From a virus: a stretch of DNA of 41,475 nt. Position 1 is the stretch's first letter. Each line of letters begins with the position of its first letter. The position numbers and the translations under genes were made by a program. The notes beneath the pieces are model-generated. The model ran no database searches and was not told where the DNA came from. It was given only the letters and a program-made list of their open reading frames with translations. Location: positions 1-41,475 of the IMG/VR virus record IMGVR_UViG_3300042456_000578. The stretch is one strand, 5' to 3'. Below, in pieces: positions 1 to 41,475 of the stretch.

Positions 1-46
1 TCCCACCATCCACACCCCCCCAAAAAAAACCGAGTCACCCTCCAAA

Positions 47-179
47 GGTCCCCGATGTAGGGATAAAAGAAAGGACACCAAAATAGAGGACCGCCAGACC
101 GAACGCCGCCCCGGCCCGACCGCCTGAAGGTAGCAAACGGGAACAGGTCCCCGGAATGAAGGATAAAAGAAAGGACACC
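47..179. repeat. 100-bp-spaced direct repeat in the left non-coding end
   Basis: The 19-mer GGATAAAAGAAAGGACACC occurs at 61-79 and again, identical, at 161-179. Each copy is preceded by GGTCCCC (47-53 and 146-152) and followed by an A/T-rich stretch. The sequence between the copies is GC-rich and does not look coding. The repeat could be a protein-binding site for replication, packaging or regulation. Its function cannot be decided from sequence alone. Confidence 0.75.
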
Positions 180-506
180 TTTTATAGGTGATCAATCGTC
201 AGGACCCGCCGTCAAGCTTCGCCGTTCCTGCACCCCGTCAAGCATGGAGCCAGGCAACAGGGCCCAAGGTGAGACGAAAACAAAGGACCCCAAAACAGGC
301 AACCCGGCCACCTGCAAAGGGTCAAGCTGTAAAGCATAGACCCGGGCAAAAATGGATCCATAAACACATTCTCCCCCACTCCCACTACTTCTCACCCCTT
401 AACACAGTTTGACAAAAAGGCTAAAATCGGGTACCTTTTTGACGCTGTTTTTAGACTCTTTTTGGTGTCCAAAATGCGACTCAAACGAAAATGAGCATAA
501 GATTTA

Positions 507-598
507 ATATAAGTGTTTATATTCTATATAGATGTCTATATGTTATATAGATGTCTATATTAAATATAGATGTCTATATAGTATATAGACACTTATAT
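507..598. repeat. five phased 16-bp palindromes at exact 19-bp spacing
   Basis: Copies start at 507, 526, 545, 564 and 583. The three middle copies are identical, ATATAGATGTCTATAT, which is a 7-bp inverted repeat around TG. The outer copies are ATATAAGTGTTTATAT and ATATAGACACTTATAT, which are reverse complements of each other at 15 of 16 positions. The whole array is therefore symmetric about 552.5. This looks like a cooperative binding array for a dimeric protein, or an AT-rich unwinding element. It lies about 100 bp upstream of the late promoter. The 10-mer TGTCTATATA also occurs in the replication-initiator-like gene at 36384-36393. Confidence 0.85.
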
Positions 599-631
599 AT
601 ATAGTAAGGGGTAAAAAACAAATTGCGCCCT

Positions 632-718
632 TTGTGGGAAAAAACACCTTTTTTGTGGAAAAGGGGTACCCCCCATTTTTTTTGGGCGAATTAAACTTGA
701 CTTGTGGTAATTTTGTGG
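632..718 (+). repeat. cluster of four TTGTGG motifs (possible weak DnaA-like boxes)
   Basis: TTGTGG occurs at 632-637, 653-658, 702-707 and 713-718, all on the same strand. The second copy, in TGTGGAAAA, differs at one position from the reverse complement of a DnaA box (TGTGGATAA); the others are poorer matches. The phage encodes a protein with a DnaA DNA-binding domain (33691-34194), so a link is possible but unproven. The last two copies overlap or adjoin the promoter of the first gene. Confidence 0.35.
681..715 (+). promoter_or_regulatory. putative late promoter (TTTG...TAATTTTG)
   Basis: TTTG at 681-684 and TAATTTTG at 708-715 are separated by 23 bases and match the Bacteroidota -33/-7 promoter pattern. 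The ATG at 723 begins only 7 bases after the -7 element, so transcription would start at or next to the start codon and the mRNA would be nearly leaderless. Confidence 0.6.
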
Positions 719-722
719 GTGC

Positions 723-1154
723 ATGGCGATACATGAGTTTGTAAAGAAGAAGAGGGCTGAGGTTATTGAGGGGGAGGTCTCTGAGGCTCCTGAGAGCGTT
801 CCGGGTGCTGAACCGAAGGCAGAGATACCTGTTCTCCTAAACGCTCGTTCTACGAAGCCTAAGACGGTCACGAGGCGAGATATTCGGGACTTGCTTGATG
901 CCGACTTGGACAGGACGATTGGCGGTGTGAAGCGGATGGATGCGTTGATTGCCCGATTGGTGACTGAGGCGATTCGTGGCAATATGCGGGCGATGGAATT
1001 GGCCTTGGCCTATTTGTATGGCAAGCCCCAGCAGCAGACCACCGCACCGAACACGGGGCCGTTTGTGCTTGAGTTGAGTGAATCTAATTTAGACGAAGAA
1101 TCCATAAATAACGAGTTAAGTGAAACTAACATCCAGACAAAGTCAAGCGTATAG
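723..1154 (+). CDS. putative terminase small subunit
   Basis: This 143-residue protein would recognise phage DNA and recruit the large terminase during packaging. The assignment rests mainly on position: it is the first late gene and ends one base before the start of the large terminase. The N-terminal third is charged and probably disordered (many E, P and K up to about residue 45). Residues 50-102 look helical and basic (RRDIRDLLD, RMDALIARLV, AMELALAYLYGK), as in DNA-binding segments of small terminases. The C-terminus is rich in N, E and S and may be the contact region for the large subunit. The start is set by the ATG 7 bases after the -7 element. I cannot name a specific family. Confidence 0.6.
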   Translation: MAIHEFVKKKRAEVIEGEVSEAPESVPGAEPKAEIPVLLNARSTKPKTVTRRDIRDLLDADLDRTIGGVKRMDALIARLVTEAIRGNMRAMELALAYLYGKPQQQTTAPNTGPFVLELSESNLDEESINNELSETNIQTKSSV

Positions 1155-1155
1155 G

Positions 1156-2493
1156 ATGGCGCTATCCGGGGAGAAGCAGTTTATTCTCTTCGGTGGTGCC
1201 ATCCGGTGACGAGGCGGTAAAACATATTGCCTCCTTCTAACCTATATCTCCCTCTGCTCCAAATACCCAGGCAGCCGGTGGGTGATTATCAGGCAGAGTA
1301 TGCCCACGCTTCAGCGGACAACGCTGGTGACCTTCACATCCCTGATGAACCAAGGCTTAGGGATGCACGTTGCGTCTTGGGACAAGCAGGCCCAGATTGT
1401 GCGGTTCACCAACGGCTCCGAGTTAATCTTTATGGGCGAGAATTACGATACCGATAAAGACTTTGACCGATTCAAGGGCTTGGAGATTAACGGCGGTGGG
1501 ATTGACGAGATTAACGAGTGCCAGGAAGGACTCCTTTACAAGGTCTTGGAGCGTGCTGGTTCGTGGCTGAATTGCGAAGGCCGACCGCCCATTGTCGTGA
1601 TGGCCACTTGCAACCCAAGCAATAATTGGGTGAAGGAGTTGATTTACGACAAGTGGAAGGAGAACGACCTTCCCTCCACATGGGCGTACATCCCCTCCAA
1701 GATTACCGACAACCCCCACATCCCCGAAGATTACCTTCAATCCCTTCGGGACAATATGCCCGAATACGAGTACAAACGATTCGTGGAGGGCGATTGGGAG
1801 GTGCAGGAGAAACCCGAAAACCCCTTCTTCATCTCTTACGAAGCGAAGAAGCACGAAACCCACAACGCTTCCTTCAACCCGAACCTTCCCATTTACATCT
1901 CCCTTGACTTTAACTTACAACCCTTCTGCGGTCTGGTGGCGCAGATGTGGACGGATAGCCAAGGGGACCACGTTCACATCGTTGACGAGTTCCAGGTCGT
2001 TGATGGGAGCATCCCCAAGATGGTGGACACCATTAAGGCCAAGTACGCCCCCTTCCTGTTCTCCTGCCTACTCACGGGCGATGCAATGGGCAAACGGGGC
2101 GATTTATCGCAGAGGGACAATGCCAACTATTACGAACAATTAGCGAGGGGCCTGGGATTGGCGCAGCGGCAGATTAAGGTCGCTCCGAACCCGAAGCACG
2201 AGAACAGCCGGGCGCAATGCAATTACCTTCTCCAATTCCACCCCGATATCAAGATAAACCCCAAGACGGCCCCCGGCGTGGCGAGGGACATGAAGATGGT
2301 GGCGTGCGATGCCGCTGGCAACATCATAAAACGAAACCGATATATCATTACCCAACAGTCCGACTTTGCCGACTGTTTTCGGTATCTTTGCAACAGCTTC
2401 TTGAGCGAATGGTACCTTAAACACCTCAAAAAGAGCGGTTACACACACTTTAACAACAATTTTGTCCCCGAACTTAAAACACCAAGCCGATGA
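1156..2493 (+). CDS. terL: terminase large subunit, interrupted by an in-frame TGA in Walker A
   Basis: This is the ATPase/nuclease that pumps DNA into the prohead. Reading from ATG 1156 gives an N-terminus ending in FGGAIR, then TGA at 1207-1209, CGA, and then GGKTY in the same frame. Removing the 6 bases 1207-1212 would restore an ideal Walker A, GGAIRGGKT (residues about 13-23). Downstream the protein is intact: Walker B-like GGGIDEIN with Asp at about 117, then nuclease-domain acidic residues SLDFN (about 251), TGDAMG (about 309) and SDFADCF (about 403-406). Without readthrough, only a product starting at GTG 1282 could be made, and it would lack the P-loop. TGA ends this same gene and many others here, so TGA is a normal stop. 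Assembly error, a defective phage or leaky readthrough (TGA followed by C) are the options. Confidence 0.85.
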
Positions 2494-2861
2494 GTTGTCT
2501 TGAATGCACCGACTGCCCCGATATTGGCACCTTTGACATCTGCGCCGATAGCGTTGTGATTGGCTATACCACACCAAGCACCGCTGTTGCCGTTGTGATT
2601 ACCGATGTGGCCCTTGACCGCCCCTTCCGTTTCACGATGGCCACGCCCGTGTCGGGAGCGATTACCATACCCAACGCAACGATTGATGACCTCCAAGCGT
2701 ATTTCGCCATTGGCCGAACCTACGAGGTACGGGCTTATGCGAGTTACACCGGCGGTCCATCGCCCAACCTGGATGGCGATGAGTTACCGCTGACCCTCGC
2801 TCCGACCTACACGACTCCCGAATCCTGCTTTTCCTTTCAATTCAAATACATCATCCCCTAA
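2490..2861 (+). CDS. hypothetical structural protein, Cys-rich N-terminus
   Basis: The 123-residue product is not recognised. Its first 20 residues carry four cysteines (CLECTDCPD, DICAD), followed by a beta-rich, Thr/Val/Ala-rich body that resembles a small immunoglobulin-like or beta-sandwich domain. The ATG overlaps the terminase TGA (ATGA), so translation is probably coupled. The setting at the head of the late operon suggests a virion or assembly role, but nothing in the sequence proves it. Confidence 0.65.
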   Translation: MSCLECTDCPDIGTFDICADSVVIGYTTPSTAVAVVITDVALDRPFRFTMATPVSGAITIPNATIDDLQAYFAIGRTYEVRAYASYTGGPSPNLDGDELPLTLAPTYTTPESCFSFQFKYIIP

Positions 2862-2969
2862 GCCATGCTGACCAAAAAAGAACGACACGCCCCTTGCGTG
2901 TTTGCATTGCCCGAATCCTTGCGGTTTTCTTTGCCAAAGTACAACATCACCCCATCTAAACCCAATCCC

Positions 2970-3131
2970 ATGAAAAACCTAATTCTCCCCCTCCTTCGCC
3001 ACGCATTGACCTTCGCTGGCGGTTTGCTCGCTGCGAAAGGCTATTTGGACGAATCGTCCGTTGCCGAAATCGTTGGTGCGACTATTTCTCTCGTGAGCGT
3101 CCTTTGGATGACCTTTGAGAAGAAGAAATGA
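2970..3131 (+). CDS. small membrane protein, holin candidate
   Basis: A 53-residue protein beginning MKNLILPLLRH. It has two hydrophobic stretches (LTFAGGLLAAKGYL and IVGATISLVSVLWMTF) and ends in EKKK. The pattern R..LTFAGGLLAAKGYLDES followed by VAEIVGA resembles the Pam3-gp28-type phage membrane proteins often called holins. An in-frame ATG at 2865 would add 35 residues, but the leader before 2970 carries the CTAAACCC-type element seen before many starts in this genome, so the shorter form is preferred. The gap 2862-2969 also contains a 6-bp hairpin, ACACGC/GCGTGT. A second holin candidate lies in the lysis block at 26575, so the job of this one is uncertain. Confidence 0.6.
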   Translation: MKNLILPLLRHALTFAGGLLAAKGYLDESSVAEIVGATISLVSVLWMTFEKKK

Positions 3132-3433
3132 CATCTCTTGACACGCTGGCACGGGCTTTAGTCATAAGCCTGATGACCGTATCGCTGTCCATTATGCTTG
3201 AGGAGGAACAGCTCCTCTGCAAGGTGGGCAAGTGGTTCAAGAAAACCATCCCTCCGCATAAGTTCCCCAACCTTCACAAACCTATTTATGGGTGCGTTGG
3301 TTGTATGGCTTCGGTATGGGGAGGCATCTTCTACCTTGTAACCGCCCCGCTGATGGGCTTTGACCTCCTGCAAATGGGCGTCGTGATGCTCGTGGGCGTA
3401 AGCCTCAATTTCATCCTCATTAAACTCTCGTGA
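3128..3433 (+). CDS. membrane protein with CxxC motif
   Basis: A 101-residue protein with an N-terminal hydrophobic segment (ARALVISLMTVSLSIML), a basic middle (KVGKWFKKTIPPHKFP), the motif CVGCMASVWGG at about residues 56-66, and one or two further membrane segments to the C-terminus. The paired cysteines might bind metal or form a disulfide. The start overlaps the end of the holin-like gene by 4 bases. Its position between terminase and tail-chaperone genes suggests an accessory structural or membrane function. No family recognised. Confidence 0.65.
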   Translation: MTSLDTLARALVISLMTVSLSIMLEEEQLLCKVGKWFKKTIPPHKFPNLHKPIYGCVGCMASVWGGIFYLVTAPLMGFDLLQMGVVMLVGVSLNFILIKLS

Positions 3434-4074
3434 TACACAAACTCGTTTACAGGCTTTTCAAGAAGGAGCTGACCCAAATGGTGTGGGACGATACCTACAA
3501 GCCCGACAAGATGCGTGGCTTGAAGTTTGCGTTGACCTGCCAGGGCCATCGCTATTTCATTTACCAGAACATCTTTGACATCCCCATTGACCGAATGGGA
3601 CGCATCCAAGACCTCGTGATTCAGTTGCAGCGGATGGTTTCAAGGGAAGAGCTGGATGTCTTCCTGGAGAACATGGAGGGAGCCTTGAACAAGGCCGTGG
3701 ATGGCACCGCCGTGAAGAACCTGGCGCAGATTGGCTTTTTGGTCGGAGAGATGCGCAGGAGGAAGGATATGCTCGTTCACCCTGAAGTGATGATGGAGTT
3801 GGCTGGAGCGGTGTTGATCCGTGAAGACCAAAACCCAGGCGAGTGGAACAACGAGTTTGAGCAGAAGAAGGTGGAGGCGTTTAGGGAAGCGTACAAGGGC
3901 AAGGAGTTGTACGATTTTTTCGTTTTAGCCGGGCTGAGTCAGTTCTTTCCCAATATAGAACATTTAGAAGAAGATTGGACAATCTTCTGGGAGATGGCCT
4001 CCTCCCGGCTGGAGCAGACGAGGGAACTCCTGAAATCCGAAATCTCGGCTCGGAACTCTACCTCAACGACTTAA
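3430..4074 (+). CDS. putative tail assembly chaperone / tape-measure-associated protein
   Basis: A 214-residue, largely helical protein placed just before the tape measure gene, where siphoviruses keep their tail assembly chaperones. It starts at GTG 3430, overlapping the previous stop (GTGA). Motifs such as YKGKELYDFFVLAGLSQFFP and EEDWTIFWEMASSRLEQTRELL are of the kind seen in such proteins from Bacteroidota phages. Its 3' end overlaps the next reading frame (3975-4223) by 100 bases in the -1 frame, the geometry of the gpG/gpGT frameshift in lambda-like phages. No canonical slippery heptamer was found in the overlap. Function is inferred from position and general character. Confidence 0.55.
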   Translation: MIHKLVYRLFKKELTQMVWDDTYKPDKMRGLKFALTCQGHRYFIYQNIFDIPIDRMGRIQDLVIQLQRMVSREELDVFLENMEGALNKAVDGTAVKNLAQIGFLVGEMRRRKDMLVHPEVMMELAGAVLIREDQNPGEWNNEFEQKKVEAFREAYKGKELYDFFVLAGLSQFFPNIEHLEEDWTIFWEMASSRLEQTRELLKSEISARNSTSTT

Positions 4075-4223
4075 ATTGGCGTGAGTTCTTCGTTTTCTTA
4101 GCGAGGGGCGATATATTCCTCTACAAGGAGTATATGAAAACATCCGTTGAGGATGTCTTAACTTTGCTCAAGCATTTCCAGGAGGAAAGGCAACGCAAAG
4201 CTAAACAAGACACCAATGGCTGA
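3975..4223 (+). CDS. second tail-chaperone frame (possible -1 frameshift product)
   Basis: An open frame of 82 codons in the -1 phase relative to the preceding gene, overlapping it by 100 bases and the tape measure start by 8. The segment after the upstream stop reads like real protein (LNWREFFVFLARGDIFLYKEY, then EDVLTLLKHFQEERQRKAKQD). It could be the C-terminal extension of a gpGT-type fusion, or a separate product from ATG 3975 or the internal ATG 4132. The first part of the frame, rich in G, L and P, looks less protein-like, so the true beginning is uncertain. Confidence 0.5.
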   Translation: MDNLLGDGLLPAGADEGTPEIRNLGSELYLNDLNWREFFVFLARGDIFLYKEYMKTSVEDVLTLLKHFQEERQRKAKQDTNG

Positions 4224-7188
4224 TAAAATATCGGTAAGTTACGATGCGAACATAGACGAGATGAAGCGAAAGCTTGACGAGCTTATCGCTAAAAATAGAG
4301 ACCTATCTGCCGCCGCAGCCGCCGCTGCCAGAGCTATTTCCAACATCGCCTCGGCCCAAGGGCTTAGTACGGTTAACAACATCAACAACTCGTTCAACAC
4401 CACAGTCAATGTCTTGGCCCAGGTGAACACGAACCTCACCCAGGTCAATGCTCAACTGAACAACACGACCAACAATGTGACCAGGATGGGCAATGCGGTC
4501 AATTCAGCGAAAAATCAAATAGACATTTTTGATAATTTGCTCAAAAGGGTTGCCGCACGAATGGCTGCATATTTTGCCATTGAGTCAGTCATAGAATTTG
4601 GCAGGTCCATTGTTGATGTAACGAGAAAAACGGAGATACTCCAAAACAGGTTAGCCTTTGTATTTGAGTCTGGAGCCGGTGGGCAAATGGCGTTTGATAG
4701 GCTTTACAAGGTTGCACAAAAACTTGGCCTTGAGTTTGAGCCGTTGATTGATGGGTTTTCAAAATTCGGGATTGCAGCAAAAACGGTTGGCTTTAGTTCT
4801 GCCCAGGCCGAAGAGATGTTCGTGAAGGTTTCGGCAGGTCTTAGGGCCGCAGGTGCAAGCTCTTTGCAAACTCAACGGGCATTTTTGGCCTTGGAGCAAA
4901 TGCTCTCCAAAGGTGTGGTTTCTGCGGAAGAATTAAGAAGGCAGCTTGGGGAAGCATTACCCGGTGCGGCCAACCTTATGGTTAAGGCTTACAATAGGCT
5001 GCACCCAGAACAAGAATTGACAAACAGGCAGTTTATTAAGCTAATGGAGTCTGGGGGCATTATTTCTTCCGAAATCCTCCCTGAGTTCACGAAAGTCATT
5101 GAGGAAACATTTGCCCCTGCCCTTGCAGGCAAAGCGGGGTCGCTTGATGCGTCTTTGAACAGGGCATCAAATGCCTTTAACGATTTCAAAAGAACCATAG
5201 GCGAGGCAAATCTTACCGAAATATCCAATGCATTTACAGCCTTTGGTCAGCGTGTTGATTATGTCAAAAACATATTGACAACCCCATACGCAGAGGGCGA
5301 GGGATTTCTTGGAACGATAAAGAGCCTTCCAACGATAAGGAAGGGCATAGACATAATTGGCGCAGCAATCTTCGGGGAGACAGAGGCCGCAAAAGAGGCT
5401 CAAAAGGTTGCTGAGTTGAATTATCAATCTTTCCTAAACCGTGTTTCTGGTCTTGTGTCCAAAACGGCGAGAGAGGTGTCTAATGGTGCGGCTGAATCCA
5501 TAGAGCAACTATCAAGCGATGAGTTGATGAAGGCATTAGAGGCTCTTGACCAAAAGATGAAGCCGTTAAGAACCAAGCTATTTCCAACGACTGAAGAAAA
5601 CCAAAGAATACGGACTATGCAGGCCGCTTATTCTGATATTCTTAATGTGCTTCAATCAAAAGGCCAAAAAGAAACGCAGGTGGCTATGGATGCCGAACAA
5701 GCATCAAAGGATGAAATCGCCGCCGCCAAGGAACTTATAGCCCTTGAGAACACAAAACTCTTAGCCCTCACCGAAGGAACAACAGCCTACTACAACCAAC
5801 TCGTAAAAGTCATTGATGCCCAAAAAAACCTTGCCAAAATTGAGTTAAGGGATAGGCCAAGGCAAAGGGATTTGGAAATCGCAAAACTTGACAAAGAATT
5901 AGAGAAGGCAAGAAAGATGGCCGATGAGAAATTAGACAAGGAGAACAGAAAACAAACAGAGCAGCAGCTTGAGTTAGCTGTCGTTGCTGCTAAAAAAATT
6001 GTTGAAACCACAAAAGAAGGAACGCAAGAAAGGGCCAATGCCGAGAAATGGTTGGCCTTGGAGGTTGCTGAGCTTGAAAAGTTTAAGGTGACAATATCCA
6101 CCGATTCCGAGGAATTGAAGGCAGAAAAAATAGCCCTTATTAACGAGGGGCTAAAAAACAAGCTCAAAAAAATAGACCTTGACTACGCTAAAGACCAAAA
6201 AGAAACTCAAGACAAAATTGTTGAAGACCAACGAAAAGCCCAAGAAAAGATTGCCGATATAATCCAAAAGACCAATGACCTCATTGAGAAAACGCAATTA
6301 GACACTTACAGACGGAGAAGGGCCATTGTAAAGCAACAATTTGAGGCAATGGCTAACGACATCAAAGAGGCGATGTCTCAAACGGGGGACTTTGAAGCCT
6401 TGGCCCAATTAGCCAAAGCCCTTTCGGGCGTTGAACAAGCAGGAAAGAAAGCCATATCAAGCCTTGACCTAAACCAAGTCGGAGAGGTTATAGATGATAT
6501 TGGAGGGCTGTATTCTGCGGTTGCCGGGTATCAGTCAACGCTTTTGAACAACGAGGCGATATTGTTGAAAGAGCAGCTTGACCAAAAGTTGATTAGCGAG
6601 GAGGAATACAACAGGAAGTCTCTTGAGCTTGAAAAGAAGAGGTTTGAGCAAGAGAAGAAGGTTGCCACATTGGAGGCCACCATTAATGCGGCTTCGGGTA
6701 TCGTTAAGGCCATTGCTCAACAAAAGTATTGGCAGGCCGCTTTGATTACGGCAACGCTTGCCGCTCAAATTGCCGCCATTCAGTCCCAACAGTTTCCGGG
6801 GTTCAAAGATGGGGTGATTGACATTAACGGCCCTGGCACCGGCACATCCGACAGCATTCCTGCAAGGCTCTCTCGTGGCGAGTCGGTAATGACCGCAGAC
6901 GAGACCAAGCGGTACAAGCCCGTCCTTCAAGCCATCCGTGACAATAACTTTGAGGAGTTTGTTTCCAAGCGATACATTGATGCAATGGGGAGTCAAAATG
7001 TTTCTTCAGCCGTAGGCAATTCGTTTGCTGAAAACTTGACCAACTCGTTTGACCTTCAAACCGCAGAGTTAGCGCATTTGTTAAAGCAGAACAGGAAGGT
7101 TGCGATAAAGAATGTGGACGAACTTGCTAAAGCGATGTCAAGGCGAAACACGACCGAAAAGGTCATAAACAGAAGGAGGTTCAAATGA
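4216..7188 (+). CDS. tail tape measure protein
   Basis: At 990 residues this sets tail length and is threaded through the tail tube. Residues about 95-290 match the tape-measure N-terminal domain (FVFESGAGGQ, EMFVKVSAGLRAAGASSLQTQRAFLALEQMLSKGVVSAEELRRQLGEALPGA in pieces). Long coiled-coil stretches rich in K, E, A and Q follow at about 480-700. A hydrophobic Ala/Ile/Gln segment at about 820-865 is followed by PGFKDGVIDINGPGTGTSDS and IPARLSRGESVMTADET, the typical C-terminal signature of tape measures in this kind of phage. The N-terminus has an Asn/Thr-rich, low-complexity tract. It overlaps the previous frame by 8 bases and the next gene by 4. The length would correspond to a tail of roughly 150 nm by the usual rule; that is an inference. 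Confidence 0.93.
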   Translation: MADKISVSYDANIDEMKRKLDELIAKNRDLSAAAAAAARAISNIASAQGLSTVNNINNSFNTTVNVLAQVNTNLTQVNAQLNNTTNNVTRMGNAVNSAKNQIDIFDNLLKRVAARMAAYFAIESVIEFGRSIVDVTRKTEILQNRLAFVFESGAGGQMAFDRLYKVAQKLGLEFEPLIDGFSKFGIAAKTVGFSSAQAEEMFVKVSAGLRAAGASSLQTQRAFLALEQMLSKGVVSAEELRRQLGEALPGAANLMVKAYNRLHPEQELTNRQFIKLMESGGIISSEILPEFTKVIEETFAPALAGKAGSLDASLNRASNAFNDFKRTIGEANLTEISNAFTAFGQRVDYVKNILTTPYAEGEGFLGTIKSLPTIRKGIDIIGAAIFGETEAAKEAQKVAELNYQSFLNRVSGLVSKTAREVSNGAAESIEQLSSDELMKALEALDQKMKPLRTKLFPTTEENQRIRTMQAAYSDILNVLQSKGQKETQVAMDAEQASKDEIAAAKELIALENTKLLALTEGTTAYYNQLVKVIDAQKNLAKIELRDRPRQRDLEIAKLDKELEKARKMADEKLDKENRKQTEQQLELAVVAAKKIVETTKEGTQERANAEKWLALEVAELEKFKVTISTDSEELKAEKIALINEGLKNKLKKIDLDYAKDQKETQDKIVEDQRKAQEKIADIIQKTNDLIEKTQLDTYRRRRAIVKQQFEAMANDIKEAMSQTGDFEALAQLAKALSGVEQAGKKAISSLDLNQVGEVIDDIGGLYSAVAGYQSTLLNNEAILLKEQLDQKLISEEEYNRKSLELEKKRFEQEKKVATLEATINAASGIVKAIAQQKYWQAALITATLAAQIAAIQSQQFPGFKDGVIDINGPGTGTSDSIPARLSRGESVMTADETKRYKPVLQAIRDNNFEEFVSKRYIDAMGSQNVSSAVGNSFAENLTNSFDLQTAELAHLLKQNRKVAIKNVDELAKAMSRRNTTEKVINRRRFK
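7173..7180 (+). promoter_or_regulatory. unusually strong Shine-Dalgarno before the tail protein start
   Basis: AAGGAGGT lies 4 bases before ATG 7185, inside the last codons of the tape measure gene. Most starts in this window have no Shine-Dalgarno sequence, so this is an exception. Because it also encodes part of an Arg/Lys-rich C-terminus, it could be coincidental. Confidence 0.4.
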
Positions 7189-9236
7189 GCTATGTCGTAA
7201 CGCTTGATGGCGTTGTATTGAAAAACGAGCCGATGGACTTGTTGGATGCCTCTGTGGAGGTTTACAGAGATAGCCAAAACCCAGGCATATTCAACACCTT
7301 TATATCGGAGGTTACATTTTGGGGCGATGGGTATGACATTCTTTACTCGTACTTTAATTCGGATGCCGTATGCAAGACCGTTCCTATCACGATAGTTCAA
7401 CAATGCGAAGACGGCTTGGATTTCAAGGGGATTATTTATGTTGATGACCTGGAGGTTAACCTTGAGAAATGCACCATATCCTGCTCTATTGAGGACGATT
7501 CAATTATCGGAAGAATCACAAGATTCAACGAAACCAAGGTTCCCGTAAATGGGGGCAAGAGTATGTCTTCTTCTGCCGATGGCGGCGTTTCGCTTTCAGA
7601 CATAGGGGCGTTAACAACGACCCCGTATTATGATTTATCAACCAATACACCAACGCTGATAAACAAGCGATGGTTCAAGATACTTGAAACCACCGATTAC
7701 GTTCTCAAGTACATTACGGACGGCAAGTGCAATGCGACAAGTAGCTATTTATCAAACAGCGCATACACCTACACGCCCGACACTTGGAGCGTTGTTCTTG
7801 ACATCCTTTCCCCTATTCCCCTATATTATCCTCCAAGTGCGCAATTTGACGAGTATGTGATTAAGATTAAAATATCGGGCGATATTTTTGGCGATGATGT
7901 AATTGTAGAGGAAACGATAAATCTCCCAGGCATAGACAATCCCTTATTGGGGAATATCACCGATAGGGATATTGGGAGAAACCTTGCGATAGCCTTAAAC
8001 TCTTCAAGGACATTTAACATAGACGCACCATCTTGGCCCGATGTGTATGTTTTTGACAGGAATGCGGTTAATAGGGGCGATTTGCCTATTGGCGTTATTG
8101 TTCCTGACAACATAAACAATACAGGTCAAGCATATCCAAATGGAGTGCCAATCGTTTTGATATTCCCTTGGAATGTTCAGTCCATAACTTGCTTGGACTT
8201 TTACAACAAGACCACAGGCGTAAGCTTTATGAGCAGCATAAACTTTACAGCCGTAAGCCCATCTCCGAGCAATTTGACGATTCAGACACAGTTTAATTAC
8301 GGAGCGCACAATTTCGTGTTTACCTCTGGGAACATATTGAAGTCTGGCCCGAAGAACGCTTCTGCCAACCCGCTTGTAAGCCCCCCGTTTGAAGGTCGGG
8401 AAGAATTGATGAACGTATCCTTCAACGATTTAAGCACGGGTGTTTACTCGCTTTTCAATTTGTGCATTATCCCCAAGAGAAATTCAGACGGAACATACAC
8501 CATACAAGTGGAGCCAGAACCCGAAACCTTTAACATCTCAACGCAGATATTTGAACTTGAGGACATTAAGGACTTGCTATTCAAAAGGGGAGACACCTTT
8601 GTTTTTTCGGCCTTGCAAACGGGCCTTACCGGTTCACGTACGAATTTCTATTTGCATCAGGGCATTGGCTTCACGACCGATTCTTGCTCGGATAGTTCGC
8701 TGAATGCGACTTCAACATTTTACCCCGCTAATTGGAGTGACACATCCTACTTGTCGGACAACATTTCGGATGAGAGCATCTATATGGCCGAGAAGCTGCC
8801 ATCATCCACGAGTTACCCCAACAATATCGCCTTTTATCCCGTAAAAAGACTTGGTGTCACGGCAACATACAATATGGCAGGACAGCAAGTCCCTCCTGCC
8901 ACAATTACCTTTAATAACGATGCGGAAACCTGCTTTTCGGTTATTAACCACTTTGTCGCAAGAAACCATGTCAATAAGACAAGGAATGGGTACTCGCTAT
9001 CTGGGAGAAAGATACCAAAGACCAACAACACCTTCCCTTGGTGGAACATAAGCGGCATTGACACGGACATGAAGAATGAGTTGTCTTTTGAATATCCAAT
9101 CACGACCGCTCAATTAAACGACATTATTGACAACCCTTTTGGCTATATCCTTTGCGATGGCCGCAAGGCGTGGATCAAGAAGATTTCTTTCTCCATTAAG
9201 ACGGGAATGACTAACTTTGAACTTCTGACCGAATGA
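7185..9236 (+). CDS. tail tip / baseplate structural protein
   Basis: The 683-residue protein follows the tape measure directly, the place of distal-tail and tail-hub proteins. The N-terminal portion (DGVVLKNEPMDLLDASVEVYRDS, ISEVTFWGDGYDILYSYF) is beta-rich and contains a short region with cysteines (CEDGLDF, CTISCSIEDD). The C-terminal part, ending KKISFSIKTGMTNFELLTE, resembles the closing strand of hub-like tail domains. ATGA overlap with the tape measure and a 4-base overlap with the next gene point to tight co-translation. The exact role (distal tail or hub) cannot be decided without structure prediction. Confidence 0.7.
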   Translation: MSYVVTLDGVVLKNEPMDLLDASVEVYRDSQNPGIFNTFISEVTFWGDGYDILYSYFNSDAVCKTVPITIVQQCEDGLDFKGIIYVDDLEVNLEKCTISCSIEDDSIIGRITRFNETKVPVNGGKSMSSSADGGVSLSDIGALTTTPYYDLSTNTPTLINKRWFKILETTDYVLKYITDGKCNATSSYLSNSAYTYTPDTWSVVLDILSPIPLYYPPSAQFDEYVIKIKISGDIFGDDVIVEETINLPGIDNPLLGNITDRDIGRNLAIALNSSRTFNIDAPSWPDVYVFDRNAVNRGDLPIGVIVPDNINNTGQAYPNGVPIVLIFPWNVQSITCLDFYNKTTGVSFMSSINFTAVSPSPSNLTIQTQFNYGAHNFVFTSGNILKSGPKNASANPLVSPPFEGREELMNVSFNDLSTGVYSLFNLCIIPKRNSDGTYTIQVEPEPETFNISTQIFELEDIKDLLFKRGDTFVFSALQTGLTGSRTNFYLHQGIGFTTDSCSDSSLNATSTFYPANWSDTSYLSDNISDESIYMAEKLPSSTSYPNNIAFYPVKRLGVTATYNMAGQQVPPATITFNNDAETCFSVINHFVARNHVNKTRNGYSLSGRKIPKTNNTFPWWNISGIDTDMKNELSFEYPITTAQLNDIIDNPFGYILCDGRKAWIKKISFSIKTGMTNFELLTE

Positions 9237-11629
9237 TTACACCAAATCAACCAATGGTATGCGTTCCATCGTCTTCAACGCAGAATGTCGCTCCGTATGA
9301 CGCATTGACCAATGCCAACTATTACGACATTGAGGGTTCGGCGGCATTCTTGGCTGACTCAAAGCTTACCTTTTGGGGTGGCCGTAGCGGTGCGAGTGTT
9401 TGGAGTATCTATACAAGTCGGGCCGTTAGCGATGGGGCCATACCGCTGACCGACCCCTATTATAGTTTTTTTCAGCAGACCCCTTGGGAGCGATACAATT
9501 CAAGGGCAACTCAGGATGGGGCGTTTACATCGACCCCCTTTGACTTTGGGGGGGCTTGCACTCAAAGCTCAAAGAGCGAGTTCCGCAAACTCTCTGGCCT
9601 TGAGGACATCTCTTGCGAGGAGGTTATTTACAACGAGTTCCTATCCCTTGTTGATGCCCCCAACGCCACGGTCTTTGTGGATTTCGGCATACGAAATCAG
9701 TGCGACTATGGCATTGTGCGGTTCAATGTGTCCAATTTTTCCTACAATAGCAAGTCCATTACCTACGGGGCCGCTATTGCTCAGGGTCTAAGCACGGTGA
9801 ACATAACGGGCAATGGCTCGTATTCCCTGCCCGTTATTTTGAATCCCCTTGGGGCCACTTCATCGTTGTCTCCGAACGGATCCACCAACTTCTTCATTCA
9901 GTCCCTTGGCCCGGAGCCTTATGTCCGTTTTGACATTGATGATATTGAGGTCTTTTGTTTCACGCCCGATGAATTGAATTGCGACTCTTGCAAGACGGGG
10001 GAATACCAACAACCCGTTCTCCTTGAGGCCATAGACTATTGGTCCGAGATGAACACGAGGGCCGATAGCCAAAACGCTATCCCTGCACTAACCGCTGTCC
10101 CTTATGGCCCTTGCGAGGACTTGTTTAAGGCGAGAATGGAAAGCCTTATGCTTGGCCAGGACGATTACAAGGCTGAATTGTTGAGCTTCCAAGTGGATGA
10201 CCCTTTCTGCGGGCAATACGTTTTCAACTCCGACTTTGAACTCCTTACGAGTACAACCGATTCATTTGTTCCCTATGCTATTGGTTTGACACCACTTACA
10301 AGATATGTTGCAAATGGATGGAATACTGCTTTTTGTGCGTTTTCTTCCAGCGGTGCGACAGACAATAAGGCAACATTCAGCTATGCTTGGTCTGTGTTTA
10401 GCCAGATACCCGCTAATTTCTTAGATGCGTTCTCGCAAATCCTTCAGACAAGTTCGGCAATAATGAATCAGCCAAATACCGTTTATCGGATTTCGCTGAC
10501 TGTTGAGCCGTACGCAGGTCAGTTTGCGTCCAATGGCATTGGTGTTTTTGCTGTTGATGGCACAAACTTTGGGATTAATTTAGGGACAATACTTGAGCCT
10601 GGAGACCATTCGTTCTACTATCGCACAACATCCTCTTGGAATACTTTTGCCAAGTTGAGCATCCAAGGCTTGCCGACTCTTGGATTTTCGTACACCATTT
10701 CCAATGTGTCCGTGTCAAGGCTTACTGCCTACACGCCCGTTCTTATCCCGACCGTTAGGCTGAACCTTTCTTCGGTATTCAAGACGGTGGTGGATAGCGT
10801 GAGGATGTCGCAGGACTTTTCGGGTGTTGGGCCTTTCTATCCCATCATAGCGAATGCTCTTTACGAGTATTTCCACTTTGAAACCCGGAGGGCCGATTTG
10901 AATTACGACCCACAGCAATGCTTTCGGATTTTGATTACGAAGGACTATTGCTTTGATGCGGATGATTCAAGCCTTGCCAATGAGTCGCTTGATTTCTGCA
11001 TCACCGAGCCGTACAAGTGGATAACAGACCCCTGCAACACGCTGAGGATTGGTGCCGGTCAGGAAACCTCCGCAAATAAGCAGGCGTGTGCTTTTGGCTT
11101 CACCTACCCAACCGTTTCCGAGGACCTGGGCGTTACCGAGTGGTTGCACCTTACGAGGGTCTATGGCGAATTGAGAAACCCACAATACGATGGTGAAACG
11201 ATAACCTATCAAGATAGCCGTGGGAAGAAGCGGGTCGTGTATGCGGAGAGCCGTGAGTTTATGGAGATGGTCGTGAACTTCTCTCCCAAGTGGGTTCACA
11301 ACTTTATGCGATTGGCTTGCAGGCACGATTTCTTCTATGTCAATGATGGCAATTCGGATGCCTATTACTTCACCAGGTCGGAGACTTACTCCCCTACTTG
11401 GATTCGCACGAGGCTCGTGGCTCCTGCGATGTTGGAGATTGAGGTTAAGGAGCAAGACCTCCGCAAGGAACTTTGTTGCGTTGGGTTTACGGGCCAAGAC
11501 TTTGGCGAAGACGAAAGGGAGATTTTGCCATACAATCCTTACGGAACTTATGGCCCTCCTGTTCCGGGCGAGCCAACAGAGCCAAGCGAAGGCGTGTTTG
11601 ATGAGTCGTTTGATTTTACATTTGAATGA
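9233..11629 (+). CDS. large tail protein with an embedded carbohydrate-binding-like module
   Basis: A 798-residue tail protein. Residues about 331-502 (bases 10225-10740) read like a jelly-roll carbohydrate-binding module: it opens with YVFNSDFELL, runs through VANGWNTAFCAF, NTVYRISLTVEPYAG and SFYYRTTSSWNTFAKLSI, and closes with TISNVSVSRLTAY, the usual GW...YRVS...NVSV pattern. This module interrupts a protein otherwise rich in Cys, Asp and aromatic residues (CDSCKTGEYQQP, CFDADDSS, LCCVGF). The C-terminus is Pro/Gly/Glu-rich. It is probably part of the tail tip and may bind host surface sugars. The last gene of the tail-tip block, it is followed by a promoter-like element. Confidence 0.7.
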   Translation: MITPNQPMVCVPSSSTQNVAPYDALTNANYYDIEGSAAFLADSKLTFWGGRSGASVWSIYTSRAVSDGAIPLTDPYYSFFQQTPWERYNSRATQDGAFTSTPFDFGGACTQSSKSEFRKLSGLEDISCEEVIYNEFLSLVDAPNATVFVDFGIRNQCDYGIVRFNVSNFSYNSKSITYGAAIAQGLSTVNITGNGSYSLPVILNPLGATSSLSPNGSTNFFIQSLGPEPYVRFDIDDIEVFCFTPDELNCDSCKTGEYQQPVLLEAIDYWSEMNTRADSQNAIPALTAVPYGPCEDLFKARMESLMLGQDDYKAELLSFQVDDPFCGQYVFNSDFELLTSTTDSFVPYAIGLTPLTRYVANGWNTAFCAFSSSGATDNKATFSYAWSVFSQIPANFLDAFSQILQTSSAIMNQPNTVYRISLTVEPYAGQFASNGIGVFAVDGTNFGINLGTILEPGDHSFYYRTTSSWNTFAKLSIQGLPTLGFSYTISNVSVSRLTAYTPVLIPTVRLNLSSVFKTVVDSVRMSQDFSGVGPFYPIIANALYEYFHFETRRADLNYDPQQCFRILITKDYCFDADDSSLANESLDFCITEPYKWITDPCNTLRIGAGQETSANKQACAFGFTYPTVSEDLGVTEWLHLTRVYGELRNPQYDGETITYQDSRGKKRVVYAESREFMEMVVNFSPKWVHNFMRLACRHDFFYVNDGNSDAYYFTRSETYSPTWIRTRLVAPAMLEIEVKEQDLRKELCCVGFTGQDFGEDEREILPYNPYGTYGPPVPGEPTEPSEGVFDESFDFTFE

Positions 11630-11638
11630 TTATCTTTG
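11609..11638 (+). promoter_or_regulatory. putative promoter for the tail tube gene
   Basis: TTTG at 11609-11612 and TATCTTTG at 11631-11638 are 18 bases apart and fit the Bacteroidota pattern. The downstream leader of about 70 bases ends in TTTTTAACAAAATG, an A/T-rich start context nearly identical to the one before the major capsid gene. Confidence 0.6.
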
Positions 11639-11708
11639 CAATTACATCGTGCGTTGTGGCCTGTCTGCCAATAAATGACGAGATTGAAATCCTTTAATTT
11701 TTAACAAA

Positions 11709-12287
11709 ATGGCTTATTTAGAATACGGCTGTACTGCTTTGCCAGACCACGAACTCGTACTTTGTGGGGACTACAAGCGTGGCGGTATCTCTGCGATTGG
11801 TATTCTTGAGGAGGACGCATTTGGCTCTGGGGGAACTTTTGCAACGGACGCTGACTTCGGCGTTGCGGCAAAATACACCGCCGCTCTCGCTGCTGGAGAC
11901 CTCAAAATTATCAAGAATGTTCGTGGAACGGTACCCGATGCCTCCCCCGTTGACGTTGACAACCCCGTTGGTTGCGGCCCTCAAAGCCTTTTAGCGGGCT
12001 TTGACTTTACCGCTACCTGGATGGATGCCAACACAACCGATGGAACCATTGCCTTTTATAGCGCACTCAACAAGCGTGTAACGGGTTTGATTCTGTACCT
12101 GTGTGGTTCCAATGAGGTGATGTTCATCACCCAGCCCGTGAATTATGTGTGCCTGCCGGTTAATGTCCCCGCTTCCAACAAGGAGCTTCAGATGTTCAAC
12201 TGTACGGCCCGTGCTTCGCTCGGCCCAGACCAATTACCCAAGAAAATCACTGCGCCTTCCAACGCAGACGCTATCTTCGGAGCATAG
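11709..12287 (+). CDS. putative major tail (tube) protein
   Basis: A 192-residue protein with its own promoter and terminator and with the same start context (TTTTAACAAAATG) as the major capsid gene, which suggests very high expression. It is beta-rich, with Ala, Gly and Val, and carries several cysteines (YGCTALPD, VLCGDYKRGG, VGCGPQ, YLCGSN, YVCLPV). Position, size and expression features fit a tail tube subunit; no sequence signature proves it. A decoration or other abundant virion protein is the alternative. The glycosyltransferase-like genes start right after its terminator, so it is one candidate for what they modify. Confidence 0.55.
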   Translation: MAYLEYGCTALPDHELVLCGDYKRGGISAIGILEEDAFGSGGTFATDADFGVAAKYTAALAAGDLKIIKNVRGTVPDASPVDVDNPVGCGPQSLLAGFDFTATWMDANTTDGTIAFYSALNKRVTGLILYLCGSNEVMFITQPVNYVCLPVNVPASNKELQMFNCTARASLGPDQLPKKITAPSNADAIFGA

Positions 12288-12307
12288 GTTTCGGTTTGGT
12301 TTTTTTG

Positions 12308-12339
12308 AATCCTCGGCCTTTGGTCGGGGATTTTTTTTT
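12308..12339 (+). terminator. strong intrinsic terminator
   Basis: An 11-bp stem (12308-12318 with 12322-12332, two G-T wobbles) with a TTT loop is followed by a run of T to 12339. The last T is also the first base of the next -7 element, TACCTTTG (12339-12346), so terminator and promoter are directly joined. Confidence 0.9.
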
Positions 12340-12346
12340 ACCTTTG
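12339..12346 (+). promoter_or_regulatory. -7 element TACCTTTG of a leaderless promoter
   Basis: TACCTTTG ends 5 bases before ATG 12352. With the usual Bacteroidota spacing, transcription starts at or within a base or two of the A of ATG. The terminator U-tract occupies the position just upstream. Confidence 0.7.
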
Positions 12347-12351
12347 CACAG

Positions 12352-13299
12352 ATGAGTGAAAAAACCACAGGGATAGTGATTATGGCTTTTGGAAAGTCAG
12401 CTTATCACGAAATGGCCTACAACTTCGCAATATCGGTGAAGGCTTTTGACAGAGACCTCCCCATTCAGTTGATATGCGACAAAAGGAATATGTTGATTCC
12501 CCACAATTATTGGGTCTTTGACATTATCACCATCATTGAGCAAGATGACTTGTATTCGGGCTATGGTTTTAGCCCAGGCAGAGCCAAGACGAGGATGGAC
12601 AAGTATATGGCCTTTGACAACAACCTATACTTTGACACGGATGGCGTTGCGCTCAAATCCTTGCAACCGCTGATTGATATGCTCCTTGCGTTGCCAGAGA
12701 GCGGATATTTCTATTCCCAGGTAACATCTTGGGATGACCCGAAGGGAGGAACGCCCAAGGGCAACCTAAAAAGGGACGGAGCCGATTTCCCTGCGATGCA
12801 ATGGGCCACCCTTGATACCATTTGGGAGTTCCACAAGCTTGACGATGATGCCGAGGTTGTGGCCATAAACAGTTCGTTTATGTTCCTTCGCAAGGGCGAG
12901 AAGCTCACGGAGTTCTTTGAGCAAGTAAGGGACAACATTGACAACGGCATCCCGATAGACAAGCTTAAAATGCCTTGGGGAGGCACTTACCCCGATGAGC
13001 TTGCCTTCAACATCGCTTGCGCCCAATACAAGATTGACCCCTTTTGTGGCGAGAATCCCGTTTACTTCCAATACCGAAACGCTTTATCGCCCAAGATTAT
13101 TCCTTGGATGATGGAGAACTATTATGTCTTGGGATTATTTGGTGGCCCTGGGTTCTCCCACGATTCTGCCTGGGAGCATTCTTGCGCCCTGCTTGGAGAG
13201 TATCATGCGAGATTCGGGATGACGCACCAATACAAGTGGCACAGCCTTGTAAGGCAAAAGCACGCAGGAAAGCAAAATGTGATGATAAGATGGAAATGA
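12352..13299 (+). CDS. GT-A-type glycosyltransferase-like protein
   Basis: A 315-residue protein beginning MSEKTTGIVIMAFG. The beta-strand start GIVIMAFGKSAYHEMAYNFAISVKAF, the 'ICDKR' segment and a DTD motif at residues 95-97 in NLYFDTDGVAL are typical of nucleotide-sugar-dependent GT-A folds with a metal-binding DxD. Later segments (AINSSFMFLRKGEKL, WGGTYPDELAFNIAC) resemble the acceptor-side region of GT8-like enzymes. ATG 12352 is chosen because a terminator and promoter lie directly before it; the same frame is open further upstream but crosses those elements. It is the first gene of a six-gene sugar-modification cassette. Donor and acceptor are unknown. Confidence 0.75.
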   Translation: MSEKTTGIVIMAFGKSAYHEMAYNFAISVKAFDRDLPIQLICDKRNMLIPHNYWVFDIITIIEQDDLYSGYGFSPGRAKTRMDKYMAFDNNLYFDTDGVALKSLQPLIDMLLALPESGYFYSQVTSWDDPKGGTPKGNLKRDGADFPAMQWATLDTIWEFHKLDDDAEVVAINSSFMFLRKGEKLTEFFEQVRDNIDNGIPIDKLKMPWGGTYPDELAFNIACAQYKIDPFCGENPVYFQYRNALSPKIIPWMMENYYVLGLFGGPGFSHDSAWEHSCALLGEYHARFGMTHQYKWHSLVRQKHAGKQNVMIRWK

Positions 13300-13961
13300 A
13301 CGGATTTATCTCGGTGATTACGACCTGCAAGGGCAGGCTTCATCATTTAAGACAGACATTGCCTGGATGGATGGCTCAAGAAGGAGGCAATTATGAGATT
13401 ATAGTGGTTGACTATAATGACCCAAACGATTGCTTTTCCTATGTTGAATCCCTTTGCGACCCAAGGGTTAGAGCGGTAAAGGCCGACAATGATGACCCGT
13501 TTTTTAATTTGAGCAAAGCCCGGAACATAGGGGCTATGGCTATATCCGAAAAAACGGACGTGATTTTGTTCGTGGATGCCGATACCATTATGACCAACAA
13601 TGTCTTCATAAACTATCATAAAGGCAAAGTGCTGAATCCGGGCAATTTTCTTTGCGGATGGGCTAATGGCAACATGAATCTTGGGGCAGGGGCTTCTGGC
13701 AGTTGTATGGTTTGGAGGGATGACTTTTTCGCTGTGCGTGGATATAACGAGTTAGCAAATGGGTGGGGATATGAAGATGTTGAGTTTTACGAAAGGCTTG
13801 AGCGGATAGGCAGGCAACAAACAGCATTTCACAACGGCCTTGACTCTATTCAACACAGCGATGAAGAAAGGGTAATGTTTTATCGCAAAAAAAACATCCA
13901 TGTGACCAGCAACGGCAATCTTTTGACAATGAAGAACAACTTTCAAAGTTCTATTGCGTGA
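13290..13961 (+). CDS. family 2-type glycosyltransferase
   Basis: A 223-residue protein. ISVITTCKGRLHHLRQTLPGW is the classic GT2 opening, EIIVVDYNDP holds the nucleotide-binding acidic residues, and LFVDADTIM (DAD at about 96-98) is the metal-binding DxD. NGWGYEDVEFYERLERIG near residue 160 is the C-terminal GW-ED motif of the galactosyltransferase-like C domain. It overlaps the end of the first glycosyltransferase; ATG 13296, forming ATGA with that stop, is an equally good start. It would transfer a sugar from a nucleotide donor in the cytoplasm. Confidence 0.85.
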   Translation: MEMNGFISVITTCKGRLHHLRQTLPGWMAQEGGNYEIIVVDYNDPNDCFSYVESLCDPRVRAVKADNDDPFFNLSKARNIGAMAISEKTDVILFVDADTIMTNNVFINYHKGKVLNPGNFLCGWANGNMNLGAGASGSCMVWRDDFFAVRGYNELANGWGYEDVEFYERLERIGRQQTAFHNGLDSIQHSDEERVMFYRKKNIHVTSNGNLLTMKNNFQSSIA

Positions 13962-14515
13962 TTCAAGTCATTAAGGCCAATGAGCATGGCGATTCAAATG
14001 TCTTTGAGGTATGTGGGATTCATGTGTATCATTCGCCATACATAGGCATAACTCGTGGCTATGGCGAGTTTATGGACCATTACAAGCCAGAGCCTTCCGC
14101 TGAATGGGTTGTGTATCAGCCTCACGATGTGGCTCTTAACTATTTTGATTTAAGGCGTGCCATAGATAATTCTCCTGGAAAGTTCTTTCAATTAAGCCTT
14201 TCGGATGATTCTTACGGCTCACACGAATTTCTTTTTAAGCGCAAACGGCAGGGATGGCATCGGGTTCCTTTCGTTGAGATTATGGTTCCTGTATTCAAGA
14301 GGGACTTTTATGATGTCGTGGCCCCCTATATGAAGGAGTCCAAGTCGGGATGGGGGCTTGATTATCTATGGGCGCATTTGTATGGTGAGCAACCTTGGCT
14401 TTGTTGCGATTACGAAATGAGGCACAAAAACCCAATAACTTCGCACAAGTGGCGAATTGACGGAAAAACACCTATGGATGAAGTGGAATACATAACCAGA
14501 AAATACTTGCGATAA
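13958..14515 (+). CDS. putative DUF707-like glycosyltransferase-related protein
   Basis: A 185-residue protein starting at GTG 13958 with a 4-base overlap to the previous gene. The stretch VEIMVPVFKRDFYD, followed by SGWGLDYLWAHLYG and NPITSHKWRI, resembles DUF707-type proteins, which are grouped with glycan-modifying enzymes in bacterial surface-polysaccharide clusters. The N-terminal WVVYQPHDVALNYFDLRRAID region is not recognised. Given its place between two glycosyltransferases, a role in the same glycan pathway is a fair inference. Catalytic activity is not shown by the sequence. Confidence 0.6.
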   Translation: MIQVIKANEHGDSNVFEVCGIHVYHSPYIGITRGYGEFMDHYKPEPSAEWVVYQPHDVALNYFDLRRAIDNSPGKFFQLSLSDDSYGSHEFLFKRKRQGWHRVPFVEIMVPVFKRDFYDVVAPYMKESKSGWGLDYLWAHLYGEQPWLCCDYEMRHKNPITSHKWRIDGKTPMDEVEYITRKYLR

Positions 14516-15081
14516 TGAGCGTTAAGAAAGGTATAACCTTTGTGATTCCATCCGTAAACAGGCCCACAATTCATCGGGCGATTGATTCTTTGATACGACA
14601 AAGCAATCCTAATTGGGAATGCGTTATTGTGTATGATGGCGTTGATGGCCCTTCTTTTAACGATGAAAGGGTTAGGTGCCTAAAGGTTGAGAAAACAGGC
14701 ACAAGGGACGATGTTCACGGAATGGCGGGCCTTGTTCGCAATTTTGGCATAAAGGCCGTTGATACGGAATGGGTTGGGTTTCTTGATGACGATGATAGCC
14801 TGGACGAGTCTTATGTTGATGTCTTGCTTAACAAGTACGAAGGGCATGATGCCGTTGTTTTTAGAATGAGATACATTGATGGGTCGGTTATACCAAGGGT
14901 GGAAGATTCTCGTATGTATTTCTCAAATGTCGGAATATCCTTTTGCTACAAAAGAAAGGACTTCCCGATTTTGTTTGACAGCAATAGGAATGGCGAGGAC
15001 TTTGATATGATAAACAGACTTCAATCCTTGTGTGAGCGATTTATAGTTGCTGAAGAGATATTATACAGGGTTAACCATTAA
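14515..15081 (+). CDS. family 2-type glycosyltransferase (short)
   Basis: At 188 residues this holds only the catalytic core of a GT2 enzyme. GITFVIPSVNRPTIHRAIDSLIRQ is the N-terminal Rossmann-like strand and helix, and WECVIVYDG carries the UDP-binding Asp. The motif FLDDDDSLD (about 90-95) is the metal-binding DxD, and NGEDFDMINRLQ is the candidate catalytic-base region. Its start overlaps the stop of the preceding gene (TAATG). It is about 50-100 residues shorter than many GT2 proteins but seems complete, as the open frame is flanked by normal neighbours. Confidence 0.8.
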   Translation: MSVKKGITFVIPSVNRPTIHRAIDSLIRQSNPNWECVIVYDGVDGPSFNDERVRCLKVEKTGTRDDVHGMAGLVRNFGIKAVDTEWVGFLDDDDSLDESYVDVLLNKYEGHDAVVFRMRYIDGSVIPRVEDSRMYFSNVGISFCYKRKDFPILFDSNRNGEDFDMINRLQSLCERFIVAEEILYRVNH

Positions 15082-15093
15082 ACAAAGCGAAAA

Positions 15094-15954
15094 GTGAGCA
15101 TTAAGGTAAAGGCAATTTGTAATTGGACGGATTCAGCGTCCTTGTCTAAAATAATCATTCAGCAATCTCTTTATAGCGAATCTGACGGCATTGAGTTTGT
15201 TGACGATGACTCATACGAATGGCTTTTTATTTTCAACAGCAAAGTTGATGAGGAGATTCTCGTGCCGAAAGAAAGAGTCATAGGCTTCATCCAAGAACCG
15301 CCCATTTCATCGTTTTTTGACAAAGAGATAGGTAAATACTGCTCCGTTGTTTACACTTGCACGGAGCCTCACGCCTACAACATAGACGGCAATATCGTTG
15401 GTTTCCCTTGCGGGATGCTTTATCAGATGGAGGGCAATTTGACCGATTATCTGGACGGTCTTGATAAGCAAAATAAGCGAAGAGTCATAAGCATGGTGAC
15501 GAGCAATTTCTCCCACGGATTTTACTCGTTTAGACACAATATGGCCAAGGAACTTGCGACTTGCGGATGGGTTGATGTTTATGGAAGGGATTTGGATGTG
15601 CCTGGATGCAAGGGGGGACTTGGCAACAAGGCCGATGGGTTAATTCCTTACAAGTTCTCGGTGTGTATGGAGAACAGCATTTGGGATGATTACATCTCCG
15701 ACAAGATTATTGATGCTGTTCTATGTAGAACCATCCCTATTTATGTGGGTGCCAGAAACATCCACGAGCATATCCCTTTCGCCATTCGCCTTGAATCTTA
15801 TCGCAACGCATCCTTCGCAAAGGCTGAGATTGAACACATCGTGTCTTCGGTGGATTACGATTCCCTTCTGCCCCAAATGAACGATTGGGTTCGTAAATAT
15901 GCGAATGAATACACGATTTACTCAAAGATTAAACAAACCATCATAAATAGTTAG
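15094..15954 (+). CDS. GT10-like fucosyltransferase
   Basis: The 286-residue protein carries the GT10 signature at about residues 187-215: YKFSVCMENS, then DDYISDKIIDAVLCRTIPIYVGA, the donor-binding motif of alpha-1,3/4-fucosyltransferases (consensus FxLxFENSxxxDYxTEK...PVxxG). Bacterial enzymes of this family use GDP-fucose. GTG 15094 is the likely start, 12 bases after the previous stop. Upstream, an NSKVDEEI, VIGFIQEPP and VYTCTEPHAY stretch fits the acceptor-binding half. No GDP-fucose synthesis genes are seen, so the host would supply the donor. Confidence 0.8.
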   Translation: MSIKVKAICNWTDSASLSKIIIQQSLYSESDGIEFVDDDSYEWLFIFNSKVDEEILVPKERVIGFIQEPPISSFFDKEIGKYCSVVYTCTEPHAYNIDGNIVGFPCGMLYQMEGNLTDYLDGLDKQNKRRVISMVTSNFSHGFYSFRHNMAKELATCGWVDVYGRDLDVPGCKGGLGNKADGLIPYKFSVCMENSIWDDYISDKIIDAVLCRTIPIYVGARNIHEHIPFAIRLESYRNASFAKAEIEHIVSSVDYDSLLPQMNDWVRKYANEYTIYSKIKQTIINS

Positions 15955-15956
15955 CA

Positions 15957-16598
15957 ATGTATCACTCACAAGTAGGGCAGGACGAGTTCGTTGACAATTT
16001 TCTTGGCGGAAAGCGCAATGGCCGCTATTTGGACATAGGAAGCCACAATGGGGTTGACCTTTCAAATAGCTATTTCTTTGAGGTTCAAAGAGGTTGGACG
16101 GGCGTTTTGATTGAGCCTATGGAGGAGGAATACGCTAAATTGGTGGCCAATCGCAGCGACAAGAATGATTTCTTCAATGTAGCGGTTTCCAATTACTTTG
16201 GTACGGCTCAATTCACCAAGATATTGGGTGGATATCACGGCCTGAATATGATTTCGGGTCTAAAGCAAAGCTTACACGAAAAGCATCTTGACAGGATTCA
16301 CAGGGAAGCCAATGAGTCAAATGCCCAAGTCGTAGATGTCACCGTGCCTGTTAGAACGGTCCAGGACATATTGGACGAATGCGAACTTTATCAATTTGAC
16401 TTTTGCTCCCTTGACACGGAGGGTTCAGAGTACGAGGTCCTTGAAGGAATTGATTTCAGCAAGACCGAAATAAGCATTTTCTTGATAGAAAACAACGGCT
16501 ATGAATCAAGGGAGAAGATTGAGTCTTTCTTGAGTAGGAAGGGCTATCGCTTCCACAGAAGCATTGGGCATGATGATGTTTACACCTTGATTCATTAA
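15957..16598 (+). CDS. FkbM-family methyltransferase
   Basis: A 213-residue SAM-dependent methyltransferase. It begins SQVGQDEFVDNFL, and YLDIGSHNGVDLSNSYFFE (about 24-42) is the SAM-binding motif I. WTGVLIEPMEEEYAKL is motif II, and FCSLDTEGSEYEVLEGIDF (about 147-165) is the hallmark FkbM strand. FkbM enzymes O-methylate sugars or other small groups, so it plausibly caps the glycan built by the preceding transferases. It begins 2 bases after the fucosyltransferase stop and ends the cassette. Confidence 0.88.
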   Translation: MYHSQVGQDEFVDNFLGGKRNGRYLDIGSHNGVDLSNSYFFEVQRGWTGVLIEPMEEEYAKLVANRSDKNDFFNVAVSNYFGTAQFTKILGGYHGLNMISGLKQSLHEKHLDRIHREANESNAQVVDVTVPVRTVQDILDECELYQFDFCSLDTEGSEYEVLEGIDFSKTEISIFLIENNGYESREKIESFLSRKGYRFHRSIGHDDVYTLIH

Positions 16599-16641
16599 TT
16601 CGCTGGCGTTTATTGGCATTCGCAAATCCCGAATTATACCT

Positions 16642-16649
16642 TAATTTTG
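16642..16649 (+). promoter_or_regulatory. putative -7 element TAATTTTG before the portal block
   Basis: TAATTTTG lies in the 104-base gap between the methyltransferase and portal genes, 18 bases before the mini-ORF start at 16668 and 53 bases before the portal ATG. A clear -33 element at normal spacing is not evident. Confidence 0.5.
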
Positions 16650-16667
16650 AGGACAAAACCATTCCCA

Positions 16668-16700
16668 ATGTGCAAATGCAGAGGCGGTAAAAAGCGATAG
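16668..16700 (+). CDS. ten-codon mini-ORF encoding a CxC peptide
   Basis: ATG 16668 opens a complete frame for MCKCRGGKKR ending in TAG at 16698-16700, 2 bases before the portal start. The peptide has a CxC motif and a basic tail. It lies downstream of a -7 element, so it would be the first translated item of the portal mRNA. It may be a real micropeptide or an upstream ORF that couples translation to the portal gene. The evidence is position and composition only. Confidence 0.35.
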   Translation: MCKCRGGKKR

Positions 16701-16702
16701 CC

Positions 16703-18550
16703 ATGACAACAGAGGAAATTCTCCCCCTGTTAGACAAAATCATAACGGAGTACAAGAAGTACGAGGTTAAGAAAAAGTCTGACAAGTTTTACATCCCCGA
16801 TTTCTACCCGACCTATCAGTCTTGCGTGGAGATGGAGATGAGGCTTCGGATCCACTCCGATTACGATGCCTTCCCCGAAAAGCTGTTCCGGGAGAAAGCC
16901 CCCAACGAACTCCCCCACGAGTTCAATTATCGGAAGAACATCTACAAGCCCATCACGGTGCCTTATTTCCATAAGGCCGTAAACATTGCTGGGCGAGTGT
17001 GGAATCGGCAGAATTACGAGGTTCGCTTTGAGGACGCTTCCCAAGAAAGGTATTTCAACGAGGACTATCCTCGCTTTGGCTCATTGGAGAACTATTTTCA
17101 GCAGATTGTGAGCTTTATGACCTTGACCGACCCCAATGCGGTCTTGGCCATTATGCCTACCGACCTTCAATACTTTGAGGACGGCACCTTTAACGATACC
17201 ATTGAAACCACGCCTGTGGCCCATTGCTTTCACTCCAAGCGAGTGTGGGGATGGAAGGAGGGCGAGTATGCCTTCCTAAAGGCTGATTACGGCTCCGAGG
17301 TTGAGCATGGCCGTACCAAGACGGATGATGGGTTGGTCTTCTACATCTTTGACAAGAACGAGATTCAGATTGCCAAGCAAATCGGCAAGAAGGGCGATTA
17401 CGAGTTTGAGATTGGCCTTTACTATCGCCACAACTTAGGCTATTTGCCCTGCACGAGGCTCGGAGGTATTTCGGTGCAGGAACACGGCGATTACTATTTT
17501 CAATCCTTCTACACCCCTGCCATCCCCGCTTTGGACCAAGCCGTGTGCGACTTCAGCACCTTGCAGATGTCCAAGTTCAGCCACGCTTTCTTGCAGAAGT
17601 GGGAATATGTGGATGAGTGCGATAAGTGCAATGGCTCTGGGCAGATTGAGGAGGCGTTAGGCTTTGAGGAGAAGGTGGCCATTGCCTGCTCTAATTGCGG
17701 AGGCTCTGGCACGAAGCGGATGTTCGGGCCGATGTCGGTGTACCAGGTGCAGACTCCGAACCGATTCACGACCGAGGTGGAGACCAAGGTGAACATCCCT
17801 CCTGCCGGGTTCATTGAGTTGGATCCGCAAATCCTTGACTTCCTAAACAAGCAAGTCATTACCAATATCCAGATGGCCTTTGAGTTGTTGTCCATTGATG
17901 TAATGAACAACGAGAAGATTTCGGGCCGTGAGACCGCCACGGGTAAGGCCATTGACCGGGAGGAGTTGTATTCCTTCCTGCTCCGCTTTGCCAACACCAT
18001 CTTTGCTGACTATGAGTTCGCTATGGACACGATTGGGAGGATGCGTTATGGCGATGCTTGGGCTATGCCTGCGGTTCGCTATCCGCAGAACTTTGAGATG
18101 CGTACCGATGCGGAGTTGACCGCAGAGATTAAGTTGGCCCCGACCTTTTCCAAGGCGATGTTGGCCCAGCAATACCTTGACACTCGCTTCCCCATCCAGG
18201 AGGAGAAGAGTGCGATAATGAAGTTGAGCGTCCAGGTTGACCCCTTCTTCAATCTTGAAACGAGGGATGTCTTGGCGTTGGTTGCTTCGGGCATTGCCCC
18301 CAAGTGGAAGGCGATAATGCACTTTGAGTTGGAGTCCTTGATTAAGGAGGCTTTGTCGGAGAACGAGGAGTTCTTGACGCTGACCTTGGCCGAGCAGAAG
18401 GCGGTGTTGATAGAGATGGCCAAGAAGTTGGTGCCAGAGGATGAGGGTTCGTCCAGGATGACTCCCCAAAGCGTTATGAACGCACGGACGGCTATCCCTC
18501 CTGCACAGGCAGAGGACGAGGACGAAGAGGGCGAGGAGGACGAATCGTAA
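16703..18550 (+). CDS. portal protein with a DnaJ-like zinc-finger insertion
   Basis: At 615 residues it forms the vertex ring through which DNA passes. Its place before a MuF-like protein, scaffold and capsid, and segments such as YRKNIYKPITVPYFHKAVNIAGRVW and EKISGRETATGKAIDREELY (the long helix region), support the call. The middle holds two CxxCxGSG-type motifs, CDKCNGSG (306-313) and CSNCGGSG (329-336), as in the zinc-binding region of DnaJ. This is unusual for portals. The C-terminus is very acidic (AEDEDEEGEEDES). A 2-base gap separates it from the next gene. Confidence 0.85.
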   Translation: MTTEEILPLLDKIITEYKKYEVKKKSDKFYIPDFYPTYQSCVEMEMRLRIHSDYDAFPEKLFREKAPNELPHEFNYRKNIYKPITVPYFHKAVNIAGRVWNRQNYEVRFEDASQERYFNEDYPRFGSLENYFQQIVSFMTLTDPNAVLAIMPTDLQYFEDGTFNDTIETTPVAHCFHSKRVWGWKEGEYAFLKADYGSEVEHGRTKTDDGLVFYIFDKNEIQIAKQIGKKGDYEFEIGLYYRHNLGYLPCTRLGGISVQEHGDYYFQSFYTPAIPALDQAVCDFSTLQMSKFSHAFLQKWEYVDECDKCNGSGQIEEALGFEEKVAIACSNCGGSGTKRMFGPMSVYQVQTPNRFTTEVETKVNIPPAGFIELDPQILDFLNKQVITNIQMAFELLSIDVMNNEKISGRETATGKAIDREELYSFLLRFANTIFADYEFAMDTIGRMRYGDAWAMPAVRYPQNFEMRTDAELTAEIKLAPTFSKAMLAQQYLDTRFPIQEEKSAIMKLSVQVDPFFNLETRDVLALVASGIAPKWKAIMHFELESLIKEALSENEEFLTLTLAEQKAVLIEMAKKLVPEDEGSSRMTPQSVMNARTAIPPAQAEDEDEEGEEDES

Positions 18551-18551
18551 T

Positions 18552-19358
18552 ATGACTTTAGAGCAAATTCAGTCCAAGAAGCAGAAGAACTTGGACACGA
18601 TTGGCGAGGAGTTTGGCAAGCAGGTGGAGGAATCGCAGAACGAGGTTCTGCCTCTTATCATTGCCCTGCTCGCTTTATTCAGTTACGACAAGAACGGCAA
18701 TATATCTTTTGACACGGCCAATTATGCTCGTGTCAATGCCTTTATGGATGGAGTGGATGGGGCCGTTGCCGGGAGCAAGTATTTTGATGCCTTGGTTTTC
18801 TTGATGGACAAGGTGGATGCCCAGGCCGAACTTACCAGAGAGATGTACCGCAAGATGGGCCTTGACCCCGATGCTATTTCCGGCATTGATTACGAGGCCC
18901 AAGCGACCTCTATGCTTGAGGACTTGACCAATTTTAAGTCGGGCTTTTCAACGGCCTTGAGAAACTTTATCCTTGCGTCTATTGCCGCTGGCTCTGACCG
19001 AACCGCTTTGGAGGAGGGCATTGCCCAAATCGTGAAAGGGGGTGGTGGAAAAAAGGGGTTGCTTTTTGACACGGCCACGCTTACGGCTGACACGATGTTT
19101 GCGGTCATTGACCGCTCCTTCACCTTTGCGATGGGCGAGGCTTTGGGCATTAAGAAATACTTGTACGCAGGAGGCTTAGTAAACGATTCTCGGCCATTTT
19201 GTGTGGCGAGGGATGGTAAGGTATTCACGAAGGAAGAAGTGCGCTCCTGGGGCAAATTAGGCGATTGGAAGGGCAAGATTGTCGGCACCGATGAATCCAC
19301 CATTTTTATCTACTTGGGAGGCTATCGTTGCAGGCACTGGCTTGTCCCTCAAGTTTAG
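18552..19358 (+). CDS. MuF-like minor head protein
   Basis: A 268-residue protein next to the portal. The C-terminal 65 residues (KKYLYAGGLVNDSRPFCVARDGKVF, then GYRCRHWLVPQV) carry the Cys/His/Arg pattern of the Mu F-type head-morphogenesis domain (SRPFC...GKxF...GxRCRH). The N-terminal portion is helical. Such proteins are minor capsid components and are sometimes injected with the DNA. It starts 1 base after the portal stop and is followed by a short gap with a promoter-like element. Confidence 0.8.
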   Translation: MTLEQIQSKKQKNLDTIGEEFGKQVEESQNEVLPLIIALLALFSYDKNGNISFDTANYARVNAFMDGVDGAVAGSKYFDALVFLMDKVDAQAELTREMYRKMGLDPDAISGIDYEAQATSMLEDLTNFKSGFSTALRNFILASIAAGSDRTALEEGIAQIVKGGGGKKGLLFDTATLTADTMFAVIDRSFTFAMGEALGIKKYLYAGGLVNDSRPFCVARDGKVFTKEEVRSWGKLGDWKGKIVGTDESTIFIYLGGYRCRHWLVPQV

Positions 19359-19374
19359 TTTGCCCATTATTGTT

Positions 19375-19382
19375 TATATTTG
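19375..19382 (+). promoter_or_regulatory. putative -7 element TATATTTG
   Basis: TATATTTG in the 50-base gap after the MuF-like gene precedes ATG 19409 by 26 bases. The leader between them contains ACCTAAACC and TTAATCTTATG, a form of the leader element seen before many genes here. Confidence 0.55.
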
Positions 19383-19408
19383 CGGTACAAACCTAAACCT
19401 TTAATCTT

Positions 19409-19774
19409 ATGAATGAAAGAATTACAGGACGATGCGTCCCTGTTCTCCGTGCGGATGGAGAGCAGATTCTCGTGACCATTGCGGTTGCGCAGAACACCGA
19501 GTTTCTCAAAAAGTACGGTATGCGTATTCTTGACGAAACGCTACTCCACGCCAAGCCCGAAACCTTCTCGGCCCCTATCCAGGAATTGCCTAAGCGCAGA
19601 CCGATGTTGGTGGAGCAAGAGCCTGTGGCCGTTGTTTCAACGCAGGAGTTTATGGACCAGACCCCCGAAGTCCCTGCCGATGAAGAGGTGTTTGAGCAAG
19701 AGGTAGCGACCGAAGAGGAGCAGACCGAGATTCCGACCGAAGAAACCACAACCACTAAAACCCGTAGAAAATGA
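19409..19774 (+). CDS. hypothetical head-region protein with acidic Thr/Glu tail
   Basis: A 121-residue protein. The first 50 residues (RCVPVLRADGEQILVTIAVAQNTEFLKKYG) seem folded; the remainder is Pro, Glu and Thr-rich, low in complexity, and ends TTTTKTRRK. It overlaps the scaffold gene by 4 bases (ATGA), so the two are translated together. A role in capsid assembly is likely from position, but no family is recognised. A longer open frame on the opposite strand overlapping this gene and the scaffold is a shadow. Confidence 0.65.
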   Translation: MNERITGRCVPVLRADGEQILVTIAVAQNTEFLKKYGMRILDETLLHAKPETFSAPIQELPKRRPMLVEQEPVAVVSTQEFMDQTPEVPADEEVFEQEVATEEEQTEIPTEETTTTKTRRK

Positions 19775-20586
19775 GCATAGACTCCAAAGAGATGGCCAAA
19801 TGGCTGTTTGACCAAGAGAAGGACTTTGAAAGCCTTGACCAATTCAAGGAAGAACTCGCCAAGAAATATGTCGCTCGTGAGGTGGCCGTTGATGACGAGG
19901 ACATCCGCAACAAAGTAACGGGCAAGACGCTCGGAAGCCTTGAAACCAAGTTCAAGCGTGCCTTCAACCTCACCGAGGACGATGTGAAGGGCAAGAAGTT
20001 GTCGGATTTGTTTGAGGTTGCCCAACAGCGCATTCAAGCTCAAGTGGATGAGCTGAAAACTCAAGCCCAAAACAGCGGTAAGGACGATGAGGCTTACAAG
20101 GCTCAACTCGCTGAATTGAAAAGGCAGAAGGGCGAGTACGAAACCTTGGCCGGGGAGTTGACGCAGAAGTTGGAGCAGAAGGAGGTGGAGTCGCAGAAGG
20201 CCATTGAGAATTACATTGTGAACCAAGAGGTTATGAAGATTAAGGCCAATGTGCCTTGGAGCGATTCGGTCAATTCCCTTGCGAAGAAAGGCTTTGACAT
20301 AGAATTGAATGAAAAGTATATCTTTGCATTGTCGGATGGGAAGTTGACGGTGACGGATAAGCAAGGCAACCAAATCAAGAATGATAAGGGGACTGCGTAT
20401 CTTTCGCCCGAAGAGTTGGTAAGGAGTGAGGCTGAGAAGGCTCAAATGCTCAAGAAAGCAGGAGATGCCGGTAAGCAAGACACGCCTCCAGTTCGGACTT
20501 CTTCTTCCAACAAGGAAGGTACTCGTGGTGAGCGTTTTCTTCACCCAAGGGCCGTAAAGCATAGAGAAGAACTGAACGCACGATGA
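19771..20586 (+). CDS. putative capsid scaffolding protein
   Basis: A 271-residue, highly charged protein immediately before the major capsid gene. Residues about 85-150 form a predicted coiled coil (QAQVDELKTQAQ, YKAQLAELKRQKGEYETLAGELTQKLEQKE in pieces). The C-terminus is basic, with HPRAVKHREELNAR, like the capsid-binding tail of scaffolds. Scaffolds guide prohead assembly and are then expelled. Identification is by composition and position, because scaffolds diverge quickly in sequence. Confidence 0.75.
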   Translation: MSIDSKEMAKWLFDQEKDFESLDQFKEELAKKYVAREVAVDDEDIRNKVTGKTLGSLETKFKRAFNLTEDDVKGKKLSDLFEVAQQRIQAQVDELKTQAQNSGKDDEAYKAQLAELKRQKGEYETLAGELTQKLEQKEVESQKAIENYIVNQEVMKIKANVPWSDSVNSLAKKGFDIELNEKYIFALSDGKLTVTDKQGNQIKNDKGTAYLSPEELVRSEAEKAQMLKKAGDAGKQDTPPVRTSSSNKEGTRGERFLHPRAVKHREELNAR

Positions 20587-20666
20587 TGTGTCAAGAGGGA
20601 CAATAAGCCTCATAGTGCCTGGCTTGGCAAGAAATAGCCGACAAATCTTTATTTCATTTTAACAAA

Positions 20667-21731
20667 ATGTCATACGCTTTTAATTCCTTCGTATCGTGTC
20701 CGAACATTCAGGAGCGGTTGGATGCAGGCTATTTCAATGCCGATCCAACGATGTTCCCCGGACACATCAATACCCTTCGTGCGGTCACAAGCCCCATGAA
20801 CGAATCGGGTATTCTCCAAAACCAAATTGACACCAAGAACGGCCATTATCGCCAAGTTGAGGTTGTCTATCAGCCAAGGATGACTGATAGCACCACTTCA
20901 AGCTCTGCGACTTTGAACTGTGCTGCGGGTCCTGAATTTGGTGAAACCTCACGGGTTTACAACATTGACCCCAACACCGGTGCATCTCGCCGTTGGTCTA
21001 TCGGCCTGGACGAGTTGGCTCCTCGTTGTGAAAATGACGAGTCCTACATCGCCCGGCAGTTGGCCATGCACATGCAGGCTATCAAGCGGTACATTAACCA
21101 GGAGGCCGTTACATTCATTGGCACAAACAATGGATTGTACTCTGCCGACCCAGGTTCTACCGTGAACGTGGCTCGCACCCTGTTGACCACTCGGACCAAG
21201 GCTAAAGACGTATCTTACGTTTATGCCGATGACTTCATGTCCGATGTGGTTTATCAGTATCAGTTGGCCGAGGCTTGGGACCGCCCCATCATCATCGGTG
21301 GTGAGCTTGTCCAGAAGTACATGACCGCATTGAAATCTCATTGCTGTGCAACGGTGAACGTTGACCTTCAGCAAATGATGAACTCCGATGCTCAGTCGTA
21401 TTTCTTCTTTGAGCCTCGCATTGGTGCTGCCCAGGGCAACGCTAACGGCTTCGCATTCCTCGCCCCAGGCGGTGTGCAGATGATCCGTTACAACGCCTTC
21501 CGTGGTGCTGACGGCATCCGTGTAATTGATGACCAATCCATCAAGAAGGGTACGATTTCCGACCCCGAAACCGGCTTGGAATTTGATTACTATGCTCAGC
21601 TGGATTGTAACCAATGGAAGTTCTTCATGGGTCTTTCCTACAAGTTCGTGACGCTTCCTTCTGATGTGTTCTTCTTGAACGATCAGCTCCGTGGCGTGAA
21701 CTACATCTTTGAAGGTACTGTGAACAACTAA
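20667..21731 (+). CDS. major capsid protein
   Basis: A 354-residue protein between the scaffold and connector genes, followed by a strong terminator. The start is preceded by TTTTAACAAAATG, the same A/T-rich context as the probable tail tube gene. The sequence has the mixed alpha/beta character of HK97-fold capsids (PTMFPGHINTLRAVTSP, KRYINQEAVTFIGTNN, DRPIIIGGELVQKYM, GVQMIRYNAFRG). It has few charged repeats and is rich in Asn, Asp and Tyr. The HK97 fold is an inference; position and expression signals make the capsid call strong. Confidence 0.85.
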   Translation: MSYAFNSFVSCPNIQERLDAGYFNADPTMFPGHINTLRAVTSPMNESGILQNQIDTKNGHYRQVEVVYQPRMTDSTTSSSATLNCAAGPEFGETSRVYNIDPNTGASRRWSIGLDELAPRCENDESYIARQLAMHMQAIKRYINQEAVTFIGTNNGLYSADPGSTVNVARTLLTTRTKAKDVSYVYADDFMSDVVYQYQLAEAWDRPIIIGGELVQKYMTALKSHCCATVNVDLQQMMNSDAQSYFFFEPRIGAAQGNANGFAFLAPGGVQMIRYNAFRGADGIRVIDDQSIKKGTISDPETGLEFDYYAQLDCNQWKFFMGLSYKFVTLPSDVFFLNDQLRGVNYIFEGTVNN

Positions 21732-21754
21732 TCCTTCGGGCTGTGTGCGACAAG

Positions 21755-21782
21755 AAGGGGGTGCGAAAGCATCCCCTTTTTT
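21755..21782 (+). terminator. intrinsic terminator with GAAA loop after the capsid gene
   Basis: The 8-bp stem GGGGGTGC/GCATCCCC (21757-21764 and 21769-21776) with a GAAA tetraloop and flanking A-T pairs is followed by a T run. Four bases after the run comes the -7 element TACCTTTG of the next gene. Confidence 0.9.
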
Positions 21783-21786
21783 GTTT

Positions 21787-21794
21787 TACCTTTG
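21787..21794 (+). promoter_or_regulatory. -7 element TACCTTTG of a leaderless promoter
   Basis: TACCTTTG ends 4 bases before ATG 21799. The octamer is identical to the one before the first glycosyltransferase, in the same terminator-promoter-ATG layout. Confidence 0.7.
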
Positions 21795-21798
21795 TCGT

Positions 21799-22806
21799 AT
21801 GAGTAATTGTTGGGATAATTTAATCGGCATTCGTGGGCTTTGTCCTGCGGATGCACCGCCCATTAGTGGCCTTTATATCAACGACCTAACGGGCATAAGC
21901 CTCCGTGACCTTGACGCTGGCGTGAACGAGGAGGACAAGACCGCCTATACGCTTATTGAGCGCAAGATTGACCAAGCGGCCAATATGCTGAAAGCGGAGT
22001 CTTTGGCTTATTTGCAGAGCCGTTGGAATTACACGACCTCTGCCTTCAATGGGGACTTAGGCTTCTATGGAGAGTCCGTTGAGGCGTTGCCTGCTGCTTC
22101 GGTCTGGAGGGGCATAGGAATGCGTTATCGCCAGGTTGATTACATCTCCGTCACCATTTCTTCTATCAGCCTGTTGCTCCCAAGTTCGGGCGTTGTGCCG
22201 GTGAGGGTTGTGGATTTGCGAACAGGAGCGACCTTGGACACCTTCAATATCACCTCGGTGGCCAATGCGGTTACGAGGGTCGTGATTAACAAGACCTATC
22301 AATCCAACGGTCAGATGTTGAACCTGGCCGTCCTTTACAATGCGACCTCGGTGGCTTCCTTCCAAACAGGTTTGTACCCGACCTATGGATGCGGTGGATG
22401 CGGCAGGAATTATCGTTGGACGGAGAATATGTTGGAGAGAGCTATTGAGATACCAACGAGTGCGCCTTTGCTTGACTTGAACATAAGCGGAGGAGCCTTC
22501 ACGGGAGGCTTGAGCGTTCAGTATCAGGTCGCTTGCAGCTTTGATTCGCTCTTGTGCGCCCATGTCACGCAACTCGGCTATCCTTTGCTTTACAAGGCTG
22601 GGATGTTGCTATTGAAGGAGATGGAGTTTTCTAAGAGGCTGAATGGCGTGATTGTCTTTAACCGGGATATGAACCAAGAGCTGTCCAACTATTACCAAGC
22701 CCAATACGACCAATATATGCAGCGATACTTTGAGCAGGCGAACCTGCCAGAGGATGGTTGTTTTTCGTGCAGGCAGAGGGTTAGGCAGGCTTCTCGCATT
22801 CCATAG
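21799..22806 (+). CDS. hypothetical head/connector protein
   Basis: A 336-residue protein starting MSNCWDNLIG. The frame is open further upstream, but a terminator and promoter lie directly before ATG 21799. It has cysteine clusters (YGCGGCGRNY, CFSCRQRV) that may bind metal, and a beta-rich middle. An N-terminal LIERKIDQAANMLKAESLAYL helix could form the adaptor-like start. Position after the capsid gene and before tail-completion genes suggests a head-tail adaptor or a decoration protein. No family recognised. Confidence 0.6.
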   Translation: MSNCWDNLIGIRGLCPADAPPISGLYINDLTGISLRDLDAGVNEEDKTAYTLIERKIDQAANMLKAESLAYLQSRWNYTTSAFNGDLGFYGESVEALPAASVWRGIGMRYRQVDYISVTISSISLLLPSSGVVPVRVVDLRTGATLDTFNITSVANAVTRVVINKTYQSNGQMLNLAVLYNATSVASFQTGLYPTYGCGGCGRNYRWTENMLERAIEIPTSAPLLDLNISGGAFTGGLSVQYQVACSFDSLLCAHVTQLGYPLLYKAGMLLLKEMEFSKRLNGVIVFNRDMNQELSNYYQAQYDQYMQRYFEQANLPEDGCFSCRQRVRQASRIP

Positions 22807-22808
22807 CG

Positions 22809-23342
22809 ATGACCATTCAAGACTATATCCGTAAGTTAGAGGGGCAAGTTAGTCGTTTGCCCGAAGCGAGGCTTTACGCCTTGAAGGGAGCGGCAGAGGA
22901 GGCCCATAACGGCAAGGAAGGTATGGTGAGCAGGATTCACGATAAGCACCTTGCAGCCGATATGAGTATAATGAAAAAGAATTATTCACGATACGAGAAA
23001 AAAGATTATAGGCGTGGTGATTTTCTTCCTTACATAGAGTTAAGGGCAAGATACGGGTTGCAGACAAGGGAATGGGATTTAGAGTTTACGGGTACATTGA
23101 GGAACGAGTTTAAGATATTGCGTAAGCGAAGCGAAGGCTCCCCGTTTATGTTTGGAGGCCCGAACTTTGTTTCCGAGATTACGACCAAGGCTGGGCCTGA
23201 TGGTGATATTAATATCGTTAAAGCAACATTCGCTGAAGGATATACGGGCAAAGACATATTCAAGCTTTCTGTTTCGGAGCGCATTGCATTTGTTCGTACT
23301 TTTGCTAAATTGTTTCAAAGTAAGCTTTTCCGACTGAATTAA
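22809..23342 (+). CDS. putative head closure / tail completion protein
   Basis: A 177-residue basic protein in the connector block. WDLEFTGTLRNEFK is reminiscent of tail-completion or minor tail proteins, and a helical first half with many Lys and Arg (KKNYSRYEKKDYRRGDF) precedes it. The start is 2 bases after the previous stop, and its end overlaps the next start by one base. Role inferred from order only. Confidence 0.5.
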   Translation: MTIQDYIRKLEGQVSRLPEARLYALKGAAEEAHNGKEGMVSRIHDKHLAADMSIMKKNYSRYEKKDYRRGDFLPYIELRARYGLQTREWDLEFTGTLRNEFKILRKRSEGSPFMFGGPNFVSEITTKAGPDGDINIVKATFAEGYTGKDIFKLSVSERIAFVRTFAKLFQSKLFRLN

Positions 23343-23902
23343 TGATAGCGACCCAAGTTATTGACGAGATATTCACTCGCTTGAATGCTTACAAGTTGGT
23401 GAGGCACACGGGCTTTGCCGAGTTGTTACCCGATAGGGACGGCAAGGTCATCCCGGCCATTTACTGCAACAACGGCGATTACAAGCACGTTGTGGACGAT
23501 TACGATTGGAGCGAGGGCATTGCTTACATCCGCTACAATGGAAAGGAGCGTGCAGAGGTTACGGACGAGAACAACTTTATTGGGTGCCAGGACTTGCTCC
23601 GCATCGTTTATCCGTTGACCTTGGTGATTATCGGCAAGCGTAAGGGCAAGCGTCCTTACGAGGTCGCATCGCTCGTTCAGAGCAAGATTAGCGGTATGTA
23701 CGAGGCTTTGGCAACGACTGTCGGTGCGGTGAGCATTGATGTCACCTCCATTACGGCCAATTACTCTATCAAGGAGAACCTTGACACCGAGTTTGAGGGG
23801 GCGAAGGTTGTGTGGGACACGGCTTTGTATATGATTGCCTTGGATTTGGAGGTGGAGGTGATTGGCGATGCTTCTTGTCTAAACACCGAGGAACCTTGTT
23901 AA
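23342..23902 (+). CDS. putative tail terminator protein
   Basis: A 186-residue protein beginning IATQVIDEIFTRLNAYKLV. Length, the short helix at the start, a central RIVYPLTLVIIGKRKGKRPYEVASLVQSKI and a late EVEVIG strand fit tail-terminator proteins that cap the tail tube. The sequence ends with two cysteines (CLNTEEPC). Position between connector and fibre genes supports the guess. The start is in a one-base overlap (TAATG) with the preceding gene. Confidence 0.5.
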   Translation: MIATQVIDEIFTRLNAYKLVRHTGFAELLPDRDGKVIPAIYCNNGDYKHVVDDYDWSEGIAYIRYNGKERAEVTDENNFIGCQDLLRIVYPLTLVIIGKRKGKRPYEVASLVQSKISGMYEALATTVGAVSIDVTSITANYSIKENLDTEFEGAKVVWDTALYMIALDLEVEVIGDASCLNTEEPC

Positions 23903-23907
23903 ATTTG
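23900..23907 (+). promoter_or_regulatory. putative -7 element TAAATTTG
   Basis: TAAATTTG overlaps the stop codon of the preceding gene and lies 18 bases before ATG 23926. The leader has CTTAAACCTTAAACC directly before ATG, the same kind of leader element as in the minus-strand operon. Confidence 0.5.
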
Positions 23908-23925
23908 TGTCTTAAACCTTAAACC

Positions 23926-24480
23926 ATGCCAATAGAAACAAGGGCCAGCCTGGATGCTTCTTCCAATGTCGTTCGTACTGAAACGAATATCGGAGCGAAT
24001 ACCGCAAAGCGTATTGGCGATTTGTTCCGTGCCTTATCGGATTCTGCCGTCTTGCTTGCCGAGCGTGGCTATGTGAGTGCTTCTTCAAAGACCCCTGCGA
24101 CTTTCACTCCTGCCGCTGCTAACACTCCTGAAAAGTTGACCTATACGATGGCCTCGGTTCTTGAGGGGGCATACAACACGGCCTTTGAGTCAAGCCCCTC
24201 CGTGAGTTGGAATGGCGATGCGGCTATTGCTTATCGTGTGAGTGCTATGGTTAACTTTGATGGCCCAAACAGCAAGGAATACTATTTCTACATCGCAAAG
24301 GATGGCGTTATTGACGAAACAACAAAAGTGTCCGTCCATTTGAGTTCACCTAACCCTCACTCCATCTCTTTGGAGTTGTTTTCCCAAGGGGCGCATTCTT
24401 ACGAGATTTACATTGAGCAGAAAGGTGGCACAGACCCCATTGACATCATTAACGCCCAACTGAACTTAATGTCGCTTTAA
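23926..24480 (+). CDS. putative tail fibre / virion surface protein
   Basis: A 184-residue protein. An N-terminal ETRASLDASSNVVRTETNIGANTAKRIGDLFRAL segment looks helical, followed by a beta-rich Ser/Thr domain (YNTAFESSPSVSWNGDAAIAYRVSAMV, YYFYIAKDGVIDETTKVSV) resembling C1q- or TNF-like head-binding domains of small fibre proteins. It overlaps the next start by one base. Exact function is unknown; a receptor-binding or fibre role is inferred from composition and position. Confidence 0.5.
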   Translation: MPIETRASLDASSNVVRTETNIGANTAKRIGDLFRALSDSAVLLAERGYVSASSKTPATFTPAAANTPEKLTYTMASVLEGAYNTAFESSPSVSWNGDAAIAYRVSAMVNFDGPNSKEYYFYIAKDGVIDETTKVSVHLSSPNPHSISLELFSQGAHSYEIYIEQKGGTDPIDIINAQLNLMSL

Positions 24481-24995
24481 TGGCTCTTCAAAGGCTCACA
24501 TCGTTTTCGTTCGGGCAGAGGCTCTTGACCTTGAATTATGGAGGCACGGAGGTCTATTATGTCCCCTATGCCCACTTGATATCCTTTGAGTACGACCCCA
24601 CGAACTTAGACCCCAAGGTTTACATCTATTTGCACGGCACGCTTGACAATGTTTTGTCGGTGTCTCAATCCGAACTCATTGCCTTGGGGAGCAGCATTGG
24701 AGCGTTCCTGGCATCGTTGCAGGGTTCGGTGACAAATCAGTTGTTTTGGTTTGATATATGGGCCAACTTTATGGCTCGTGCCACGGCTGGGTCTGCTCTT
24801 GCCCCCGAACTCGTAAGCACTTGCGGTCGGTATTTCCGATACGAATTGAATCCTCCTCTGGTACCTACGGCCACGGAGGATTATGCCGACTTCTGGTACT
24901 TCAATCAGCGATGCGACAACGATAGTGCTACCGTGAAAGAGGTTGTTTCCTATAATTGCATCTTAACTCGTTTTTCAATCTTAAATCCAAATTAA
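24480..24995 (+). CDS. hypothetical protein, paralogue of the 26321-26575 product
   Basis: A 171-residue protein. Its first 84 residues match the small gene downstream of the fibre: both start MAL, share a LxLxY.gx.yy.pY...IS.E.D segment, a V.IYL.GTLD core and an S..dLiALGs...AFlAsL ending. The second half (FWFDIWANFMARAT...) has no counterpart there and carries three cysteines. A gene duplication with one copy extended or truncated is likely. Role unknown; perhaps a fibre-associated or tail-tip component. Confidence 0.55.
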   Translation: MALQRLTSFSFGQRLLTLNYGGTEVYYVPYAHLISFEYDPTNLDPKVYIYLHGTLDNVLSVSQSELIALGSSIGAFLASLQGSVTNQLFWFDIWANFMARATAGSALAPELVSTCGRYFRYELNPPLVPTATEDYADFWYFNQRCDNDSATVKEVVSYNCILTRFSILNPN

Positions 24996-24996
24996 A

Positions 24997-26286
24997 ATGT
25001 CCACCCCTTCTCTTTTGAATGTCCCTTATCGTCTTAAAGCCGGGACTCTTTATAGCCAAATCCCCGAAACGGGCTTGGGCGATTTTGCGGTTACTCGTTC
25101 TGCGAGTAATGTAGCGACAAGGATTAATTCGCTTGGCTTTATTGAAACTGTTGCCGATAATGTCCCTCGCCTTGACTATCCCCTTGGTGGGGCGGTGAAT
25201 GGGTGTCCTGCGCTGCTTGTAGAGCCGAGTGCGCAGAACATTTGTTTGCAGAGCGCCGATTTTAACACGACTTGGCTTGCTCAAAATTCGGCAACGGTAA
25301 ACACGAATACAGCCATTTCCCCCGATGGCACACAAAATGCAGACACGATTAACCTTGCAGCGGTTAATGATTCGCGGGTTAGGCAAACAATAACGGTTGC
25401 TAACTCAACGACTTACACAATAAGTTGTTTTTACAAAAACATTGCGCTAACGGCAGGGCAGACATTTCGTATGCGTTTTAACAATGCTGTTGTTGCTCCA
25501 AACAATTTTATTGCCGCTGCGGTGATTGACCTTGCGGCAGGTACTGCGACTTATTCTTTAACAGGCACTTCTGGGACAGGGTTTTCGGGGACTGCAACAG
25601 GCCGTGTTGATAATTACGGCAATGGTTGGTACAGGGTTTCGTTAACATTTACGGTTGGGACCGGTGGTGGAGCCGCTGGAATTTTTGAGGCCGCAAGCGT
25701 TGACCCCGGAGCAGCTCGCTCCTTCTACGCTTGGGGCGCACAATATGAAGCAGGCTCCATCGCAACCTCCTACATCCCCACCACCACCGCAGCCATCACT
25801 CGTGGTGCGGATGTGATAAGAAAGACGGGAATCACATCTCTTATCGGTCAATCCGAAGGGGCCGTTTACTTTGAGGTTGAGGTTACGGATGAGGCGAGAA
25901 ATAAGTGGTTTTGTACTTTGGATAGCGCATCAGGCTCGTTTATCCAAATGTGGGTTAATCCGTCAAGACAAATTAATGCGCAAATAAACAATTCTGGAAC
26001 AATAGTTGTGTTCCCATTAACGTCTTCAGTATTAGCCATTGGCTATCATAAAGTCGCTTTTGCGTACAATACAGCAACAAACGGGTGTATTATGTATGTT
26101 GATGGGGTTCAAAACCCGGTAGCAACAAGGACTGTTGGTTCTCCAGGCCTTCCTGCCTTTAACAATATGACATTTGGGGGATATATATCAGGAATAACCG
26201 AATCCGTTAAAGCCCATGTCCGTGCAGGAGCCGTTTATCCCAACCGCCTCTCGGATACTGAACTCGCAACCCTCACGGCCCCATAA
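24997..26286 (+). CDS. tail fibre / receptor-binding protein with two carbohydrate-binding-like domains
   Basis: A 429-residue protein starting 1 base after the previous stop. Residues about 75-265 contain a phage-typical CBM-like domain (AQNICLQSADFNTTWLAQN, ISPDGTQNADTI, FYAWGAQYEAGSIATSYIPT). Residues about 285-425 look like a LamG/concanavalin-like sandwich (AVYFEVEVTDEARNKWFCTLD, YHKVAFAYNTATNGCIMYVDG). Such proteins bind host surface glycans and set host range. Gly/Ala/Thr-rich tracts and an AT-richer 3' half are noticeable. Confidence 0.8.
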   Translation: MSTPSLLNVPYRLKAGTLYSQIPETGLGDFAVTRSASNVATRINSLGFIETVADNVPRLDYPLGGAVNGCPALLVEPSAQNICLQSADFNTTWLAQNSATVNTNTAISPDGTQNADTINLAAVNDSRVRQTITVANSTTYTISCFYKNIALTAGQTFRMRFNNAVVAPNNFIAAAVIDLAAGTATYSLTGTSGTGFSGTATGRVDNYGNGWYRVSLTFTVGTGGGAAGIFEAASVDPGAARSFYAWGAQYEAGSIATSYIPTTTAAITRGADVIRKTGITSLIGQSEGAVYFEVEVTDEARNKWFCTLDSASGSFIQMWVNPSRQINAQINNSGTIVVFPLTSSVLAIGYHKVAFAYNTATNGCIMYVDGVQNPVATRTVGSPGLPAFNNMTFGGYISGITESVKAHVRAGAVYPNRLSDTELATLTAP

Positions 26287-26305
26287 AAACTCGCCCATTC
26301 ATCCA

Positions 26306-26313
26306 TAAATTTG
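26306..26313 (+). promoter_or_regulatory. -7 element TAAATTTG, leaderless layout
   Basis: TAAATTTG ends 7 bases before ATG 26321 in the gap after the fibre gene, so transcripts from here would start close to the ATG. Confidence 0.55.
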
Positions 26314-26320
26314 ACGCACT

Positions 26321-26575
26321 ATGGCACTACCTACCTTAACCGCAACATCCTTCGCAGCAACGCAATTACGGCTCACATACGCTGACGGAAGGCAATATTT
26401 CCTTAATTATCGGGACATTATCTCCACGGAGCTTGATGCAACCGATGGCATTACAAAGGTGCGGATTTACCTTTCGGGTACTTTGGACGAGTCCATATTC
26501 GTCTCCAATGCAGACCTTGTGGCCCTTGGTACCACCGCAGCGGCATTCATCGCAACCCTCAACACTTACCTGTAA
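26321..26575 (+). CDS. small paralogue of the 24480-24995 product
   Basis: An 84-residue protein made entirely of the domain shared with the N-terminus of the gene before the fibre (KVRIYLSGTLDESIF against KVYIYLHGTLDNVLS, and DLVALGTTAAAFIATL against ELIALGSSIGAFLASL). It overlaps the holin start by one base (TAATG). Small proteins next to fibres can be fibre chaperones or attachment proteins; that is conjecture. Confidence 0.6.
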   Translation: MALPTLTATSFAATQLRLTYADGRQYFLNYRDIISTELDATDGITKVRIYLSGTLDESIFVSNADLVALGTTAAAFIATLNTYL

Positions 26576-26883
26576 TGGATATCAAGCAGGTATTGACGGA
26601 ACTCGGCATTAATGTCGGGATGTCCGTAGGAGGCTTTCTCGGAAGCCTCGTCCTCGTAGGAAAGCAAAAGGGAGCGTCTTTACGCACCCAGCTCTTCTCC
26701 ATCCTCGCAGGAACTTTATCTGCCAATTACCTTACCCCTCTCGCTATCACCTTCCTTGGTATTGAACTTGAATCCGCTCAATTCGCTATGGCCTTCCTTG
26801 TTGGCTTCAGCGGCTTGAGGGTCGTGGAAACGCTCTCCAATTACTTCCATAAGAAAGTTGAATCCAAAGGCAATGAGTCTTGA
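26575..26883 (+). CDS. putative holin
   Basis: A 102-residue protein with three hydrophobic stretches (VGMSVGGFLGSLVLVG, LFSILAGTLSANYLTPLAITFLG, AMAFLVGFSGLRVVETL) separated by a basic patch (KQKGASLRTQ). The layout and GxxxG-type first segment resemble LydA-type phage holins. It sits immediately before the GH19 lysozyme and overlaps its start, the usual holin-lysin pairing. It would form inner-membrane lesions that release the endolysin. Confidence 0.75.
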   Translation: MDIKQVLTELGINVGMSVGGFLGSLVLVGKQKGASLRTQLFSILAGTLSANYLTPLAITFLGIELESAQFAMAFLVGFSGLRVVETLSNYFHKKVESKGNES

Positions 26884-27481
26884 GCAACGCCTTTCCCCAA
26901 GAGTTCCCAAGCTCGTTATAGACCGCTTCCTTGAAATACAGGAGCGGTTTTCTATTAATACCGACCTTCGGATTGCTCACTTCTTTGCACAAACGGCCCA
27001 CGAATCGGCCAACTTCACCACAACCAAGGAGAACTTCAATTACTCCGCCTCACGGCTCTTAAAGGTCTTCCCAAGGCATTTCAACAAGGACACGGCCAAG
27101 TTATACGCAAGGGATTACATCGCCATAGCCAACAAGGTCTATGCGAACCGCTTTGGCAATACCGAACTTGGGGATGGATGGAAATACCGAGGCCGTGGGT
27201 ACATTATGACCACCTTCAAGGCCAATTACGCTGAACTTGACAAGCTCGTCCCCGAAGACCTTTTAGAGAACCCCGAACTCGTGGCCGGGAGGTATGCGAT
27301 GCTATCGGCGGGCTACTTCTGGCATAGCCGTAAACTCAACGCCCTTGCCGACAAAGGCTCCGATATCGCAACGATTACCCGAATCACCAACAAGATAAAC
27401 GGAGGCATCATCGGCCTGGATGACCGCATCGCTAAGTTCAACGAGTTCTACGACCTGCTCACCAAAGGCCCAACCGCTTAA
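26873..27481 (+). CDS. GH19-family endolysin (lysozyme)
   Basis: A 202-residue glycoside hydrolase family 19 protein that cleaves peptidoglycan glycan strands. AHFFAQTAHESANFTTTKEN (about 35-54) holds the catalytic Glu of HES. WKYRGRGYIMTTFKANY (103-119) is the family's conserved core, and ITRITNKINGGIIGLDDRI the C-terminal helix with the NGG turn. ATG 26873 overlaps the holin end; an upstream in-frame ATG at 26858 would add five residues. No signal peptide is seen, so export would depend on the holin. Confidence 0.93.
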   Translation: MSLEQRLSPRVPKLVIDRFLEIQERFSINTDLRIAHFFAQTAHESANFTTTKENFNYSASRLLKVFPRHFNKDTAKLYARDYIAIANKVYANRFGNTELGDGWKYRGRGYIMTTFKANYAELDKLVPEDLLENPELVAGRYAMLSAGYFWHSRKLNALADKGSDIATITRITNKINGGIIGLDDRIAKFNEFYDLLTKGPTA

Positions 27482-27482
27482 T

Positions 27483-27490
27483 TATATTTG
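27483..27490 (+). promoter_or_regulatory. putative -7 element TATATTTG
   Basis: TATATTTG starts right after the lysozyme stop and precedes the small gene at 27510 by 19 bases. Confidence 0.5.
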
Positions 27491-27509
27491 AACCACAAAA
27501 CGATTCATT

Positions 27510-27671
27510 ATGCCACTCACTAAAGCCAAGGGTTATGGGAAAAAAGCCACCCAAAAAGCCGTCTCCAAAAACATCAAAGAGCTTACAGAAGCCAACAAGT
27601 CCAAGCCTAAAAGCAAAAAGCGAAGTAAGGGTCAGATTGCCGCTATTGCCTATTCTGCTGCACGCAAGTAA
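27510..27671 (+). CDS. small basic protein ending in an IAAIAYSAARK-type motif
   Basis: A 53-residue Lys-rich protein (about a third Lys or Arg) beginning MPLTKAKGYG and ending KGQIAAIAYSAARK. Short phage and bacterial proteins with the C-terminal helix 'QxxAIAxSxAR' after a Lys/Ser-rich region are common, and this one has a clear promoter-like element before it. It may bind nucleic acid, given its charge. It lies between the lysozyme and a small acidic gene. Confidence 0.7.
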   Translation: MPLTKAKGYGKKATQKAVSKNIKELTEANKSKPKSKKRSKGQIAAIAYSAARK

Positions 27672-27677
27672 TTTTGA

Positions 27678-27941
27678 ATGCTGAATAAGATGGAGAACAA
27701 TACCGTAAAAATCCGCTTTGAGATTGACCTTGACCTCCTAAGCAAGCTTGAGGACTTGGCCGAAGAGACGGGGCAGACCATTAAGGAGACAATGGTTAAG
27801 GCTTTGACCGATTACGTTGAACTCTACGAGGACACGGGTGCGGAGTCGCTTGGCGATCACCTGGAGCCTTACGAGACCACCGAGGAGCTTGACGAGGATG
27901 GGCAGATAATTCGGGTATTCCCCGAAGACGATGGCTGCTAA
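27678..27941 (+). CDS. small acidic protein with possible ribbon-helix-helix N-terminus
   Basis: An 87-residue protein. The N-terminal half (VKIRFEIDLDLLSKLEDLAEETGQ, TIKETMVKALTDYVELYE) has the strand-helix-helix pattern of CopG/Arc-like DNA-binding proteins. The C-terminal half is acidic. A second ATG at 27690 (MENNTVK) is possible. If it is a repressor, it could regulate the lysis block; this is inference. It overlaps the spanin-like gene by 11 bases. Confidence 0.55.
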   Translation: MLNKMENNTVKIRFEIDLDLLSKLEDLAEETGQTIKETMVKALTDYVELYEDTGAESLGDHLEPYETTEELDEDGQIIRVFPEDDGC

Positions 27942-28482
27942 CGACAAGGGCTACATCCCCTACCGGGGCATCCTGTTCGTTGTCCTGCCCATCGCCATAG
28001 GGCTTGGTTTCCTCATTTACACGATGAAGGATTCTCCCAAGCAAATCATTGACAAGCAACAATGCATCATTGACTCCTTAGAGCATCGTGTGGCCCCTTT
28101 ACAGACCCGTAGAGACACGATAAGGCAAGAGATTGTAAAGACGCAAATCAAATGGCGTGAGAGGCTCATAGAGGCTTATGAAGAGCCTGAGACGATATGG
28201 GTGGAGGCGTATGTCCCCTTGATGCTTGACTCCTGCCAGGAGGTCGGCAAATTGCTTGCTATGCAAGTGGGGATTGGGGACTCTCTGCTTAGAACCTATG
28301 ACTCCCTGCTGATTGCATACAAGGCCAAGGACTCGGCTTGTGTCAAGGCCATTGCCACGAAGGACAGTTTGGCTTTGGCCTATAAGGAAAAGTGGGCGCA
28401 AGAAAGAAAAAACGGGCGCATTTACAGAGTAAGTGCAATAATCGGGAGCGCATTGCTTGGCTCTACTTTGTTTAAGAAATAA
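27931..28482 (+). CDS. putative inner-membrane spanin (Rz-like)
   Basis: A 183-residue protein with one N-terminal membrane segment (GILFVVLPIAIGLGFLIYTM, about 13-32) followed by a long charged coiled-coil-like region (QQCIIDSLEHRVAPLQTRRDTIRQEIVKTQIKWRERL) and a repeated DSL motif (SLLRTYDSLLIAYKAKDS, ATKDSLALAYKEK). The topology matches i-spanins that disrupt the outer membrane in lysis. A short hydrophobic C-terminus (IIGSALLGSTLF) is unusual. No separate lipoprotein o-spanin was found nearby; a small lipoprotein exists at 37066-37260 on the other strand. Confidence 0.6.
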   Translation: MAANDKGYIPYRGILFVVLPIAIGLGFLIYTMKDSPKQIIDKQQCIIDSLEHRVAPLQTRRDTIRQEIVKTQIKWRERLIEAYEEPETIWVEAYVPLMLDSCQEVGKLLAMQVGIGDSLLRTYDSLLIAYKAKDSACVKAIATKDSLALAYKEKWAQERKNGRIYRVSAIIGSALLGSTLFKK

Positions 28483-28486
28483 TCCC

Positions 28487-28598
28487 TATATTTGTCACAC
28501 CACTTTTAGGGTTGTGGTTTTCATTGGAATGCCCGTGAGTAGGCTTTAGGGTGCCGAAAGCGGGCTTTTTCCATTAATAATGGATAAACCTTATGGCT
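28487..28598 (+). other. inter-operon region with a -7 element and two hairpins
   Basis: TATATTTG (28487-28494) follows the spanin stop. Downstream, ACCAC/GTGGT (28499-28503 and 28514-28518) and GCCCG/CGGGC (28531-28535 and 28561-28565) form hairpins, the second followed by TTTTT (28566-28570). It contains no plausible gene. It may be a bidirectional terminator for the converging operons, or encode a short RNA of about 75 nt from the -7 element to the T run. Confidence 0.55.
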
Positions 28599-28733
28599 TT
28601 AATCCATCCATTTGCCATCATTCATTAGATGCCAAAAGCGATGACGAATTACTTGTATGATAAGGTCAAGCAAGGAGTCTGCATAGTAAATACCTTCCTT
28701 GCAATGCAATTGAAATTTGTATTCTTTATTCAT
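28599..28733 (-). CDS. small hypothetical protein, last gene of the minus-strand operon
   Basis: A 44-residue open frame from ATG at 28733 to TAA at 28599-28601, 13 bases downstream of the phosphoesterase stop and in the same orientation. The peptide (MNKEYKFQLHCKEGIYYADS, then LLDLIIQVIRHRFW) has an ordered amphipathic pattern and a His/Trp-rich end, which is unlike random reading. Function unknown. Confidence 0.55.
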   Translation of the reverse strand: MNKEYKFQLHCKEGIYYADSLLDLIIQVIRHRFWHLMNDGKWMD

Positions 28734-28746
28734 ACAAAAGCATTAA

Positions 28747-29622
28747 TTAATAGAACCTATCGCAGGGAGTGAATGTGGCGAAGACCTGGACTTCCGGCCC
28801 ACGCCGATTCTTGGACTTCTCTCGCTCCACTTTAAGCTTCATCCAATATCCGCCCAAAGGCTTCGGGCCTCTTGCACGCTCAACGTGAAAGCCCATGTAC
28901 CCGTCTGCCCATTCTTCTTTGTACGTTGCCGTGCGTACTTGATGAACAGGCTTTTGAAGCAGCATTTTGGTTGAACGGTCATATCGGTGAATTATGTTTT
29001 GGTGGTAATAAAGTTCGTGAACGTGGCCCTGCCAAGTGCAATCATAGCCTTCCACCATAGCGAGAATCCGCTGATCTGAAATTACTCCCTTGGTAACAAT
29101 TCCTCCGCCTGCACTCCCATGATAATAATGTGTTACGAAATTGCTGGTGTGCAAGGAGTCGTAATGCATCTTGAAATCAATAACGCCCCCATAGCCTCCT
29201 ATCTCCACCTTGCTACCGCAGGAGTGGTTGAGGATAGCGACAAAGCGTTGCAGGATGTCGGTCTCTTGGTGATGGATAATACTCGTTTCGTGGTTGCCAT
29301 AGCCCACCAAAAGGATGATGTCGGCATACGGCTTGAACCACTCCACCGCCGTGTCCACGATGGAGTCCAGGTACCGCCCATTGTTGTGTTCGGGGCGAAT
29401 GTCTTCCTTGCTCCTGCGTGGATCGCCCTTGCCCTGCATTAAACAAAAAAAGTCACCATTGACGATGACTTTGACATTCCTTCTCTTTGCTTCTTCCAAA
29501 TGGTTCTTCAACAGCTCCCGGTCGCACTTGGGGTTGTCCCAATGGAGGTCGGACATGAGGAGAAACTCTTGCTCTCTACCGCAATCCACGGAGTGAACAT
29601 TCTTGCTGTGTTTCGTTATCAT
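28747..29622 (-). CDS. calcineurin-like metallophosphoesterase
   Basis: A 291-residue protein with the full metallophosphoesterase motif set: LLMSDLHWDN (Asp25, His27), IVNGDFF (Asp57), GYGNHET (Asn110, His111) and QGHVHE (199-202). It hydrolyses phosphoester bonds with two metal ions; phage members include DNA repair, 3'-5' exonuclease and nucleotide-processing enzymes. The region after GHVH is basic and ends FATFTPCDRFY. It is the penultimate gene of the early operon. Confidence 0.88.
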   Translation of the reverse strand: MITKHSKNVHSVDCGREQEFLLMSDLHWDNPKCDRELLKNHLEEAKRRNVKVIVNGDFFCLMQGKGDPRRSKEDIRPEHNNGRYLDSIVDTAVEWFKPYADIILLVGYGNHETSIIHHQETDILQRFVAILNHSCGSKVEIGGYGGVIDFKMHYDSLHTSNFVTHYYHGSAGGGIVTKGVISDQRILAMVEGYDCTWQGHVHELYYHQNIIHRYDRSTKMLLQKPVHQVRTATYKEEWADGYMGFHVERARGPKPLGGYWMKLKVEREKSKNRRGPEVQVFATFTPCDRFY

Positions 29623-29625
29623 AGG

Positions 29626-29841
29626 TTAGGTTAAGAGTGGGTCATCGTAAAGGTCATCCATTTCAACCTTAAAATCGGTCAGTACCGCATCAACTCGCTC
29701 CTGCATCTCTGGTTCATCGCTGAAAGTGTGGTGTTTAAGTTCGGCCAAGGCGAGGTACATCGCAGGGGCTTGGATGGCCTTCTTGTAATTGACCATATCC
29801 TGCTCGTTGTTCGTGTCAAACTCAATCGTTATTTTGGCCAT
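29626..29841 (-). CDS. small conserved-type hypothetical protein
   Basis: A 71-residue acidic protein. MAKITIEFDTNNEQDMVNYKKAIQ followed by a helix (APAMYLALAELKHH) matches the pattern of a small phage protein that starts with 'xxxFEFNLPxDxxdfexa...yylaLxdf'. Its ATG overlaps the ParB-like gene end by 20 bases. Function unknown. Confidence 0.65.
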   Translation of the reverse strand: MAKITIEFDTNNEQDMVNYKKAIQAPAMYLALAELKHHTFSDEPEMQERVDAVLTDFKVEMDDLYDDPLLT

Positions 29842-30418
29842 TGTGTTTTTTTAGGAGGTAAACAACCGCTTCTTCAAAGGTTTCGGCCAAAGATAAAAGT
29901 TCATCCCTCACATAGAGAAACTCCTTCTTGTTAAATCGGAGGATAATCTTCTGGGCCTTAGCGTTGTCCTTCCGCTCCTCTTCCTGTTCCAACTCTTTTT
30001 CAATCTCTTCGGGCATCTGCCAGACATCTATGCCGCAATCGGCCAGGAGTTGAGCATCCCATTCATTCGCCAAGGCATCGTAATCGTAATCCCCAAAGGC
30101 TGAGTTGTCCTTCAGAGCGATGGCCTTCAGTTTCTCCAAGGGCGTGTCTGCGGAGAGAACCTTGCAGGGGGCCGAATCGTAATTCAGTTCCTTCAAGGCT
30201 TTGAGCCTCATATTGCCCCCAATGACCACGAATGTTTCCTCCAAAGGAAACACGATAAGCTCCCGAAGCTTGAGCATCTCTGGGTCATCCTTGAGGCTTT
30301 GGACGAGCTTGTGGAAGCGGTCATCCCGGATAAGCCTTGGGTTCTTAGGAAGCCCCTCTATCTGCCCGACATTGTTGCGGAGCTTATAGAGTTTGATCTC
30401 TTTGGTTTCGTTCAGCAT
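29822..30418 (-). CDS. ParB/Srx-like domain protein
   Basis: A 198-residue protein. The N-terminal half has the ParB-like core: LYKLRNNVGQIEGLPKNPRLIRDDRF, then LIVFPLEETFVVIGGNMRLKALKEL (the GGxxRxxAL motif), then PCKVLSADT and AIALKDNSAFGDYDYDALANEW. Such proteins in phages are often paired with a DNA methyltransferase, as here (6 bases upstream in the transcript). They may load or guide methylation, or regulate. The C-terminus is highly charged (EELEQEEERKDNAKAQK) and helical. Confidence 0.8.
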   Translation of the reverse strand: MLNETKEIKLYKLRNNVGQIEGLPKNPRLIRDDRFHKLVQSLKDDPEMLKLRELIVFPLEETFVVIGGNMRLKALKELNYDSAPCKVLSADTPLEKLKAIALKDNSAFGDYDYDALANEWDAQLLADCGIDVWQMPEEIEKELEQEEERKDNAKAQKIILRFNKKEFLYVRDELLSLAETFEEAVVYLLKKHNGQNND

Positions 30419-30423
30419 CTCGG

Positions 30424-31704
30424 TTAAAATAGGTTCTTTACCGCTTCAATCCTTGCCTTTGCTATCTCAACATATTCAGCCTCCCGTTCTATCCCGACAA
30501 ACGCAAAGCCTTCCAACATGGCCGCCTTGCCCGTTGAGCCTGACCCCATGAACGGGTCGAGGACGATTCCGCCTGGTGGGGTTACAAGTCGGCAGAGATA
30601 GCGCATGAGGTCGGTTGGCTTGACGGTGGGGTGGTGGTTGCGTGATCCGCTTGTCCTGCCCGCCCCTGCCCTTGGGCTTTCCATCCCTGCGCTTCCTTCA
30701 ACACGATCCACGCATTCGCCCGCAGAACGCTCTTGCAATTTTTCACACCCCTCGTCCCTATCCGCTTTGCTTGCCTTGGCGCAGTAGAAGAAGCGAGCGG
30801 CGGAGCCGGAGTCGCCGCCATTGCTTGTGCCTTTGTACGCTTCCCAGTCCGTTGAAGCGCAAAAAGTTGATGCCTTGCGCCCGTGCTTGTCACCACCACC
30901 ACTCTTCGTGTCAGGAAACAACGCCACCACTTCCTCGCTCCCATCGTGGATGAAGTTGGCGGGCCAGCGGCCTGTTGGGTTATAGTTCTTAGGCTCAATC
31001 ATAGAATAATCCCCATAGACATTATTTCCCGTCAGGGGTGGTGTTCCAAAATTGGCGTGTTGATTTTTTTGAGTGCTTTCTTTTCTATCTTCCTCTGACA
31101 TAAAATCTACCCTACACCCATCCACGTTAATCGCACCCGTCCCGTGTTGCAGGACGTTCTCGGCTACCGTGCCAATCAAGGGCTTTCGAGCCACTGTAAT
31201 CGGTTCGAGTGCGGGTTTGAGTGCAGTCCCCCAGCCTTGCCATTGTTTTGCTTCGGGGGTGGCGGGGGTGGTGATGGTCGCTTGATTTTCTTGTTGTGGA
31301 CAGGCAATTTCGCTTTTGGATGTTCTCCAATTTTCATTAAAACCCACCACCTCACGCTCTACTCCTGCCGCCTTATCAATCGCCTTGCTTACGTCCAACG
31401 ACTTCGGAAACCCCGACCCGTACACCCAAGCAATCATGTCCCGAATCTCAAAGCCTGCGTCCTCAATCCGCACCGCCATTCGGTGCTGCGTCCTCGTTCC
31501 TGCAAATGCAAGAAGATGACCGCCCGGCTTCAAGACCCGAAGGCACTCGGCCCAAATCTCAACGCTTGGCACATCATAGTCCCACCGCTTGCCCATGAAG
31601 GACAACCCGTAAGGAGGGTCGGTTACAACCGAATCAACGGAGCAGTCGGGGAGGTTTCGGAGAACGCTTAGGCAATCTCCGTGGTGTAGGGTTAGTCTTT
31701 CCAT
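30424..31704 (-). CDS. beta-class DNA methyltransferase (adenine or N4-cytosine)
   Basis: A 426-residue SAM-dependent DNA methylase. The catalytic DPPY is at 29-32 in VTDPPYGLSF, and the SAM-binding DPFMGSGSTG is near 383-392, close to the C-terminus. DPPY first, FxGxG-like last defines the beta class. A variable target-recognition region lies between them (about 130-340). HHPTVKPTDLMRYL fits DNA-methylase motifs X/I. It may protect phage DNA from host restriction. The Ser-rich and Gly-rich middle includes two cysteines, and no cognate endonuclease is evident. Confidence 0.92.
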   Translation of the reverse strand: MERLTLHHGDCLSVLRNLPDCSVDSVVTDPPYGLSFMGKRWDYDVPSVEIWAECLRVLKPGGHLLAFAGTRTQHRMAVRIEDAGFEIRDMIAWVYGSGFPKSLDVSKAIDKAAGVEREVVGFNENWRTSKSEIACPQQENQATITTPATPEAKQWQGWGTALKPALEPITVARKPLIGTVAENVLQHGTGAINVDGCRVDFMSEEDRKESTQKNQHANFGTPPLTGNNVYGDYSMIEPKNYNPTGRWPANFIHDGSEEVVALFPDTKSGGGDKHGRKASTFCASTDWEAYKGTSNGGDSGSAARFFYCAKASKADRDEGCEKLQERSAGECVDRVEGSAGMESPRAGAGRTSGSRNHHPTVKPTDLMRYLCRLVTPPGGIVLDPFMGSGSTGKAAMLEGFAFVGIEREAEYVEIAKARIEAVKNLF

Positions 31705-31710
31705 TTTGTT

Positions 31711-31980
31711 TTAGGGTAAATCAATTTCTCCGAAGAACGGCCTCTTGTCTGCGCTCTTGGATCCCTTGCAAGACCACAATGCCCTTGCGAACCAATTTGG
31801 AGAATGCGTCTCCGTTTTGATACCGGCAGAGCGAGAGCAATAGTTGTCCCCTTTCGGAGTGCCTGGAGCAATGGTATAGCCCGATGCCCCGAATTGCACG
31901 GTCTTGCCATCCTTGGTGGCCGTGTATTTCTTTCCTTTTGCGGATGACTTGGTTATCATCCATCCTCTAAACTCTGGCAT
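31711..31980 (-). CDS. small hypothetical protein (GKKYTAT...WSCKGSKS type)
   Basis: An 89-residue basic protein. GKKYTATKDGKTVQFGASGYTI forms a short beta hairpin region, and NWFARALWSCKGSKSADK has the 'ARxxWxCxGxKS' ending seen in small DNA-associated phage or viral proteins. Its ATG is 5 bases downstream of the preceding gene end, and its stop is 6 bases before the methyltransferase start. Function unknown. Confidence 0.55.
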   Translation of the reverse strand: MPEFRGWMITKSSAKGKKYTATKDGKTVQFGASGYTIAPGTPKGDNYCSRSAGIKTETHSPNWFARALWSCKGSKSADKRPFFGEIDLP

Positions 31981-31985
31981 AGCGT

Positions 31986-32459
31986 TTATTTTAAGCGTTT
32001 GATAATCATATCGTGCGGAGCAGGAGGCACACCACCAAAGTACGCAGGAAGCGTGTAGGTGATGAGCGGTATGCGAACCTTGAAGGTCGTGGACACATCG
32101 TTAATCCATACCGAAGCGTTGTTGCCTTGGTTGGATATTAAGCACCTGACTTTCTGCCCGAACTGAACCTGGCAGAGGTAGCGTATCTCCCGAACGCCAT
32201 TCACATACGAGGTGGCGTACATCTTGATGTATTGCCCTTGCTCGTGGGGCATCCAACATACCCTTACCGAATTTCGCTTGTGGTATGGAAATCCAGACAC
32301 GCCCCAAAGTTTGTTGATGCCATAGCCTTCCAATCCTGTTTGCTTGTAAAGGCAAGACTCCGTGAACTCGTATTCCCTCCGCCATACCGTGCCTATTGTT
32401 GGGAGCATCGGGTCGTTCTCGGCCCAATTCTTTCCTTCCTTGATGACTATTCGTTTCAT
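31986..32459 (-). CDS. hypothetical protein, beta-rich
   Basis: A 157-residue protein without recognised family. Several Trp, Tyr and Cys residues and alternating hydrophobic strands (VRCLISNQGNNASVWINDV, FKVRIPLITYTLPAYFGGV) suggest a beta fold. It has its own -7 element (TAATTTTG, 32472 to 32465) ending 5 bases before the ATG. That makes it a leaderless start on the minus strand. Confidence 0.65.
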   Translation of the reverse strand: MKRIVIKEGKNWAENDPMLPTIGTVWRREYEFTESCLYKQTGLEGYGINKLWGVSGFPYHKRNSVRVCWMPHEQGQYIKMYATSYVNGVREIRYLCQVQFGQKVRCLISNQGNNASVWINDVSTTFKVRIPLITYTLPAYFGGVPPAPHDMIIKRLK

Positions 32460-32464
32460 AGGCT

Positions 32465-32472
32465 CAAAATTA
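32465..32472 (-). promoter_or_regulatory. -7 element TAATTTTG, leaderless layout (minus strand)
   Basis: Read on the minus strand, TAATTTTG is followed by AGCCT and then ATG 32459. It lies in the 17-base gap between two genes, so it would start a transcript inside the early operon. Confidence 0.55.
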
Positions 32473-32476
32473 GTGG

Positions 32477-32881
32477 TTATTCGGTGAAATAGCTGTCTAT
32501 GATGGCCTTGGCCGAATCAAAGGAGTTGGCCGTGCAAGCGAGATAGCCCTTCTTCAAGAGCCGCTGAATCATCTCCCATTGCTCGGCGAAATGCTCCGTT
32601 GCCGGTTGGCCATTCTTCTTGAAGAACCGCACCCCTGGCCGCTTCAGCTCAATGAACAAGCCGTGATACCCTTTCCTTGGCTCAAAGATGAGAAGGTCTG
32701 GTATCGCCCTGGACGAGCGGAGTTTAGCGGTCTTAACGGCAAGGCCCATTGGCAATCGGATTCCCGATAAGTCAGAAGTGAATATCGCTTGTGGGTAATT
32801 GAGTCGGATGTAGAGGCATAGGCTCTTTTGGAGGTCGTATTCGGATTGTACGGGAACCTTTGGGCTTGGGCATTTCTTCAT
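32477..32881 (-). CDS. VRR-NUC-type nuclease
   Basis: A 134-residue protein in the PD-(D/E)xK superfamily. AIPDLLIFEP (Asp62) and GLFIELKRPG (Glu78, Lys80) form the catalytic core, with an N-terminal EYDLQKSLCLYIRLNYP helix typical of VRR-NUC proteins. The length is near the minimal VRR-NUC size. Phage VRR-NUC proteins are thought to resolve DNA branches or nick in recombination and repair. It sits with other replication and recombination genes. Confidence 0.85.
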   Translation of the reverse strand: MKKCPSPKVPVQSEYDLQKSLCLYIRLNYPQAIFTSDLSGIRLPMGLAVKTAKLRSSRAIPDLLIFEPRKGYHGLFIELKRPGVRFFKKNGQPATEHFAEQWEMIQRLLKKGYLACTANSFDSAKAIIDSYFTE

Positions 32882-32887
32882 TCTTTG

Positions 32888-33142
32888 TCAGGTCGTTGTC
32901 GTTGTGTATCGTTTGCCAAAGACATTCCTCACCCGGTGAGAGAAAGGCTTAGAGCCTTTCTTCTCGTCCGAGATGATTAGAGCGATAACAAACACGAGCG
33001 ACACGAACACGAAGATGAAGCCGAATGTTATCCAAAGCGGAGCAAAGCACCACATCCAGGTCAGCCCCGAACTTGGCAACAACAACTTCACCACGCACAA
33101 CACCGCTGAGAGCAATGTCGGCCATTTTGCGAATACCCCCAT
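32888..33142 (-). CDS. small membrane protein
   Basis: An 84-residue protein with two long hydrophobic segments (TLLSAVLCVVKLLLP and WCFAPLWITFGFIFVFVSLVFVIALII) and a Lys/Ser-rich C-terminus. Its start is one base from the end of the SSB-like gene in the transcript. Function unknown; it could act on the host membrane early in infection. Confidence 0.65.
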   Translation of the reverse strand: MGVFAKWPTLLSAVLCVVKLLLPSSGLTWMWCFAPLWITFGFIFVFVSLVFVIALIISDEKKGSKPFSHRVRNVFGKRYTTTTT

Positions 33143-33417
33143 TAGAACGGCATATCGTCTTTAGGGGCAGGAGCAGCCGCTTGAGCCGAATTGGGCTTCC
33201 AAGTGTTCAGCTCGGCATTGTGGGTGCCATACTTGTCGGCTTCACGCTTCGGCCAACAGGCGATACGGACATAGCCCTTTTCGTCCCGATGCTCCTGGAG
33301 GAAGGCAACGAATTGGTCCACATTGCAAGACATCTCAAACAACTCCTTCCCGGAGATGATTTTCTTGTTAATGTAAATCCCCTTTGCGTACACTTTTTGA
33401 TTTGATTGGTTTGACAT
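33142..33417 (-). CDS. SSB-like protein with acidic DDMPF tail
   Basis: A 91-residue protein. The last residues (PAPKDDMPF) mirror the conserved acidic tip of bacterial SSB proteins (DDxxPF), which recruits replication and repair proteins. The N-terminal part (KVYAKGIYINKKIISGKELFEM, RIACWPKREADKYGTHNAELNTW) is beta-rich and OB-fold-like in length. Location among replication genes supports ssDNA binding. It is shorter than typical SSB (about 170), so a minimal phage version is proposed. Confidence 0.65.
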   Translation of the reverse strand: MSNQSNQKVYAKGIYINKKIISGKELFEMSCNVDQFVAFLQEHRDEKGYVRIACWPKREADKYGTHNAELNTWKPNSAQAAAPAPKDDMPF

Positions 33418-33694
33418 TTTTTACGATTTTATGGTGTGGTTTTTGTTTGCGATACCCTCTTTCTTCAACTCGTCTATACCTATGGGAGTACCATTCAGAG
33501 GCAGAGACCGTGTAATTCTTGGGATGCGAATATGCATCATAGCCCTCCTGATAAGCACTCACGAGGTGCTTGGTTTCAGTTTCCTTCATCTTCATCACTC
33601 GCTTGACAACATCTTGCTTAGTGACCAAAGGGGGCAGGGTGGATAGCCAATCCAACAATAGCTCTATCGGGGTTGATTTTCTTCGGAACCTCAT
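33368..33694 (-). CDS. hypothetical basic protein overlapping the SSB-like gene
   Basis: A 108-residue Lys/Arg-rich protein whose end overlaps the SSB-like start by 50 bases in another frame. The central VSAYQEGYDAYSHPKNYTVSASEWYSHRY resembles a common small phage motif (AYNxGYxxG...YYNxxY). It may bind nucleic acid. The start overlaps the DnaA-domain gene by 4 bases. Confidence 0.55.
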   Translation of the reverse strand: MRFRRKSTPIELLLDWLSTLPPLVTKQDVVKRVMKMKETETKHLVSAYQEGYDAYSHPKNYTVSASEWYSHRYRRVEERGYRKQKPHHKIVKNVKPIKSKSVRKGDLH

Positions 33695-34194
33695 TCTATG
33701 GAAGTCACTTTGATAACGGTAGCCGACTCACACTGATCCATATCCAGCATCGGCTTTATTCTGTCTTGCAACATTTGGTTTGCTATTTGAGCGGTTTCCC
33801 AGGGACCGAAATACAACTCTGGCTCGGCCTTGAATTTCAGCAAGACAACATACTTGCTTTGGTCTTTTTTTATCTTGACGGACTGTTGGTCTTCAATCGC
33901 CTGGGTGATGGCTTGGACATCTCGTTCCGTGCCTCGGTAATCGGTCATAATATCCCTCTCAACCGCCCGAATTGAATGGATGATGGTAGAGTGGTCTTGG
34001 TTGAAGTATTGCCTTCCAATCGCAAGCTTGGGGATGTTGGTGTACTTGCGAATCATATAGCAGGCCACTTGCCTTGCGTGAACGACATCCCACAAACGGG
34101 TCTTGCTGAACAACTTGTCCTTGTGGATTCCGTAGTAATCCGATACAATGCCGATAATGTCTTCGGCCATCGTATGCTCAATCTTTCCTATCAT
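33691..34194 (-). CDS. stand-alone DnaA domain IV-like DNA-binding protein
   Basis: A 167-residue protein. Residues 10-80 match the DnaA C-terminal DNA-binding domain: IVSDYYGIHKDKLFSKTR, VVHARQVACYMIRKYT, LAIGRQYFNQDHSTIIHSI, where DHSTIIHS is the DnaA signature loop (residues 67-74). The AAA+ ATPase is absent. The C-terminal 85 residues are unrelated. It may bind DnaA-box-like sites to direct phage replication, recruit host DnaA or DnaB, or interfere with host initiation. It lies downstream of the helicase in the same operon. Confidence 0.85.
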   Translation of the reverse strand: MIGKIEHTMAEDIIGIVSDYYGIHKDKLFSKTRLWDVVHARQVACYMIRKYTNIPKLAIGRQYFNQDHSTIIHSIRAVERDIMTDYRGTERDVQAITQAIEDQQSVKIKKDQSKYVVLLKFKAEPELYFGPWETAQIANQMLQDRIKPMLDMDQCESATVIKVTSIE

Positions 34195-34349
34195 TTGGTC
34201 TTGGATTTTTTGTTGTCGGTGTTTTTTGCGATGACATCAACGAGAGAACCGCAATATGGGCAATACGGACCGCCCTTGATGTCTATTTGTGCCTGGGTCA
34301 CATCGTGTTGTATCAGGCCGTGCTTATCGCACTTTCCAACGTATTTCAT
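34191..34349 (-). CDS. small zinc-ribbon-like protein
   Basis: A 52-residue protein starting MKYVGKCDKHGLIQ. The pattern CDKH...(about 20 residues)...CPYCG suggests a small zinc ribbon; the C-terminus is Lys-rich. An earlier in-frame ATG would add 39 residues that overlap the previous gene and look unlike protein, so the internal start (ATG 34349, 8 bases after the preceding stop) is preferred. It may bind DNA or protein; function unknown. Confidence 0.6.
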   Translation of the reverse strand: MKYVGKCDKHGLIQHDVTQAQIDIKGGPYCPYCGSLVDVIAKNTDNKKSKTK

Positions 34350-34356
34350 ATCAAAT

Positions 34357-34605
34357 TCAATAAAGGTCTTGGCACCAAATCGGGGTTTTCTCTCCCATAT
34401 AGGCCCCCGATACGTTAAAGGAAAAGTATTCAATGGCCTCCTCAACAGAACCAATCTTCTCTGCAAGAATGTCTATGCACTTGGACACGCTATAAATCAA
34501 TACCATTGACTTTTCATCCACGCCTATGATAGCGTCATCTAATCCATCGGCTTTCAAGAACTGCTCGTCTGGATAGGTTTCAATAATTCTTTCAAGTAAT
34601 TTCAT
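34357..34605 (-). CDS. conserved-type hypothetical (VDEKSMVLIYSVSKCI)
   Basis: An 82-residue protein. 'DGLDDAIIGVDEKSMVLIYSVSKCIDIL' and 'EEAIEYFSFNVSGAYMGEKTPIW' are of the kind found in many phages of Bacteroidota and Proteobacteria as a short conserved protein of unknown function. It abuts the helicase stop with a one-base overlap. Likely part of the replication module. Confidence 0.7.
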   Translation of the reverse strand: MKLLERIIETYPDEQFLKADGLDDAIIGVDEKSMVLIYSVSKCIDILAEKIGSVEEAIEYFSFNVSGAYMGEKTPIWCQDLY

Positions 34606-35975
34606 CAGAATGGCGCTTTTAGGGTTTGAATCTTCTCCTCAAAGGTAGGAATGTTTCCATTAAAATCCAACACTTTTGTGTATTGAAGTTTAATTTTCCC
34701 CATAGCGGTGCCAATCTTCCCATTCCGATTCTTCCTCACAAGGATTTCAAGGAGGTCAATCAGTTCTTGTTTTTGGGGGTCGTGGTCTTCCATGTACTCG
34801 GAAGGACGATACACGAACAGAATCTTATCGGCATCAAATTCAAGTTGACCCGTTTCACGCAAGTCGCTCGGCTTGGGACGCTTGGAGTCCCTCTGCTCCA
34901 CGCCCCTGGACAACGATGACACCACGCAAATCCAAATGTTGAGCCTCTTGCAAATCGTCTTGATGTACTTGGAGATGTTGGTCACTTGCTCAATTCGTGC
35001 TTTGCCTCGGTCTTCTGGCAGGGGAGAAATCAGTTGGAGGTAATCAATGTATGCCCCTTCAATCTTGTGCTTCTTGATGAGTTTTATCAACTCCAATTCC
35101 ATCCGCTGAGGGTCAATGCCAGGGACATCCACAACGTGCAACGGTGCGCCTTTGACCTTATCAATGTGCTGAGAGATGGCCAAAAAGTCTTGACCATTCA
35201 TCCGTTCCTTGATGTCCAGGAAGACCTCTCCATCCACCTCGGCAAGGTTGGAAACCAATCGGGTCATCAGTTGCTCCGTGGACATCTCCAAGGTGAAGAA
35301 GGCCACAGGCTTTTTGTTCATCGCTTGGTTGAGAGCGTATTGCAGGGCCAAGGTGGTTTTGCCCATTGCAGGACGGCCACCCAGGATGATAAACTCCGAA
35401 GGCTTGAAACCCGTTATGAGGCTATCGGTGTTGTGGTGGAAGGTTCGGGTGATGCTGTTGTCCTTCGCTCCCGTGATGACCTCGTTGAGGCCCATCATAA
35501 AGCCCAAGAGCAATTCGTGAACCTCGGTAGCAATCGGGTCGGGGTCTAAGGACTTGATTTCTTGGATTTCCTTGTAGAGGCGATCAACATCTTGATGCTT
35601 GAGAAAATCAATCTTGGTCTTCTCAATTTGGTCGTGGATGTATCGGCAATGCAGCTCGTAGCGGTACACCTTCCATCCATCGTGGGAATAAAGCCCAGAG
35701 TCAAGGCTTGCGAGGAACACGACATCGGTGGGGACATTCATCTCAATCATCCGTGAACGGACGGTGAGCGTGTTGATGGGCTTGTCCTCGGCCCGAAGGC
35801 TCCGAATGGCTTTGAAGGTATTCTTGCGGATCCCTTCATCAAAATACTCCTCTCTCAGTTGGAGGACGATATCCCCCGGCTTGATGATTTCGCAAATGAG
35901 GATGCCGAGGAGTCGGTCTTGGTATTCAGCGTACAATTCCGCTGGGAGGCGTGTAAAATCGGAGTGGTTGTTCAT
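34605..35975 (-). CDS. replicative DNA helicase (DnaB-like)
   Basis: A 456-residue protein (from ATG 35975). The N-terminal domain contains DRLLGILICEIIKPGDI and LREEYFDEGIRKNTFKAI, as in DnaB NTDs. Walker A is GGRPAMGKTT (about 199-208), and AYIDYLQLI is Walker B; SSLSRGVEQR and DLRETGQLEFDADKIL are RecA-type motifs. It unwinds DNA at phage forks. An upstream in-frame ATG at 36041 would add 22 residues encoded by the CTAAACC-type leader, so ATG 35975 is the better start. It overlaps the initiator-like gene by about 50 bases. Confidence 0.95.
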   Translation of the reverse strand: MNNHSDFTRLPAELYAEYQDRLLGILICEIIKPGDIVLQLREEYFDEGIRKNTFKAIRSLRAEDKPINTLTVRSRMIEMNVPTDVVFLASLDSGLYSHDGWKVYRYELHCRYIHDQIEKTKIDFLKHQDVDRLYKEIQEIKSLDPDPIATEVHELLLGFMMGLNEVITGAKDNSITRTFHHNTDSLITGFKPSEFIILGGRPAMGKTTLALQYALNQAMNKKPVAFFTLEMSTEQLMTRLVSNLAEVDGEVFLDIKERMNGQDFLAISQHIDKVKGAPLHVVDVPGIDPQRMELELIKLIKKHKIEGAYIDYLQLISPLPEDRGKARIEQVTNISKYIKTICKRLNIWICVVSSLSRGVEQRDSKRPKPSDLRETGQLEFDADKILFVYRPSEYMEDHDPQKQELIDLLEILVRKNRNGKIGTAMGKIKLQYTKVLDFNGNIPTFEEKIQTLKAPF

Positions 35976-36516
35976 CGTTTTGGGTTGAATGGTAGGGTTT
36001 GTGTTGGGAATGGCCTCCAGACTGCGTAGGAAGCTCGTCATTGAACGCTTTATGGGTTAGGTATCTTACGGGGTCTTTACGGAACTTACGCTCTCTGTGA
36101 GCCTCTAAATAGGCCGGAAGGGTATTGCGGATTTTCTCAATCTCTTCATCGGTGAGTTTGAACCAAGCGAGGATGGCTTTGTCCTTACCGACCTTCTTGT
36201 CGTAGAAGTTCCAGAAGCCCTCAAACATAGCCATCATTTCTTCTTGGGAGTGTTTAGAGTTCCTGCGGATGTTTTTGTTGGAGTATTTGGACGTTCCCTT
36301 CTCTTTTTCCTCCCCCACACCCCCTCCTTTATCTCTACCCTTTAGAGTGTTTAGAGTATTAGTATTGTTTATATGTATAGAATTGTCTATATAATTATAT
36401 ATATATAGGAGGTTTTGTTGAAAAATCAAATTTTCTTGCTCAATTTTATCAACATAATCTTCCAGGTCTTTGACATACTCGTCCTGGTCAAGGTAGCATT
36501 CGGGATTGGGTCGCAT
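35926..36516 (-). CDS. replication initiator / helicase-loader-like protein
   Basis: A 196-residue protein immediately upstream of the helicase. The C-terminal part (FEGFWNFYDKKVGKDKAILAWFKL, LPAYLEAHRERKFRKDPVRYLTHKAF) matches the C-terminal domain of phage replication proteins such as lambda O-like or DnaD-like initiators. The middle is low-complexity, Asn/Ile/Tyr-rich (YIYNYIDNSIHINNTNT), encoded by an extremely AT-rich stretch near 36355-36415. Lambda-type phages place the origin inside the initiator gene, so this may be an origin. Confidence 0.75.
   Translation of the reverse strand: MRPNPECYLDQDEYVKDLEDYVDKIEQENLIFQQNLLYIYNYIDNSIHINNTNTLNTLKGRDKGGGVGEEKEKGTSKYSNKNIRRNSKHSQEEMMAMFEGFWNFYDKKVGKDKAILAWFKLTDEEIEKIRNTLPAYLEAHRERKFRKDPVRYLTHKAFNDELPTQSGGHSQHKPYHSTQNDEQPLRFYTPPSGIVR
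36355..36410. other. AT-rich candidate origin within the initiator gene
   Basis: ATATGTATAGAATTGTCTAT and the following AATTATATATATATA form an AT-rich segment with an ATAGA...TCTAT inverted repeat. The 10-mer TGTCTATATA at 36384-36393 is also in the array at 507-598. Two copies of AGGCTGACG (36547-36555 and 36580-36588) lie just upstream. Such features fit a lambda-like internal origin, but this is not proven. Confidence 0.4.
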
Positions 36517-36603
36517 TAGGGTTTGGGGTTTGGTTGGTCAGTTTATAGGCTGACGCTGGGGGAGGTTTGGTAAGAATAGAGGCTGACGGTTATCGATTGC
36601 ATA

Positions 36604-36807
36604 TTAAACGTGGGTTCGAGTTTCCGAATCCCAAATGGCACTCCATTTGAAATTCTTCCAGCTGTCCTTCCATATAGATTTAAACTTTTCTTTGATTTTT
36701 GCTTCAAAACTTCTTGCCTCTTCCAAGGTGTCAAAGTCCTCCTGAAAATCATTCATCCCTCCCTCAGGATAATAGGCATCACCTGCAAATACTAAGAATC
36801 GTTTCAT
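36604..36807 (-). CDS. small hypothetical protein (MKRFLVFAGDAYYPEGG type)
   Basis: A 67-residue protein. The start MKRFLVFAGDAYYPEGGMND and the following FDTLEEARSFEAKIKEKFK are of a type found in many phages and bacteria as a small unknown protein. The N-terminal strand and central helix suggest a compact fold. A different frame overlapping this gene is a shadow. It is followed in the transcript by an 87-base gap with the AGGCTGACG repeats. Confidence 0.7.
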   Translation of the reverse strand: MKRFLVFAGDAYYPEGGMNDFQEDFDTLEEARSFEAKIKEKFKSIWKDSWKNFKWSAIWDSETRTHV

Positions 36808-37064
36808 TATTGAGTGTTATTTGTGTTTGTATCCAACAGGCGATTTTTTTCTGCATTTAACCAGTCTTTAGCCGACATACCGCTATTGGCAAATTTTTTT
36901 GAATTAAGCATATCCAATGCTATTTCAAGTGCGTGTAATTGATACTTTTTATCAGCAATCAAGCCATCTAAATACTCATAAAAAGCCATTTGAGCCTCAT
37001 ACTCTGCTTGTGCTTGTGCTTGTGCAGCCCATCCTGCTTCGTATTCCCATTGTTCTTGTGTCAT
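36807..37064 (-). CDS. hypothetical helical protein, Gln/Ala-rich N-terminus
   Basis: An 85-residue protein. The first 35 residues are Ala/Gln/Glu/Tyr-rich (AAQAQAQAEYEAQMAFYEYL), the rest helical with a Lys-rich patch, ending NTNNTQ. The start is preceded by CCTTAAAACCTAAATAAAATG, a form of the common leader. One-base overlap with the next gene. Function unknown. Confidence 0.6.
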   Translation of the reverse strand: MTQEQWEYEAGWAAQAQAQAEYEAQMAFYEYLDGLIADKKYQLHALEIALDMLNSKKFANSGMSAKDWLNAEKNRLLDTNTNNTQ

Positions 37065-37065
37065 T

Positions 37066-37260
37066 TTATTTAGGTTTTAAGGTTTGAAAAAGTTGATACC
37101 TCCCACACGAATCGGTCAGGGTCTTTATTTGCGGTCCAAATCCGTTGGACCGGGATATCACATACTCGCAAGCATCCCCCTTGGCCCGCACCTCAATCAC
37201 CCTCCAGGGGCGATCGTTGGTGCAGGCCGTGAGCAGGAATAGGATGAGGATGGCTCGCAT
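37066..37260 (-). CDS. small putative lipoprotein
   Basis: A 64-residue protein with a short signal peptide and lipobox MRAILILFLLTAC (Cys13), so the mature form would be about 52 residues anchored in a membrane. The remainder has two further cysteines and a beta pattern (WRVIEVRAKGDACEYVISRS). It could alter the host envelope or, less likely given its early location, act as an outer-membrane spanin. The start is directly next to the stop of the following gene. Confidence 0.65.
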   Translation of the reverse strand: MRAILILFLLTACTNDRPWRVIEVRAKGDACEYVISRSNGFGPQIKTLTDSCGRYQLFQTLKPK

Positions 37261-38001
37261 TTAGGCTCTTGATTGATACTTTGAGAGCAGCTCAGCAACA
37301 CGCTTGTTGGCTTCCTCGGCTTTCGCCAGAAGGTCTTTGAGGGTAGCGTCCATCTCGTTGGGCTTCTGGACAACGGCTCGCTTGGCCTTGAAGGTCTTGA
37401 ACACTTCCTTGATCTTCACGCTTTGCTCGTTGATGCACTTATCAATGTCCTCTTGGGTAGGGACCTTGTTGAAATCGGAGTAATACAGCGACTTGTTTTG
37501 GCCTGGGCGAGAGCCTTTGGTGATGATGCCTTGGTCACGCATTGTCAGGTAGAAGGTGCGACCCACATTGTTGTCGGTCATAATCTTGTTGATGTCAAGG
37601 TTCCTGACTCCATTGAAGCAGGCGGTCCAAATCATCCAGAACGCTTTGACCTTGCGGTTGTAGCGGTCTTTCTCGGAGCCAAATACCTTTGGCTTGGCGG
37701 GGGCGTAGCGGGTCTTGGGGGTTGTTTCAAATAGATTCGTGTTCATTGTTTTGGGGGTTGGGTTTGTGATTTGACGGAATTGTTCAAGGGTTATTTTTTG
37801 GTAGGATGGGTGCCATGCGGTAAATTTTTCCTCGGTGCCACTCCAATAATAACTTGAATCTGTTGGGTGCTTTGAAAGCAACAGCTTTCCTTCTCTTAGG
37901 TCAGGCCATCCGCTTCCTTTAGTTTTCGTTCGCCACCACGGCTGAAGTTCTTCGCGGTTCTCTTCGGTTACAGGGATGTACCATTTTTTTGGATGTGTCA
38001 T
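37261..38001 (-). CDS. hypothetical two-part protein, possible fusion through a translated leader
   Basis: A 246-residue open frame. The first 80 residues (KKWYIPVTEENREELQPWWRTK, ITLEQFRQITNP) look like one small domain; the rest from MNTNLFETTPKTRYAP onward is a Lys-rich, helical protein with winged-helix-like content (DINKIMTDNNVGRTFYLTMRDQG). Just before the internal ATG 37746 the DNA reads CAAACCCAACCCCCAAAACA, a typical leader of this genome, which here encodes NPTPKT. Two genes may have merged, or translation may start at both ATGs. Confidence 0.6.
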   Translation of the reverse strand: MTHPKKWYIPVTEENREELQPWWRTKTKGSGWPDLREGKLLLSKHPTDSSYYWSGTEEKFTAWHPSYQKITLEQFRQITNPTPKTMNTNLFETTPKTRYAPAKPKVFGSEKDRYNRKVKAFWMIWTACFNGVRNLDINKIMTDNNVGRTFYLTMRDQGIITKGSRPGQNKSLYYSDFNKVPTQEDIDKCINEQSVKIKEVFKTFKAKRAVVQKPNEMDATLKDLLAKAEEANKRVAELLSKYQSRA

Positions 38002-38031
38002 TTGGTTTATGGTTTAGGGTTTAAGGGTTGG

Positions 38032-38256
38032 TTAATTGGGTAAATCATCAATCGTGTTGCCTTGGTTGGCTTCGTGTTCTTCGGTGCATTCCTGCAATCC
38101 ACGCTGGTAATCAGCGTCCCTCTGTTCGGCTTCACGAGCCAAGGCGGATTCCAAAATTTCGGTAAGGAAAAACTCACCATTGCTCCTTTCCATATCTTCC
38201 AATTTGCGGAGGCGTAATTCCTTGATCAGCCATTCCATTGCGGTCATGTTGCTCAT
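38032..38256 (-). CDS. small hypothetical acidic protein
   Basis: A 74-residue protein starting MSNMTAMEWLIKELRLRKLEDM. The start ATG 38256 overlaps the stop of the next upstream gene (TAATG). The protein is helical with charged residues (EILESALAREAEQRDADYQRG) and ends NTIDDLPN. No family recognised. An in-frame upstream ATG exists but lies inside the other gene. Confidence 0.6.
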   Translation of the reverse strand: MSNMTAMEWLIKELRLRKLEDMERSNGEFFLTEILESALAREAEQRDADYQRGLQECTEEHEANQGNTIDDLPN

Positions 38257-38699
38257 TATTTGAAGGTTATTGCGATGGACGATTTGGTGGCCTTGGCTTC
38301 GCACACGGGGATTTCTTCACCGGTGTTCGGGTCCACAATCATTGACTTGCCTGCCTGCCTGAACGCAAGCTTCAGCAGTTCTTCTCGGTCTTTGAGGGCC
38401 GCTTTCATTTGGGCATATATCGGGTCTTGGTCGCAGTTCGGGCCAAGGGATCCTTCCCTTATCTGAACACTCGCTCCGTAAACATCAAAGGACTTGCCGG
38501 GATGCTTGGCGGCTTCATCAGCAACGGTTTCTTCCGTCTGCTTGATGACGGCCTCAATCGCCTTGTGGATGGCTTTAAGTTTGATGTGGGCTTCCAGAGC
38601 ATTGATATGCCCTTCGTTGATGCGATCCACCAAGTTGGTGGTGAGGAGTGCGATGTCGGCCTTGCCGACATCACTCCTGGGTATAGATACGAGTTCCAT
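38256..38699 (-). CDS. hypothetical protein next to the annealing protein
   Basis: A 147-residue protein. The N-terminal half is a long helix (LLTTNLVDRINEGHINALEAHIKLKAIHKAIEAVIKQ), followed by HPGKSFDVYGASVQIRE and NTGEEIPVCEAKATKSSIAITFK. In phages with ssDNA-annealing recombinases a protein of this kind often lies in the same operon, and a recombination accessory role is possible. No catalytic motif was seen. The upstream leader (AAAATCGTTAATTATGG) lacks the CTAAACC element. Confidence 0.6.
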   Translation of the reverse strand: MELVSIPRSDVGKADIALLTTNLVDRINEGHINALEAHIKLKAIHKAIEAVIKQTEETVADEAAKHPGKSFDVYGASVQIREGSLGPNCDQDPIYAQMKAALKDREELLKLAFRQAGKSMIVDPNTGEEIPVCEAKATKSSIAITFK

Positions 38700-38701
38700 A
38701 A

Positions 38702-39358
38702 TTAACGATTTTTAAAGTATTCAATCCCCTTGCGGTACCGCTCTTCAGTCCAATCCTCGGTCGGGGCAAACCGTGGGTCGTTGCGTTCTTGGTCGGTGGC
38801 CTTCACCGCACGCTCCAAGATGTACTCTTGGTGAATCTTTTGCAGACCGGCAGGGATGATAACGGGTGCCGTGGTGCGGGTCTTGGTTGGAGGAGCCACA
38901 TCGTTCCTTGGAGGGGCTTGATAGGGCTTTGCAGGGATGATGGGTGCGCCGTGCTTGCCTTTGTAAACATCAATCCCAATCCCAATCCAGGATGCGATTT
39001 TGGTGATGGCATCCGTGGTCGCTCCCTTCGCTGCATCGCCCATATCATCGTTCGTGGAGGATGCAATGCACTCGTAATAGATGCCTGCGGATGGGATTTC
39101 AAGGATGGTCTTGGAGAGAGCGGTGTACTCGGTACGCTCCCGGCCAGAGGATGTTGTCTTGACGATGACGGAGATTGGGGCCAAGAGTTTGGTCTTGACC
39201 ATCCATTCCCCAACACCAAAGACCTCGTTGAGTCGCTCGGTGACGAAAATGCCCTTGATGGTGGACATCCCGGTTCTTGTTGGGTGGGCCGAAATTGCTT
39301 CGGGTGGTAGAGGCTCGGCGATTTTGGCGAGTTGCTCTGCGGTGAGGTTTTGTTTCAT
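38702..39358 (-). CDS. ssDNA-annealing recombinase (Rad52/ERF-like)
   Basis: A 218-residue protein. The segments STIKGIFVTERLNEVFGVGEW, YTALSKTILEIPSAGIYYECIAS and GDAAKGATTDAITKIASWIGIGIDVYKGKHG follow the pattern of Rad52-type (Sak/ERF-like) annealing proteins, including the lV.eRLNevFG start and the A.tdAi.k....iGigidvy core. The C-terminal 70 residues are Pro/Ala-rich then charged. It would anneal complementary single strands in phage recombination and may form rings. The SSB-like and VRR-NUC genes are in the same operon. Confidence 0.8.
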   Translation of the reverse strand: MKQNLTAEQLAKIAEPLPPEAISAHPTRTGMSTIKGIFVTERLNEVFGVGEWMVKTKLLAPISVIVKTTSSGRERTEYTALSKTILEIPSAGIYYECIASSTNDDMGDAAKGATTDAITKIASWIGIGIDVYKGKHGAPIIPAKPYQAPPRNDVAPPTKTRTTAPVIIPAGLQKIHQEYILERAVKATDQERNDPRFAPTEDWTEERYRKGIEYFKNR

Positions 39359-39606
39359 GGTTTGGTGATGTTTGTTGGTTCGGGTTCAGATTGAGATTTA
39401 AAAGCGTCATAAAAAGGGCCTAACCAAATGGCGTAATTTATTCCAAAAATTCTGCTTAGGTCAATTGCTTCATTCAAGGTCAACTGATGGACGTATTCTT
39501 TTTCGGTCAGGGCTTTGACCAGTTCCTCGCCAATGGTCGGGTACTGCTCTTTGAACTCAAGGAGTTTCTTAAACTCCTCGGCATTCATTTTTTCAAGTAG
39601 GTTCAT
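39355..39606 (-). CDS. hypothetical helical protein
   Basis: An 83-residue protein. MNLLEKMNAEEFKKLLEFKEQYP is helical, followed by VHQLTLNEAIDLSRIFGINYAIWLGPF. The leader is a clear AACCCCTAAACCCTAAACA before ATG. It overlaps the annealing protein gene by 4 bases. Function unknown. Confidence 0.6.
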   Translation of the reverse strand: MNLLEKMNAEEFKKLLEFKEQYPTIGEELVKALTEKEYVHQLTLNEAIDLSRIFGINYAIWLGPFYDAFKSQSEPEPTNITKP

Positions 39607-39616
39607 TGTTTAGGGT

Positions 39617-39739
39617 TTAGGGGTTAAGGATTAAAGCGAGGATGAATCGGCCAAAGAATGCAATGCCCAGCATCGTGGTCAGCATAATGTAGCCCGTGGT
39701 AATGGCGGCCTTTATTTTGGCCTTGGTTTCGTGTGTCAT
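39617..39739 (-). CDS. small membrane protein
   Basis: A 40-residue protein from ATG 39739 to TAA at 39617-39619. It starts with a charged segment (MTHETKAKIKAAI) followed by a hydrophobic stretch (GYIMLTTMLGIAFFGRFILALIL). Its leader (AACCCTAAACCCTAATCTTATG) is the common element of the early operon, and its TAA is the TAA inside the next gene's CCCCTAAACCC leader. The -7 element at 39783-39776 lies just upstream. Confidence 0.7.
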   Translation of the reverse strand: MTHETKAKIKAAITTGYIMLTTMLGIAFFGRFILALILNP

Positions 39740-39775
39740 AAGATTAGGGTTTAGGGTTATGAACGAAAGTGTGAA

Positions 39776-39783
39776 CAAATATA
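39776..39783 (-). promoter_or_regulatory. -7 element TATATTTG downstream of the HTH gene (minus strand)
   Basis: TATATTTG on the minus strand lies between the HTH regulator and the small membrane protein gene. It could start transcription of the replication and recombination genes. The pentamer TGAAC occurs twice on the plus strand nearby (39760-39764 and 39772-39776), 12 bases apart, which may be an operator of the nearby regulator. Confidence 0.5.
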
Positions 39784-39790
39784 GTGGGTC

Positions 39791-40231
39791 TTATCCTAAT
39801 TGCGCCATCTTGGAAAAATTATTTTCAATAATTTTATTGACATCCTGTTTCTTCCCAATCCCGTGGCTCCATTGGTACACATAATTGCGGTCAATGTTGA
39901 GGGTTCGGGCGATTTTGTCAATGCTTGTCTTATTCCTCGTCATTAAGAGCCTGCGATACTCATCATCTCGGAGGGGCATCGTGAGGTCGGGTCTGGTCAG
40001 GCAGGCTTTGATGACTCTGGGCGATGCCGGTTCGTACTCATCGCATACGACTTTGAAATAGGCATCAATCGCATCAAATTGCTTGATTCTCGTGATGCCT
40101 TCTCTCCACCAGAACACGGTGGAGATGGACACCTCGCACTCTTTAGCGATTTCGTCCAGGGTCAGGCCCATACGCTTCATCAGGATTTTGATGGCTTCGG
40201 GTCGGGTAACGGTTTGTGGTTTTGGTTTCAT
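39791..40231 (-). CDS. transcriptional regulator with two helix-turn-helix motifs
   Basis: A 146-residue protein. Residues 22-44 (GLTLDEIAKECEVSISTVFWWREG) and 101-124 (TSIDKIARTLNIDRNYVYQWSHG) are both Cro/Xre-like helix-turn-helix units, so the protein seems to be an internal duplication. ATG 40231 is preferred over the frame upstream, whose translated part (NNPNNQPPNQT) is the leader element. It lies directly upstream of the -7 element at 39776-39783, suggesting control of the replication operon. Whether it acts as repressor or activator is unknown. Confidence 0.75.
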   Translation of the reverse strand: MKPKPQTVTRPEAIKILMKRMGLTLDEIAKECEVSISTVFWWREGITRIKQFDAIDAYFKVVCDEYEPASPRVIKACLTRPDLTMPLRDDEYRRLLMTRNKTSIDKIARTLNIDRNYVYQWSHGIGKKQDVNKIIENNFSKMAQLG

Positions 40232-40578
40232 GGTTTGGTTTGGGGGTTGGTTATTGGGGTTATTAGTATAATAAGCCGATTCAAACAAGCAAGTTCTGCT
40301 TCTTCGTGAGTGTCACAATGGTACACTAAAGAGGATTGAACAACAGCGTTGTAATGGCCGTTGTCATACTCAATAAAGTGCCTTAATCCGTGCTTCTCCC
40401 GGAACCACCTGAACGCTTGTTGGTAGAGGGGGGCGCAAAAGTATGGTTTTTTATTGACAAGGTTTAAGTTAAGATGAATCGTTTTGCATTCCTTGTTATA
40501 CAAGGCTATGCAAGGCTCATCAAACCCAAGTTTTTTGAGTGCAATGGCTTGCTCGTAAGGGATAAATTCGTTTTTCAT
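40228..40578 (-). CDS. conserved-type hypothetical (FIPYEQAIALKKLGFDEPC)
   Basis: A 116-residue protein of a common Bacteroidota phage type: EFIPYEQAIALKKLGFDEPCIALYN, then FCAPLYQQAFRWFREKHGL and HEEAELACLNRLIILI. Function unknown. Its end overlaps the start of the HTH gene by 4 bases. The leader is AACACTAAACCCAAACAAAATG. Confidence 0.75.
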   Translation of the reverse strand: MKNEFIPYEQAIALKKLGFDEPCIALYNKECKTIHLNLNLVNKKPYFCAPLYQQAFRWFREKHGLRHFIEYDNGHYNAVVQSSLVYHCDTHEEAELACLNRLIILITPITNPQTKP

Positions 40579-40589
40579 TTTGTTTGGGT

Positions 40590-40841
40590 TTAGTGTTCAG
40601 TTGTTTCAATTACTTCACCATTTTTCCAAAGACGGGTTCCGGTGATGTTTCCCTGTTCATCGTAAAAGGTTTGAATCCCATCCTTCTTACCCTCTTTGTA
40701 TGAGGTTCTCCATTTGATGTTTCCGTTTAGATAGAAAAACTCCCAAAGACCTTCTCGTTGTCCTTTTGAGTTCAATTGTCCTTTAATCCATACATCTCCG
40801 TTGGAGTAGTATTCAATGTGGGGTGTGAGTTTGTTGTTCAT
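40590..40841 (-). CDS. MORN-like / YwqK-like repeat protein
   Basis: An 83-residue protein with about three repeats of a MORN-variant: YYSNGDVWIKGQLNSKGQREGLWEFF, FYLNGNIKWRTSYKEGKKDGIQTFY, YDEQGNITGTRLWKNGEV. Such repeats occur in YwqK-type antitoxins and structural proteins. A role in counteracting a host toxin is possible but speculative. The leader before it has CCCCTAAACCCAAACAAAATG. Confidence 0.7.
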   Translation of the reverse strand: MNNKLTPHIEYYSNGDVWIKGQLNSKGQREGLWEFFYLNGNIKWRTSYKEGKKDGIQTFYDEQGNITGTRLWKNGEVIETTEH

Positions 40842-40905
40842 TTTGTTTGGGTTTAGGGGTTAAATGGCTTTTTTTGCGTCCAGGTAGCGGCCATACAAGG
40901 CCCAA

Positions 40906-41475
40906 TCAATCCTGAACGGGGACTTCACCTCGGAGTAATCCGGCTTTATACTTCGCCTGCACGCTCTCTTTATGTGCCTTAGCCAGCTGGCGAGGGGTTC
41001 CTGGGATGTAGGGTTCAATGATGTCAAATTCATGGTAAAAGGGTTTAAGGTTTTTTTCAATGTAAACTCGTAATCGTACTTTTTTTCTTCGTTGATATTT
41101 AATCGGCCTCCGATTATTCTCAGCCGCTTTCAGCAGTTGGTTGATGACGGCCAAGGGATAACGAAGGGGGGCATCCCGGACCTTCGTCACGCCTCTTGGA
41201 GTGACCGTCACCGATGGCAAATCAAGGCAATGCCTCACCGTCTTGTAATTCCAATTATTCTCATTCGCAATCCGAACGATGTCACCAGCGGCCAGGTGCC
41301 TCCTCAAGTCATAGACCAACACGGGGGGCAATGGGAACCAAGGGCCAACCTCTGCACGCTTCACGCCGTTCTTCATCTTCTTGTTGCAGAAATACTTGTT
41401 GGCCAATTTCATCTCTCCCTTAGCGGCTTTGTAAAGGTGATAATCAACAATCTCCCGGACCTTGCGATGCACCAC
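40906..41475 (-). CDS. hypothetical DNA-binding-like protein, 5' end at the window edge
   Basis: At least 189 residues, open to the right edge. AAGDIVRIANENNWNYKTVRHCLDL resembles an HTH, and many Lys and Arg residues (KYQRRKKVRLRVYIEKN) suggest DNA contact. The first in-frame candidate start is GTG at 41475. If the molecule is circular, the frame continues to ATG at bases 9-7. Its end overlaps another open frame (to 40860) that also reads like protein (SEVKSPFRIDWALYGRYLDAKKA), so a frameshift or an alternative end is possible. Function unknown; first gene of the early operon. Confidence 0.65.
   Translation of the reverse strand: MVHRKVREIVDYHLYKAAKGEMKLANKYFCNKKMKNGVKRAEVGPWFPLPPVLVYDLRRHLAAGDIVRIANENNWNYKTVRHCLDLPSVTVTPRGVTKVRDAPLRYPLAVINQLLKAAENNRRPIKYQRRKKVRLRVYIEKNLKPFYHEFDIIEPYIPGTPRQLAKAHKESVQAKYKAGLLRGEVPVQD

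Follow-up and report, generated by a model that had tools for sequence, protein, structure and literature searches.

What would a phage do with six genes for glycan-building enzymes placed between its tail-tube and portal genes, in the middle of the structural block? Among tailed phages, as far as we are aware, only a few mycobacteriophages have been demonstrated to glycosylate their particles with their own enzymes. The DNA considered here is virus DNA from IMG/VR record IMGVR_UViG_3300042456_000578, positions 1 to 41,475, and this whole stretch of 41,475 nucleotides is referred to below as the window.

The six genes, called A through F, are all on the + strand and tightly packed at positions 12352-16598: A and B overlap by 10 bases, B and C by 4 and C and D by 1, and gaps of 12 and 2 bases separate D from E and E from F. 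The gene to their left (11709-12287, + strand) encodes a 192 aa protein whose AF2 model is of moderate confidence (pLDDT 70); tube or baseplate-tube proteins make up almost the whole of its top Foldseek matches (best E 1.3e-3), which points to a tail-tube fold. A carbonic-anhydrase-like stretch at the N terminus of this protein (E 0.06) lacks the metal ligands and was taken as a chance match. The right flank of the cassette is the portal protein gene (16703-18550, + strand; PHROG 7376, E 6e-16). An intrinsic terminator with a 12-pair stem and a T run (12307-12333, + strand) separates the tube gene from the cassette, and it is followed 13 nt upstream of the start of A by TACCTTTG (12339-12346, + strand), a Bacteroidota-type -7 promoter element. 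Both are conserved in relatives, and in 17 of 19 diverse loci the terminator is present together with the motif at 11-13 nt before the A start. The motif type, TAnnTTTG, is enriched in the intergenic regions of the window (binomial P about 2e-8), and the strict -33/-7 pattern, when tested, showed no such enrichment. A sigma-70 promoter was sought close to A on the + strand and not found, and the Bacteroidota-type motif is the better fit. The portal gene has a separate promoter-like element upstream of it, TAATTTTG (16642-16649, + strand). The initial annotation had proposed a six-gene operon with overlapping starts, located between tail tube and portal and equipped with its own promoter and an upstream terminator, and all of these features were recovered, the promoter being of a type that is not sigma-70-like.

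Values of dN/dS against close relatives are 0.07-0.16 for genes A, B, C, E and F; that of gene D, 0.36-0.53, derives from very few changes and is less certain. These values and the recurrence of the whole arrangement in all relatives (below) show that the cassette exceeds what chance would produce.

The family assignments made initially hold for five of the six genes. Gene A (12352-13299, 315 aa), then described as a GT-A-like transferase, has no match to any Pfam family including GT8, and its best match among PDB profiles is a GT8 enzyme at an E value of only 0.62. Its AF2 model (pLDDT 90.0) matches GT8-type GT-A enzymes in Foldseek, namely glycogenin (3qvb, E 7e-9), UGGT and LgtC, and its D95-x-D97 motif is invariant, so that the model predicts a GT-A fold with a metal-binding DxD and a GT8-type overall structure. 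The likeness to GT8 thus lies in overall fold and DxD, whereas sequence identity to these enzymes is only about 10-16%. Gene B (13290-13961, 223 aa) matches GT2 (E 3.4e-12) and Glyco_transf_7C (E 3.9e-9) in Pfam, and the short gene D (14515-15081, 188 aa) matches GT2 (E 9.3e-16); both had been called GT2 enzymes. Gene E (15094-15954, 286 aa, GTG start) belongs to GT10, the alpha-1,3-fucosyltransferase family, as had been proposed: its Pfam Glyco_transf_10 match is above the cut-off (E 2e-10), and its profile matches solved alpha-1,3-fucosyltransferases (E 2e-9). Gene F (15957-16598, 213 aa) is the FkbM-family SAM methyltransferase it was thought to be (Pfam E 4.5e-20, above the curated cut-off, with NCBIfam in agreement). 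The DUF707-like label given to gene C (13958-14515, 185 aa, GTG start) could not be confirmed: its best DUF707 match in Pfam is below threshold (E 0.042; 13.5 bits against a cut-off of 24.1), and two relatives at 66% identity have no DUF707 match. C is conserved at 66-99% identity in both ABCDEF and ABC cassettes and is probably a transferase. Membrane-spanning stretches are absent from all cassette proteins (the highest 19-residue Kyte-Doolittle mean is 1.09).

Is the position beside the tube gene a peculiarity of this one phage? A search for the same gene set in related phages, which had been suggested at the outset, found the complete arrangement again in every relative. Wherever enough sequence upstream was available, gene A directly follows the tube gene (149 of 149 distinct A proteins), and, viewed from the other side, A comes next after 134 of 136 distinct tube proteins. 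This adjacency holds down to identities of 30% for A, 35% for the tube and 25% for the portal. All 46 readable tube-to-portal intervals carry a glycan cassette (1.8-5.5 kb) and none is empty. The Polaribacter phages P12002L and P12002S were considered as further carriers and rejected: they share a distant portal, but a terminase gene precedes it and no cassette does. One relative of A was found in a Bacteroidetes metagenome-assembled genome, which supports Bacteroidota as the host group; the hosts are probably of this phylum. Portal homologues were also sought in genomes as a guide to the host, and none was found, nor was an isolate of these phages found in the phage collection searched.

What follows A is far less constant. 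The smallest cassettes, which are found in a second, larger family, consist of A and one O-methyltransferase gene between tube and portal; in this family 78 of the 90 genes between A and the portal match Methyltransf_24, and 76 match O-methyltransferase family 3. Expanded cassettes contain GT2, GT10, Nucleotid_trans, FkbM, DegT aminotransferase and hexapeptide transferase genes, and GT10 (gene E) is present in nearly all of them. At least one methyltransferase is encoded in nearly every complete cassette examined. Portals 98-99% identical to that of the window can be accompanied by quite different cassettes; glycosyltransferases, methyltransferases, an aminotransferase or an acyltransferase are swapped even where portals are 99% identical. 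The initial annotation knew of no phage in which this exact combination of genes had been described; the six-gene set is not unique to the window, being present in seven other loci within a much wider and variable series.

The closest known systems help to frame the function. Passages of PMC12619734 and PMC12363180 that cite Freeman et al. 2023 describe virion glycosylation in the mycobacteriophages Che8, Corndog and Myrna; Che8 is reported there to glycosylate its own proteins (PMC12363180), with tail tube and capsid as targets (PMC12619734). Che8 has a locus of three glycosyltransferase genes, and its gp108 is a GT2 enzyme joined to a sugar-O-methyltransferase-like domain (MycF/CalS11-like). 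The two phages have in common several soluble phage-encoded glycosyltransferases in a row. Gene D is 27% identical to gp108 over 123 aa (E 1e-6), although GT2 similarity in general is common, and gp108-gp110 are not significantly similar to A, E or F (A and gp110 have no detectable homology). The Che8 genes lie at the right end of its genome rather than between tube and portal, and the hosts differ. In the present phages the tube-linked glycosyltransferase never varies, nearly every complete cassette encodes a methyltransferase, and the remaining genes are exchanged. The cassette has its own enzymes and layout compared with the mycobacteriophage virion glycosylation that it resembles. Chloroviruses and mimivirus use their own glycosyltransferases and sugar methyltransferases to decorate capsids or fibrils (review PMC9614988), with eukaryotic hosts and far larger gene sets; the likeness is one of function. 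Like gtrABC O-antigen conversion loci, the cassette has phage-borne glycosyltransferases that are exchangeable between relatives; unlike them, it contains no GtrA flippase, GtrB-like membrane enzyme (polyprenyl-phosphate glucosyltransferase) or membrane segment, and it is located in the late structural block. That the cassette encodes glycosyltransferases but no membrane export partner agrees with virion glycosylation.

The above considerations lead us to favor, at a probability of roughly 0.7, a late, cytoplasmic, phage-encoded system that would decorate the virion, most likely its tail tube, with a methyl-capped glycan. This function, which the initial annotation had also preferred, is the best supported because of the obligate linkage of A to the tube gene in about 150 phages, the cassette's own promoter and its place in the late block, the lack of a membrane partner of the kind found in seroconversion cassettes, and an enzyme content like that of the mycobacteriophage locus; the particular glycan and its acceptor are our proposals. 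The "methylated, fucosylated glycan" suggested earlier fares unevenly. A methyl cap is likely, given the methyltransferase in nearly every complete cassette, and fucosylation is plausible, for the phage in the window, only as far as the GT10 membership of E goes.

Could the glycan instead be placed on another part of the virion (major capsid protein, head decoration or tail tip), the adjacency to the tube gene being no more than inherited order? Such a reading falls within virion decoration and overlaps with the one above, and we consider it rather unlikely. Conserved order is by itself no proof that the tube is the substrate, since synteny within one lineage can persist without function, and the substrate may equally well be the capsid or another tail protein. 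The mycobacteriophage enzymes glycosylate the capsid as well, according to passages of PMC12619734 and PMC12363180, and small changes in the tube and exchanges of cassette type occur independently of each other, as in one locus (L003) with an 89% identical tube and the same ABCDEF genes. On the other hand, A adjoins the tube gene in every case, even where the portal is only 25% identical, and among close relatives A distances track tube distances (r 0.72) more closely than portal distances (r 0.59), a correlation that is also expected for neighbouring genes. The tube itself carries a D-A-N-x-T motif in 137 of 140 distinct proteins, its N and T being among the few invariant positions in the diverse set. 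We rejected it as an N-glycosylation sequon: the lineage L044/L050 has N-T-N there (T110 is N) and yet keeps A and the other enzymes, which makes a helix cap at least as likely as an acceptor site.

Late alteration of host LPS or capsule, which would block superinfection or stop progeny from binding to debris, is a less probable function still. Variation of the cassette between near-identical phages is what surface-antigen loci show, and B and D bear a weak similarity, one that falls far short of the curated cut-offs, to GT2 enzymes of polysaccharide biosynthesis; but the six genes include no flippase, polyprenyl-phosphate glucosyltransferase or membrane-spanning segment, and their late structural position and tube-gene linkage argue against it. 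The minimal cassette, with one soluble glycosyltransferase and one O-methyltransferase, would not suffice for making and exporting a new surface glycan, although a nucleotide- or lipid-linked precursor that already exists could be modified by it. Very improbable, in our judgment, is the glycosylation of hypermodified bases in the phage genome as protection against restriction. Phage glycosyltransferases are known to act in this way (Pyle 2024, as cited in a passage of PMC12619734), and D very weakly matches a beta-glucosyl-HMC-alpha-glucosyltransferase (PHROG 842, E 0.04). The window proteins that were scanned, however, include no thymidylate-synthase-like hydroxymethylase, TET/JBP oxygenase or base kinase, the cassette lies among tail and portal genes and not replication genes, and its composition changes freely while portals remain 98-99% identical. 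PADLOC gave no support for a defence function.

For virion decoration, we propose the following pathway, in which acceptor, sugars and order of steps are our reconstruction. Late in infection the cassette would be transcribed from its own Bacteroidota-type promoter. A, as the putative priming enzyme, would take the first sugar from a nucleotide sugar of the host and attach it to a virion protein, the adjoining tail-tube protein being the likeliest, with retaining chemistry if its predicted fold is a guide; several GT8 enzymes act on proteins (glycogenin and UGGT), and A appears to share their fold. B, D, E and perhaps C would then lengthen the glycan; the contribution of E is probably fucose or a related deoxysugar. 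O-methylation by F would cap the chain. Among relatives the enzymes encoded after A are swapped in the manner of a serotype locus, so that near-identical phages would display different methylated glycans. The benefit might be to shield the particle from binding by hosts or competitors, from proteases or from grazers, or to tune adsorption.

More tentatively, and at somewhat less than even odds, this may describe a whole large group of uncultured phages, probably of Bacteroidota, in which a dedicated GT8-like tail-tube glycosyltransferase of a new family primes a methylated tube glycan and recombination exchanges a serotype-like downstream locus, giving otherwise near-identical phages different glycans on their particles. 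The tail tube and the GT8-like enzyme would form a specific, testable pair, and the system's minimal form would comprise only two enzymes. If this is true and obligatory, particle glycans would be normal in a phage group that is widespread and uncultured, and the variability of the cassettes would imply that the surface chemistry of the particles evolves by gene exchange, much as that of bacterial capsules does.

The six cassette genes at 12352-16598 of this 41.5 kb viral record (called A to F, from the tail-tube side to the portal side) are co-oriented and either overlap by 1-10 bases or stand 2-12 bases apart, forming the tight operon with overlapping starts described in the initial annotation. 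Its placement between tube and portal genes is also upheld: structure search with a predicted model gives the 5' neighbor (11709-12287, + strand) a tail-tube fold, and the 3' neighbor (16703-18550, + strand) matches portal proteins. Pfam places B and D in GT2, E in GT10 and F among the FkbM methyltransferases (F in NCBIfam as well), as had been proposed. The DUF707-like label for C is not sustained, since the Pfam similarity is weak and relatives of C lack it. Neither Pfam nor NCBIfam assigns protein A to a family, and its PHROGs search yields no confident match; its model (pLDDT 90, from an alignment of 27 relatives) is closest among solved structures to glycogenin, UGGT and LgtC, all of them GT8 or GT8-like GT-A enzymes, and its DxD is invariant among aligned relatives, in agreement with the GT-A-like transferase suggested earlier. 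Comparison with close relatives indicates purifying selection on most of the cassette genes.

A terminator at 12307-12333 ends the tube transcript and a TAnnTTTG motif lies 13 bases upstream of the A start, and 17 of 19 diverse loci retain both. The portal gene has its own similar motif at 16642, and 9 of the 21 TAnnTTTG-type motifs in the rightward late block fall within intergenic DNA that makes up 3.5% of it (binomial P about 2e-8, which takes no account of intergenic base composition). Because this motif is the Bacteroidota promoter type, the separate promoter predicted earlier was correct, and the phage probably infects Bacteroidota. Elsewhere, a small phage protein (33691-34194, - strand) carries the DnaA C-terminal DNA-binding domain (Pfam E 2.6e-20) and possibly recognizes a host or phage origin, and the leftward block has a ParB-like nuclease-family protein adjoining a DNA methyltransferase (29822-31704, - strand). 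The terminase large subunit (1282-2493) has only 403 aa and aligns to a 642-residue profile from position 200 onward; its N-terminal part is missing or separately encoded. The portal contains an unusual DnaJ-like CxxCxGxG zinc-ribbon insertion at residues 304-337 (17612-17713; Pfam E 2e-4, below cut-off), whose cysteines persist in relatives as distant as 26% identity.

What fills the tube-to-portal interval in near relatives? A portal search of viral contigs gave 78 loci, and all 46 readable intervals (window included) hold a cassette, 1.8-5.5 kb long and always with A. Homologues of the window genes occur as ABE (25), ABCDEF (8, window included, the gene set whose search in related phages had been suggested), AE (6), ABC (3), ABEF (3) and A (1). 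In the loci inspected the missing members are replaced by further non-homologous genes (GT2 and Nucleotid_trans glycosyltransferases, FkbM and class I methyltransferases, a DegT aminotransferase and a hexapeptide transferase), and cassette sets differ even where portals are 98-99% identical to the window's (e.g., loci L002, L006, L010 and L018). Phages whose portals are 99% identical also show strong mosaicism in the tail genes before the tube (4216-11629; tape measure, distal tail and a 798-aa protein), so exchange extends beyond the glycan cassette.

A diverse alignment search with A gave 186 matches, of which 80 were kept, and the tube gene directly precedes A in 79 of 79 readable distant cases. 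These include the sole cellular match, a prophage-like stretch of a Bacteroidetes MAG ordered as in the phages (tube, an enlarged A of 766 aa, further genes, portal). In distant loci the portal follows A, usually with one gene between; among 90 intervening genes, 78 match Methyltransf_24 and 76 the O-methyltransferase family, with catechol-type O-methyltransferases as solved relatives, and at one locus (L199) GT2 and methyltransferase are fused in a single protein. Pooled with identical proteins removed, the tube precedes A for 149 of 149 A proteins and A comes next after the tube for 134 of 136 tube proteins, counts drawn from related phages and hence not independent, at loci gathered with A, tube, E or portal as the query, so that relatives having lost every one of the four would escape. 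The two exceptions are tandem paralogues with a C-terminal Lcl_C-like domain (L017:4411-5544 and L031:4376-5479); each longer copy lies directly before the tube gene that precedes A, and could possibly be a decorated minor tube protein. A 484 kb uncultured phage (L398; LR756508.1, 462445-475137) has two relatives of A within a stretch of consecutive genes for apparent glycosyltransferases and sulfotransferase-like proteins, with no recognizable tube or portal adjoining them.

Tube and A are constant, as is a methyltransferase in nearly all of the complete cassettes examined; the remainder is exchanged. A protein-acting type of glycosyltransferase that is always next to the tube, together with enzymes for extension and a methylating step, is consistent with a particle glycan capped by methylation, the tail tube being a likely acceptor; sugar identities read from the enzyme families are guesses. 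Could the cassette instead alter the host surface, or glycosylate the phage genome? Cassettes that convert the host surface depend on membrane enzymes, but this one lies among late genes and its enzymes are soluble by sequence-based membrane-segment prediction. DNA glycosylation needs base-modifying genes, and none was found among the window proteins scanned, a set that takes in part of the small genes of a possibly incomplete record. For the particle glycan, a nearly invariant D-A-N-x-T ahead of a helix in the tube (residues 106-110; 12024-12038) resembles a bacterial N-glycosylation sequon, but the L044/L050 lineage has N-T-N, a counter-example, and as a putative acceptor motif it is a lead only.

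Mycobacteriophages Che8, Corndog and Myrna have glycosylated proteins and their own glycosyltransferases, according to PMC12363180, which cites Freeman 2023, and PMC12619734, citing the same work, places glycans of Mycobacterium phages on capsid and tail-tube subunits. Protein D has GT2 similarity, of a kind that is common, to Che8 gp108 (27%, E 1e-6), the C-terminal part of which matches the sugar O-methyltransferases MycF and CalS11, so the virion-glycosylation locus of Che8, for which glycans are demonstrated, likewise combines GT2 and a sugar methyltransferase. A, E and F have no detectable relationship to the Che8 enzymes, and the three Che8 glycosyltransferases lie at the genome end rather than between tube and portal; the cassette would therefore be a variant of known virion glycosylation and not a new kind.
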